This document shows positions 1-64,000 of a stretch of DNA of 64,000 nucleotides, in pieces; positions within the stretch are counted from its first letter, which is position 1; every line of letters starts with the position of its first letter. A program made the position numbers and the translations under genes. Source of the DNA: Siphonodentalium dalli (Eukaryota > Mollusca > Scaphopoda > Gadilida > Siphonodentaliidae); contig CP136061.1 of the NCBI GenBank assembly GCA_032622095.1, positions 175,793,692 to 175,857,691 of the forward strand, given 5' to 3'. Under the pieces are notes generated by a model. It saw only the letters and a program-made list of their open reading frames with translations, made no database searches and had not been told where the DNA came from.

Positions 1-597
1 CTGGGAAATTCCAGGGAATGCGTGCCCATAATCGGGCCATTGTGTGTGTCGCGGTCACGCAATTTTAACACTTTCGAGGTAAATACACGTGGTTGTGAAT
101 TACGTCACGCCACGTGGAATCAGGCGGAATTTAACCTGATCCTTCGATGCCGCGTACGGTACGTTAGTGATACCGAAGTTTATATAACGTGCGCGTTATG
201 TTTTTTGACTGACCGCAGTGCCCGATCCGCCGAATGTGAACATGTTATCAACTGTTACGGCAGTCCAAGGCCCACAGCAGTCAATTGCTGTGGCGAATAT
301 TGAAGCCTACGGCGATTGCCACGGCAATGCCGATTGCCGTGGTGAATGTGTGTCCTTTATAGACTCGAACCGATTGAGCTCAAACTTGCTACCTACGGGA
401 AGTGTCATGGACGGGTTAAAATTGTGACCCCGACCTGACCTTGAAAATGATCAATTCAAGGTCAAATCGGGTAAAACTGGCGGATTTCGACAAAATTTTA
501 CACCTAGGTGCAGCATACGTGTCTCGTAAGCTGTTGCAATTGCTTTTTCGAACAAAGCCATGAGAAGAACCACGCCAGTGGCGGGCTAACCTGCTAG
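1..597 (+). mobile_element. 3' part of a non-autonomous Helitron unit (start outside window)
   Basis: The stretch ends at 573-597 with the hairpin CGCCAGTGGCG, a short spacer and CTAG, the classic Helitron 3' end. Internal phrases such as ATAGACTCGAACCGATTGAGC recur in the other units here. The open frames at 22-303 and 218-427 have no recognisable motif and lie in repeat sequence. No Rep/helicase coding is visible, so the unit is non-autonomous. Confidence 0.6.
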
Positions 598-792
598 TCT
601 CCTATATATTTTGAGACTTCCGTATATATATAAGTGTGTGTGTATATGTGTACTTCATAGAATCGAAAAAGGCTGGTCGGATCGAGCTAAATTAATATTA
701 AAAAATTCAAACAAATAATAAAAATATAAACAAAATATTTAAAAAAATGTCATGTTTCTGACCATTTAAAAAGTGGCGGGCTAACCTACTAG
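598..792 (+). mobile_element. Short Helitron-like unit, 195 bp
   Basis: It starts directly after the preceding CTAG with a TCTCCTATATATTTTGAGAC type 5' end and ends with GCTAACCTACTAG at 780-792. The left arm of the 3' hairpin is degraded (only GTGGCGGG remains). The interior is A-rich. Probably an internally deleted copy. Confidence 0.55.
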
Positions 793-1817
793 TCTATATA
801 TATATTTTGAGACTTCCGTATATATGTATGTGTGTATATATATATGTGGGTACTTCATAGAATCAAAAACGCGTGTACAGATTGAGCTCAAATTTCGTAT
901 ATAAGTAAAATCCCACGGGGATCGCCGACGTCGCATTTTGGACAAGCTCTGATAACTCATTCTCCACTCCCAATCAATAAAATCACTGCAAACACGGCGG
1001 GGGTTAATCGGGTTGATATTCGCTCGCAATCCAAGAGGAGTAACCCTACATTTTTTTATATCTGTATATTTTTATATCCATATTCACTTCAAACTGCTAA
1101 ACCCGTTGAGCCAAAACTTGCTAATACCTCGCAAAATATAGAATTTACATTTTCTGATGTATACATTTTTTGTTACGGCTGAAAATCTTAGTCTATTTCC
1201 GAAACATTCAGATTTTAAAGTATAAACTTACACACCACAATTCCTGTTAACTGACGCAGCTATATGGCTGCTGAAATTTAAGTGAATCCCAGGCACTGCG
1301 ATACGTCCCGAATCTGACGGGACTTCCACTGCCCCAAACCGTGAACGCCAACGACATTGTTGGCGAGAAAATAGCCCCCAAGCCGTAAATATCAACAACA
1401 ACGACATTGTTGGCGAGAAAATAATTAGTTAAATTTACTAAATACACGCAATCCTATTTTCCCTTTTCGGCAATGTGAGATTTTTCGGGGAGCCGTGATG
1501 CCAACAACAACGACCCGAATCCCTGAATGCCAACAACAACGACATCATCGGGTCAGTTTTTAAGTGAATCCCTATACGGCAATGTGAGATTTTTCGGGTA
1601 GCCCCGAGCCGTGATGCCAACAACAACGACCCGAAGCCCTGAATGCCAACAACAACGACATCATCGGGTCAGTTTTTTCTGCCCGATGTACCTTAAATCA
1701 TACCTCTTTTAGGGAGGGTACAATAATTTCTCTTAAAAAGGCACGATTAACTCATTGAAAAGCGAAAAAAATGTCATGTTTCGGACCGACGCCGCCAGTG
1801 GCGGGCTAACCTGCTAG
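793..1817 (+). mobile_element. Helitron-like unit, ~1.0 kb
   Basis: The 5' end TCTATATATATATTTTGAG directly follows CTAG (789-792) of the previous unit. The 3' end has the hairpin CCGCCAGTGGCGG, then GCTAACCTG and CTAG at 1814-1817. Inside are repeated CAACAACAACGAC(A/C) blocks (about 1350-1660) and the phrase GGGTCAGTTTTT near 1551 and 1665. No coding sequence is recognised. Confidence 0.65.
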
Positions 1818-2584
1818 TCTACTATATAATTTGAGACTTCCGTATATATATATATATATGTATGTGTGTATATATGTGGGTACTTCATAGAATCGAAAAC
1901 GCGTGTACAGATTGAGCTCAAATTTTGTATATAAGTGTAAAATCCCACGGACACCGTCTCGTTTTGGAGAAGCTCAGAGCACCTCTTCTCCCTTCCCAAT
2001 CATCAAAATCACCACGCCACTCGGGGGTTAAGGCATCAACGATCTTTATATTGACCATATTCGGAGGTGTTAAGGATTAACGCTCTTTATTGCATTGGAT
2101 GTGGTGAAACGACTGACCCCATGCGTCCGAAATACAGATGCGCGACGAAATGCAATTATCTCGATTAAAAAGGCAGCATTGATCTAAGCAGCGTTTTTTT
2201 ACAATTCAACGCAATGCTATCGCTCGAAATATTATGCAGAGAGATTTCACGACTGGATTAATTGACTGTCCGCTCTTTTCGGGGACTACAGGGAAGTTTA
2301 GGATGGGTACCATGAATTAACTCATTGAAAAACAAAGAATGCGTTGTCTGTCGTTCCTAGGAAGGGGGATTTCATCGGGTCAATTAGAATAAAAATTAAA
2401 TAAATAGGTCAATTAGAATAAAAATTAAATAAATATTAAAAAAAACATAAATTAAATTTAAAAAACATTAAATTAAATAAATATTAAAAAATTAAAAAAA
2501 TATATAAATAAAAAAAAAATAATTAAAAAAAAAATTTTTGTCATGTTTCTGACCAACCACGCCAGTGGCGGACTAACCTGCTAG
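1818..2584 (+). mobile_element. Helitron-like unit, ~0.77 kb
   Basis: Starts TCTACTATATAATTTGAGAC after CTAG and ends with a CGCCAGTGGCG hairpin near 2570 and CTAG at 2581-2584. The 3' third (2380-2540) is an A/T-only low-complexity stretch of AATTAAATAAAT type. Confidence 0.65.
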
Positions 2585-3032
2585 TCTATACTATATATTT
2601 TGAGACTTCCGTATATATATATATATATATGTGTGTACTTTATAGAATAGAAAACGACTGCACCCATCGAGCTCAAATTTCGTGGTCGCGTTTTGGAGAA
2701 GCTCACAGCACCTGTTCTCCAATCTCAGTCACAAAAAACGGCACTGCGGTGGTTAATCAAGTGATAATTTAATAAGCGTTTGTTTTTGACGCACCGAGCC
2801 CGTGCGACGCAAGCTTCGCGCATGCGCAGACGTGATCTCGGAAACGGGTGGAGCTATCGACTTAAATTTGCTATGTGAATGTATCTTGTCCCGGATACAA
2901 ATTTTATCGGGTCGCCGAGCCCGTGCGACGCAAGCTTCGCGCATGCGCAGACCAGATCTCGGAAACGGGTGGAGCTATCGACTTGAAATTTGGTTTTTGA
3001 ATAGCCCGGACAACGTCGGGCTCATCGGCTAG
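2585..3032 (+). mobile_element. Helitron-like unit with a different 3' hairpin, 448 bp
   Basis: The 5' end is TCTATACTATATATTTTGAG. The 3' end differs from its neighbours: the hairpin AGCCCG-GAC-AAC-GTC-GGGCT lies at 3003-3022, then CATCGG and CTAG at 3029-3032. Inside are two ~118-bp tandem copies containing CATGCGCAGAC and ATCTCGGAAACGGGTGGAGC (about 2797-2995). The same hairpin at 13192-13212 is not followed by CTAG. Confidence 0.6.
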
Positions 3033-3305
3033 TCTATCTTCTATATATTTTGAGAACTCCGTGTATTCGAGAGATAGCCCACACCCTCCGGATCTCAATG
3101 ATATGATCGTGAATGAGTATTGATATACCCCACTAAACTTTGACAAACACCAGTAATGGTGTGTAGATCATTTACATATATCTCCTATATATTTTGATAC
3201 AATCTATCTAATTTACATATCTCTCTTATATATTTATGTTTGTGTGTGTGTTGTACTTCATACAAATCTACGATTCTCGACCGATCGGGACGAAACTTGG
3301 TACGT

Positions 3306-4330
3306 CAGGGCTGGCGATCTAGAAAATCCAGGAGGGCTATTAATAGCCCTCCTAGATATGCCTAGGAGGGCGATAGCCCTCCTCAACTTTTAAAGTTATG
3401 ATTTATTTTATCTGAGTTACTACTGCCGTTAGTTTGTCTATTTTTGATGTTGTATAACAACTCCATCTAAATTAAAAAAAATTATGTGGAAACAAAGTGT
3501 CCACAGAGTTGTGAATGTCAAAATCCCCCACAGTAATTATGGTATGGTGAATATTTAACTATGTTTTATATGTTATTGAACTTATGATAATTGATATGAA
3601 CAAGAAACAAAATGTAAGAGTGTTTGTACTCAACAATTTGTCAGTCGGCATCCAACCCATGCAACGGAATTCCATTTCCGATCGCAGACTGCTGCTTGCA
3701 GCAGTCAAGTCGCTATCTAGGCTATAGATTTACTGGGTGTTTGCAATTGGGGACATAGAAAATAGTTTCTGAACTTTAATAATTGAATAACAGTGTAAAC
3801 TAGAATACGTGGATACATTTAGCTAATTATATTAAAATATTGTCAATCGAAGCGATAAAAGAGCTGCAAGCTAATACAATTTTCACTGATAGGAACCGGA
3901 AACGGAACGAAAGGTTGAACTCAATTGGGACAGTGACATTTGGTTCTCACTATCCACAAACATGTGTTCATTTTATCCAGTGAAATATATCGTAAGCTCA
4001 ATCTTATGAAGAGAAATAATTTATTTTGGTCATAAAATGTGTGAGAATCGATCAAAAGATCAGATTTACGAAACAGTTCGTTCCGGAATTTACTGATTCC
4101 GCTATAATTCCCATTTGACATTACCGTCAGGTCACGCATGCGCACAGTCCACACACTGTACAATATAATTACGATTTTGATGCAGTATTTTACTCATTAA
4201 ACACAATAAAATAACTAAATAATAAATGTCCTATCGTAGACGAGGCGGGCTATAAAAAGCCCGCCTTGGAAAATTCTAGGCGGGCTGTAGGCGGGCAGCC
4301 CGCCAGCCCGCCTTGAGATTTCCAGGCCTG
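3306..4330. mobile_element. Non-autonomous hAT-like element, ~1.03 kb
   Basis: It begins CAGGGCTGG and ends CCAGGCCTG, imperfect inverted termini of the CAGG type usual for hAT. GTACGT flanks both sides (3300-3305 and 4331-4336). The empty site GGTACGTGTGTGTAG exists at 10949 in a related Helitron copy. Subterminal palindromes lie at both ends: GGAGGGCTATTAATAGCCCTCC-like near 3331 and GGCGGGC motifs at 4244-4315. The visible duplication is 6 bp rather than the 8 bp usual for hAT, so an end may have lost 2 bp. I see no transposase; the 80-aa minus-strand frame at 3921-4163 has no motif. Confidence 0.65.
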
Positions 4331-4524
4331 GTACGTGTGTGTAGTTTGACCAGGCGGTGGTCGTTGTCGTATTGGCGAGCCCGTGCGATGCCCGTGCAGC
4401 GCATGCGCAGACGAGATCTCGGAAACGGGTGGAGCTATCGACTTGAAATTTGCTATGTGAATGTATCTTGCGCCGGGTACAAATTTTATCGGGTCGCCGA
4501 GCCCGTGCGACGCCCGTGCCGCGC

Positions 4525-6453
4525 ATGTGCAGACGAGATCTCGGAAACGCGTTGAGACATTCCGTATTTACGGAAGCTAGACATAACAGCGAGGAACTTC
4601 AACAGTGCAAACTGAAGCAACGATTCCACCGAGACTCTGGAAAGCCAAACCGCGAAAAATACGCTAATGATATTTACAATATAGTGCAGTTTATTCGGGG
4701 TGACAATTTCAGTGTTATACGCGATGTCGTTACGAAAACACTATCTGTGAACAGTAGCACAATACAACCTGGTAATGAGCCCAACAAAAGAGAGTCTTCG
4801 GAGCCGTGCAAATGTAATACGATCTGTATACAAGAGAAACTCACTGAAACTCTGACCGATTTGACTCTTACAAAAAAGAACCAATTGGAACGTGAACAAA
4901 AATGGTCAGACGACTTGTCATCAGTGAATAGCTCTATAAACACACTGACAAAAAACCAGTCAGACATAACTCTCTTGGAGACAATTGTTTGTGATGTCAA
5001 ACTGAAGTGCAATTCTAACTCAACGTCTATTGGTAGCACCATTGGCAATGTAGCTTCAGTCAGTCTCGGACTGGATCGTCTGCGAGATGATAAGTGCATG
5101 GGTTTCGACAATCTAAAGCATCGCGTTAAGATGTTAGAAAGCAACGTCGGCTCATCACAGGACGACTATCATACATTTATCAAATCTGTGAACTCCAAAG
5201 TGTCCGACATGTCGAAGTCTTTCGTCAAACACGAGTCGTTAGATCGAAGACTATCTTCTCTCACAAGCAAATGCTCATCGACGGTTGGAACTATTAAGCA
5301 GCATGTTTACGGTGTAGAGAGACAGTTGTCTACAATGTTTGAGCTTTTGGCCCAAGATACTGTTGTGAAGTACAATACACTGGGAGCAGTGGTACAGTCT
5401 TGCATGCAAACTGATCACACTCAACCAATCGATTTGCTGTGGAAAGCTACCGACATGTCACATCATAATTTGTCAATAGGAGATCCTCAGGCAAACAGCA
5501 GTACAAACTCTGGAACACAAAACCAACCTAGGACACCGGGTGCTCTTGCCACAAATTCCAATGATATAATTATTGACAGTGTAGTAAATAACAGTGATGT
5601 TAGCCCTAAAATCCTGCCCGAACCGTCGGTCGATCCACTCGACCACTTATCTCCTATAAATTGGTCAAAGGATACCAGCTCCCTAATGAGGGAAATTCTT
5701 GTCAAGACCAAAAAATCTACTGACTATACTACCACGAATCAAGCTGACACTCAGTCAAGATCTCCAACATTCAGTAATATGCTGGCGAATACCGCAGGTG
5801 TTGGCAATTCGATTGCCTCTTCGAAAGCGCAATCTGACAATGTCGCATCGGGACAACATTCCTCGCATTCTAATTCAAACTATAACGAAAGTTTAAATAG
5901 CATTCCTGTCATTTCAACAACCGAGCAGAATGAGGAAAGACAACGAACGTCCAACACAGACCGCACGCGCGACGACATGAGAATGGCCCACAACTCGTCA
6001 GTTCGTAATAAATATGACAACAACTCGAAAATGCAAGTATTCAATTCATACCACCAACAAACTTCAGCATCAGAAACCGATTCGACGCACATATTCCATG
6101 ATGTCCCACCACGCGATTACCACGACGAAGAATATCGTCACGACGATACATGCGGCTTTAAAGGCGTGTTACCTAAAAGAGGTCGGAGAACCCGTAAAAT
6201 CTTTATAGGAAGGATTGCTACAACTGCCAAAGAACGCGATCTTTGGACATTCTTCGAAAATAGAGGCATATTGCCCACATTCGTTCGACTCATGGCCAGT
6301 ACAAGGAATGGCACACAATCAGCCCGAGTTAATTTATACGCAGATGATATAAAATTGCTGTACCAAGAAGATTTCTGGCCCAAAGGCATCATTGCCAGAC
6401 CATGGCGTTCTGATCCACCTCAGCGTGACTATCATGGAGATACAGCCAAATAA
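4525..6453 (+). CDS. LINE ORF1 protein (nucleic-acid-binding chaperone type)
   Basis: An open frame of about 640 residues. The first ATG (4525) lies in flanking Helitron sequence, and the LINE part begins near 4551, so the true start is unclear and the LINE 5' end may be truncated. Residues about 30-300 are polar and heptad-like, consistent with a coiled coil. The middle is Ser/Thr/Asn-rich and low in complexity. The C-terminal ~85 residues contain RKIFIGRI, DLWTFFENRGI, FVRLMAS and FWPKGIIARPW, an RRM-like fold seen in many invertebrate LINE ORF1 proteins. In this family it would coat the element RNA and assist target-primed reverse transcription. No stop or frameshift interrupts it. It overlaps ORF2 by 20 nt, so ORF2 may be translated by reinitiation. 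Confidence 0.7.
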   Translation: MCRRDLGNALRHSVFTEARHNSEELQQCKLKQRFHRDSGKPNREKYANDIYNIVQFIRGDNFSVIRDVVTKTLSVNSSTIQPGNEPNKRESSEPCKCNTICIQEKLTETLTDLTLTKKNQLEREQKWSDDLSSVNSSINTLTKNQSDITLLETIVCDVKLKCNSNSTSIGSTIGNVASVSLGLDRLRDDKCMGFDNLKHRVKMLESNVGSSQDDYHTFIKSVNSKVSDMSKSFVKHESLDRRLSSLTSKCSSTVGTIKQHVYGVERQLSTMFELLAQDTVVKYNTLGAVVQSCMQTDHTQPIDLLWKATDMSHHNLSIGDPQANSSTNSGTQNQPRTPGALATNSNDIIIDSVVNNSDVSPKILPEPSVDPLDHLSPINWSKDTSSLMREILVKTKKSTDYTTTNQADTQSRSPTFSNMLANTAGVGNSIASSKAQSDNVASGQHSSHSNSNYNESLNSIPVISTTEQNEERQRTSNTDRTRDDMRMAHNSSVRNKYDNNSKMQVFNSYHQQTSASETDSTHIFHDVPPRDYHDEEYRHDDTCGFKGVLPKRGRRTRKIFIGRIATTAKERDLWTFFENRGILPTFVRLMASTRNGTQSARVNLYADDIKLLYQEDFWPKGIIARPWRSDPPQRDYHGDTAK

Positions 6454-9400
6454 GCTTAATATATTGACGTGGAATGCCACAGGCTTCATGTCATCCCAGC
6501 TATACATTTGTGATATTCTGAAAACATTAAAATACAGCTTCGTCGGAATATCTGAGCACTGGCTTAGTGAACAAAATGTTATTTCACTTGAAACACTACA
6601 TCATTCCTATTCCGCCGTGGTAAAGCCGGGGCGAACAATCAAAACTAAAACTAACGCCACGTTCACAAGAGACGGAGTAGCCATTATGATACGAAAAGAC
6701 TTGCTCAACAGATGTACAGTGATCGATCTACCACACGAATGGTGCGCAGGCATCAACTTCAACGTTTCCCCCAGCATGTCACTGGCATTCATTCAAGTAT
6801 ATATGCCAAACACAAACCATGGAGATGACGAATTTCAGAAGTGTTTAGCATCTCTGTTGGACATTTATTCCATGCTATCACAAGAAGGTTCTGTTATTTT
6901 AATGGGCGATTTCAACGTACACCTAGGAGATGCCAGAGGTGAAAATCTTCCCACGCGTCACTCGTTCCGTTCTATGGTTATGAATACATTCTCCAAAGAC
7001 ACATGCATGTGGTCTACTGTTTGTTCGCCTTCGTGCAAGGGACCACGATTCACATTCTTTCCTTTCGCTGCAGTGGCCAGTCCAACCACTATTGATCATA
7101 TCTTCATACCAGAATGTATGGTACATTTGGTATCGTCATGTCGCGTCTTGGATGATGTACCATCGAATGTGTCAAACCATCTGCCTGTGACATGTGCCAT
7201 TACCGTGGACATGTATGACCACCAAACCACAGCCACCCGCAAACACATCCGCACTGTGTATAAATGGAAAGGTGGTGACACTTAGGGATACCGTATAATC
7301 CTGAATACGGCGTGCTCCGAGATGTTAAAGCGACATATCGTTGACAATTCTGACGTTGATAAATTCTACGCGGATGTTGTATCCTCACTCCATGAGGCTG
7401 CCCTGTCAGCTATTGGTGAACGAAAGTTCCAGACACACATGAAGCCCTACTGGAATTCTGACCTATCTTCGCTACAACAAAATGTGAAAGCAAACCGTTC
7501 AAAGTGGTTATTGTCTGGGAAAAAACATTCCACGGAATCAAGTGATTATCTGAACTACAAGGACTCAAAACGTCGATTTCAGCGGGCTCTAAGGATAGCC
7601 GTGTGCAATCACGAGCAAAAATTCCTGTTAGATGTTGAAACTGCAGCAAACGAAAATCCCACCTGTTTCTGGAAAATGACGAAGTCTAAAACTAACTCCC
7701 ATGCAGTTACGAGTGGTATGGATTTCGGAAATGGTATGTGTAAAGAGCCTAGTGCGATCTTATCAGGCTGGAAATGCTATTTTGAGAACTTATACACTCC
7801 CACAGTACACGCTGATCCCCCCGAGTTCAACAAATTCATTACCAACAGCCTCTCGTCGGAATTCGATCCCTCCTGCATAAATTATGACTCGACAATATTT
7901 TGCAATGAAATAATGTCAGAAGATGTCAATGCTCAAATAAAAAACATGAAGAAAAACAAATCATCGGGTCCGGATGGTATTGCTAACGAGCACCTGATAT
8001 TTTCTTCTAAACAAATGGTGTCAGTGATTTGTAAACTCTTCAATGGTATTCTTTCACGGGAATGGATTCCCACGGTTATGAAATCTGGTATCATTATTCC
8101 TCTGCACAAAGGCGACCCGAAGCCGCGGACTAAGCCAGACAGTTATCGTGCAATCACACTTCTCTCCTCATTGTATAAACTATTCGAGTCGGTCATCTTA
8201 CACAGATTTCTGAAAAGTCCATCCCTTAATAAATTTCCACATGCTCTGCAATTCGGATTCCAGAAGGGAGTCAGCTGCACTATGACGTCGTTCATTGTGC
8301 AGGAAGCTATACACTATGCACGCGACAACCACTCCAAAGCTTATGTTTGCTACCTTGACTCTGCAAAGGCATTTGACTGCGTTTGGCACGAGGGCCTCCT
8401 GTACAAACTGAACAACCTCGGATTCAATGGGAAAATACTTCGGATAATCCGCAACATGTACTCAAATTGCGCTAGCTGTGTGCTCCACAATGGTGATTTG
8501 TCAGAGTCATTTGAAATTCGCCAAGGAACAAGACAAGGGGCCGTAACATCGCCTTTTTTCTACTTGACATTCATTGACGATCTCTTGTCTACTCTGGAAG
8601 TTTCAGATCAAGGTGCATCTATTGGCAATATCAACTGTACCTCACCAACAACTGCAGATGATATTACTATAGTTTCCCTCACAAAAGCTGGTTTGGACAA
8701 CTTGATGAAAATCTGCTTCAACTACAGCAAGAAATGGCGCTTCTGTTTTTCAAAATCTAAGAGTTCCGTTGTCGTATACAACGAAACGAAACAACAACAC
8801 ACAAACCAACAAAGATCGTGGATTCTTGGGAATGACACGATCGATGAAAGCACCAACTGTCGCCATCTGGGAATTTCTCAAGGAAAATTCGGCAACACTG
8901 TTAACCGTGCTACAAATATATCTGAAGTGTTGAGAAAAACATACTTCTCTATCGCTGGTAGGAAATCCTTAAGTATGTGCACCCCTCTCACAATGAATAA
9001 TCTCCTACACACAGTTGTGCTTCCAAAGGCTCTTTATGGCGCTGAACTCCTATATTCAACAGATGACAACGCTCTCTGCACAATTGAAAAGGGTCTACGT
9101 ACATGTATAAAGCACATACAGAATCTTCCAACACGGGCGAGCACAAACCTCTCACTCAGTCTCCTGGGTGTTTTACCGATGAGTCGCCAACTACATTTGA
9201 GAAAACTTCTCTTCCTCGGCGAACTTATCCTCTTGCCTGCGACTCGAGACTTTCCTTTACGAATTTTCATGAAAAACCTCTATATGCACAATTTATTCAA
9301 TGTGAATACCACCGGTTATGTAAAAGACATCATCTAGAAGTGTACAATCTGTCTTCTTATCTTCAAGAATTCTTATCTTCTGGATCCTTCCCAAAGAAGA

Positions 9401-9921
9401 TCATTTGGAAGCAACTCGTTAAGTCGACCATAAGAGCTCACTATTGTGATGCATGGACTTCAGCAGTGGGTGCCAATGGTCGCTCTTCTAATCTTCTCCT
9501 CATTCATAACCAGCCTCTCGCAGTCTGGAGTGTGTGGCGTCTTCTTGCTGCCCATCCTAACAGGAGTTTGGAACTGAAAAATCTTGCTAGACTTCTAAAT
9601 AGATTGTTGTTCGAAAACAATGCCCGATGCATGCTGTGTGGCCACACATATAACAATGAAATTGGACATATTACTGACTCGTGCAGATCTGCCACCATGT
9701 ACAGACTCTGATATAATTACTGGTGTATGCTTATCGATAGCTTCGACATCCAACTATTTAGTTACCTGGATGCTCTCCCAAACGACCATTTAAATGCGCT
9801 GTTAATACTTGGCAGTACCCAACTTGGTTGTCATATCCCGACTGAGTCATGGGAGCAGCTCATCATCGCATCTGCTGCATTTCTGTATGTTGGTTGTCAA
9901 CTAATTCGCCCCGGAAGTTAA
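6434..9921 (+). pseudogene. LINE ORF2: AP-like endonuclease + reverse transcriptase, broken
   Basis: Starts at ATG 6434 inside the end of ORF1. The endonuclease (6434 to ~7210) shows ILTWNATGF, FVGISEHWL, VYMPN, LMGDFNVHLGD and SNHLPVT, the APE fold that nicks the target. An in-frame TAG at 7283-7285 interrupts it. The reverse transcriptase follows (~7900-8900) with KSSGPDGIANEH, YRAITLLSS, YLDSAKAFDCVWH (motif A), RQGTRQGAVTSPFF and TADDITIV. The catalytic box reads TADD instead of the usual Y/FADD. Near 9333 a one-base frameshift moves the frame from ...VKDII to EVYNL.... A C-terminal CX2C...HX4C knuckle (CMLCGH to DSC, 9628-9690) follows, then an in-frame TGA at 9709-9711, and the frame closes at 9919-9921. 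Both stops could be single substitutions (TGA from CGA is typical CpG decay). Confidence 0.8.
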
Positions 9922-10191
9922 AAGATGACATTCACATGACATTTGATGCAATATGCCTCTCATGTGGACAATTTTCAACTATGATCTGGCCTCCTTGCCA
10001 CCCGCATCTACAATGTTTTCTCATATACTCGTTTTTACCTTGCTCTTCGTACAATGTACACATCTTTCCAATTTATGTATACAATGTCCTTCCTTGTAAA
10101 TAGATGCTGGTGTATAGTCCACTTACAATGGTCTCGTTACCACATATTTTCTGTAACTGATATGTATATATGCTCTTCATACTTGGAGGTC

Positions 10192-10197
10192 AATAAA
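10192..10197 (+). other. Polyadenylation signal of the LINE
   Basis: AATAAA lies ~270 bp after the ORF2 end and just before the junction with Helitron sequence, as expected for a LINE 3' end. Confidence 0.5.
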
Positions 10198-10678
10198 CAA
10201 TAATAATACTACACATGACAGCCGATGGACAATTGGTCTCTATATATGTACCAAAATTACGCCGCGTTGGTGACTGGGAAATTCCAGGGAATGCCGATTG
10301 AGCTCAAACTTGCTACCTACGGGAAGTGTCATATATATGTGTGTGTCCTTTATAGACTCGAACCGATTGAGCTCAAACTTGCTAAATATGGGAAGTGTCA
10401 TGGACGGGTTCATTGAAAAACAAAATTAAAAAGGCACAATTAACTCCTTGAAAAACAAAAACAAATCGGGTAAAATTGAAAAACAAAAAATTCAATTAAA
10501 AAATTAAAAAGGCACAATTAACTCATTGAAAAACAACAAATTAAATTAAAATTGTCATGTTTCTGACTATTGCCGAAATTTGCTGCAAATGCAGCACAAG
10601 TGTCTCGGAACCTGTTGCAATTGCTTTTTCGAACAAAGCCATGGGACGAATGCCGCCAGCGGCGGGCTAACCTGCTAG

Positions 10679-11368
10679 TCTTCTCTTCTATATATTTTGA
10701 GAACTCCTTGTATTCGAGAGATAGCCCACACCCTCCGGACCTCAATGATATGATCGTGAATGAGTATTGATATACCCCACTAAACTTTGACAAACCCCAG
10801 TAATGGTGTGTAGATCATTTACATATCTCTCCTATATATTTTGATACAATCTATCTAATTTACATATCTCTCTTATATATTTATGTTTTGTGTGTGTGTT
10901 GTACTTCATACAAATCTATGATTCTCTACCGATCGAGACGAAACTTGGTACGTGTGTGTAGTTTGACCAGGCGGTGGTCGTTGTCGTATTGGCGAGCCCG
11001 TGCGACGCCCGTGCAGCGCATGCGCAGACGAGATCTCGGAAACAGGTGGAGCTATCGACTTGAAATTTGCTATGTGAATGTATCTTGCGCCGGGTACAAA
11101 TTTTATCGGGTCGCCGAGCCCGTGCGACGCCCGTGCAGCGCATGCGCAGACGAGATCTCGGAAACGGTGGAGCTATCGACTTGAAATTTGGCATGTGAAT
11201 GTATCTTGCGCCGGGTACAAATTTTCATGCGCAGACCAGATCTCGGAAACTGGTGGAGCTACCGGGTACAAATTTTTCTTATTGAAACGCGTGGAGCTAA
11301 AAATTAAAAAAATATATATAAAAATGTCATGTTTCGGACAAGCCGCCGGTGGCAGGCTAACCTGCTAG
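10679..11368 (+). mobile_element. Helitron-like unit, 690 bp
   Basis: Starts TCTTCTCTTCTATATATTTT after CTAG and ends CCGCCGGTGGCAGG, CTAACCTG, CTAG at 11365-11368. Its 5' third closely matches 3033-3305, so these two belong to one subfamily. It has at least two ~118-bp internal copies with GCATGCGCAGACGAGATC (10998-11240). Confidence 0.65.
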
Positions 11369-12415
11369 TCTATACTATATATTTTGAGACTTCGTATATA
11401 TGTGTGTGTGTGTGTGTGTACTTCATAGAATCCAAAACGCGTGTACAGATTGAGATCAAATTTCGTATGTAAGTGTAAAATCCCACCGACACCGCCGTAG
11501 TCGTGTTTTCGAGAAGCTCTGATCACCCTTTATCCACTCCCAAATCACAGCAAAGGCACGGCGGGGGTTAATCAAGTGATTATTTAATGAGCGTTTGTTT
11601 TTGACGCATCTCTATAAAGAGCGTCTGTTTCCCATTCAACGTTATTCGCATCTGCAGAGTTATACGGGAACGCAAACGTTATCGCTCAAAATTTATTTCC
11701 TGCGAGCACGGATGGCGCGCTTTGTCTTCGGTATATACCGAAATCATCCCAGATAATCACGAATATAGCATCAGATTTCTCCCCAGATATACCGTTATAA
11801 AGCTACTGGAATCTGCCAATCTACGGCAAATTCCAGGGAATGCCGATTGAGCTCAAACTTGCTACCTACGGGAAGTGTCATATATATGAGTGTGTCCTTT
11901 ATAGACTCTAACCGATTGAGCTCAAACTTGCTAAATAAGAAATTAGCCCCCAAGCCATAAATATCAACAACAACAATATTACTAAATACACGTTTTCGGC
12001 AATGTGAGAGTTTTCGGGGAGCCGTGATTCCAACAACAACGACCCGAAGACAGATTTCCCGACGGGAAGCGTTTGTTTTAAATTCAATGCAATGTTATCG
12101 TAGAGAGATTTCACGAAACAAAGAATGCGTTGTCTGTCGTTCCTAGGAAGGGGGGATTTCTACGGGTAAATTTTTCCGCCAGAAACAAAAAAATTAATTA
12201 AAACAATTTACAATTTAATTAAAACAATTTAAAATTAAAAAAAATTAACAATAAAAAAACAATTCAGAAACAAAATATATTAAATTTAAAAAACATTAAA
12301 TTCATATTCAAAAACAAAAAACAAAAATAAATAAAAACAAAATAATTACAAAAATGTCATGTTTCTGAAACAAAGCCATGGGACGAATGCCGCCAGTGGC
12401 GGGCTAACCTGCTAG
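11369..12415 (+). mobile_element. Helitron-like unit, ~1.05 kb
   Basis: Starts TCTATACTATATATTTTGAG and ends CCGCCAGTGGCGG, GCTAACCT, GCTAG at 12412-12415. It contains a (TG)n run near 11402-11419 and an A-rich 3' stretch (12185-12350). No coding sequence is recognised. Confidence 0.65.
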
Positions 12416-13376
12416 TACTATATATTTTGAGACTTCCGTATATATATGTGTGTGTACTTTATAGAATCGAAAACGGCTGGCTCGATTGAGTTCAAACTTC
12501 CCATCTAAGGGTAAAAACCCACGAACACCGTAGTTGTCGCGTTTTGGAGAAGCTCTGAGCACCCTTTCTCCTCTCCTAAAATTAGCGCAAAGGCACGGCG
12601 GGGGTTAATCAAGTGATAATTTAATGAGCGTTTGTTTTTGACGCATCGCTATAAAGAGCGTCTGTTTACCATTCAACGTTATTAGCATCTGCAGAGAGAT
12701 ATACGGGAACAATACTTTTGAGTGGTTAGCTATGCGGGGAGATTTATTGGATGCCATAGTACTCTTACAACATCATTGTTATAGTATGTATGACACTTAT
12801 GTCAGGGCTTAGGGGGGGGGGGTAGTTAGTGTGGATATAGGCATAATGCTTCTCAGAAATCCCGGTTACAAACCAACACTCACAATTTTGTCTTTTGCAT
12901 CAGATACCAACGCCTCGACCGATCGGGACGAAACTTGGTACGTGAGTGTAGTTTGACCAGGTGGTCGTCGTTGTCGTATTGGCGAGCCCGTGCGACGCCC
13001 GTGCAGCGCATGCGCAGACGAGATCTCGGAAACGGGTGGAGCTATCGACTTGAAATTTGGTATGTGAATGTATCTTGCCCCGGATACGAATGTTATCGGG
13101 TCGCCGAGCCCGTGCGACGCCAGCTTCGCGCATGCGCAGACCAGATCTCAGAAATGGGTGGAGCTATCGACTTGAAATTTGGTTTTTGAATAGCCCGGAC
13201 AACGTCGGGCTCAACAATTTTTCATCGGGTCAGTTCTTTCCGCCCGATGTACCTTAAATCTTTTAGGGACGGGTACCATAATTTCTCTTGATTAAAAAGG
13301 CACAATTAACTCGTTGAAAAGCCAAAAAAATGTCATGTTTCTGACCAACGCCGCCAGTGGCGCGCTAACCTGCTAG
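12416..13376 (+). mobile_element. Helitron-like unit, ~0.96 kb
   Basis: Starts TACTATATATTTTGAGACTT directly after CTAG (one base pair variant of the usual TC start) and ends CCGCCAGTGGCG, CGCTAACCTG, CTAG at 13373-13376. Two ~118-bp internal copies lie at 12975-13190. A second hairpin, AGCCCGGAC-AAC-GTCGGGCT at 13192-13212, is not followed by CTAG, so it may be a fossil end from an earlier recombination. Confidence 0.6.
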
Positions 13377-14520
13377 TCTACTATATAATTTGAGACTTCC
13401 GTAAATATATGTGTATATGTGTCCTTTATAGACTCCAAAACGGCTGCACCTATTGGGCTCAAACTTCCCATCTAACGGTAAAAACCCACGGGAATGGTCG
13501 TCGCGGCGTTTTGGAGAAGCTCTGAACACTCATTCTCCACTCCCAATCACCAAAATCACCGTCCTCGACACTACGGGGTTAATCGCGTTGATAGTTAAAG
13601 AGCGTTCCTATCCGCAGTGTCGTTGATAAAGAGCGTATGCGCGTAGTGTGATTCTTATGTCTGCACAAACGCGTGAGCTCCTCAATCTAGACATGAACGT
13701 GTTGTGTGATTCTTATGTCTGCCTTCGTACTTAGAGCTCCCTATGAACTGGGGATTTTTTTCATCGGTCAGTTTTTCTGCCCGTGTAAATCATACCTCTT
13801 TTAGGGACGGGTACCTCCAAACCCCAAGTTTATTAAGTCAAAATGGTTGGTTGGTATAAATTGGACGTTGCTAAACGATCACCTATGTACAAAATTACGG
13901 ACGCAAAACCTCTTTTAGGGACGTTACCACCATTTCTCGCAGTTTTTCTGCCCGCGTAAATCATACCTCTTTTAGGGACAGGTACCTCCAAACCCCAAGT
14001 TTATTAAGTCAAAACGGTTGGTTGGTATAAATTGGATGTTGCTAAACGATCACCTACGTACGAAATTACGGACGCAAAACCTCTTTTAGGGACGGGTACC
14101 ACCATTTCTCTTGATTAAATAGGCAGAATTAACTCATTGAAAAACAAAAAAATGCGTGTTGTGTGATTCTTATGTCTGTCGTTCCTAGGAACGGGGGAGA
14201 TTTTCATCGGGTCAGTGTTTCCGCCCGATAGGGATGGGTACCATCATTTCTCTTCATTACAAATTTAAATTTCCCTATATTTTCTATGTGTATATATATA
14301 TTTGTACTTTATAGAATCGAAAACGGCTGCATCGATCGAAACCAAACTTCCCATCTAAGGGTAAAAACCCACGGGAATGGTCGTCGCGGCAAGCTCCGAG
14401 CACCCGTTCTTCACTCCCAGTCACAAAAAAACGGCACTGTGGTGTTAATCGCGTTGATAGTTAAAGAGCGTTCATATCCGCAGTGTTGTTGATAAAGAGC
14501 GTATGCGTGTAATGTGATTC
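13377..14520 (+). mobile_element. Last Helitron-like unit of the array, no 3' end
   Basis: Starts TCTACTATATAATTTGAGAC. It contains a tandem duplication of ~150 bp (13770-13910 and 13955-14100) sharing TACCTCCAAACCCCAAG and GGTTGGTATAAATTGGA. A second degenerate 5'-like motif lies near 14275-14335. The Helitron phrase stops near 14520, where a coding-like fragment shared with 43.9-44.05 kb begins. No hairpin plus CTAG end was found. Confidence 0.5.
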
Positions 14521-15778
14521 TTGCGTCGAAATTCCGACAAACGAAACATGATCCTCGTCTGATGACGATTCCACTCTATACGTTGGCTGGGTCATAGTAC
14601 TTCTAAATTCATCATCTGAGTCCATGTTGGTTGTGTGTAGATCTTACAATACCAGGTAGCGCGCGGTAATTAGTTAACACATTTAATGTGAACTAATATC
14701 GCTGGTGATGAGTAAGACAATAGTCATATATGCATTATATTACTAGGATCAACTCATGAGTTGTTGGTTAATTGAAAAACTTAATCAGTGTGTGATATAT
14801 CGCTCACGGACACACCGCAATCGACCTGCTTTCAAACAGGGGCGGTTGTTCTCTTGAACTCCCAAAACATATCAGAAGAAACCAGGACATAGATAGACAC
14901 AAATTATATGGGATATCCATATTCATCCTGTATTCACAATATATTCCTATATTCACGACCATTTTATAATTCAAACACGGTATATCCCAATCACCACTCA
15001 TGAGTAAGACCATTACTCGATTATGCTCAACCTGCTTGGCGACCATATCTAAAAAAAACACACAGTTCCAATGGAAAAAGTTCAAAAGAGAGCAACAAAA
15101 CTAGTACCGGGACTAAAAGATATGGGATACGAGGATAGGCTAAGAAAAATGGAACTACCAACCCTGATGTACAGAAGCCACCGAGGTGATATGATTGAAT
15201 GTTTCAAAATATTCAACTGCAACGATCCGGAAGTATCAAACATTCTTACAAGAAACACCGAATCTGGGACCAGAGGTCACAACAATAAACTGTACAAAGA
15301 AAGATCTAACTATGACACACATTCAGCCAAAGAGTGGTCACTACTTGGAACAATCCACCAGACGAAGTGGTGTATGCTGAAGATATAAACCAATTCAAAA
15401 ACAGACTAGATCATCATTGGAAAATCAGGATGTTAAGTATTACTATAAAGCAGAATTGGTGACTGAATTTCAACCATACAACCCAAATATGTCTAGAGAT
15501 GCAACCGAATATGGTGAAATAACACAATGTGAGGTGGATACAGTGGCCACCAGCGTCCACTACAGACGTAAGGTAACGTAAGATAAAGAAATACCTGGAC
15601 TGTCAACGCGGCCCAGTGAATTCTAGTTCAAAGCGATAATTTGGATTTGTGACAATGCCTTGGTAAGCGAAGTCGATGCAGCGAGGACAAACACTATCAG
15701 GCCAAGCAAATTAAATGTTTGTTGTAGCTGGAAGGTGTCCATGTTGTTAACACATATGCACTGCATGGTGTCGCCCTT
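14520..15778 (-). repeat. Inverted copy of the 43.56-44.05 kb segment, split by a LINE tail
   Basis: Read on the minus strand, 15775-15595 matches 43570-43770, ~15000-14980 matches the GAGTGGTGATTGGGATAT phrase near 43780, and ~14690-14522 matches 43855-44050. It includes a short conserved frame starting at ATG ~14624 (minus): MDSDDEFRSTMTQPTYR..., ending ...VGISTQ where Helitron sequence starts. The other copy reads MESDDEFRSTMTQSTY.... The middle (about 15005-15590) is a LINE fragment absent from the other copy. Confidence 0.6.
15005..15590 (+). pseudogene. 5'-truncated LINE: C-terminal tail of a reverse transcriptase
   Basis: Frame 15071-15325 reads EKVQKRATKLVPGLKDM, YEDRLRKMELPTL and RGDMIECFKIFN, the tail that follows the RT domain in jockey/CR1 elements. 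A frameshift near 15325 moves to another frame reading NPPDEVVYAEDINQFKNRLD. It ends in a GTAAGGTAACGTAAGATAAAG tail of the simple-repeat kind these LINEs carry. It interrupts the segment shared with 43.6-44.1 kb, so it is the younger insertion. Confidence 0.75.
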
Positions 15779-15867
15779 ACCAAAATGTCCTAGGATATCC
15801 AAGGAATTCCTAGGATATCCTAGGAATAAAAGCTTGGAAAAGTTAGGAAAATTCCTTGGAATTCCTA
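15776..15867. repeat. CCTTGG/CCTAGG satellite, left part
   Basis: Degenerate repeats of CCTAGGATATCC, AAGCTTGGAAAAG and CCTTGGAATTCC. The same motif family resumes at 17839, on the far side of the LINE, so the LINE inserted into this satellite. Confidence 0.55.
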
Positions 15868-17838
15868 GAAATGGACCAACTATCGAGCCATGCAGAAAGA
15901 ATGTAAAAGGGAAATGAGGAAGGCTGAGTGGGATTACATCAACGCTAAGATTAAAGAAGGTTTAGAACAAAAGTCGACGAAACCATTCTGGAGATACATC
16001 AAGAGCAGAAAACAAGATAACATCGGAGTGTCGCCATTGAAATCACAAGGCAAGCTGATTGACGACCCAAAAGGCAAAGCAGAAATCCTGGTAAAGCAGT
16101 TCCAGTCAGTATTCACCAAGAACCAACCACCACTTCCTGATCTTCAACCCAAATGCGAAAACATCGGCAAACTGACAGTGACAGTGAATGGCGTGGAAGC
16201 TCTGCTGAAGAGATTAAACTCATCCAAAGCTTCGGGCCCAGACGGTATCCCAAACTCTATCCTAAAGAAGTATTCAAAACAACTGGCACCTGCCTTCAGG
16301 CTCATATTCCAACTCTCATTAGACACAGGCACATTGCCAAGGGACTGGCGCAGCGCCAACATAGCCTTAATCTACAAAAAAGGAGACCGACATCAAGCGG
16401 AAAACTATCGTCCTGTGTCCCTAACATCAGTACCGTGCAAGCTACTAGAACATCTCATATGCCGCCATATCCATGAACATCTGGAGAAGCACAACATACT
16501 AACAAAGCTAAACCGTGGCTTTCGAAGGGGATATTCCTGCGAAACACAACTAGCAGTGACAACACAAGACATCTTACAATCATTTGACAACAAGAAGCAG
16601 ATCCTTGCAACCTTGCAATCCTTGCAATCAAGGCCATCCTTGATTTCTCCAAAGCTTTCGACACTGTGCCACATGACAGCCTATTGACCAAACTAAATCA
16701 CTACGGTATCACAGGCCCGGTCAACAGATGGCTAGCATCCTTTCTGAAAGAAAGAAAGATGAGAGTTGCACTCGAGGGATACTACTCAGAAGAAGTTGAC
16801 GTGCTATCAGGAGTACCACAGGGAACAGTATTGGGACCGCTGCTTTTTCTCTGTCACATAAATGACCTACCGGACACAGTAACATCACAAGTCCACCTAT
16901 TCGCAGATGACTGCCCCCTGTACCGCCAGATAAACACCTACAAAGACCACGAAATATTGCAACAAGATCTACGCAAACTGGAATCATGGGCCACCAAATG
17001 GGGGATGCGCTTTAATCCAACTAAGTGCTACATTATGAGCCTAAAGCAGAAGACACAAAGATTTTACCAACTAGCAGGGCAGATACTCCAAGAAGTCACA
17101 AACAACCCGTACCTTGGCGTCCAATTCTCCAATGACATGCAGTGGCAGCACCACATCGAGTCCACCACGAAGAAGGCAAACTCCACCCTCGGCTTCCTCC
17201 GGCGAAATCTCAGGTACTGCCAAATGGATCTTAGAAAAACGGCATACATAGCATTAGTCCGCCCTCAGCTAGAGTATGCAGCAACAATCTGGGATCCACA
17301 CTATGAAAAGGACAAGACAAAACTGGAGAAGGTGCAACGCAAAGCAGCAAGATTTATAAAACAGGACTACCGAACGAGAGAGAAAGGCTGTGTAACATCA
17401 ATGCTCAGTGAACTTCAACTACCATCCCTAGAAGCAAGAAGAAAGGAACAGAGACTGACACTATTTTACAAAGTGGTTAAGGGATCAGCCCTGGGCATCA
17501 ACTCCGAACACTACCTAAGAAACTACCGCCCAAAGAGGAAAAAGAAACCCACAAAATTCAAGGACTTTGTTAGTGACAACATCGTGGAGAAATTAACCAC
17601 AAATAACGAAAGTGCCTACGAACCAATTCATACAAACACAGACCAATACGGATATTCCTTCTTTCCGAGGACTGTACTTGACTGGAACAAACTGGACAAC
17701 AGCACAGTCAATGCCGCCGACCTAGAAACATTCAAGGCGGCTCTAGGAGAACAAAACTAGCGCTCCTCACACCGTCCTGTAAAAGCCAGCTTTGGTCACT
17801 AGGACGTAACAACTACAGATACAGATACAGATATAGAC
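15868..17838 (+). mobile_element. 5'-truncated jockey/CR1-type LINE, ~2 kb
   Basis: It holds a reverse transcriptase frame (15890-17760) followed by a short 3' UTR and an ACAGAT hexamer tail (17812-17835). It is flanked on both sides by the same satellite. The endonuclease and ORF1 are missing, as expected for incomplete target-primed reverse transcription. Confidence 0.75.
15890..17760 (+). pseudogene. LINE reverse transcriptase with one frameshift
   Basis: The first frame (to ~16610) shows WRYIKSRK, SSKASGPDGIPNSIL, AENYRPVSLTSVPCKLLE and NRGFRRGYSCETQL. A repeated CCTTGCAA stretch at 16607-16628 shifts the frame. The second frame continues AILDFSKAFDTVPHDSLL (motif A), SGVPQGTVLGPLLFL, LFADDCPLY (FADD catalytic box), YLGVQFSNDMQW, then the tail LEYAATIWDP, LEKVQRKAARFI. 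It ends in TAG at 17758-17760. The catalytic Asp residues are all present, so apart from the frameshift and lost 5' half the domain looks well preserved. Strongly like the jockey-type RTs abundant in invertebrate genomes. Confidence 0.85.
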
Positions 17839-18410
17839 CTTGGAAAAGCTGGGAAATCCTTGGGGCGGTATTGGCCCGTTTCAAGTTGGGAAAACCTTGG
17901 AATACCTTGGAATACCTTGGAATTAAACCGAGCTTATCCAAGGATTTCCAAGCTTTACAAAATCTTAATCATAACTTTACCAAGCTTTACCAAGGTTTCC
18001 AATCTAGCTTTACCTAGCTTTACCAAGGTTCCAGCCTAGCTTTACCTAGCTTTACCAAGCTTTACCAAGGTTCCAGCCTAGCTTTACCTAGCTTTACCAA
18101 GCTTTACCAAGGTTCCAGCCTAGCTTTACCTAGCTTTACCAAGGTTCCAGTCTAGCTTTACCTAGCTTTACCAAGCTTTACCAAGGTTCCAGCCTAGCTT
18201 TTCCAAGCTTGACCAAGGTTCCAGCCTAGCTTTTCCAAGCTTTACCAAGGTTCCAGCTCAGCTTTTCCAAGCTTTACCAAGGTTCCAGCCTAGCTTTTCC
18301 AAGCTTTACCAAGCTTTCCAACCTAACTTTACCAAGTTTTACCAAGGTTGTAAATGACCTTGGCCAAGGTTGCAACCCAGCTTTACCAAGCTTTACCAAG
18401 GTTGCAATTG
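17839..18410. repeat. CCAAGGTT/AAGCTTTACC minisatellite
   Basis: About a dozen imperfect tandem units of ~31-42 bp built from GCTTTACCAAG, GTTCCAGCCTAGC and TTTACCTAGC. Related sequence lies at 15776-15867 and 24706-25078. No coding potential. Confidence 0.8.
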
Positions 18411-18599
18411 TTTTGTATTTAAAACGTGAAAATCTCTAATGACACTGCAAAGGCTTCAACTTTGACAATATTATCATCATTTAAAGGGACCGTCGCGAAA
18501 TGCAAAAACCGATACCGACCGATAACCGATACCGACCGATGACCGATTGTAATAAATTCATCGGTCATTCTATCTGTTCCATCGGTCATTCTATCTGTT

Positions 18600-18835
18600 C
18601 CATCGGTCATTCTATCGCTTCCATCGGTCGTTTCATTGGTAATTCTATCGGTTTCATCGGTTATTCATCGGCGACTGATACGACGACGTTACAGCGACGT
18701 AACAGCGACGTCGGAAAACACGGGTGTCAGTCGTGTTTTGGCGACGTCGCTGTAACGTCGTCGTATCAGTCGCCGATGAATAACCGATGGAACAGATGAA
18801 TAACCGATGGAACCGATAGAATGACCGATGGAAGC
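18600..18835. repeat. Large imperfect palindrome in the left end of the 5.7 kb element
   Basis: Arms of ~105-120 bp meet near 18725. The left arm holds CATCGGTTATTCATCGG and CGACTGATACGACGACG; the right arm holds CGTCGTATCAGTCGCCGATG and AATAACCGATGG. A third GACGTAACAGC repeat unit is present only in the left arm. Confidence 0.75.
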
Positions 18836-18884
18836 GACATACTTTATCAGTTTATTTGTATAATCGCTACCTGACTTCCCCGCA

Positions 18885-19025
18885 TTCAAATGACGGCAAC
18901 TTAATAGACTCAATTGTGAAGTTTTATGAAAACTTTCGGACAGTTGTCAAATGACCAGCTGTACGTAATATGTCCTTCTGCATTGAAAACGATTGCATTG
19001 ATCTTTGCCGACGAATCAGTCATGT
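18885..19025. repeat. Direct repeat, copy 1 (partner 20745-20870)
   Basis: Shares CAACTTAATAGACTCAATTG, AAAACTTTCGGACAGTTG and GCATTGAAAACGATTGCATT with 20745-20870. The copies are ~1.86 kb apart inside the 5.7 kb element. Confidence 0.7.
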
Positions 19026-19582
19026 TCGCGTGCTTACCGGGATACACATCTATTACTGTGCCACTGTGGGGTTCCTTTTAGGCACAAAATATTTTCGTTT
19101 TAATTATCTCAATCAAACACTCAATAATGCCATAATCCAACAATTTTATTTTAGAGGTTTTATAAAATATATGGATCATTGAAAGTGTAATAAAATGTTA
19201 CTATATAGTTCGGAAGCGCCCCACCCGGACATTTACCGACCGGAAATTTCCCCACCCTGCTAATAAAATGCAGACATCAAACAATGTTTTGACTGATCAG
19301 TAAAGCCTAGTCAGTGAGGCCATCGCAAGCGATGTCAACTCAGCCGATGTAATGTTTTGACAGACACGAAAGCGTGTTCTGACAAACATGAAAGAGTGTT
19401 TTGACGATAGTTTGGGACATCAACGCAGTTAAAACAATGTTGTGACAATTATGATCACAGTATGAATTCTAGTGAGTGAACTCTAGACAGCTATATAACC
19501 TTATCAAAGTTATCATGGAATCCCGGGGCCAGCCGCCCCAAAACACTCACTAAAAAAAAAAAATGGAATCATATCTTCAATC

Positions 19583-19735
19583 ATGGAACTGATTAAGAAC
19601 AATCGTGGTGGTGACAAATTATGTTTCGAAGGTTATGCTTATACCAAAAAGAAAGTCAACAAATCGTCAATAAAATGGGAGTGTTCGCAGTGACGAGCTC
19701 TCACATGCAAGGGGTGTGTCACAACTGATGACGAG
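19583..19735 (+). pseudogene. FLYWCH zinc-finger exon relic
   Basis: Reading from ATG 19583 gives MELIKNNRGGDKLCFEGY, then YTKKKVN, IKWECSQ, an in-frame TGA (19693-19695), then RALTCKGCVTTDDE. The order of K-L-x-F-x-G-Y-x-Y, W-x-C and C-K-G fits the FLYWCH family, DNA-binding zinc fingers found in regulatory proteins and Mutator-like transposases. The stop sits where Arg is plausible (CGA to TGA decay). The frame ends at GAG followed by GTAGGT, a good splice donor, and the last His pair of the domain would be in a following exon that I could not find. Confidence 0.6.
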
Positions 19736-20744
19736 GTAGGTCTCAATTTCCACGATGTTAATTCATTTTCTGAGAAACAGACATAAAGGGCGTTCTTAGT
19801 TAATTATTCAATAATTCCATAAGGAGCATTTAATTTGATATGTTTTTAATATGTAAAAACTCAAACATCGGGGCCTCATTACGCACTGTCTTTAGGGAAT
19901 TTCTGTATAAAAAAATGTTGTTTCGCTGCGAGAACATGGCGGACACTTTTTGTCAAAAAAAAATTATATATATATATATATAATCTTGCGGAGAAGAACA
20001 AGCTTGCCGAGTTATGTATAAAATATAAAAATTTCACGTCCTCACATTTGCTGGGAATTCTACCCTGCATTTTGGTCTGCCAGCTGGTCAGCACGTTTAT
20101 TTGGAGCCCGAGAGTAGTACCGTACCGGTACCTCAATATTGGAATGATAACACGGAAACATTGATTTGGTATTAACTATTTTATTTTATTTATTGAATTA
20201 CAACTAGATACCTATCCATCATTGGGTGTTTCGTTACAGTTTTTCCTTCGAAGTTTGGTGGACGGCTTGAATCCTTCCGTTGTGTCTGTGAATTTTCAAC
20301 TTACCTGAGGCTGAGAAATAGACCTCAATGGGCTGGAATTTTACTCCATCTTTGGGTTAGCCTACCTGTGTTTAAGTTGCGTTATACACCGAAAATTACG
20401 GTATTATTACTATTTACTTGTGTGTAACGGTGATTAATTGAATTTTTCTAAAACAATGGAAAATTTCCCAATTTTGGTCTGTAAAGACACATTTTTCCCA
20501 ATTCGAACGGACCCTGACCCATTCCCAAAATAGGCAAAAATCCCTGGGCCCGCGCACTATAGGCTTAGATCTCAATCAGTAATTAGATATTTATTTACCC
20601 ATATATATACGGTAAAATAATCGAAGAATTGAATTGTGTTTATAAATGAATGCGTCATACTAGATCGCCTCATGACTTCCCGTTCGCGAAGTGTAATATT
20701 TCTTACGGAAGAATATTGACCTATATAGATTTTCGCGCAATCAC
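19736..20744. other. No gene recognised
   Basis: AT-rich sequence inside the 5.7 kb element with a short (AT)n run near 19966-19982 and a T-rich strand. The small frames at 19879-20136 and 20572-20763 (minus) show no motifs. Confidence 0.4.
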
Positions 20745-20870
20745 GGCAACTTAATAGACTCAATTGTGAAGATTTATGAAAACTTTCGGACAGTTGTCAA
20801 ATGACACACTGTAGTAGGGCCTAGTGCATTGAAAACGATTGCATTGATCTTTGCCGACGATTCACTGTCA
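20745..20870. repeat. Direct repeat, copy 2 (partner 18885-19025)
   Basis: See the matching copy; shared phrases include GACTCAATTGTGAAG, TCGGACAGTTGTCAAATGAC and GATCTTTGCCGACGA. Confidence 0.7.
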
Positions 20871-21145
20871 TTGAATGTATAAAAATCGGTGCCAGAATTT
20901 TCGTCAGAATGAAAATAAAGAGCGTTTCTGCGTGATGAGGTATTTTTCGGCCGCGAAAGATTTTATGAACCTAAATATTTCAAATACGTTCAATGTCGTA
21001 GTTACCATAAGACAAAGCCGCGGCAGCATGCAAGTGGACCTTTGATGAAACTTCAAAGGGAAAATCGAGGAGAAAGTGACATGTAATCATGTTCACTCAA
21101 ACAAGAGTTACGATGTAGCAAATAATGTCGATTGCAACACAGTCG

Positions 21146-21769
21146 ACGTCTGGGTGTATTCTGCCTGATGCACCTGGCGTTTGAGATATACAGACGTGCG
21201 CAAAAATAACGGAGATTAACAATTTCCCATTCAAGGGTTTTACTCACTTTTTGTGGCAATATACGTAAACAATACTTTATGGATATATATAACAAAATAA
21301 AATGATGCATGGTTTATACACCAATTGAATAAAGCGTCCACATGGTTTGTTTATGTGGATTTGCAATAGACCGGATATGGATGATTAGAATTGTGCTAAA
21401 TTAATCGGCTTTCCGGGAAACCAGTATGAGTGCACCGCTTCCCTTATAAGAAAAAGACTTTTAAAATAAAATAAATTGAGCGCACAAAATAAATAACTAA
21501 TTTTTGTAATCGTACCGAATTCTACTATTGAAAACATCAATTCCAACACGCTATGTTCGGGTTCACTACACTATCAATCATTACTTATTGATACAGTGCT
21601 TAAATAGGTACATATTTCACGTTTCGACTTGACTGTGGTGTTTGTTCCTTCAATACGCCGAAATGTATTTATGAAACTTGGCATGTATGGATTAGAGTTA
21701 TGTCCCGTAGCTCGGGTATGTTACAAATTGGGAATCTGTTCGGAGTATGTGCAGAATACACCCAGACGT
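21146..21769. repeat. Pair of exact 19-bp inverted repeats ~590 bp apart
   Basis: ACGTCTGGGTGTATTCTGC at 21146-21164 is the exact reverse complement of 21751-21769. This could mark a ~620-bp MITE, but no flanking target duplication is seen. The interval holds no recognised coding sequence. Confidence 0.45.
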
Positions 21770-22500
21770 CAAACCGAGTAATGCCGAATATCTGGGCATG
21801 GGGGGGGGGGGGGGTCTTCAAAATCGAAGATCAGATAAATTGCTGACATCGTAAAATGTCGCACATTTCCAGTTTCGGGCGCTCGTAGTTAATTTTCACT
21901 GGGCAATGGATATGCCACATATGGATTGAGAATATTACAGTTGTATTTAATATGCTCATTTGTCCATATAATAGCCACTCGAATAAAACATGGGAATAAT
22001 TTAATTTACTAATTCTCGGTTATGGTGTCAAAGTATACCACATTAGAACAAAATATCGGTAAGCTCCTCCCACAGCCAACCAATTAAAGCAGAGAATAAA
22101 ATCTCACTAAATAATCCGGGATTATTGACAGGTGTATGTCGACGTACATGATGGCATGCGCGCGGGAACGATGCATCGGTATTTTTATGTTTGACAACAA
22201 AGTCCCATTAAAATCGTTAGATCGTTGAAACAGTGGGGTTAAATACAAATGTGATTCGTCATAATGACCACAAAAGCCGATGTTATGTACGAATTTAAAT
22301 TTCCTTTAATTAAAAATACTCGAAAAAAAGACGATGCAAACCAGAAATCTATCCCCGGTGTACATGTCGTTCGGCCGCAGTGTACTTGCCGTTCGGGACA
22401 CAACAGTTTAATTCTATCTGAGATAAATTTATTTCACTATCGAGCGTCACTGTATTTAATTAATAGATAAGAATGACGGCTTTTGTTGTCAATTTGGATA
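21770..22500. other. No gene recognised; one G-run
   Basis: A 14-G run lies near 21801. The 68-aa frame at 22264-22470 has no recognisable motif. Confidence 0.4.
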
Positions 22501-22506
22501 CTATAG

Positions 22507-22648
22507 AATACACACGTAGTGTTTCTGAATACCAAATTTACACCACGAGTGGGATTGATGATTTACCACACGAGCTTTAGCGAGTGTGGTAAATCATCAA
22601 TCCCACGAGTGGTGTAAATTTGGTATTCAGAAACACTACGTGTGTATT
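22507..22648. repeat. Near-perfect palindrome (fold-back MITE type)
   Basis: Arms of ~65 bp: AATACACACGTAGTGTTTCT ... GGTAAATCATCAATCCCAC on one side and the reverse complement on the other, around the short centre CGAGCTTTAGCGAG. Comparable palindromes lie at 41167-41264, 48907-49063 and 59751-59909. Confidence 0.85.
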
Positions 22649-23990
22649 TTGTTTATACCATGACCGGTACAGGAGCAAAAAATGCCATGAAATCGAAATA
22701 AACCCACTTAAATTAAGATGATTCTGTCGCACCATTCATAATCATCCCCGCTGTGTTCCCCACACTTGGCCGTACATCGATGTACACTATCACAGCTGAT
22801 CAGGCGTATTGATATATTGAATTAGGTCAACATTCAATTGTACGAATATGGTATCATTGTAGCCAATTCACAATAAACTGTAATAAAACCGCCATAAAAT
22901 AAACAACATGAATATATATGGGAATACGAATTTAATGAATATAAATATAACACATTGTGGGAACTTTTTTTTCTCCGCCGTACAGTCAACAGGAAACCAC
23001 GAAAGTCATTTTGAAATCCACAGTTTGTTGTTCGAGTTTTTTACGTCTATTTCTTGAAATATATGTTCAATTTGTTGATCTGGATGTGATTTCCACGGAA
23101 TTAACTGTTCGTTTTTATCGCATTAGTGAGTATAATATTCAATTGAATCGAAAGTATCAAATTGTTTTCATCGCGAGGCGCTACATTTTAAAAATAGAGT
23201 CATTTTGATCGAGGTCACGGAAGGTTAATGAAAGGTCAACTCAAATGTAGTTCTACTATGGGTATAAACTTTAACCATTGAAATGCCATTCAAACGTGTT
23301 ACCCACAGTAGAAACGTGTTACCCACGGTCGGACTCCTGTTCACACACAGTGGGGTGAACAGCACAAATTTATTATATAGCATGTTTGTACACAGTACAA
23401 TAGGGAGTCATGGTATAAATTTGTAAAAATTACTACTTTGAGCTAGATTATTCTCCATTTCTATTTTATCACCCTGTCGGAGTGTTTCAAATCACTTTAA
23501 GACTAATTTAGAGGACAATTAATTGTGTTTATACAATGTTTTGTCATAAGAACACTGCATTTAGCAATTTTAGCGGACAGTTATGATTGTGTTTACAAAA
23601 CAGTTTTCCATGCACGTGCGCCGTCTCGTCAAGGAAGTCCTTGTATTCCCGCACACAAGGATTAATTGAAGTGATAATGAAAGTCAAAATAGAATTCAAT
23701 ATGATTTTTTTTATAAATACGAATAAAATAACCCATACAAATCCCAACCAAGAATTATTATATGACGCGTCCACATAAGACAACTTCAGACAAGTCGTCC
23801 CAAACACAAAATCACCGTCGGGGCGAGTTATCTCCCGTCTAGTTGCTCCGTTTCCTTCGTGGACACATGCATTCGAATGCTGGTAGCTGGTGACGGATTA
23901 TTACCTGTACGTTTATCTGGATGCGAAGAGCGATAGTCATAGCACTGCATGGCTTACAAACATGACGTTATGGCGTCGTAATTTGAGTCC
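22649..23990. other. No gene recognised; contains a dispersed repeat at 23215-23345
   Basis: 23215-23345 (GGTCAACTCAAATG, GTTCTACTATGGGTATAAAC) is the reverse complement relative of the sequence that flanks the hAT-like element at 36.6-38.1 kb and resembles its empty target site. The rest, including frames at 22957-23208 and 23544-23807, shows no motif. Confidence 0.4.
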
Positions 23991-24189
23991 ATCGGTCAAC
24001 CATCGGTTATTTTGAACGTCGTCATCGGTCGACCGATGTACGCCATCGGTAAAATGATGTACGCCATCGGTCGAACCATCGGTCGTTTTTCACGTCGGTC
24101 GGATCGGTCGACCGATGATTTAACCGGTGTACATCGGCTATCGGTCGGTTATCGGTCGGTATCGGTTTTTGCATTTCGCTACGGTCCCT

Positions 24190-24705
24190 TAATGATACAA
24201 TCTCTTGAAATTTACAACAGTCACGAACCATGCCATATAATCATTCATGATATTATTCATTCAAAGTTCACTTTTCAGTCAGAATTTTTTTATTCTATTT
24301 AGATTGAGATAAATGGTACCTTATACCCTGTAAAATGTATAGAATAATATTCACAGGTATATGTTTATGGATCTGAGGTATTTGGAGTGTGATAAAACAG
24401 TTAAATTAGATAAATTAGCTGAGAATATATAATGATAGAGACAAGCCTTTGGAATGAAAAGGTAGATAGTGGTCCTGAAGGTTATTCTTGGAAATGGTAA
24501 AATAATTGTTAACATATGATATCATAAATAAAAATATCACTACAACCATATTATATGAGTCAAATAGAAAACATTAGGGCCAATAACTTACGTGAAGATT
24601 GTTGTGATAAAACATGGATTTAAACTCAGTGCAACAGTTAATTCAAAATGCTGCCACAGACAACAGTGACGTCTGCATAGTCATGTGACCCAGTCATGTG
24701 ACCTA
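24190..24705. other. No feature seen
   Basis: AT-rich sequence without recognisable coding or repeat structure. Confidence 0.4.
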
Positions 24706-25078
24706 CAACTAAGCTTTACCAAGCTTTTCCAAGGATTTCCAAGCTTTTCAAACTTCATGTAAGAACCTTGGTAAAGCTTGTAAAAGCTTAGTAAATATTA
24801 GATCCAAGCTTTACTTAGCTTTACCAAGGTTGGTCAACACCGAGTCAAGGATTTCCAAGCTTTTCCGAGGTTTCACTTTATGTGACAACCTTGGTAAAGC
24901 TTGGTAAAACATAGATCCAAGCTTTACTAAGCTTTACCAAGGTTCCAACCAAGGATTTCCAAACTTTGTTGAAGAGTAAATATTTTCATTCAAAAAGCTT
25001 GGTTCAAACCTTGGAAATCCTTTGAATTCCTAGGATTCCCAAACTTCTTTAAAAAAGCTCGGATTTCTTTTTGCAAGG
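24706..25078. repeat. Diverged CCAAGG/AAGCTTTACC satellite block
   Basis: Motifs AAGCTTTACCAAG, TTTCCAAGG and GGTAAAGCTTGGTAAAAC repeat irregularly, in both orientations, matching the family at 15.8 and 17.8-18.4 kb. Confidence 0.65.
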
Positions 25079-25161
25079 GCAATTAGACTTCCACCCATGT
25101 GTTATCTGAGATCTGACATCATGTGAGTCAGAAATATTGTGTTTATTGGTTTATACAAGCT

Positions 25162-25216
25162 TTGCCTCGGTGAATTATTTTTCCGAATACCCGACAGCTC
25201 GGGGAATATCCTATAC
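25162..25216 (-). repeat. Single arm of a fold-back element
   Basis: CCTCGGTGAATTATTTTTCC through GGGGAATATCCTATAC is the near-exact reverse complement of the left arm of the palindrome at 41167-41264. Only one arm is present here. Confidence 0.65.
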
Positions 25217-25589
25217 ATAATATTTCTATTAGATAATTTTAAATAGCGATAAACTGTTCCTTCAATGATGCACTGTCCACAGAGTGTGAGTTTTGTTCGA
25301 AAATTTAGGGAATTCTAATTAGGCAGTCGAATGATGAAATATATTTGCATATATTTTCGTTGCATAGACCTATTTGGGACAAAATGCAATTTAATGCCCA
25401 TACAGTGATGCATGTTCCTATAGCTGATAGTGTGTGTTTTATTTGATCATTATGTGATCTTCATGCATCTGAGCAGAGGCATATGGTCAATGGAATGTTC
25501 TTGTGTATATATTTGTGATGGAATACATGTGTAGTTGATCTCGATCCACGCAGCAATGCAATCGTTCAATTAAATGCGTGTTGTTATTC

Positions 25590-26312
25590 TTGGGAATATT
25601 CAGGGTGTATGATGGAACAAGATAGATGGGAAGAGTCATTTTGGGGTCATTCGGCCGTAAAACATGGCCATTGGCAGCCATCTTGGATTTTACTCTTGGC
25701 ATGACTAAATCCTTTGGCATGGTCTACAGGACGTACCTTTGCTCGGATCATCGTCCAATTTGTCATGGATGTTAATATTGACATCTTGATGGGAATGAGA
25801 CATTTTGGGGGTCATTCTGCCATAAAACAAGTCGTATCTTCGTTCGGATAATTATGAAATTTGTCATGGCTGTTGACATTGACATGTAGATGGGAAAGAG
25901 TCATTTTGGCATCATTCAGCAAAAAAATATGGCCACCAGCAGCCATCTTGAATTTCAAGATTCAATCCATTAGCACGGGCTATATGCCGAACTGTTGAAA
26001 TTTGTCATGGATATTAATATTGACATGTAGATGGGAACGAGTCATTTTGGGGTCATTCATCTGGCAGCCATCTTGGACTTTTGCATGACTAAATCCTTTG
26101 GAACACCCTACAGTCCACTTCCCTCTTCCGATCATCACCAAACTTGAAATTGATCTTGATATTGATCTACTAGATGTGATCTATCAAATGTTTTTGAATT
26201 TCGTTGGAAAACATAGCCGCATTCCTAATCGCTCCATTGACTTTAACGGTTGAAATTATTCTCTTTCCAAGTTGAGCTACAGTGTCATTGACCTTTCATT
26301 TTATATACTGCA
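25590..26312 (+). repeat. ~160-bp dispersed satellite, block 1
   Basis: Several diverged units with GATGGGAACGAGTCATTTTG, AGCCATCTTGGATTTTAC and GCATGACTAAATCCTTTG. It ends with AAGTTGAGCTACAGTGTCATTG (26268 onward), a terminal phrase shared with blocks ending near 29935, 35492 and 64000. Antisense frames such as 25487-25720 are by-products of the repeat. Confidence 0.75.
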
Positions 26313-26531
26313 CGTAAAGAGTGTGCGATATAAGCAAAAAACTCAACACCATGGCAATTGTTTTGGGTAGATTGATTTACCTTGACCCATTCAACACCAA
26401 AATCTTGAGTGGCAAGGATTAGCAAGAAGTAGTGCTTAGATCTCAATGAAATTTGGTATGGTGTTCACTATCATGAGGACATTCAATATAGGATTCAATC
26501 ATTTTTTTCGGGTTTTACAAGATTGTAGGGT

Positions 26532-26631
26532 NNNNNNNNNNNNNNNNNNNNNNNNNNNNNNNNNNNNNNNNNNNNNNNNNNNNNNNNNNNNNNNNNNNNN
26601 NNNNNNNNNNNNNNNNNNNNNNNNNNNNNNN
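26532..26631. other. Assembly gap (100 N)
   Basis: Exactly 100 N, the usual placeholder for a gap of unknown size. It lies at the left edge of a G/C-run satellite, so its true length is likely larger and made of the same units. Confidence 0.95.
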
Positions 26632-28065
26632 CTCGCTGTTTCATGACTATATAAAGCAAAACGAGCGATAACACCATAAGATTATTTTTTTGTCATGTAG
26701 GTGCTGGGTGGGGGGGGGGGGGGGGGGGGGGGAGATATCCTGACCTGGACATTTCCCCCCCCCAAACCCTGACTCAAACAACTTGTTCTCAGAAGAAGTT
26801 AATTTCTCGCTGTTTCATGACTATATAAAGCAAAACAAGCGATAAAACCATAAGATTATTTTTTTGTCATGTAGGTGCTGGGTGGGGGGGGGGGGGGGGA
26901 GATATCCTGACCTGGACATCTTCCCCCCCCCACCCAAACCCTGACTCAAACAACTTGTTCTCAGAAGAAGTTAATTTCTCGCTGTTTCATGAATATATAA
27001 AGCAAAACAAGCAATAAATCCATACAATGATTTATTTGTCATGTAGGTGCTGGGTGGGGGGGGGGATATCCTGACCTGGACATCTCCCCCCGCCCCCACC
27101 CCAAACCCACAACTTTCTCTTGGAGAAGCTAATTTCTCGCTGTTTCATTACTATATAAAGCAAAATAAGCGATAAAACCATAAGATTATTTTTTTGTCAT
27201 GTAGGTGCTGGGTGGGGGGAAGATATCCTGACCTGGACATCTCCCCCCCCCCCCCCACCCCAAACCCTGACTCAAAAAAGTTGTTCTCAGAAGAAGTTAA
27301 TTTCTCCCTGTTTCATGACTATAAAATGCAAAACGAGCGATAAAACCATAAGATTATTTTTTTGTCATGTAGGTGCTGGGTGGGGGGGGGGGGGGGAAAG
27401 ATATCCTGACCTGGACATCTTCCCCCCCCCCAAACCCTGACTCAAAAAACTTTTTCTCAGAAGAAGTTAATTTCTCGCCGTTTCATGAATATATAAAGCA
27501 AAACAAGCAATAAATCCATACAATGATTTATTTGTCATGTAGGTGCTGGGTGGGGGGGGGGATATCCTGACCTGGACATCTCCCCCCCGCCCCCACCCCA
27601 AACCCTGACTCAAACAACTTTCTCTTGGAGAAGCTAATTTCTCGCTGTTTCATTACTATATAAAGCAAAATAAGCGATAAAACCATAAGATTATTTTTTT
27701 TGTCATGTAGGTGCTGGGTGGGGGGGGAAGATATCCTGACCTGGACATCTCTCCCCCCCCCCCCCCCCCCCACCCCAAACCCTGACTCAAAAAAGTTGTT
27801 CTCAGAAGAAGTTAATTTCTCCCTGTTTCATGACTATATAAAGCAAAACGAGCGATAAAACCATAAGATTATTTTTTTGTCATGTAGGTGCTGGGTGGGG
27901 GGAAGATATCCTGACCTGGACATCTCTCCCCCCCCCCCCCACCCCAAACCCTGACTCAAAAAAGTTGTTCTCAGAAGAAGTTAATTTCTCCCTGTTTCAT
28001 GACTATATAAAGCAAAACGAGCGATAAAACCATAAGATTATTTTTTTGTCATGTAGGTGCTGGGT

Positions 28066-28097
<32 letters not shown>

Positions 28098-28425
28098 GAT
28101 ATCCTGACCTGGACATCTTCCCCCCCAAACCCTGACTCAAAAAACTTTTTCTCAGAAGAAGTTAATTTCTCGCTGTTTCATGAATATATAAAGCAAAACA
28201 AGCAATAAATCCATACAATGATTTATTTGTCATGTAGGTGCTGGGTGGGGGGGGGGGATATCCTAACCTGGACATCTCCCCCCCCCCACCCAAAACAACT
28301 TTCTCTTGGAGAAGCTAATTTCTCGCTGTTTCATTACTATATAAAGCAAAATAAGCGATAAAACCATAAGATGATTTTTTTGTCATGTAGGTGCTGGGTG
28401 GGGGGGGGGGGGGGGTGGAATATCC
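26632..28425 (+). repeat. Satellite of eleven ~170-bp units with long G and C runs
   Basis: Each unit carries TTAATTTCTCGCTGTTTCAT, ACTATATAAAGCAAAA, TTTTTTTGTCATGTAGGTG, CTGGGTGG then a G-run of about 5 to 35, GATATCCTGACCTGGACATC, and a C-run of about 6 to 20. At least two unit types alternate (for example CCATAAGATTATTT and CCATACAATGATTTAT). The facing G and C runs could fold as hairpins or G-quadruplexes. No coding sequence. Confidence 0.9.
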
Positions 28426-28734
28426 AAGCCTGGACGTTTGAAAGAAAAGAAAAAATTTGAATTAAAAAAAAACATTTTTCTGGTCATTTCATGAACAGAC
28501 AATCAAATTCGTGAAAAAACTAATTTTGTCAGTTTTTTTTTTTAAATAAATTTTTTTTTAATAATTTCTTTTTTTAAATCTCCAAAAACATTTTTCTGGC
28601 CATTTCAGAACCAAACGATATCATATGAGTGAAATTATTTTTTAGTCGTACATGGGGGGGTAGATATCCAGGGTGGGGGGGAAGATATCCTGGGGGGGAA
28701 GATGACGTGTTTACACCGGTACACAGCAATGACA
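28426..28734. repeat. A/T-run and G-run transition
   Basis: Two similar copies of AAAAACATTTTTCTGG-CATTTCA near 28466 and 28585 separated by poly-T. They are followed by GGGGGTAGATATCCAGGG-type motifs (28650-28700) related to the preceding satellite. Confidence 0.55.
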
Positions 28735-29135
28735 ATACAGCCACAACAGATAAACATGCACATCCCACCCATGACCATGATGTCACTATCTATATACACA
28801 AGCCCGCCAGTGACCATCAAACTGTACTCCAGTAATATGCATATACACCTCAACAACATTGACCATGCAGTCATTGCATGTACACATATACACATTGCCC
28901 ATAACCATACAACCACTCCATATTTATCCATACACCCCATCCATTATCATACAGCAAAAGTGTGTATACATATACACCACCCATGACAATACAGCCACCC
29001 AATGTACACCTGTACATCCCACCCATGACCACACAGTCACTCCATATATACATACATAACACAAAGATGGACAATGTAGCTAATCTCGCTATACACATAC
29101 ACCACTTCAATGGCCAGACAACAACTCCCTGCATA
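28735..29135 (+). repeat. Degenerate ACACC-CATGACCATACAGCC minisatellite
   Basis: Imperfect repeats of CACCCATGACCATACA, GCCACTCCATATATAC and ACATACACC with a period near 54-60 bp. Several overlapping short frames on both strands arise from the repeat and are not genes. Confidence 0.7.
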
Positions 29136-29189
29136 CATGTTCACCTCACACATGACGGTCATGACCATAAGTTACTCCTTATATACATA

Positions 29190-29935
29190 TACAGAGTTAT
29201 GGGCTTTTCGACTCAGAAAATTCAATTTGTCTTGTTTTTTCTTTGGATTCCGGATGATAACTCAAGTTTGGATTGTTTAATTGGAAATTCTGTTTTTTGT
29301 GTGGGTTGTTCATATCAAAATACAAGTCAAGATCGAATTTGAGTTTGATCCAACGATTTTTCCCAGAGTTATGGGCCTTTCGACTTTGAAAAACATTTTT
29401 TTAAATTTTCTGTATGAGGGTACCTTCATGGTGTAATCAACTCCTCCTACAGTTTTGATCGTAGATATTTGAAACTTCAGAGTATTGTTACCCACATATT
29501 GGAGATGTGCAACATGTATATAGATGAATTATTAACCCTTTTGACTTAGAACATTTCAACATTTTTTTTAATTTCTTTAACAAAGCGGCGTCGACTTGCC
29601 ACGTTTTCGGGGGACACTGTGGTCGGCTGACCTTTTATTGGAGAATTGTTTCAAAAATTTGCTGGCATGTTTAGGATCACCTCTAGAATGGAACCATCGA
29701 ATTTGAACAATTTTCGATGACAGTAGCCATCTTTGATTTCAAATTTGAATCCATCAGCTCACCTTGCAGCCCATATTTATTGGTGAAATGTTTGAAATGA
29801 AAATAATTTCATCTACATAATACAAGACCTTTGCTGTAACTTTTTTACTTTCCTTCTTCTTTATCATAATTTTGCGCTGAAAAAAATTAACTCCTTCCAA
29901 AGTTAAGCTACAGTGTCATTGACACTTTCATTACT
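29190..29935 (+). repeat. Dispersed repeat also present at 61.4-61.95 kb
   Basis: Shares GATGATAACTCAAGTTTGGA, TTGAGTTTGATCC and GGTGTAATCAACTCCTCC with 61430-61905. It ends with AAGTTAAGCTACAGTGTCAT near 29895, the same terminal phrase as the ~160-bp satellite blocks. Confidence 0.65.
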
Positions 29936-30034
29936 TAGATTTTTAAATTTTACTGGTATTGTTCTGTGGAATATTTCTGCAACATTTGCAATATGAAACA
30001 AGCCGTGGCGATGCTCTTTTTGCACATACGTAAT

Positions 30035-33000
30035 GGGGTCATCTCAAAACTACTATCGGGAAATCAGCCTATTTCCCGATAGATCCCGATAGCATATATA
30101 TACAGTTATCGGGAAATTATCTGGAAATGACGCAACGTTTTTCGGGAAATTATCGGAATATTTACATAGTCTATCGGGATTCTGTCGGAGTTTACTTTCA
30201 TTTCGGAGTATCATATTCCGAAAACAACACATGTTGTTTGGAAAGTTTCTGTATCGGGATTACTCCGGACTTTTATCGGGATTTTATGTTTTATAGGCCT
30301 ATCTTTAATATTGATTTAATAGTTTCCTAATATGAGAAATCGTTAGTATAAAGTTTTACAGTATCAGGGGACATGTGTCGTAGAACTATTACATGTTATA
30401 CTGTGGTGATCAGTGGGTGCTACATACAATATCGGTATTTTACCCGGACAATACACCCCACCCGCCAGGAAATCTTCAAAATCAATTCGCGGGGAGCATA
30501 CCCAAATATGTATACAGTTGTATACTATCTTCATAGCTTCAAGTTGTGTTTGTAATATGTTTAAATACCTCCGATTTTAAATATGGAGGAAATAAAGATA
30601 TAACTATGTTATGGCAACTGTAAATTAAGATTTGTATCTATTTGCGAATCGCCGACGACACAATTAATGCATGCACAATCGAGTGCAGTCTTGCATGAGA
30701 TGTTATGTTCTATTTTTAGCCCGATTCCAGGAATTGGGGTTATCAATATTTACGTTTCTGGGAACAACACATGTGGCATTGCAGAGTATGTCTTGAAGAA
30801 GACAAAACATTTTCAGATTTCACACAGTGAACGAATTTATAAAACAATTTCAAACATGGGACAACTCCAGCTTAAAAAATATCGGGCCTGTACGTATATT
30901 CCGAATATACATAGCCTATGCGAAATTTATTGCAATGTGCGACAGCATTTGATGTGCTTTTTAACACAATTGCATTTTTGTTTAACAGCACATGCATGGA
31001 TCGCAAACAACAAAACTCGCCAGTAGAAAAAAAAATATAACTCCACAGTGGAGTTAAACTTTAAGCATGAAATTTTGCTGTTATGCCTACATTCTGCATG
31101 CAGTTTGGGGGGGGGGGTGCTATCTAGATCGATCATGCACGCCATGAATATCTGCTCAGTTCTCTACCCTTTAGTCAAGAGTATAGAGATTTGTAACATG
31201 ACATATGGGGGTGGGGGGGGGGGGGGGGTGTCCAGCAGTAATATTCCATAGTTTTTTCATGAATCGTAATATCGTAAATAAAGAGCGTCTATACAGACCT
31301 GTGAAAATATGAATGGAAAATTCCATGCAAATCTGCAGTGCAAATGTTATAAATACGCGAAGCAATCATAACATTTAACTGGCAATTAAATGTGTGCATG
31401 GGCTGCTTTTCTGTAATTACTACTAATTATAAATAGGCTGCATTGATTATTTAGATATGTTGAACATAGCCTAATTATGTTGACAGTGTCGAATTTCACG
31501 ATTGCATCATCAAGGTCAAGGTAACACTATGCGATTTATTTACATAGTAGGCCCCTATATTCATCATCTTTTTTCAAAAAGATGTCTTTGCTAACTTTTA
31601 TTTAGTTTGATATCTCAAATACGCGTACTTTTATCGATATTAATAGCCAGTCCATCGTTTTAAAATGACTTGCCAATAAATATTATGTCATATATGACGG
31701 GCATGATCGACGCATCGAAATGTGCAGGGATCTATCGATCATAACTGGGTCAAGTACGACACATTAGGTGCATATGAGGTTCTCGGAGGGGTAAACAATT
31801 TTGTCACCACTGATTATTTTGTTCTTGTGTGATTACTAATGTTCACATTCACCGCGCATTATCACTTAGATAGTCTCCAGGAAATTCGCCATATTATGAT
31901 GTGAAAAATTAAAGAATTGACTGCGTAAAACTTGTGTTATGTTTTATTTGTGTCAGTATAGGCGGCGAGGCGAATTAGTAACACGTGCAAGACACGCCAT
32001 TTTCAAAAATAATGATTTAGCACATTTCGTTATCTGCATTTTAAGAATTACCTTGTTAATTTTACACTGAGTATGATTGATAAAACAAAATACACGAGAG
32101 AAATTATATTTATTGGCCGTAGTTTTGAGAACAAATTTATTCTTGAATGATGAATCGAAATCCTGGCAGCGTTTACTAGACACTGATGGCGCCAAAAAAT
32201 ATGCGCAAATCAGGTGGGGAAAATCAGCTGAACAATATAGTTCTCAAACATTGTTTGAAGAAAGATACCTGCGATTGAAAATCAAATATTTGAAGCCAAT
32301 GTTTAGTAATTATCGTAATCCTATGGCATTTATTTCACATGTTTGGTAATTTATTCGATTTTTATCAAATATATATTTGAATTTTTTTTTATCACGTTCA
32401 CTTTGGAACAGTCTATTGCTAGTGTTGAAGGGATACTACCTTTATGAAACCATTCCTTTTTAGCTCAACTTACTTTTGTAAGTTTGAGCTATTGCCATGG
32501 CTTGGCGTCCGTCGTCTGTGTGTCCGTGTGTCCGTGTGTCCGTGTGTCCGTGTGTCCGTCAACAATTTCCTTTGGCGCGGGCTACAGGTCGTACCTTTGG
32601 TCTGATCTTTATGAAATTTTGCATGAATGTTGACATTGACATGTAGATGGGAACGAGTCATTTTGGGGTCATTCGGCCAAAAAACATGGCCGCTGGTGGC
32701 CATCTTGGATTTCAAAATTCAATCCATTGGCGCGGGCTACAGGTCGTACTGTTCTTTTGATCATCATGAAATTTGTCATGGATGTTAATATTGACATGTA
32801 GATGGGAACGAGTCATTTTAGGGTCGTTCGGCCAAAAAACATGGCCGTCAGCAGCCATCTTGGATTTTACTCTTTGCATGACTAAATCATTTGGCGCAGG
32901 CTACAGGTCGTAGTTTTGATTGGAACTTCATGAAATTTGTCATGGATGTTAACAATGACATGTAGATGGGAACGAGTGATTTTGGGGTTGTTCGGCCAAA

Positions 33001-35996
33001 AAACATGGCCGCCAGCAGCCATCTTGGATTTTACTCTTTGCATGACTAAATCCTTTGGCGCGGGCTACAGGTCGTACCTTTGGTCTGATCTTTATGAAAT
33101 TTGTCATGAATATTGACATTGGCATGTAGATGGGAACGAGTGATTTTGGGGTCATTCGGCCAAAAAAAATGGCCGCTGGTGGCCATTTTGGATTTCAAAA
33201 TTCAATCCATTGGCGCGGGCTACAGGTCGTGCTGTTCGTCTGATCATCATGAAATTTTTCATGGATGTTAATATTGACATGTAGATGGGAACGAGTGATT
33301 TTGGGGTCGTTCGGCCAAAAAACATGGCCGCTGGCAGCCATCATGGATTTTACTCTTTGCATGACTAAATCCTTTGGCGCGGGCTACAGGTCGTACCTTT
33401 GGTCTGACCTTTATTAAGTTGTCATGAATATTGATATTGACATGTATATGGGAACGAGTCATTTTGGGGTCATACGGCCAAAAAACATGGCCGCTGGCAG
33501 CCATCTTGGATTTTACTCTTTGCATGACTAAATCCTTTGGCGCAGGCTACAGGTCGTAGTTTTGATCAGAACTTTATGAAATTTGTCATGGATGTTAACA
33601 ATGACATGTAGATGGGAACGAGTGATTTTGGGGTTGTTCGGCCAAAAAACATGGCCGCCAGCAGCCATCATGGATTTTACTCTTTGCATGACTAAATCCT
33701 TTGGCGCGGGCTACAGGTCGTACCTATGGTCTGATCTTTATGAATTTTGTCATGAATGTTGACATTGACATGTAGATGGGAACGAGTGATTTTGGGGTCA
33801 TTCGGCCAAAAAACATGGCCGCTGGTGGCCATTTTGGATTTCAAAATTCAATCCATTGGCGCGGGGTACAGGTCGTGCTGTTCGTCTGATCATCATGAAA
33901 TTTGTCATGGATGTTAATATTGACATGTAGATGGGAACGAGTGATTTTGGGGTCGTTCAGCCAAAAAACATGGCCGCCAACAGCCATCTTGGATTTTACT
34001 CTTTGCATGACTAAATTCTTTGGCGCGGGCTACAGGTTGTAGCTTTGGTCAGAACTTCATGAAATTTGTCATGAATGTTAACAATGACATGTAGATGGGA
34101 ACGAGTGATTTTGGGGTTGTTCGGCCAAAAAACATGGCCGCCAGCAGCCATCATGGATTTTACTCTTTGCATGACTAAATCCTTTGGCGCGGGCTACAGG
34201 TCGTACCTATCGTCTGATCTTTATGAATTTTGTCATGAATGTTGACATTGACATGTGGATGGGAACGAGTGATTTTGGGGTCATTCGGCCAAAAAACATG
34301 GCCGCTGGTGGCCATTTTGGATTTCAAAATTCAATCCATTGGCGCGGGCTACAGGTCGTGCTGTTCGTCTGATCATCATGAAATTTGTCATGGATGTTAA
34401 TATTGACATGTAGATGGGAAACGAGTGATTTTGGGGTCGTTCAGCCAAAAAACATGGCCGCCAGCAGCCATCTTGGATTTTACTCTTTGCATGACTAAAT
34501 TCTTTGGCGCGGGCTACAGGTTGTAGCTTTGGTCAGAACTTCAAGAAATTTGTCATGGATGTTAACAATGACATGTAGATGGGAACGAGTGATTTTGGGG
34601 TTGTTCGGCCAAAAAACATGGCCGCCAGCAGCCATCTTGGATTTTACTCTTTGCATGACTAAATCCTTTGGCGCAGGTTACAGGTCGTACCTTTGGTCTG
34701 ACCTTTATGAAATTTGTCATGAATATTGATATTGACATGTATATGGGAACGAGTCATTTTGGGGTCATACGGCCAAAAAACATGGCCGCTGGCAGCCATC
34801 TTGGATTTCAAAATTCAATCCATTGGCACGGGCTACAGGTCGTACTGTTTGTCTGATCATGATATTTATCATGGATGTTAATATTAACATGTAGATGGGA
34901 ACGAGTCATTTTGGGGTCGTTTGGCTAAAAAACATGTCCGCCAGCAGCCATATTGGATTTTATTCTTTGCATGAATAAATCCTTTGGTGCGGGCTACAGG
35001 TCGTAGCTTTGGTCGGAACTTCATGAAATTTGTCATGTATGTTAACAATGACATGTAGATGGGAAACGAGTCATTTTGGGGTCGTTCAGCCGAAAAACAT
35101 GGCCGCCAGTAGCCATCTTGGATTTTACTCTTTGCATGACTAAATCCATTGGCACAGGCTACAGGTCATACCTTTGATCAGATCATTATGAGATTTGTAA
35201 AGGCTGTAGATGGGAACAAGTCATTTTGGGGTAATTCGGAAAAAAAACATGGCTGTCGGTGGCCATTTTAGAATTTACTCTTTGCATCAATAAATCCTTT
35301 GGCACACCATAATCACCACATCCCTGATCCGATCATTATGAAACCTGTTATGAATGTTGATATTGACATGTACATCTAGTCTTACTTAGACATTTCAATT
35401 AGCACTTTTCCTATTCCTTCATTTACTGACGACCATTAAATTATTCCCCTACCTAAGTTGAGCTACAGTGTCATTGACACTTTCATTATGTTTCATTCAG
35501 AGCGCTTCTAGGAGATATGTGCTTTATGAATAATATGCAAAAATAATTTAATAACTTGGAATCAAAACTTGATACGTGTAGAGTTTTAATTCTTTTAAAC
35601 AAGCTTTCACCCCAATAAAAATGTGCTTACGAAGGAAGCTGTGGACGAATCCAAAAGTAATGACAACACATTGAACCGGAAACAGAAACAAATATATAAA
35701 CAAAACAACATGCTCGATTCATCGATTATCAAAACAGACATAATTGTTCTTGAAATAAATGGGTAAATTATTGTAAAGTTGTCGGCAATACGCTACGTAC
35801 ATTACTTTCGGAAATTTTCGGGAAATCAGCGTGTTATCCAGTGTTATTGGAATATTTAGATGCGGTATCGGAATATTTTCGGGAAATGGCGACCGCTCTA
35901 TCGGTATCTATCAGGAAATTTAGAAGATAGTTTTTAGTTATCGGGATCCTATCGGGATATTTATCGGGATCCCGATAGTAGTTTTGAGATGACCCC
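30035..35996. mobile_element. Region bounded by inverted GGGGTCATCTC termini, ~6 kb
   Basis: The left end GGGGTCATCTCAAAACTACT (30035) and the right end ending AGTAGTTTTGAGATGACCCC (35996) are exact inverted copies over ~27 bp (through ATCGGGA). Subterminal sequence is rich in TATCGGGAAAT on both sides. Flanks are CGTAAT and TAAATG, so a target duplication is not clear. The 32.46-35.49 kb satellite lies inside and is probably a separate insertion. Frames at 30667-31026 and 32077-32349 have no recognisable motif and no transposase is visible. Confidence 0.55.
32460..35492 (+). repeat. ~160-bp satellite array, block 2 (about 17 units)
   Basis: It opens with TAGCTCAACTTAC and a (GTGTGTCC)n run (32515-32557), and closes with TAAGTTGAGCTACAGTGTCA, giving short inverted ends AGCTCAACTTA/TAAGTTGAGCT. 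Units alternate between ~155 and ~163 bp (GATGGGAACGAG at 32646, 32801, 32964, 33129, 33284), so the higher-order unit is about 320 bp. Each holds AAACATGGCCGCC-GCAGCCATCTTGG. Antisense frames (for example 33268-33525) reflect the repeat and are not independent genes. Confidence 0.85.
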
Positions 35997-36637
35997 TAAA
36001 TGTCTTGAGTTTCAGGCTATATCAGAAATAATTTTCCAATTATACTAGTAAAAATAGAGTATGATCGAATAACGGGTCTGTGAGTTCGATATTAAATCGT
36101 CAATCAATGTACTGGGAGTTTGCAGTGATAGAATGAAAAGAAAAACTACAATGTTTTAATAGTCAGATTTAATCACATTTGTTAAAAACAAATTATAAAT
36201 ATAAACTTCATCTGTCCACTGATATGATCACTAATATATTAAACTACATATATTACTAAATATACATGTATCTGCCTTCCATGTTATTTGCCACAAGGAA
36301 TAACAGTTTTCATCGTGAAGACATTACTTGAATTTAGTAATATAGTTTTCCTTCTCTTTGTCACTTTGATAGGAATCTTCAGATGATAATTAATATTAGC
36401 ATTGCTGTTATGCTGGTGACATTCGGAATGAAAACAGTGATGAGGAACCATGAGTGGTAAGTATATTTAAAAATTAATTATACCATAATTGGCTATGCTA
36501 TTGTGTGTATAACACCTATTTTGTAAATTTCATCTTTACACCCTACTGTGGGTATAAAGATTCCTACTGTTGGAATAAATTTCTACTGTTGTGTAAATGT
36601 TTCAACGGCACTTTATGTGTTAAGAGTTTATACTCAT
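35997..36637. other. No gene recognised; target repeat of the hAT-like element
   Basis: AT-rich. 36540-36637 is a dispersed repeat whose relative in reverse orientation is at 23215-23345. Confidence 0.4.
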
Positions 36638-36645
36638 AGTAGAAC

Positions 36646-38101
36646 CAGGCCCCACGCTAGGAGGCGACTCGGGCGAGAATTTTGCCCTCGGGCCGGCGAA
36701 GTCGCCCTCGGATGTCCGCAAGGCGAAAACGAAGTCGCCTTCCAAATTTGACAAAACTAGCTTGGGATTTACGGTAATTTTACCGGTGAAAATTAGACTC
36801 GTTTCTGCTCGTTTTGCAAAAAAATATATATAGTCTCAACTGTTCCAACGAGGCATTTTATTTATAAATTATACATGGTGTACTCTATCCACATATTCTA
36901 ATCAGATTGGGTGCTTTTGGAAATGGCAAATTGCGCTGAGCAACGAAGTTTATGATGAGCTACTGGTTCGTTTTAAGGAGACTGGAATTTAGACCTTACT
37001 TAATTTGTTCCGTCGGGTCATTTTGTAACCGCAAATTGTATAGCCGTATACATGGTTTCCACTGCTCATGCAGTAGCCAAAGTGAACAAATAATACTGTC
37101 TTTGAAATTAAACTAAAACATATCTATGAATTTTCACTTTTACAAAAGTAGTTTGTGTCGGATTCCGTTTCCCAATCCAACTTTTAACTTTTTGGAATTG
37201 CATTTTATTTTGTTTACAAACAAGAACACGTGCTTGCTTACTATTAAACACAGAGGTTTGAATGTGCGTTGGAAGTACTTAATTTAATGTTCTTAGTTAA
37301 ATCAAAGATCTACATAATAAACTATTACTATCCAAACTCATTTAAAAGGATTAATTTGTGTCAAAACTATGTGTTTGCAAATTACAATTGTTGTCAATCT
37401 ATCGCTCAGACCACGTGCTCCGCGTATATACTGGTACGTCTGTTAACGGTTGCAAATTAATTGCATGTAGGCCTACTTCGTTACAATGCAGGTATTTAAA
37501 TAACCTGCTGGTGCATATTATAAGCTCAACTGGTCTCTGTTAAGAACACATTAACCACTATTGTGACACAGCTATCAAACTCGTTAAGTTTATTGCTTTA
37601 ATCGGATTATCATCAGACAACACTGACGGTCGTGATGATGGTATTCAACAATAAACTCTTTAGAAACAAAATTAAAAGCTTTTACACCTCCTTAATTAGT
37701 CCTTATTGTTTATTTTAACGGACACCCACATTACAGCAGTGGCCAAAAGCCATTTCCAAAAATTTAAATTTATAATAACAATTCAGATATTAAAAGTTAT
37801 GAAGTAGACAATTAATTTCTTCAGATAAAAGTCAACAGTTTAAAAAAAAATTAAAGTTATAAATTTAGTTAAATTTTTAGATTACCGATCTATACAGGTG
37901 CTATACTTGTGTTGTATCTTGCTAAATATGTTTGTTTGTTGTTTTATCTTATTTATTGATGTGCAGATAAATAAAGCGAATTTTGAAAATTAACAGTAAG
38001 TATTTGTTTTTATAAGTCTCCCTATTCTGGCTCAAGTCTCCCTAAAATCTGCAGAGGGAGACTTCATTTCTCCCTGTTTTCAATACCTAGCTTGGGCCCT
38101 G
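36646..38101. mobile_element. Non-autonomous hAT-like element with 8-bp target duplication
   Basis: The left end is CAGGCCCCACGCTAG; the reverse complement of the right end is CAGGGCCCAAGCTAGG. AGTAGAAC flanks it exactly on both sides (36638-36645 and 38102-38109). CAGG-type termini with an 8-bp duplication are the hAT hallmark. It is 1456 bp with no transposase motif, so non-autonomous. The GC-rich left end (GGCGACTCGGGCG, GAAGTCGCCCTCGG) contrasts with an AT-rich middle. A related unfilled site is at ~23245. Confidence 0.85.
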
Positions 38102-38311
38102 AGTAGAACGACCCGTCATTTGACCTCTGGCGACCTCGCTGTCGAAATTTAGCCCAATTTTTCGTCACGCCCGCTTCGCGAAGTAAATACATAATTTTTC
38201 CGACTCAAAAAACTCTGAAATGCGATAAGTGGTCTAAATACAGAGATATATACTATCCAATTCCATTTACTGGGTTTACTTGTCGAAAAATGACAGATTA
38301 AAGTTAGTTTA

Positions 38312-39020
38312 GGGGTCATCTCAAAACTCCTATCGGGAAATCAGCTTATTTCCCGATAGATCCCGATAGCATATATATACAGTTATCGGGAAATTATCGG
38401 GAAATGACGCAATGTTTTTCGGGAAATTATCGGAATATTTACATAGTCTATCGGGATTCTATCGGAGTTTACTTTCATTTCGGAGTATCATATTCCGAAA
38501 ACAACGCATGTTGTTTGGAAAGTTTCTGTATCAGGATTACTCCGGACTTTTATCGGGATTTTATGTTTTTTGGCCTATCTTTATTATTGATTTAATAGTT
38601 TCCTAATATGAGAAATCGTTAGTATAAAGTTTTACAGTATCATGGGACACGTGTCGTAGAACTATTATATTTTATACTGTGGTGATCAGTGGATGCTATA
38701 CGTACAATATCGGTATTTTACCCGGACAATACACCCCACCCATCGGGAAATCTTCAAAATCAATGCACGGGGAGCATACCCAAATATGTATAGTAGGCCT
38801 TAATGCAAGCGCTACTTTCACTTTCTAAAAATAGAACAGATCCTTTGATTAAATTCTAAGATTTATTTCGGCGTTGCGGCTACTATCTTCAAAGCTTGTG
38901 TTTGTAATATGTTTAAATACATCCGACTTTTAAATATGGAGGAAATAAAGAAATACATATATTATTGCAAATGTAAAAGATCGCGAATCGCCGACGACAC
39001 AATTAATGCATGCAAAATCA
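38312..39020 (+). repeat. Second copy of the GGGGTCATCTC left end
   Basis: Closely matches 30035-30680 (TATCGGGAAATCAGC, CGAAAACAAC, GAATCGCCGACGACAC), with a ~85-bp extra segment near 38797-38885. A possible degraded partner end, GTTTTGAGATGCTCCC, lies at 43539-43554, but the match is weaker. Confidence 0.7.
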
Positions 39021-39654
39021 CCTTTTCATATTTACCCAAGGGTGTGGTGTTGTTCCAGTGCATTCTCTTTATTAAATATATAAATGCGAGTGACCCATAA
39101 ATTGCAATAATTTGTGTTATGTACATTGTTTATAAATAGTACATTCTTCGGAGTTATTTGTTTTCGTTATAAAAACAAAATTAGTGATCAAACACAAGAT
39201 TATTTGGGCAAATTGGACATTTTAGTTATATAATATTGCTATATTGAAAGAAAGTACTAAACATTTTTCAGAACAATATTCCGTTAAGCTGCTTATTAAG
39301 CATGAATTAACTCATTCCAAAACAACTTCTGAAATTAAGCGCTCATTTAGAAGAGATGAATACCTATAAACAATTATGAGAACAACAGAGAATTATGTTA
39401 TAATCTGAAAAAAAGTCACCAGAAGTCTACACAACCTGTAGGATGTGGAACTAAATCTATATATGAAACTTATATATCCATTTATATCTAGAGTCATTCA
39501 AATTATATATTAACTAATCATAATCAGCATTTCCTCCTGCCAGTTACCGAGTCCCCATTCCTATAACTCATTAAAAAAAAATCCACCATCTTTGAAGCTC
39601 CCAATACCCGAGGGCCCTCTCCCAAACACTTCCCCTATCCCACCAACACTTATT
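39021..39654. other. No feature seen
   Basis: AT-rich sequence between the repeat copy and the PHD-type LINE. Confidence 0.4.
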
Positions 39655-41165
39655 AAGATGCCACTAAAGTACCCATGTTCAACCTGCAAAAAATCAGTGA
39701 GAAAAAACCAAGATGCTTTTATAATAATAATAATGCTGTGACCTGTGTGACCAGTGGATTCACATGTACTGCTTTAAACTGTCGAAAACAGGCTTTCAAA
39801 AACTTATTGATGATGTTACACTGTGGTATTGCTACCATTGCATTGGAACATTGTTTCCATTCAATCAAATGGAGGAAGAGCCATTATTTCGATTGGCTCT
39901 GTTCAATTTAAAAAACAAGTATACACATTCTAATCTCAATTTGGACAGATCCCTTCTTATATGGACCCATTTACATTAAATGATGAAAAATACCAGTTTG
40001 ATGATGACGATTATAATTTAGACCCAATAAATCCTACACACTCTTCCAATTATGTACGTCTTGAAGAATTTAATGATAAATTAAAACATGAGAATCAAAA
40101 TGTGTCATTGTCAATGTTACATTCAAACATGTGCTCTTTAATGAAGAATGTGGACATATTATCACACCTTTGACATTATTGGAATTACTGAAACTTGGCT
40201 GACAAATGAATCTCCTACAAATCTAATCAAAATGGCAAATTACAGACTATTATGAAAACCACAGAATTGAAAGAAATGGGGTTGATGTTGGAATTATACA
40301 ATCAAATCTAATATACATTCAGACTTTAAATATCTATCTTTAATGAATGCCTTGAAAGTATATTTGTTGAAATACCTAATATTAAAGATGAAAAACCAAT
40401 TAATAGGCTGTATATACTGATGCCCAAATTCCGATATTGAAACCTTTCTTGGAAAACTAGAAACATCACTGACCCAGTTACAAAAAGAGAAAAAAGAATG
40501 CTTTCTAATGGAGACTTCAATATAAATATATAAGTACTGAAATCTGGAGTGGTAAAAATTTCATGAGCCTTCTAAAGTCATTCATGTTTCTGCCCTCAAT
40601 AACCAAATCCACAAGAATAACTGAATTCAGTGCAACCCTATTTGACAACATATTTTCTAACTGTCAACTATCTTTTCCAATTGACTCTGGGATTTTCATG
40701 TAGGAAATATGTGACCATTTACCTATAATCTATCTCCTGAAAAAAAATGTATCAAAAAAAGTGACAAAAGATATATCTACCAAAGAAATTACTCGATGAG
40801 AAATAACCAAAACTTTATTAATGAAATTTCTTCAGTCGACTGGAGCTTGGTGATGAATAGTCAAAATTGTAATAATGCATATAACTTATTTCATGAGAAA
40901 ATAGTAAGCATATACAATAATTTCTTTCCAAAAGTAAGGAAAAATGTCAAAATGACCAATTACAACAACCCATGCTTAACAACAGCCCTAGTAAAAATAA
41001 ATTATATAAGATATTCATAAATAACAAAACAATCTATAACAGTGACAAATATATAAAATATAGAAATAATCTAAAGTCAATTATCTGGACAACTAAGCAA
41101 CACTATTATTACAAAAAGTTCCAACAATATGAAAATAACATAAATGCTACATGGAAATTAAGTAT
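39655..41165 (+). pseudogene. Decayed LINE, 5' half: PHD finger and endonuclease
   Basis: Around 39665-39870, over two frames, it reads YPCSTCKKSVRKNQDAF, CDLCDQWIHMYCFK and LWYCYHC: the C4HC3 spacing of a PHD finger, known at the N-terminus of some CR1-group LINEs. Next come SLLHSNMCSLMKN (40110-40150) and FDIIGITETWL (40168-40200), then a GDFNINI-like box near 40510 and CDHLPII near 40710, all endonuclease motifs. The frames 40796-41160 match the linker before the RT. Many stops and frameshifts. The element continues at 44395 after an insertion. Confidence 0.7.
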
Positions 41166-41166
41166 A

Positions 41167-41264
41167 GGATATTCCCCGAGCTGTCGGGCATTCGGAAAAA
41201 TAATTCACCGAGACGAAGCTGAGGTGATTATTTGGACGAATGCCTGACAGTGAGGGGAATATCT
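41167..41264. repeat. Palindrome at the edge of the LINE insertion
   Basis: Arms GATATTCCCCGAGCTGTCGG... and ...TGACAGTGAGGGGAATATC meet at GAGACGAAGCTGA. It lies exactly where the LINE is interrupted. One arm recurs at 25162-25216. Confidence 0.8.
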
Positions 41265-43555
41265 GTCTTAAACCTCAGTATTTAAAGAATAACAAGACAA
41301 AATTAAATTTTTTTAATGATATATTTAACTAAAAGTCAATCAAAATTTTAACAAAAAATGTGAACATGACGAATTAAACAAGTTCCGAGTCTGTCAGACA
41401 AATAAAGATAAATTTATACGCAAATTCAGTTGCCACTTTAAATAGTGATCCGGAGATTTGGTATTGAAATCGTCATTAAAAATCCAATGATTTAATCAGA
41501 GTTTTCTCCGATATGAAAACAATTCCGATTCGATCGGAGTTCTGTGTATTAGTAAATTCTCCGATCGTCTGAAATCTCCGATTTTGTTAATATCGGACAA
41601 TTCAAACTTCATTTAATAATGAACTATTATTAATAGACGATTAAAGTCCCAAATAAATTATTCCCAGACCCGATTTATATAATAGGATAGGCCTACACAA
41701 TCATTTCCTACGTTTTGATGTGGCCGCAAATCCGTGGGTTTACAGTAAATGTTACAGTGCAGGTTGAAGCCCCCCAATATCTCGTGCAAGAATTGTTACA
41801 TCGTCGCATTAAGAGATCTGAAATGGTACCGTAAACAATGCAAATTTTGATTTCGAAATCGTTTTTGTGTGTGATTATGTAACTTGTCTTCATTTTGGGT
41901 CAACCGTCACCATTTAATTGTGCGAACTATTATGAATAAAAGAATACAGCCGAGGATGACAGTAAATTATTCCACAACCCCGATTTATAGTATACTTTCC
42001 GTATGCCACGTAGAGTTAATTTCTACAGTTTCAATTTGTCTTTCTATACCAGACACATATTTTAATGTGGACGCAAATCAGGGCGTTTATGGCATCGTCG
42101 GATTCTGAAAGTACCGGTACCGTAAAACCGGTGGTGGTTTTGTCGTAAACTATGCTTTCATTTTCGCAATATAAGCATACTTAGATAGATATCGGAAGCG
42201 CAGCATTATCGTGATTAATTTGTCGGCGACTTTTATTTCAAATCTACACATTTTATTCAATATATATCAGCGATCAGATGCGATAAAGTTAAGTTAATAC
42301 AAAACATATTATATAATATTTAGTTTGTTAAATTGGAATTTCCACGAATTGCACGTGTTATGTTGTGCTATTTTTAGCACTGTAATTTCCCAGGCCAATC
42401 CTAGTTTCGTTTGTGGGTAGCATTGACTGGCAGAGGAGTTGAGTGTTATGTTTTTCTCGATTCTTTATTGAATGAATAATAAAAACATGGATAATGCTTT
42501 CATACCATTATAAAACAATGAACTCTATGTTCGGCATTGATACAATGTGATGAGGGCTTGTTCTATATCGGGCCTATTGCTTCAAATGCTGGATAGACGG
42601 CTGTAGCTCCCGTTGTGGGTGGGTGCAGTGCGCTGGTTTCAAATTTCTGTGTGATTTCATCTTTTTTCTGTTAGATGTGTGATAACTGGGGTTGTGAAAA
42701 CCCTAACTTCTTCGTAATGTCGACCTGTGTAAACTGCTGGGCTAATAATTTCCCAACTGTGTATAATGTATATGTCCGCTGACGATAGATCTATTCGATT
42801 TCATCACTGTTTCGTAGCCATGATCGAACTGATATTATGACATCAAGTTGCTTCATTTGGGATGTTATATATAAAATGTGTTATTTTTGTCCAACGAGTT
42901 AAACCATTGTTCACTAATTGAGAAGACATCATGACAATAACAACAACAACAAAACTGTCGCACAGTTCACGCATAGTTGTGAGGGACCGGTATACGTCAT
43001 TATATGTCAATATATGTTTGTATAGCCTTTTGCTAAATGTCACCCCTTCACACATTTGGAATGGTTTGACTATTGTTTAATTAGGCCTTGTGCGAACTCA
43101 TAGCTATAAAAACAGTCAAACTGTCAAGTCGTTGTACTTGTGTGTTAACCGCATAGAGTTGTTTGTATGGCCTTTGGCTGAACTTTATTTTCCTTCACAC
43201 AATTCAGCCAATAAAAATTCAGCTGGCATCTGATTACGCAGAAGGCAAAAATAAATGCGCGAATGTATGAAGTGCGACAACATCGTATCGATGTTTTAAC
43301 TTTTCGTCGTTTACGTATATCGATCAATGTTTCGACGTCGCGACTTTTGCGTTGTCGAAACTTTCGACATTTTTCGGAAATGTTTGGTCTGTTGTGGTTT
43401 CGACGTTATCGCACTTTTATGGCCAGTCGCTTTCGACGTTATCGCATTATTTTTCGTCATTTCCGACATTTCATTTTTGCACATTTACGTCCAAAGTTTT
43501 TCAACATTATCGACAATATTTTCGCATATGCGAAAGAGGTTTTGAGATGCTCCCT
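41265..43555. other. Insert inside the LINE; no gene recognised
   Basis: AT-rich. 41450-41590 has several TCTCCGAT/ATCGGAG motifs. 43265-43550 is rich in TTTCGACG and TTATCG motifs and ends GTTTTGAGATGCTCCC, resembling the GGGGTCATCTC termini. Frames at 41884-42108 and 43263-43622 show no domain. Confidence 0.4.
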
Positions 43556-43559
43556 AATT

Positions 43560-44170
43560 GACACCAGTGCATATGTGTTAACAGCATGGACACTTTCCAG
43601 CTACAACAAACATGTAATTTGATTGGCCTGATAGTGTGCGTCCTCGCTGCATCGACTTCGCTTGCCAAGGCATTGTCACAAAACCAAAATCGACTTCGCT
43701 TGCCAGGGCATTGTCACAATTCCAAATTATCGCTTTGAACTGGAATTCACTGGGCCGCGTTGACAGTCCAGTTATTTGATGAGTGGTGATTGGGATATCA
43801 AGTTTAATAGTTATTTGATTGTTATGGACCATTGTATACTTACCGTGTTTGAATTAAATGTGTTAACTAATTAACGCGTGCTACCTATTTTGTGTTTACA
43901 AGAATAAATGCACCAATAAAGTGGTGGTATTCTAAGATCTACACACAACCAACATGGAATCAGATGATGAATTTAGAAGTACTATGACCCAGTCAACGTA
44001 TATAGTGGAATCGTCATCAGACGAGCATCTTGTTTCGTTTATCAGAATTTCAACACAAGATATACTTTCTGAAGTATTAGGTTTGGAAGAGGACTTTAAC
44101 GTTCGGAATAGTGAATCGGACCACAATGTATTACCGGATTATGGCAACACAGTGGAGTCTGCATTGTAAT
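43560..44170 (+). repeat. Segment with a short conserved frame (inverted copy at 14.5-15.8 kb)
   Basis: ATG at 43954 opens a 71-codon frame: MESDDEFRSTMTQSTYIVES, then SSDEHLVSFIRISTQDIL..., ending TAA at 44167-44169. The first ~35 codons are also present in the copy at 14522-14624, with mostly conservative changes. Acidic Ser/Asp/Glu-rich starts like this are common at the N-terminus of transposases and nuclear proteins. I cannot name the gene. It may be a first exon carried by a transposon or a duplicated gene fragment. Confidence 0.55.
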
Positions 44171-44394
44171 CACCGAACACTGTTCAGTTTCACATTTTAT
44201 TGATTGGTCACACCAATTTGACCTTCTGGTGTGTCAGCAAGTGGAGAGCACACCAAACAATGACTTGTGATTGTTATGACAATACCCGGGGAATATTTTA
44301 ATATTTCCCAGTTATTGTTAAAATAATGCACAGTTATTGTTACCAGCGGGTAATTGGCTGGATATTGTGCAAGGGAGAACAATAGAAAATATGG

Positions 44395-45810
44395 CGACAG
44401 TGGTTTAATTAGAAGTATTCTGAATAAAAAAATAGCAAATAGAACCACAACAGAATTCTTATGTGATGACAAATACATCGAGGATAAAAAGAGATTGCTA
44501 CAAAATCAATTTTTTTTTTACCAATATAGGACCAACACTTGCTGTTAAGATAAAATCAAATGAAAATCCAATAGATTATCGTAATGAATTAATGAGTTCC
44601 TTCTTCTTTACACATCTAACTGTTGAGATTGATGTTTCTAGAATCCTCAACAATATCAGTCCATAAAAGGCTGCAGGAATAGACAAATTATAATGCTCTT
44701 GTTTTGAAACAATGTCTTGAATATTTTATATTACCTTTAACTCATATATGAAATATTTTGCTAGCTAATGGAGTGTTCCCAGATCTTATGAAGATAGCAA
44801 AAGTTAGCCCCATCTTCAAATCCAAAGACCCAACTCTTACAATTACAGACCAGTTTCAGCATTACCCATGTTTTCAAATTTTTTCGAAAAAAAACTCATG
44901 TATAACAGAGTGATTATCTAACCAAATACAACATCTTATAGTGTAGTCAATATGGCTTTAGAAAAAATCATTCTTCTATTCTTGCTTTGACAGACTTACT
45001 GGATAAAAAAACATAATGTTGGGAGTATTCCTAGATTTAACATTTGATACAATAGACCATAATATATTGTTGAACAAATTTGTATATTATGGTTTTCGTA
45101 GGGTTGCACTGAATTGGTTTCATAGCTACCTGACAAACAGAAAACAATCTGTACTGTTTGTGGGCCATATGTCTAATCAAACTAATGTAATATGTGGGGT
45201 TCCACAGGGGTCTATATTGGGCCCCTTCTTTTCTTCCTTGTATATATGAACGATCTACCAAAAGTCTGCAATGACCTAAAACTAAAACTATTTGCTGATG
45301 ACACAATTGCATTTTATTCTGACAAAGATATGAATATAAAGGTATACCAGGTGGGTTAACTAAGAACTTGAAAAAATGAATAAATGGTTCCTTGCAAACA
45401 AATTGAATTTGGTCATTGAATTTGGACAAAACAAATTATATTATTTTGACGAATTCAGATTGCGGTAAAACAGAAAATGCCCTTCCCGAACTCAAACTTA
45501 CGGGTAATGATAAACAGATAAACAGGGTTAGTAACACAGAATTCCTAGGAATTAATATAGAAGAAACATATCCTGGGATATGCATGTGGACACAATTCTA
45601 AAAAAAAACTCTCTAGAAATCTAGGTGTCTTGAGAAAGGCCAGTGTGAATTTATACCCAGGGATACTGTGAAGACCCTCTATTCTGTACTCATTATTCCA
45701 CATCTTATTTATTGTAATGCCATTTGGTGCTCAACAACAAACAAAAACCTTGAAAATGTTGAGAAATTACAGAATAGATCTATTACAACACTGAAGTCCA
45801 GAACAGTAGG
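44395..45810 (+). pseudogene. Decayed LINE, 3' half: reverse transcriptase
   Basis: It resumes the element interrupted at 41165. Motifs over several frames: SILNKKIANRTTTEF, FFTNIGPTLAVKIKSNENP, CSQYGFRKNHSSILAL, FLDLTFDTIDHNILLNK (motif A with LTFDTID in place of LSKAFDTID), CGVPQGSILGP and LKLFADDTIAFY (FADD). The tail YSVLIIPHLIYCNAIW and NLENVEKLQNRSI ends abruptly near 45810, where minus-strand sequence of another family starts. Clearly not functional. Confidence 0.8.
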
Positions 45811-45811
45811 A

Positions 45812-48736
45812 CTCCGAAGAGAACTTGACGCTGGCCAGTGGGGAATCCACAGTAGAGCACACCCATCAATGATTGTGCTAATACTAAGTCCTGCTGGTGC
45901 TAACTGCCGAGCAGACGTGACGACTGAGTGTTGATGCTTCAGCCCTGATTTCGATTTAAGGATGCGCATGTCACCAGACTTATCAAACAAAGCTGATGGT
46001 GCCGGTGAAAGCTCATAAGATAGCACGTCAGTGATATCCACGTCCCTCATGCTCGACTGGAGTCCCATAACTCTTGTGTAAATCAGGTTGCAGTCATATA
46101 CATTTGTCTCGCCAACTTGTATGCCCTTTTTCATGGCAGACATCGTCACCAACGGGTTTGAAATGGTGTCATAAAATCCATTCGGTAACTTGCTTTCGAA
46201 CTCTACCATCTTCTCTTGGCCAAGCGTAAGTGCATTACAAACATTTACCGATGATGGAGCTATCCTACCAGTCGTTATGTGAATGAGTCCTTCTGGATGT
46301 TGATCAGGGCTGAGTGGGATGACAACAACTTCTAATTTTTTTTCTCTAAGACCATCTCGGTCTTGTTTATCGGCAGCAATTCTACTTCTTGCCTCTTCCT
46401 TGTGCAATTGATCAGAGCTAGACTGCCCTTCTGATTCTCTCAACTGATGCACGTTAATATTCAGTAAGCGACCACAAGTGTGCAAACTGAGTGCCCAAAC
46501 TTTGAGTGTTTCTGGTTTCAGGGTGATGCCAATTATACCCGACTTCCCATGACCATAGCGCATAAAGGTTGTCTCGATAAACATATCACTCCAAATACCA
46601 TTCCACCAACCCTCTATGTGACGCATCACGTGGTCACCTTTCATGAAATGCGACAGGACATCTTGGGGCAGAGACTGCATCTCACGGAAGTAGTATAATC
46701 CATATCGAGCATAATTGACATGTCCAGATGTAAAGAAGTATGGCAACATCGCTTCTACTGAGGCAAGGTGCAGTGGCCAGTCACCTTCTTGTTCAGCTCG
46801 CACATACATCATCATAATAAATACTGGCTTAATTAGGCAGTCTACCCACAGTTTAGCAGTTTTGCTCTTCTGGGAGAGTTCATCTAATCTGTTTGCAAGA
46901 TCATCAGGACACTCAATACTGTCTTCCGTCAGTATTCCTCTGAGTAACTCCTCAGTTAATAATCGCAGTGCACGAACATTCATTGGGAATTTCTTACCGA
47001 TGAGCATATTGGCCACACCGCCGAATACTGACTCAAGGACTTCATTCAAACCACTATTAGCCATTAGAGTAACAATACTGCCGACAAAACTCATAAGCAT
47101 GTGCATGCCCCCAAATCTTGGGATCATATTACAGAACATGTCTGGGTTAGACCAGAGAACCTTGAGTGATACTTTGTACAGCTGCTGGTGAACAATGTGA
47201 ACGTTTGCCCGGTATTTTGAGGTAGACGTTGTGCTTCGACCATAGCAGTTGCTATTGTTTCTGGGTCTGCCGGCGGCATATCAATTAGTGGTAAATATAC
47301 CAGCTTTGTTGAGGACTGTGGAGATTGACCACTCTCACAACAGGCTTGTGAGTTATATCCGTTGAACTCGGCACAATCATCTTTCGATATAACATCTTTC
47401 AGAAAAGAGAAATCGAGCTCCATTGCCCTCTGCTTTGCTATGACAATGTTTGCGAGCATTTTCAGTGTAGGGATATCTTTATGTACGAACTTTATAGTCG
47501 GCATTTCAGGTTTCTTGGGTCCGTTGAATTGAGTGGTCTTCAACTGATAATCAATGGGTTTACCCATGTCAACTTTCTTCAATCTCGGGATCCTTGGACT
47601 ATCGACTTCACCTTTGGTATTTGGTTGTGCCATTACCATTGCTAGTGAGTGAGTGCTCAGTTTCCCATTTTGTGAAGAGATGTCGGCATCGAAGTTGTCA
47701 ACGACAACTTGTACTAACCCATCAGCCGAACTACTAATCGTATTGCAAGCACTGCTACTCGATGCCATGGAAGCAACCAATTTTTTTAAGTAGAAGTTGG
47801 TCATATGTACAAGTTATGCCAAAATCATGCATTGTTCTCACCAACTCTTTGGAGTCTCTCAAAACCACAGCCAAACTGATCTGCAGCGGGTTGCAACTCT
47901 TAACAGAGACGATGTGAGGATGTTGCCGATCAAGAAAGCCGGAAGGGTACGATCGAGATATGGAGATAGACTCCCAAGAAAATCGAGCAGAGATTCGCTC
48001 ACATACTGAGAAACATTCTGGGTATTCAATTCTGAGTCATAACTGTTTTTGTCTATCTCTATATCGCGAATTTCTCGTGAGATTGTCTCCTTCATAGTTT
48101 TTATCGATGCTAGTAGATCATCGTTTTGGTCGTCAACAATTCTCATCACAGAGCCGACACGTTGTCTCATTGCTAGAATTGACGCGATAGACGGCGACGA
48201 CAGAATGAGAAGATCGTGACCAAATATTTCAGATAGCCTTGAAACAAGCGTCCGGCATGCCAAACTATTAACACCACCGAGCTCGATGTACTTGGAGTAT
48301 ACATCTACGGAGCTCCAACTCAATGATTGATCGCTTCTCATGAAGTCAAATACTCCATCCAGGGCAGGGTCTGCATCAGCTGTGTCTTTCAAAGTTTGTG
48401 ACGCAGCTGCCACGTTTCTCGAAGACATGAATTTCTGTCGACAGTTAGAATGATAGCGAGCATCTGCAACATGTAGATCGCTGAGCGTACCACTGACTCG
48501 AACTCTGACTTGTTCTGATAACTGATCATTTCGTTTGTCACATACCCGCAACACCTCTTCTTTGGGAGATATTTTGTCGGAATTTCACCCGATTTGCCTA
48601 AAATATAGGACGGTCTCCACCTGGATGGATTTCTCACGTCCTGCTCTACATCACAACGCTCACCACAGAATAGGCAATCGGATCTGAAATTGAATAGTAC
48701 AATTTCAGATCGCCTTTTCATTTTGGCTGGAGGCAT
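45812..48736 (-). pseudogene. Relic of a multicopy invertebrate zinc-finger-like protein family
   Basis: Starts at ATG 48736 with MPPAKMKRRSEIVL, then a cysteine motif CLFCGERCDVEQD, and VADARYHSNCRQKF. Further on come TLPAFLIGN, YLPLIDMPPADPETIA, MFCNMIPRFGGMHMLMSFVG, TAKLWVDCLIKPVFIMMMY and MRYGHGKSGIIGITLKPETL. I recognise this as a large uncharacterised family that occurs in many copies in cnidarian, mollusc and fish genomes; its function is unknown to me. The frame is shifted near 48568, 47880, at a run of seven A near 47800, and near 47190. The C-terminal part is missing: after HWPASS the frame enters the LINE near 45812. A pseudogene or decayed mobile element. Confidence 0.7.
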
Positions 48737-48906
48737 TTCGTGTGCATGCCCCCTGCCAAAATATAGCTACATTACAGCTACATTACAGCTTCATTACAGT
48801 TAGGAATTAGTTACTTTCCAGCTACATTACAGCTGGAGTTACAGTTATCTTACAGCTAGTTTTCAGCTAAATTACACAGTGTACTAGTATGTACCAGATA
48901 AATATA

Positions 48907-49063
48907 GGTTATCACCACCATGTGTGTTTCTGAGATCCGTATTCAAGTCGAGCTGCCTTCTCTGGGCAGTCTATCGACGAGTCTGTAGGACGAGTCGATA
49001 GACAGCCCAGAGAAGGCAGCGAGACTTGAATACGGATCTCGGAAACACAGGGTGATGATAACC
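48907..49063. repeat. Palindrome with ~72-bp arms
   Basis: Arms GGTTATCACCACCATGTGTG ... GTCTATCGACGAG and the reverse complement around centre TCTGTAGGA. Mismatches are few. Same architecture as 22507-22648. Confidence 0.85.
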
Positions 49064-50446
49064 AATTTATCTTACAATTCGTCCCATAAAAATGCAATAA
49101 AACTCAATTTAAAACAGGAACTATTTTATTACGCGCAACACACAAAGTACACAATATTCCCAGCACGCGACGTTGTGACCCGTGGTTGTGATAAGTCAAA
49201 TTCTGAGAAATTCACGTCACTATTCAAATTCACTTTGGCTGGAATCCGATTCAATGAAGAGGCGACTATATTTTCGTTTCATATGTTCGACATAATTGTA
49301 ACTTTTAACAGGATAATTGTATTATTTTATGGTGCAATCTCCTTGGATAGTGATAGTGTTGGCGAGAGGCATTGCCGGAGATGACTGTCCATTCAGAGTT
49401 TTGGTGAATTTTGAACTTTCCGACACTTGACAATCGAGTTCTGACCCGCACTAAAATAACCCATTAAACTTCATTTAGTGGAAATGCAATAAATCACGGA
49501 CTTTTCGTAAGTATTCTGTTTTATATCCTTAACATAAGATAAAATTAATTTTATTTTCCCTTCTGTATTTTATCGAATACAAAATGCGTTCAGTAGCTTT
49601 TGATCAAGACCGTACTGAATTTCGGGGAATTCCCTACTTCGCTAAAATAGAAATTGTCAAAATAGTCCGTATTCGTGCGCGCTGTTAACAATGTGTAAAC
49701 TTCGTTACTTGTTCGATTTCCAAACATTTTTGGGTGGTTATTTTGAGCTTTTTGGGCCCTGTCTCCACATTTTGTCAACTTTATTGAACTAATTATTGAT
49801 TATTTTACATTCGTAGCGCACGAGTATATTATTTTACGACTTTTAGTTGGTTATTTAGACGTTTTGTTTTGAAAACAAGCCAGTTGTCGAAACGCACGTG
49901 CACCAGCTGTTGCCATCGAAGATATCCTTGTTGCCATCCAGGATACAAGATCGGAAACCGCCTAGTCGTTTTCGCGTGTATTTGATGAAATATAGCTATA
50001 TTGTAAGATAAAGTTTTTTATGTCTGGAAAAAGTTTCAGCCATGTTACAGCTAAACTGTTTCTTAGCTGTAATAAGTTAAGATACCTTTCAATGCCAAAT
50101 TGCCCTAATTAATATGAATATTAATTAGCGAACAAAATTCCAGCTATATTACAGCTATATTTAAAATACAGTCAATTTACAGCCATTTCAAAAATGCGTA
50201 ATGAGCTCTGTCAAATCTCATGAATATGCAAATGACTATTTTCTTGAACTCCTAATAGCTGTTTCATAGCTGTAATGTAACTGTTTTATAGCTGTATTCA
50301 GAAAGTCACGAATCAAGCTTATGATTTATGGCTGTTTTGTAGCTGTAATGTAGCTGCATTTTAGCTGTAAGATAACTGTTTTGTGGCTGTCTTCAAAATG
50401 TTATGCAAATGAGATATAAATCAGCAGGGCGGTTTCATATCTGTAT
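49064..50446. repeat. AGCTGTAA-rich spacer, no gene
   Basis: The first ~900 bp show nothing recognisable; the 110-aa frame at 49052-49384 has no motif. From 50030 onward TTAGCTGTAATAAG, CAGCTATATTACAGC and TAGCTGTAATGTAACTG repeat irregularly. Confidence 0.5.
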
Positions 50447-50450
50447 TTAA

Positions 50451-51561
50451 CTCTTTCGTTGCCGAGCTAATTTTACACCGAAATTGCCGGAGAATTTATG
50501 AGAAAACTGATTTTATTGTGGAAAAGTATGATACAATAATAGTCTTCTTCTTATGAAATAATGATTCAAATATCAAGGACATGTATGTAGGTGATTAGCC
50601 AAAGAATTGCGGGTGAATTCATGACAATTAAGGGAAATAACTTCAAATAAGGATTTTTTTGCAATAATCCAATTGAAAAATGGCCCACAACCTACTATAT
50701 TCAATATTGGTTTTCTGAGACAGTATTCCAACGATGATGATCTGATAAATCTTTCTACTGTCTTTCTAGTTCTGGAATAGCTGGACCATATGTGAGGAGC
50801 TACACAATGCAGGAGCCGATTTATACTTTAGTTGCGACAGTTTACTACGAAAATAGCTAGGTTTTTTAATTGAGGAAAATGGCAATTTTGACTGTCAAAA
50901 AACAAAACCAAAATTGTGATATATAATTAAATCTCTAACTACAAGCTTATCATCATTGTGCTATAAATAAAATAACAAAAATGACACATATGCATGTGGT
51001 CTAAACTGTCACTGAGGCACGCTGGGGCCTGTGGGAGTTAAAAATCACGCCGTTTGTTCTAGTGAATTACGTTTTTACCTTGAAAAATAGGTGATTCATT
51101 CAGCAAAAACGGCAATTTTGACTATTAAAAAAACTAATAAAACAATGTAAAGTACACATAATCTTTATTGTAATGTCAGGTTGTCATACTATCATGTTTA
51201 AATTAGTTAATGCATTGGTAAAATGCATATCTTTCATATAAATAATTGTCTAAAAATATTTTTCTGAAATTGTTGGCCATTTTGGATTTCCGACTGCAGA
51301 TCTTTCATTTTGTTTACAAACTTATTTCATTATTTTAATTTTCAAACGTCTTAAAAAGGATTAAAAATCAGATATATACTGCAGAATTTAATTAGAAACA
51401 ATTAAAACAATAATTTTATGAAACTTGAAAAACTTTTTTATTATTGTCATACAGTTGTGATCAAAATAATTACGGTTACAAATATGGCCGATAATATCGG
51501 CCCTGGCAATTTATCGACCGGACATTTGGGCTGATAATATCGGCCCCTGGCAATCAAAGAG
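50451..51561. mobile_element. piggyBac-type MITE, 1.1 kb
   Basis: TTAA flanks both sides (50447-50450, 51562-51565). Termini CTCTTTCGTTGCC and (reverse complement) CTCTTTGATTGCC match at 11 of 13. AGCTG repeat sequence abuts both sides, as expected if the element landed in that array. There is no transposase frame; TTAA targets and a CYCTTT start link it to piggyBac. Confidence 0.8.
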
Positions 51562-51574
51562 TTAATGAAAATCA

Positions 51575-52075
51575 TGACTGTTTTGTAGCTGTAAAGTAGC
51601 TGCTTTATAGCTGTAAATCAGGACCGTTTGATATATCATATCAATCATGGCTGTTTTGTAGCTGTAAAGTAGCTGCTTTATAGCTGTAATCATGACCCTT
51701 TGATATAGCATATGAATCATGGCTGCTTTATAGCTGTAAAGTAGCTGTTTTATAGCTGCATTAAGGACCATATGATCTATAGCATATGAATCATAGCTTC
51801 TTTGTAGCTGTTTTATAGCTGCAATAAGGACCCTATGATATATAGCATATGAATCATAGCTGCTTTGTAGCTGAAAAGTAGCTGCTTTATAGCTGTAATC
51901 AGGACCCCAGTATATATATAGCATATGAATCGTAGCTGCTTTGTAGCTGTATAAAAGTCACTGTAAAGTAGCTGCAATCCAAATCCTTTGATATATATAA
52001 TATGAATATGGCTGCTTTATAGCAGTTATCTGAGCCCTATGGTGGATTATATCGCAATCATAGGTTTCTGGTTGC
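51575..52075 (+). repeat. 72-bp AGCTGTAAAGTAGCTGC minisatellite
   Basis: About seven units containing TGTAGCTGTAAAGTAGCTG, TTTATAGCTGTAA and GATATAGCATATGAATCAT. The 120-aa minus frame at 51562-51924 arises from the unit length being divisible by three and is not a gene. Confidence 0.8.
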
Positions 52076-52751
52076 ATTCCTGAACTCAACGATATAATGG
52101 GGAGTCAGCTCTGCTCTGTATTGTAATCTGCAGCCACTTTATAAAAGCTGTATTCTCTAGACATTGTGAAATGCTACTATATGAATGAGAGCTTTTCCAC
52201 ACAACATGTGACATGTATGATTATGGGGCACACAGAATTTGTGACATTGTTTTAATAATTAAAACACATTGGACAATAATTGCTCCAGATGAAGTGCATC
52301 ACAAACAGGTACTAGCAAAATCAGCATTTTATAGAAACTATAATTTTTTATTGAAATTATCCATATATACATATACCCGATGGCTTGAATTAACATTATC
52401 CGAAGAATTGGTCCCAACGAACACAAATCAATGTTTCATTTCAGCTATTGAGTTTCTGAATTGAAGTAGTTTCTTGGTAGTAGTCTATGTTAAAAGTTAT
52501 TGTGGCATCATCCATATTTCTCATATCTGTTCAACGAATCCAGACGGCTCATCTTGGTGTCTGCAAATGGAGAGAGAAGAAAATCAGGAGTAGGTTGAAT
52601 TTGAGTGAACTGATCAAATTATCATCCTACACCATTGTTAAGCTTGATTGAAAAAGCCTCCATACAAAATCTGAGACAAACTTCCTTTCCTACGCAATTT
52701 AAAGAGATCTTTCCCAACAATCCCGTGAAATTTTAACAGCACTTTCTTTCT
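52076..52751. other. No gene recognised
   Basis: AT-rich. The 83-aa frame at 52213-52464 has no motif. Confidence 0.4.
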
Positions 52752-53194
52752 CAGGTACTTGACAGGATATCTTTATAAGTTGATAATCCTAATCAACAAT
52801 TCATACAATTTAGTAAAATAAATGTATTAGAATACATGATTATGTAACACACACTGCACCTTAATACCATTATAAATAACTTATAAAATACCTACTTATA
52901 TTCTAGAATTGTTTTGTGGTACTGACTGCTATCGTTAGATATGTCGCTTTGAATGAAAGGACAAGTTTATGAAACAGGTACTTGACAGGATATCTTTATA
53001 AGTTGATAATCCTAATCAACAATTCATGCAATTTAGTAAAATAAATGTATTAGAATACATGATTATGTAACACACACTGCACCTTAATACCATTATAAAT
53101 AACTTATAAAATACCTACTTATATTCTAGAATTGTTTTGTGGTACTGACTGCTATCGTTAGATATGTCGCTTTGAAAGGACAAGTTTATGAAAG
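52752..53194 (+). repeat. Near-identical tandem duplication, 223-bp unit
   Basis: CAGGTACTTGACAGGATATC starts both units (52752 and 52975), and they stay almost identical to AAGGACAAGTTTATGAAA. Differences seen: CATACAA versus CATGCAA, and a 4-bp deletion (GAATGAAAGG versus GAAAGG). The similarity implies a recent event or an assembly duplicate. Confidence 0.9.
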
Positions 53195-53990
53195 AAATGT
53201 ACTGCATGGATTAGTATGGGAAGCCTATGATGGAGGGGCAGAAATCCAAGTTAGGCTTAAAATTTTACCAGTGATACTCACCCTATTTCAGAAATATCTG
53301 CCACCTTCGATGTAGAAATAGCTAAATAGTAGATATACTGGTTATCTTCATCTTCTGTCATCTCAAGTGCCCATATCTCTCTCAAATCTTAAAAAAATTA
53401 TCTTCATAGGACATATGTGTATAAAACACATATACTAGTAGCAGCAACTGTTAAAAAGTTATGTCATATGGCGTTGCCTCGCGCCATGATGTCATGACAT
53501 CACAACTGCTATGTGGCTGGAAAGTAGCTGCAATGAATAACTGTATTGTAGCTGCAATGTAACTGTAATATAGCTGGATTTTGACATTCATTGATATCAT
53601 GCTAAACTGTAATAAAGCAGATAAATCAATGATGTCATATGGCGTTGCCTCACATTGTGACGTCATGACATCACAACTGCAATGTGGCTGGAAAGTAGCT
53701 GTTATGAATAACTGTATTGTAGCTGTAATGTAACTGTAATATAGCTGGATTTTGACATGCATTGATATCATGCAAAACTGTTATAATGCAGATATATCAA
53801 TTATTTAATACAGCTACCGATTATTTTACAGAATTTTAAAGTGGAAACAGCTTACACTATAAAACAGTTATGAAACAGTTCTATACTGTCTATTGAATTT
53901 ACATTTTTTTTTCTAAGTGGAAACAGCTATTAGCCAGTTACACTGTAAACTAACTGTCTATTTAATCACCATAGAAAACTAGAATGCACT
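53195..53990. repeat. AGCTG-type repeats, two ~180-bp units
   Basis: 53455-53600 and 53633-53775 are tandem copies sharing ATGTCATATGGCGTTGCCTC, GGCTGGAAAGTAGCTG and TAATATAGCTGGATTTTGAC. The 106-aa minus frame 53451-53771 is a by-product. Confidence 0.75.
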
Positions 53991-55080
53991 CAGAGAGATG
54001 CCAACGTGCGCAAAAATGTAATAAACAATAATTTAAAAAATAATTTCATTGTATTTTACTTAATTTGTTTAATTTAATTTAATGTTAGCAAAAAAAGACA
54101 ATTACCATTTCTCATTTCATCACAGATAAAAGGCAAATTACTATATTAATCATTTAAGTAATTAAAACCAATTCCATGTTGCCGAAAGGATGAGATTCTA
54201 ATATCGATTACATTTTTTTCAGCGGCATATTTTCATTTTCATTTTCAGATAGTCAAAGTTGACCAAAGGAGCAATTATAAGAAATAATTAATACTATTTG
54301 TGTAAATATTGATAGCAGCCAATATGCAACAATAAATATCAATAATTAATCAATAATTAATCAATAACGGTCATTTTATGTAATAATAAACTCTTCAAAC
54401 GGTGTTTGTGTCAACAAATGCGTTTTGTTTTGTGTTACGTCATTTGTCGTATTTGACCCGGAACTCGGCTGAAGGTTAGGCTATTCAGCCTATTGCGTCG
54501 AATTACGAAATCGCGTTTCGAATGTCTCTCTTTTCCCGCACGATAATAAGAGGTCTTCGCACGAACCAAAAATGATAAAACTTCCCAATTATAAGTAAAA
54601 ATACCCAAATGAAGGAGTCTATGTAGGTCCCGAAGGAGTCTATAGACTCTTTGATGTAGAGTTCTGATGGAGAAAATGTAGGTCGATCTACTTTTGTCAT
54701 AACTCTGACGTATTTTGACCTGGGAGAAAAAATCGAAATCGAGGCTCACTACGAGCATGCCAGTTTTAAATATAGAAACAGGGAATCCTGACAAATGGCG
54801 ACATCGGCGACAAACAAATAATCGAAAACAACACATAAAATAAACATAGCAAAAACGCGGCACAGTAAAAATGTCAGAACGCCACGAGGTTTTACGTCGT
54901 TTTTGGTGACGTCATGGAGTTTGACACCAACCTACGAATCTGTCTGATCGCCATACTGTTGCGCGAGCTCACGTAATAAACAGAGTTAAAACAGTTATGA
55001 AACAGTTTATTCTATAATGTCTGTTGAATTTACATTTTTTTTCTAAGTGGAAACAGCTATTAGCCAGTTACACTGTAAAC
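53991..55080. other. AT-rich spacer; no gene recognised
   Basis: The 142-aa minus-strand frame at 54435-54863 shows no domain. 54980-55080 is one copy of a repeat with GTTAAAACAGTTATGAAACA and GGAAACAGCTATTAGCCAG, also at 53860-53960, 59610-59740 and 60740-60870. Confidence 0.45.
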
Positions 55081-55559
55081 TAAGGCCAAACTTTTTTATT
55101 TTTCTGCTTTACGGATTTGTTTAACCTTGTTTTGGTAGGGTCGGTCGGAAAAAAAATAAAAATAAAAATGCTTGAATCATTTTTTTTTTTTTGGACATTC
55201 GCTATTAAAGGTGGTAATTGTGTCTTCATAATTCTCTGTCAGTCACTTACAGAGAAAAGTTTTTGGATGTATATCACAAAATTCACATCCAGAACTATTA
55301 TTTGAAACATAGCTCAGATTATTGAATAATATTGAAAAAATCCAGAAATAAAGAGTTTGTTTTTGTTCAACATTTTAATTATTAACCCTTTATCTGCTAT
55401 ATATATAGAACATCACTTGGTACTGTAATGCTGAGTTAATTGCTGTAATATCAGTATAATATCAACTAAATTGTTGCAGTATATTTGGCCATGGTCAAAT
55501 CGAATTGTGACACACAGGGGACACCAATACCTATACCTTTTGGGAAAACCAGACTTGAC

Positions 55560-56330
55560 CTTTAAAATCAAACATTACACTAAAGGTGAGGCGCTCGTTA
55601 ACTCACCTGTATAGGTAAAAATACAGGTAAATTGATGTAAAATGTAAGAAAAATCCACTTATAATTGCATATGAAATCTGTTTATGATGATGATAAAAGT
55701 AAATTATGTACCACCAACTTCAGTAGTAGCACAGCAATCCAACTTAACCTTTAAAATCAAACATTGCACCAAAGGTAAGGTGCTCATTAGCTCACCTGTA
55801 CATGTAAAAATACAGGTAAATTGATGTAAAATATCAGAAAAATCCACATATAACTGCATATAGCATCCATTTATCTGTAATTTTTCATGTACAATGTTCT
55901 ATAGGTACCATGTTTATACATGTATATACAAGTATTATCATGTTGTATGGGAAATCATGCTTGACCATAAAAATTGAACATTGCACCAAGGTAAGGTGCT
56001 CGTTAGCACACCTGTACAGGTAAATTGATGTAAAATATAGGAAAAATCCACATATAAATGCATATAACATCCATTTATGGCACTGTTTATGGTGATAATA
56101 AAAGGACCTTATATACCACAAAACTCAATAGCAACATAGCATTCATAAGAGAATAATCTACTGAAGGTAAGGTACATGTATTGTTACATTTACAGGTGAA
56201 AATTGCTAATAATCAGTAATAAATAGCCGATTATGTAATATTTTTTATCTTTTTTTTGGTAGTGTCAAATTCCTCTGTTGTAATTGCCTGAGATAATTAT
56301 ACACCACAAACTTTCAAGACTGAATAATCG
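55560..56330. repeat. ~200-bp degenerate tandem repeats within the piggyBac
   Basis: About four copies sharing AAAATCAAACATTGCACC, AAGGTAAGGTGCTCGTTAGC, TACAGGTAAATTGATGTAAA and AGAAAAATCCACATATAA. They lie downstream of the transposase. Confidence 0.75.
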
Positions 56331-56698
56331 ACTGACAGTAATGTACATTGTTACCTGTATATAAAGTGAAATAATAAATTAACAGAATTAATTATTATAT
56401 AAGATATGTGGATGTTTATACATGGTACCATATACCAGAACATGTATGGTGTAAATACAGGTGAGCTCTGAGCATGTTGCCTTTGAAGTGAATTCGGTTC
56501 TGTAGAATGGAACTCCTCCCCAATGTTACAAATGGATACAATTTGAGTCATGACTTTGAACTTTGAATAATAATTTATGTGATAAATAAATAAATAAAAC
56601 AATAACAATTTTGTAATAATAGCAACATAACAGTTAGGACAATTTTGGATGCAAAGGCAGTCAGAAAATACATGTGCACCAGTTTTAATCCTCTAGTT

Positions 56699-58488
56699 TC
56701 AAGGACTGTCAGCACCTGATGCACTACCAAGCTTGTAATTTACATGACTGTGATACTCTTTGAAGCATTCAGGTATGCACAACGCAACATCACATGTGTC
56801 ACATTGATATGTGGTCTGTTTCCTTTTGAAACCAGATCGATCAGCTTTTGGTTTATTACATGCAACACAGTCCCTGGCTGGATGAGCACGTTTGGAACCT
56901 GCTTTATGTGGTATATATTCTGGAAAGTGTCGTCCGGTAAGTCTTTGAGGAATTTCACCTAGAATTTTCCGACCTTTCCTGGATGGTTGAGGTACATCAT
57001 CTATATCTAATAGCAATTCATTTGCCAGAGCTAGGTGAAAATCATGGTGGTTCTTCAATTTAGTAGAATCTGCAAACTGTTTATACAATGTGAAAGCATT
57101 GATGATCGATAAATTGAAAAGATGGAAAAATAGTTTGCGCCACCATTTCTTAGATTTCCTCAAGACAGTGTTGTATGCACTAAATTGGTCACTCAGATCA
57201 ACCCCACCCTTGTGTTTCACATAATCAACAACACATGATGGTTTGACAGTTGGTGTGTGATCTTTAGAAAATTCCTTGTACAACACAGACATCTTTGCCT
57301 CATGGAAATTAGTCAGCATTGAAACATCTCGCTTGTCATGGAATTTTACACTGAGCAAGTTTTCTCTCCGCCTGAAGATGCATTCCCCTACTTCCAACTT
57401 TTGTTTTATTTTTAGAGCCTCTGGTACACCTTTTCTGTTTAACCGAAGAGTTCCACAAGCATATGTATTGTATGCATCCAAAATGTCATAAAGTTCTGGA
57501 GATGTGTAATAGTTGTCCATATATACTCGATGTCCTTGGTCCAATAGGCCACATTTGGTCAATAGTCCTATAACGACCTTACTGGTTGTCGTGATTTTAT
57601 CAGTGTCTAAACCCAGAGCTTCAACATAAACATCGTTAGAAGAACTGTCTCTAGCATACACATCGTAACCCATGCAGTAACCGGTACTGGATTCACACAC
57701 CTGATACAGTTTTATCCCAAACTTATTGGGCTTGTTTGGGTTGTATACTTTGAATCTTAGCCTTCCCTTCCATGGGCATGTTGCTTCATCAACACTAAGA
57801 TCCTGTCCAGGATTGTACACTGTTTGAAATGAATTCAATGTTTGTTCAATTATAGGTCTGATTTTATAGAGTCGATCATGACTTGCCGAAGAACTGTTAT
57901 TGTCCGCAATATGAAAGTTCGAGAGAATATTCATGAACCGATCCCTGGTCATTGTGTGTCCAAAGAATGGAGTGTTTGTTATTGACGTATGAGGAGACCA
58001 GTAGTTACTACTTTCACTTTTTCTGACTAGTCCCATTGCTATCACCAACGCAAAGAACATTTTCATCTCATCAGAAGTCACATCAGTCCATTTATTCATC
58101 CTACTGTGAGGTTTTAAATTCATCTTTTCTATCTTCGAATTGGCATAATCATTTGTTTGGCAGGATATTTCCTCAATAAAACTGTCCGACAGGAATAGTT
58201 TGAAGAATTGTAAATGCTCTGTGTGGTTCAGTTCAACATTCAGTTTTGCGCACCCGGTGAATGGCGCGTTTACTGGAAATTCAGTGGAATGTCTACGGGG
58301 GCAAATTCGGATGTACTTGAATTCCAACCCATCTCCACATCACTTTGAATATCAATGTCCGTCGGAATTTGTATCATGTCTACCTCTCGCAAAAGTTTTC
58401 CCCGAAATGATGCCTCAGGAAAACCCTCAAACTCGTAATCTGTGTCAGAATCTGACGATGACGAAAGCGAATTGACATCGACATCCAT
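56699..58488 (-). pseudogene. piggyBac transposase, one frameshift
   Basis: Start ATG at 58488 (MDVDVNSLSSSSDSDTDY), an acidic N-terminus, then GWNSSTSEFAPVDIPLNF. Near 58270 a single-base frameshift is needed to continue NAPFTGCAKLN. The 542-codon downstream frame has the DDE_Tnp_1_7 core: LSVDEATCPWKGR (D180 of that frame), VYMDNYYTSPEL (D271) and GGVDLSDQFSAYN (D377), the three catalytic aspartates that excise precisely at TTAA. The C-terminal cysteine-rich domain follows (CVACNKP, YQCDTCDVALCIPECF, EYH), which binds the termini. Total ~597 residues, the normal family length. Only the frameshift keeps it from being intact, and a sequencing error is possible. Confidence 0.9.
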
Positions 58489-58782
58489 TTTGTTTACTTT
58501 CAAATTCAAGGTCAGACATTATACACCTGTTTGTTAAACAGATTCTGATTGGTCTAATCGGTATTGAATTATCTCCCTTGCATTCTATTGACCAATGAAT
58601 GATCCTCTAGCAATAAAACAGCGTATAGCAACCCTGTATAACACTACAAGATACCAGTATAGACCACCAAACGGAATGCCGTTATAGACCATTGTTGGGA
58701 CGACAAATGTCGCGATTAGCATTACGTACATCACGACGTCAGCGCGACTTTAATATGTCGCGTATAGCAGATAAAGGGTTAA

Positions 58783-59469
58783 ATAAATGGACTCCCCCAT
58801 TCAGTTATAATGTATACATTGAAAAAGTCCATTATTCATCTGGATGGATGTCATGGAAAAATAAGTAGCCAACAGATACTATATGTGCAGAAGGATTCCT
58901 ATTTATATTTGGTGGGAAATGTTCAGATAATAAGTTTAGAAAACGGTCTATGGCCGTTGGTTGAACTTAATATCTGAACATTTCGTAAGGAATCTACTTG
59001 TCTGGTCAATGAGTATTTAGTATAGAGAGGGTTAATACACGCATGGGAATGGTGAGATTAGTGGTAGTGATAAATAGTGAATGTGTAACTTGAGCAAACC
59101 CACACTGAGCATACTCATTAGCTTGTCATTCCTATCTAAGAAACCTTGTGGACTGTTATTGGTCTTCGGTCATAAAGATCACCATAAATTCCCAGGAATA
59201 CAAAATGTATTTTAAAGGCCAATTAAAGTTTTAAAGAGATGTCAAGATTTATAGAAAGCATACAGGTATCTTGGTGGAAGAAGCATATACACTCAAGATG
59301 ACTTCTCAGTTTTCATCTTGGATGTAGTTAAAAGTAATTAAAGCCAGAGATATCTATAGTTGGTGGGTCCTATGCATCTTTAATCACCAGTGAAATGTGG
59401 TTAGATCTTTTGTTACTGGTAAGCAGAAACAGCTAAGGTGAAAATAATTTTTTTTTTCCCCACCGACCC
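58783..59469. other. Right part of the Harbinger-like element; no gene
   Basis: No coding frame of note. 58915-58990 is a short imperfect inverted repeat around GAAATGTTCAGATAATAAG and TATCTGAACATTTC. Confidence 0.4.
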
Positions 59470-59750
59470 TACCAAAACAAGGTTAAATAAAAAAATATAT
59501 ATATTTGATTTTTATTTCCTTGTTGGGCCACAGAAAACAGGGTCGGCGGATCCATAAAGCAGTAAAATAAAAAAATTTGGCCTAACTGTCGAATTAATCA
59601 CCATAGCAAATAAACAGAGTTAAAACAGTTATAAAACAGTTTATTCTATAAAGTCTATTGAATTAACATTTTTTTTCTAAGTGGAAACAGCTATTAGCCA
59701 GTTTACACTGTAAACTAACTGTCTATTTAATCACCATAGAAAATAAATAT

Positions 59751-59909
59751 GCAATCAACGTCGTTTTCGATGCATCTGTCGACGTATAGAAGTGTCGGAT
59801 GCCGAATTACATACTGTATAATTTCGCGAAGCGAAATTATACAAAGTATGTAGTTCGGCATCCGACACTTCTATACGCCGACAGATGCATCGAAAACGAC
59901 GTTGATTGC
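59751..59909. repeat. Palindrome with ~75-bp arms
   Basis: Arms GCAATCAACGTCGTTTTCGA ... TATAATTTCG and reverse complement around CGAAGCG. Very few mismatches (CGACGTATAG versus CTATACGCCG). Same design as the other three palindromes. Confidence 0.85.
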
Positions 59910-60740
59910 TTATAATTACGACAATCCGCATATTAGTTGGTGATTAAACAAGTTCTTTTTAAAGAAACTATATTAAAAACACTAAAATGGTAAAACTACC
60001 CAAGTGATATTTGTGTCTGGACTCAGCTGCTCTTTTAACCGAAATGGGAATTTGGGTCGAGAATAAATTGGGCGACCGACCGGAAGTTCGAGATGAACAC
60101 GCACAATTCGATCGCTGTTTCCGATATTCCAACTACACAAAAGCAAGAGACCACACCCGTAAACTATTAAACTGTACTTGCTGGTGTAAATTTCACTTAT
60201 TTAAAACGATTCTAGAACATGTATTGTCATAAAGGCAATCCGATTCGATAGCAATTCCGAAGCGGTGTTCCCAAACTTCGCCACTGAATTTGTGGTCTCC
60301 GGCGACTCGAAAAGTAAACAATCGCTACAAAGGTGCATTCTATGCTCTCATGACCACTGCCATGTCATATTAGTATTGGCACGAAGCTGGATAAATGCTA
60401 ATACTAATGGTGGAATAGTTACGTAATACATTCTTTTATCCCCAAATAAATTAATGTACTATTTTGCTGTTTAATCGGCGATCATTATTCGCTGAGATTT
60501 GGCGTCTTGTGTTACCACTAGAAACGGAAGTGATTTCTTGCGATTTGATTGGTGGACAAAATAAAATTCCGGGTAAATTCGCCCCATGGATATTCGACTT
60601 GGTTTGCGAACTTTTTAAGGTATCACTACCCCCAGTGATGCGGGAAACGACACTTCCCTCCACTGATAGATATTGTCGCTACCAAGCGTATCTAAGGGCC
60701 TTGACCAATCAAATGCACGCATTTTAGTCAAAGCGAAAGT
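59910..60740. other. No gene recognised
   Basis: Two short frames, 60011-60232 and 60464-60727, show no recognisable domain. The GC content is slightly higher than that of the neighbours. Confidence 0.4.
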
Positions 60741-61187
60741 AGTGTTAATTATACAGAGTTAAAACAGATATGAAACAGTTTATTCTATAACGTCTCTTGA
60801 ATTTACATTTTTTTTCTAAGTTGAAACAGCTATTAGCCAGTTACACTGTAAACTAACTGTCTATTTAATTACCTTAATAGTAAAGAAACAGAGTTAAAAC
60901 AGTTATGAAACAGTTTATTCTGTAATGTCTATTGAATTTACTGGTTTTTTTTCAAAGTCAAAACAGCCACAAAACAGTTACACTGTAAAATGACTGTAAT
61001 TACAGCTACATCCCAGCTACATTTGACAGCCAAAAATTAGTTACACTGTAATTTGACTGTAATGACAGCTGTATCCCAGCTACACTTGACAGTCACAAAA
61101 CAGTTACACTGTAACATGACTGTAATAACAGCTACATCCCAGCTATACTTGATAGTCACAAAACAGTTACACTGCAATATGACTGTA
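60741..61187 (+). repeat. ACAGCTACATCCCAGCTACA tandem repeats, left part
   Basis: Units of ~62-64 bp with CACAAAACAGTTACACTGTA, ATGACTGTAATAACAGC and TACATCCCAGCTAC, preceded by two copies of the GTTAAAACAGTTATGAAACA repeat. The array resumes at 62144. Confidence 0.8.
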
Positions 61188-62143
61188 ATTATATCCCCAC
61201 TTTCGAAGAAAATGGGGGGTATACTGGATTGACTGCGTCTGTCCGTCACACTTTCTGCCTCCGTCCGTCGGTCCGTCTGTCGGTCCGTCCGTCCGTCCGA
61301 CCTAATAACTTGAACAACTATCAACCAATTTCAATAATGTTTTGTATGCAATCTCCTTAGGACTGTCTCTCTGCATGGTGCTAATTTCGGTTCGGTCCGA
61401 CTTTTTTTGTTAAAGTTACGCCTCATTTTCGACTTAGAAAATTTCTCACTTTTTTGGTTTCCGGATGATATCTCAAGTTTGGATCCTTTAATTGCAAATA
61501 CCGTTTGTAGATCAGTCATATCAAGATACAGGTTGAGTTCGAATTTGAGTTTGATCCGATGATTTTTTCTAGAGTAATGGACTTTTTTCGACTTTTTTTG
61601 GGGATTCCAGATGATAACTAAAGTTTGGACTGTTCAATTGAAAATTCCGTTTTTGTGTGAGTCAATGATATCCGGTGATTTTTCTCAGAGTTGTGGGCTT
61701 TTCGACTTATAAAATTAAATTTTCTTGTTTTTTCTTTGGTTTCCGGATGATAACTCAAGTTTGGATTGTTTAATTGGGAATTCCAAAAGTTATGGGCCTT
61801 CGACTTATTTTTTTTTTTTTTTAATAATTTTCTGTTTTTCTGTATGAGGGTACCTTCATGGTGTAATCAACTCCTCCTACAGTTTTGATCGTAGATATTG
61901 GAAACTTCGTTTTTTTTTGGATGCTATCACACTCGACAAAACCATCTTAGATGTTACGGTTGCGTTTCATTTTCTACCCTTTTTTGGGTTTCGGCAATCA
62001 TTCGAACAAATATGAACCAATATCAAAATTATTAATCCAAATTTTTCTTTAAAGTTAAAAATCTTTTTTTTGGGGTTTACGGATGAATGCGGGTTGAATT
62101 TGCAATGGTGGGGGTATGCTAGCACTCGAGTGCACACCTCTTG
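61188..62143 (+). repeat. ~0.95 kb insertion with (GTCC)n and dispersed repeat
   Basis: It starts TATATCCCCACTTTCGAAG-AAAATGGGGGGTATACTGG, then a GTCCGTC microsatellite (61231-61298). It then matches 29190-29470 (GATGATAACTCAAGTTTGGA, GTAATCAACTCCTCCTACAG). It interrupts the ACAGCTACATCCCAGC array. Confidence 0.65.
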
Positions 62144-62533
62144 TTACAGTTACATCCCAGCTAAACTTGACAGTCACAAAACAGTTACACTGTAATATGA
62201 CTGTAATGACAGCTACATCCCAGCTACACTTGATAGTCACAAAACAGTTACACTGTAATATGACTGTTATAACAGCTACATCCCAGCTTCTCTTGACAGC
62301 CACAAAACAGTTACACTGTAATATGACTGTAATGGCAGCTACCTTACAGTTACTAATTCCAGTCATAAAACAGTTACACATGTACACTGTATTATGACTC
62401 TGAACAGCCATGTTACAGTTATTGATTACAGATAACTTACAGCTATAGCTGTTTTAAAAACAACAATACAGCTACAAAACAGCTATAAAACAGTGTAGCT
62501 ATAAAAAACAGCTTAGCTGTATTTTGACAGGGG
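62144..62533 (+). repeat. ACAGCTACATCCCAGC repeats, right part and right end of composite
   Basis: Four ~63-bp units, then TACAAAACAGCTATAAAACA and the terminal GCTGTATTTTGACAGGGG. Confidence 0.75.
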
Positions 62534-62765
62534 TGAGCTTACACTGGCACTTTCTTTGCGTTTCCGAGCCATTTCCAAAGATCTAGGGTGCAAATATTTA
62601 TCAATGCAAGATCTGTGCGAATCTAGAACGAGATTGCGATCGGCTTCGTATCGAGGCCACAGAACTGTGTGTAGTCCAACGCCGTAGACTTCACTATATG
62701 TTAAGATTTTTTCAACCCGCTTGGTAAAACTTTAACGAAACGACTACTCGAGTCTTTACAACTGT
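62534..62765. other. Unique-looking flank; possible short exon on the minus strand
   Basis: On the minus strand ATG (62573) reads MARKRKESAS and is followed by GTAAGC, a good splice donor, just before the composite's end. Speculative; no other coding evidence. Confidence 0.25.
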
Positions 62766-64000
62766 ACAAATGAAATTTGTCATGGATGTTAACAATGACA
62801 TGTACTCTCAGGTGCCAAATAAACGTGATGGCTGAATAAACGTGTTGGCTTACATTTACCCCTAAAATTATTAATAGTGCTGGCATTTTCACTATATATA
62901 TCATGACCAAATAATAGTGATGGCCTACATATTCTTCCAAAATTAATAAGCGTGCTAGCACGTTTATTTGGCACCCAAGAGTAGATGGGAACGAGTCATT
63001 TTGGGGTCATTCAGCCATAAAACTTGGCCGCCGGCACAGGCTACAGGTCATACCTTTGGTCGGATCATTATGAAATTTGTCATGGGCGTTGACATTGACA
63101 TGTAGATGGGAACGAGTCATTTTGGGGTAATTCGGCAAAAAAACATGGCTGCCAGTGGCAATCTTGGATCTCAAAATTCAATCCATTAGCATGGGCTACA
63201 GACCGGAGTGTTCATCTGATCATCATGAAATTTGTGGTGGAAGTTAATATTGACATGTAGATGGGAACGAGTAATTTTGGGTCGATCAGCCATAAAACAT
63301 GGCCGCCATCTTGGATTTTACTCTTGGCATGACTAAATTGTTTGGCATGGGCTATAGGTCGCACCTATGGTCGGATCATAATGAGATCAGAATTCAATCC
63401 ATTAGCACGGGCTACAGGCCGAACTGTTCGCCTGATCATCATGATATTTGTATGGATGTTAATATTGACATGTAGATTGGAAGGAGTCATTTTGGGGTCA
63501 TTCAGCCATATAACATGGCCGCTGGCAGCCATCTTGGATTTTACTCATTGCATGACTAAATCCTTTCGCACGGGCTACAAGTCGTAGCTTTGGTCCGATT
63601 ATTATGAAATTTGTCATGGCTGTTAACATTGACATGTAGATGGGAATGAGTCATTTTGGGGTCATTCGACTATAAAACATGTCCACTGGCAGCCATCTTG
63701 GATTTTACTCTTTGCATGACTAAATCCTTTGGCGCACCCTCAGCCGATCATCACCAAACTTCATATTAATCTTGATAATTGATCTACTAGATTGAAGCTA
63801 TCAAATGTTTTTGAATTTCTTTTGAAAACATAGCCGCCAGCAACCATCTTGGATTTTACTTTATATATATATCTCTTCATGTTGATAATCTAGTATTACT
63901 TAGACATTTCAACTTTCCGCATTCCTAATCACTCCATTGACTGTAACACATGAAATTATTCCCTTTCCAAGTTGACCTACAGTGTCATTGACACTTTCGT
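62766..64000 (+). repeat. ~160-bp satellite, block 3 (runs to the window end)
   Basis: Units with GATGGGAACGAGTCATTTTG, AACATGGCCGCC and CATCTTGGATTTTACTC as at 32.5-35.5 kb. It ends with AAGTTGACCTACAGTGTCAT near 63970. Inserted at 62806-62978 is a segment with inverted GGTGCCAAATAAACGTG / CACGTTTATTTGGCACC ends. Frames here are repeat by-products. Confidence 0.8.

Follow-up and report, generated by a model that had tools for sequence, protein, structure and literature searches.

Tandem Helitrons are already known from bat, silkworm, maize and plant centromeres, and what is distinctive about the array described here is that its units are unlike one another and partly mixed. In the passages of the literature cited, tandem copies are reported from bat and silkworm (PMC4067079), from plants and bats (PMC5876387) and from Drosophila, rice and maize (PMC5148889), and CTAG/TC junctions (the slash marking the boundary between two copies) have so far been read as rolling-circle products, in bat, or as consecutive insertions, in a maize pair (PMC2267711). 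The Helibat1/Helraiser element of Myotis lucifugus resembles our units in its TC start, CTAG end, exact CTAG/TC junctions and short palindrome, which in Helraiser lies 11 nt upstream of the end (PMC4778049); a difference is that no RepHel protein was found here among the open reading frames tested by Pfam. The bat tandem junctions (Pritham and Feschotte 2007, as cited in PMC2267711) are described as repeats of one element, whereas the present units differ and some are mixed. Different Helitrons joined CTAG/TC, as here, form the maize r1 pair (Du et al. 2008, PMC2267711), for which the cited passages consider insertion at the host A plus the second element's first T, or at GT, and leave the order open; that pair carries captured genes, whereas the present array has at least 10 units and yielded no known gene. 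Plant centromeric Helitron arrays are likewise tandem (Xiong et al. 2016, via PMC5148889 and PMC7492417), but their copies are described as truncated, the inner ones often at the 3′ end (PMC7492417), whereas in our array the inner copies retain CTAG and, in most cases, the hairpin. Maize Helitrons with multiple 3′ termini contain an inner damaged terminus, comparable to an internal hairpin without CTAG in our unit U8; in the text cited these elements are traced to nested Helitrons, whereas here the feature belongs to one unit of an array (PMC3288121). Helentrons and HINEs, as described in PMC4067079, are likewise non-autonomous and have internal tandem repeats, but the present array has a CTAG end and subterminal inverted repeats were not found in eight of its units. 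The internal evidence of this array bears on how tandem Helitron arrays form.

The window, that is the whole stretch of 64,000 nucleotides of Siphonodentalium dalli DNA that was analysed, contains nine junctions at which a CTAG end meets a head, with CTAG ending at 597, 792, 1817, 2584, 3032, 10678, 11368, 12415 and 13376. The junction reads CTAG/TC in eight of them and CTAG/TACTATATAT in the ninth (12415). All units lie in one orientation, on the forward strand, over about 14.5 kb, and the array continues past the left window edge; its first unit begins outside the window and its last two are without 3′ ends. The 18-base tail GGCGGGCTAACCTGCTAG was matched 8 times in the window with at most 3 mismatches (0.01 expected), the 23-base head core TATATATTTTGAGACTTCC, which follows a variable start, was matched 6 times (0.00 expected), and zero bases separate tail from head at all eight matched tails. 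Head and tail profile searches of 14.6-64 kb, on both strands, returned nothing better than E 0.68. The original prediction had described five junctions in the left part of the array, each composed of hairpin, spacer, CTAG and TCTATATAT. All five exist, with TCT from the next base, and the head-to-tail abutment holds; the hairpin is present at only four of the five tails (4-6 bp stem), being gone at 792, and the literal CTAG-TCTATATAT consensus occurs at one of the five, because the first head bases vary. That single occurrence, CTAGTCTATATAT at 789-801, is the sole match in the window with at most one mismatch (0.13 expected by chance), and the heads at the other four left junctions read TCTCCTATATAT, TCTACTATATAA, TCTATACTATATAT and TCTATCTTCTATATAT. 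The predicted "left block" proved too narrow, as the junctions at 10678, 11368, 12415 and 13376 are part of the same array, in which later inserts interrupt one unit; there are two such inserts in U5, and the array therefore looked like separate blocks on first inspection.

Two types of head and two types of tail can be distinguished. Seven of the nine heads (5A) follow, with some deviation in individual units, the rough pattern TCT-n-TATATATTTTGAGACTTCCGTATATAT, an AT/GT-rich stretch, then TACTTYATAGAATCGAAAACG, and the remaining heads (5B, at 3033 and 10679) diverge past TATATATTTTGAG and have more 5A-like head sequence inside, at 3182 and 10829. Eight of the nine tails (3A) follow CCGCC-AGT-GGCGG-GCTAACCTG-CTAG, with an exact match in two, and the 3B tail (3032) reads AGCCCG-8-CGGGCT-CATCGG-CTAG. 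Seven of the nine tails contain a stem of 4 bp or more; the stem is lost at 792 and weak at 11368. Under stricter scoring (at least 4 G-C pairs) a hairpin is present at five of the nine tails, compared to 2.0% of 3000 random stretches. The folding energy of the eight 3A tails was no better than that of shuffled sequences (z from -1.34 to +0.65, and from -0.47 to +0.65 in the four left-block 3A tails), while the 3B tail reached -2.01; for the 3A tails the case for a hairpin is its position and conservation. The 3A tails were further grouped by eye into alpha and beta subtypes, and the tail of U7 scores on both tail profiles (65.4 and 52.2 bits). An argument from the occurrence of each head type (A, B) with each tail subtype (alpha, beta) was dropped, the B-beta combination being represented by U5 only and A-beta by U7 only.

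From left to right, U0 (1-597) is the 3′ portion of a unit whose start lies outside the window; it ends in a beta-type 3A tail, with CTAG at 594-597. U1 (598-792; 195 bp) has a 5A head and a 3A tail whose left hairpin arm is lost, U2 (793-1817; 1025 bp) a 5A head and an alpha-type 3A tail with the CCGCC-AGT-GGCGG hairpin, and U3 (1818-2584; 767 bp) a 5A head and an alpha-type 3A tail. U4 (2585-3032; 448 bp) combines a 5A head with the distinct 3B tail and contains two internal repeat copies of about 121 bp. The next four bases, TCTA at 3033-3036, are proposed to be the left remnant of the original U8 head, and their final A would be the A of an A^T target (the caret marks the insertion point). 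U5 (3037-10678, or from 3033 if TCTA is included) has a 5B head and a beta-type 3A tail, and 3033-10678 amounts to about 900 bp with the two later inserts set aside. U6 (10679-11368; 690 bp) has a 5B head and an alpha-type 3A tail; U7 (11369-12415; 1047 bp) has a 5A head and a 3A tail with beta and alpha features. U8 (12416-13376; 961 bp) has a 5A head without its first bases, beginning TACTATATAT, keeps a 3B hairpin in its interior at about 13190-13213, and terminates in an alpha-type 3A tail. U9 (13377-14266) has a 5A head and has lost its 3′ end, and U10 (14267-14522), a 5A-type head region without first bases and without a tail, is the last array similarity. The repeat of 121 bp (CGAGCCCGTGCGACGC...) is present in at least two full or partial copies at 2794-3002, 4376-4556, 10993-11225 and 12983-13191, internal to U4, U5, U6 and U8, and is thus common to units with unlike heads and tails.

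The termini of these units match, in their sequence, non-autonomous canonical Helitrons rather than Helentrons. The canonical 5′ TC is present at eight of the nine junctions, and the exception (12416) may have been split by an insertion; the canonical 3′ CTRR is represented by CTAG at all nine. For the A/T insertion site we can point to a single, inferred internal one, TCTA^TACT, the outer ends of the array lying beyond the window. No subterminal inverted repeats of 12-15 bp, as in Helentrons and HINEs, were detected, the longest exact inverted match between head and tail being 5-10 bp in eight units; that of U6 (10 bp, A/T only) is alone in beating nearly all shuffles, 1 in 100 of which had a match as long. 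Pfam recognized no RepHel or transposase in the 10 of 31 open reading frames of at least 110 aa and the 10 of 26 listed array open reading frames (60-126 aa) that were searched. Four exact-pattern scans of viral contigs for relatives gave no match, and Rfam and tRNA scans returned nothing. One exact-pattern prokaryotic scan yielded two bacterial contigs without Helitron features, which were rejected as chance matches; by eye, both fall in one related stretch of the two bacteria.

Evidence that the junctions are element ends comes from the exchange of partners between heads and tails. The two 5B heads (3033, 10679) match at 96 of 101 aligned positions, but only 26 of 43 positions match between the tails that precede them (3B at 3032, 3A at 10678). 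Conversely, 39 of 40 positions match between the tails ending at 10678 and 12415, against 57 of 117 between the heads that follow them. Since head and tail types swap partners exactly at CTAG/TC, the junction marks a true boundary rather than a motif inside a satellite. Within the window, the partner change supports the predicted Helitron boundaries.

The interiors of the units also differ. There are 92 matches of at least 40 columns between units, 76 of them at 68-90% identity and 16 above 90%, and only two, both between U5 and U6, exceed 95% identity over at least 150 columns. Some pairs are alike over part of their length: U6 and U8, whose heads differ, share 278 columns at 91.7% identity, and U4 and U8 are 93.5% identical over 231 columns as far as the 3B hairpin, after which their tails differ. 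Judged by such alignments, some units are mixtures of others, with terminator bypass, nested insertion and ordinary recombination as possible routes. A profile search also detected eroded head-like sequence at 343-399 (U0), 10332-10392 (U5) and 11881-11939 (U7), with E from 1.2e-9 to 3.3e-8, which suggests that these three units may themselves be fusions.

U5 requires separate treatment, as it carries both later inserts. The first, at 3306-4328 on the forward strand, is about 1 kb long, starts with CAGGGCTGG and is flanked by an 8-bp target duplication, TGGTACGT; U6 provides the empty site (around 10936-10965), and an 8-mer in common was seen in 1 of 1000 shuffled flank pairs. We take this insert to be hAT-like. 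The second, at approximately 4555-10262 on the forward strand, is a non-LTR retrotransposon in which Pfam recognizes endonuclease and reverse transcriptase domains, in several frames. Its candidate 7-bp duplication, CGCGTTG, is what chance would give, since 503 of 1000 shuffled flank pairs have a 7-mer in common, and the borders of the element are therefore approximate. The first half of U5 is 97.5% identical to U6 and its later parts are closest to U7 and U0, with the switch in similarity located at the retrotransposon (position 491 of 900). The mixed make-up of U5 may thus come from retrotransposon insertion or recombination, and not from Helitron transposition, and because of the position of the switch we did not count U5 as evidence for exchange of Helitron ends. 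Nor does U5 appear to be a direct product of U6 and U7, since about 240 bp of its 3′ half fit U7 poorly and are partly closer to U0.

A further trace of the history of the array is found at the start of U8, which is the only one of the nine heads without an initial TC. U5 is the only head that has, within its first 15 bases, bases ending in A before a TC (TCTA/TCTTCTATATAT). When TCTA is placed in front of the U8 start, the resulting TCTATACTATATATTTTGAGACTTCC matches U4 exactly over 36 bases and U7 over 25; no other join gave 24 of 24 positions. After the join, U5-U6-U7 has an A to its left and a T to its right, the canonical Helitron target. With modest confidence, we propose that Helitrons may have inserted four bases inside the U8 head, either serially or as the block U5-U6-U7. 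The trace consists of four bases, of which TCT begins eight of the nine heads, and the join extends a match that is otherwise present four bases out of register. The composition-based chance of the informative ATC is 0.019 per junction; multiplied, this becomes about 0.06 for the three closest junctions upstream and 0.13 for all seven. The TCTA join improved two further heads as well, taking the best match of the one following 792 from 10 to 18 of 24 and that of the one following 10678 from 9 to 12; the former cannot be the inner host because it lies upstream. Alternatively, the U5 start could be a changed form of the U6 start, differing by about two small changes.

On balance, these observations lead us to think that the array, made up of at least 10 non-autonomous Helitrons of canonical type from a few related subfamilies, probably grew mainly by serial 5′ insertion. 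A new copy would insert directly 5′ of a resident one, at an A^T composed of the preceding base and the resident's first T. Each insertion would leave CTAG/TC behind and remake A^T in front, so that the site would stay usable. One target would be internal to a head, four bases from its start (TCTA^TACTATATAT of U8), with U5, U6 and U7 placed between that A and T. The original prediction had named repeated insertion at the same 3′ end as one possible origin; repeated insertion is the explanation that we favour, with the resident 5′ end (A^TC) as the preferred place. Insertion at the 5′ end is preferred over the 3′ end because the latter would use G^T and not A^T. Since both yield the same junction, as already pointed out for the maize pair (PMC2267711), this preference is one that we infer: CTAG/TC alone fits A^TC insertion, G^T insertion or a circle alike. 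The models published for CTAG/TC junctions coincide with those considered here (PMC2267711). At least 10 unlike units, partner changes and one apparently split head together constitute internal evidence for consecutive A^T insertion, and a renewed A^T would explain in a simple way how such arrays could go on growing with all units in one orientation.

The order of growth could not be read from divergence, as Mantel tests were weak, null or reversed. Comparison of tails with the heads that follow them gave r of 0.19-0.34 (p = 0.03-0.18, one test at p = 0.034), one of four shifted controls reached p = 0.047, head against tail within units gave r of -0.28 to -0.01, and one of 12 spacing tests reached p = 0.022. 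The stray low p values in the shifted control, the tail/head and the spacing tests were therefore treated as noise.

A broader version of serial 5′ insertion, which we offer as a tentative possibility, is that the resident 5′ end acts as a self-renewing landing pad (A^TC being remade each time), which would gather unlike Helitrons in the same orientation and mix their heads, interiors and tails into new ones. In its boldest form, U5-U6-U7 would have moved as a ready-made trimer into the U8 head, and, if so, an array can itself transpose.

An older array could instead have been amplified locally, with unequal exchange or gene conversion copying blocks of neighbours that diverged later, an explanation that we consider unlikely. 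It is consistent with U5 and U6, which are neighbours and 97.5% identical across 483 columns, with the tails at 1817 and 13376, which agree at 37 of 40 positions and precede heads with the same first 24 bases, and with the switch in U5 from U6-like to U7/U0-like sequence at the retrotransposon, which recombination between two copies of a retrotransposon could produce. With U5 and U6 removed, head distance also correlated with spacing (r = 0.48, p = 0.02; seven heads, 150 bp), but p was 0.12 with 60 bp and 0.07 with 100 bp, and all nine heads gave a null result (p = 0.21-0.57). Against amplification are also the tail distances, whose relation to spacing was reversed (r = -0.24 to -0.32, all nine), and the pairwise table, in which no repeated unit order was seen by eye.

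A rolling-circle concatemer, the other origin proposed in the original prediction, would have placed several joined copies at once in one event, through a skipped 3′ terminator or a multi-unit circle. Such products have precedents in the sections cited, as Helraiser forms circles with exact CTAG/TC junctions, one recovered circle being active (PMC4778049), and tandem arrays in bat and silkworm have been ascribed to bypassed termination (PMC4067079). The apparent position of U5-U7 between one A and one T would also result from a single multi-unit insertion. However, the units are not copies of one monomer, and their interiors differ. Since they are unlike in both length and content, a fresh concatemer of a single circle is improbable, the simple form of the proposal is disfavoured, and we regard rolling-circle concatenation in general as quite unlikely.

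Finally, that the array is a satellite or composite repeat, with CTAG and TATATATTTTGAG as internal motifs instead of ends, is highly improbable: a head does follow every 3A tail in the window and no solo copy occurs there, but the partners change exactly at CTAG/TC, head-like sequence stands without a preceding tail at 3182, 10829 and 14267, the internal 3B hairpin of U8 has neither CTAG nor head (its 3A end follows about 160 bp further on), and the units, which share mainly their ends, have aperiodic lengths (195, 1025, 767, 448, about 900, 690, 1047 and 961 bp) where near-constant monomers would be expected.

Other repeats and coding sequences were seen outside the array. A second reverse-transcriptase fragment lies at 15869-17757 in two overlapping frames, beside an open reading frame at 15053-15388 that by eye resembles a reverse-transcriptase tail. 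On the reverse strand, a long open frame at 56702-58339 has DDE_Tnp_1_7 and zf-Tnp_2 domains and is presumably a piggyBac-type transposase, and three sizeable open frames at 45712-48584, with no Pfam match at E 0.001, possibly represent one split gene or mobile element. Two tandem arrays were also identified, one at 26755-28407 with 10 copies of a 169-bp unit and the other at 32568-35198 with 16 copies of a 164-bp unit.
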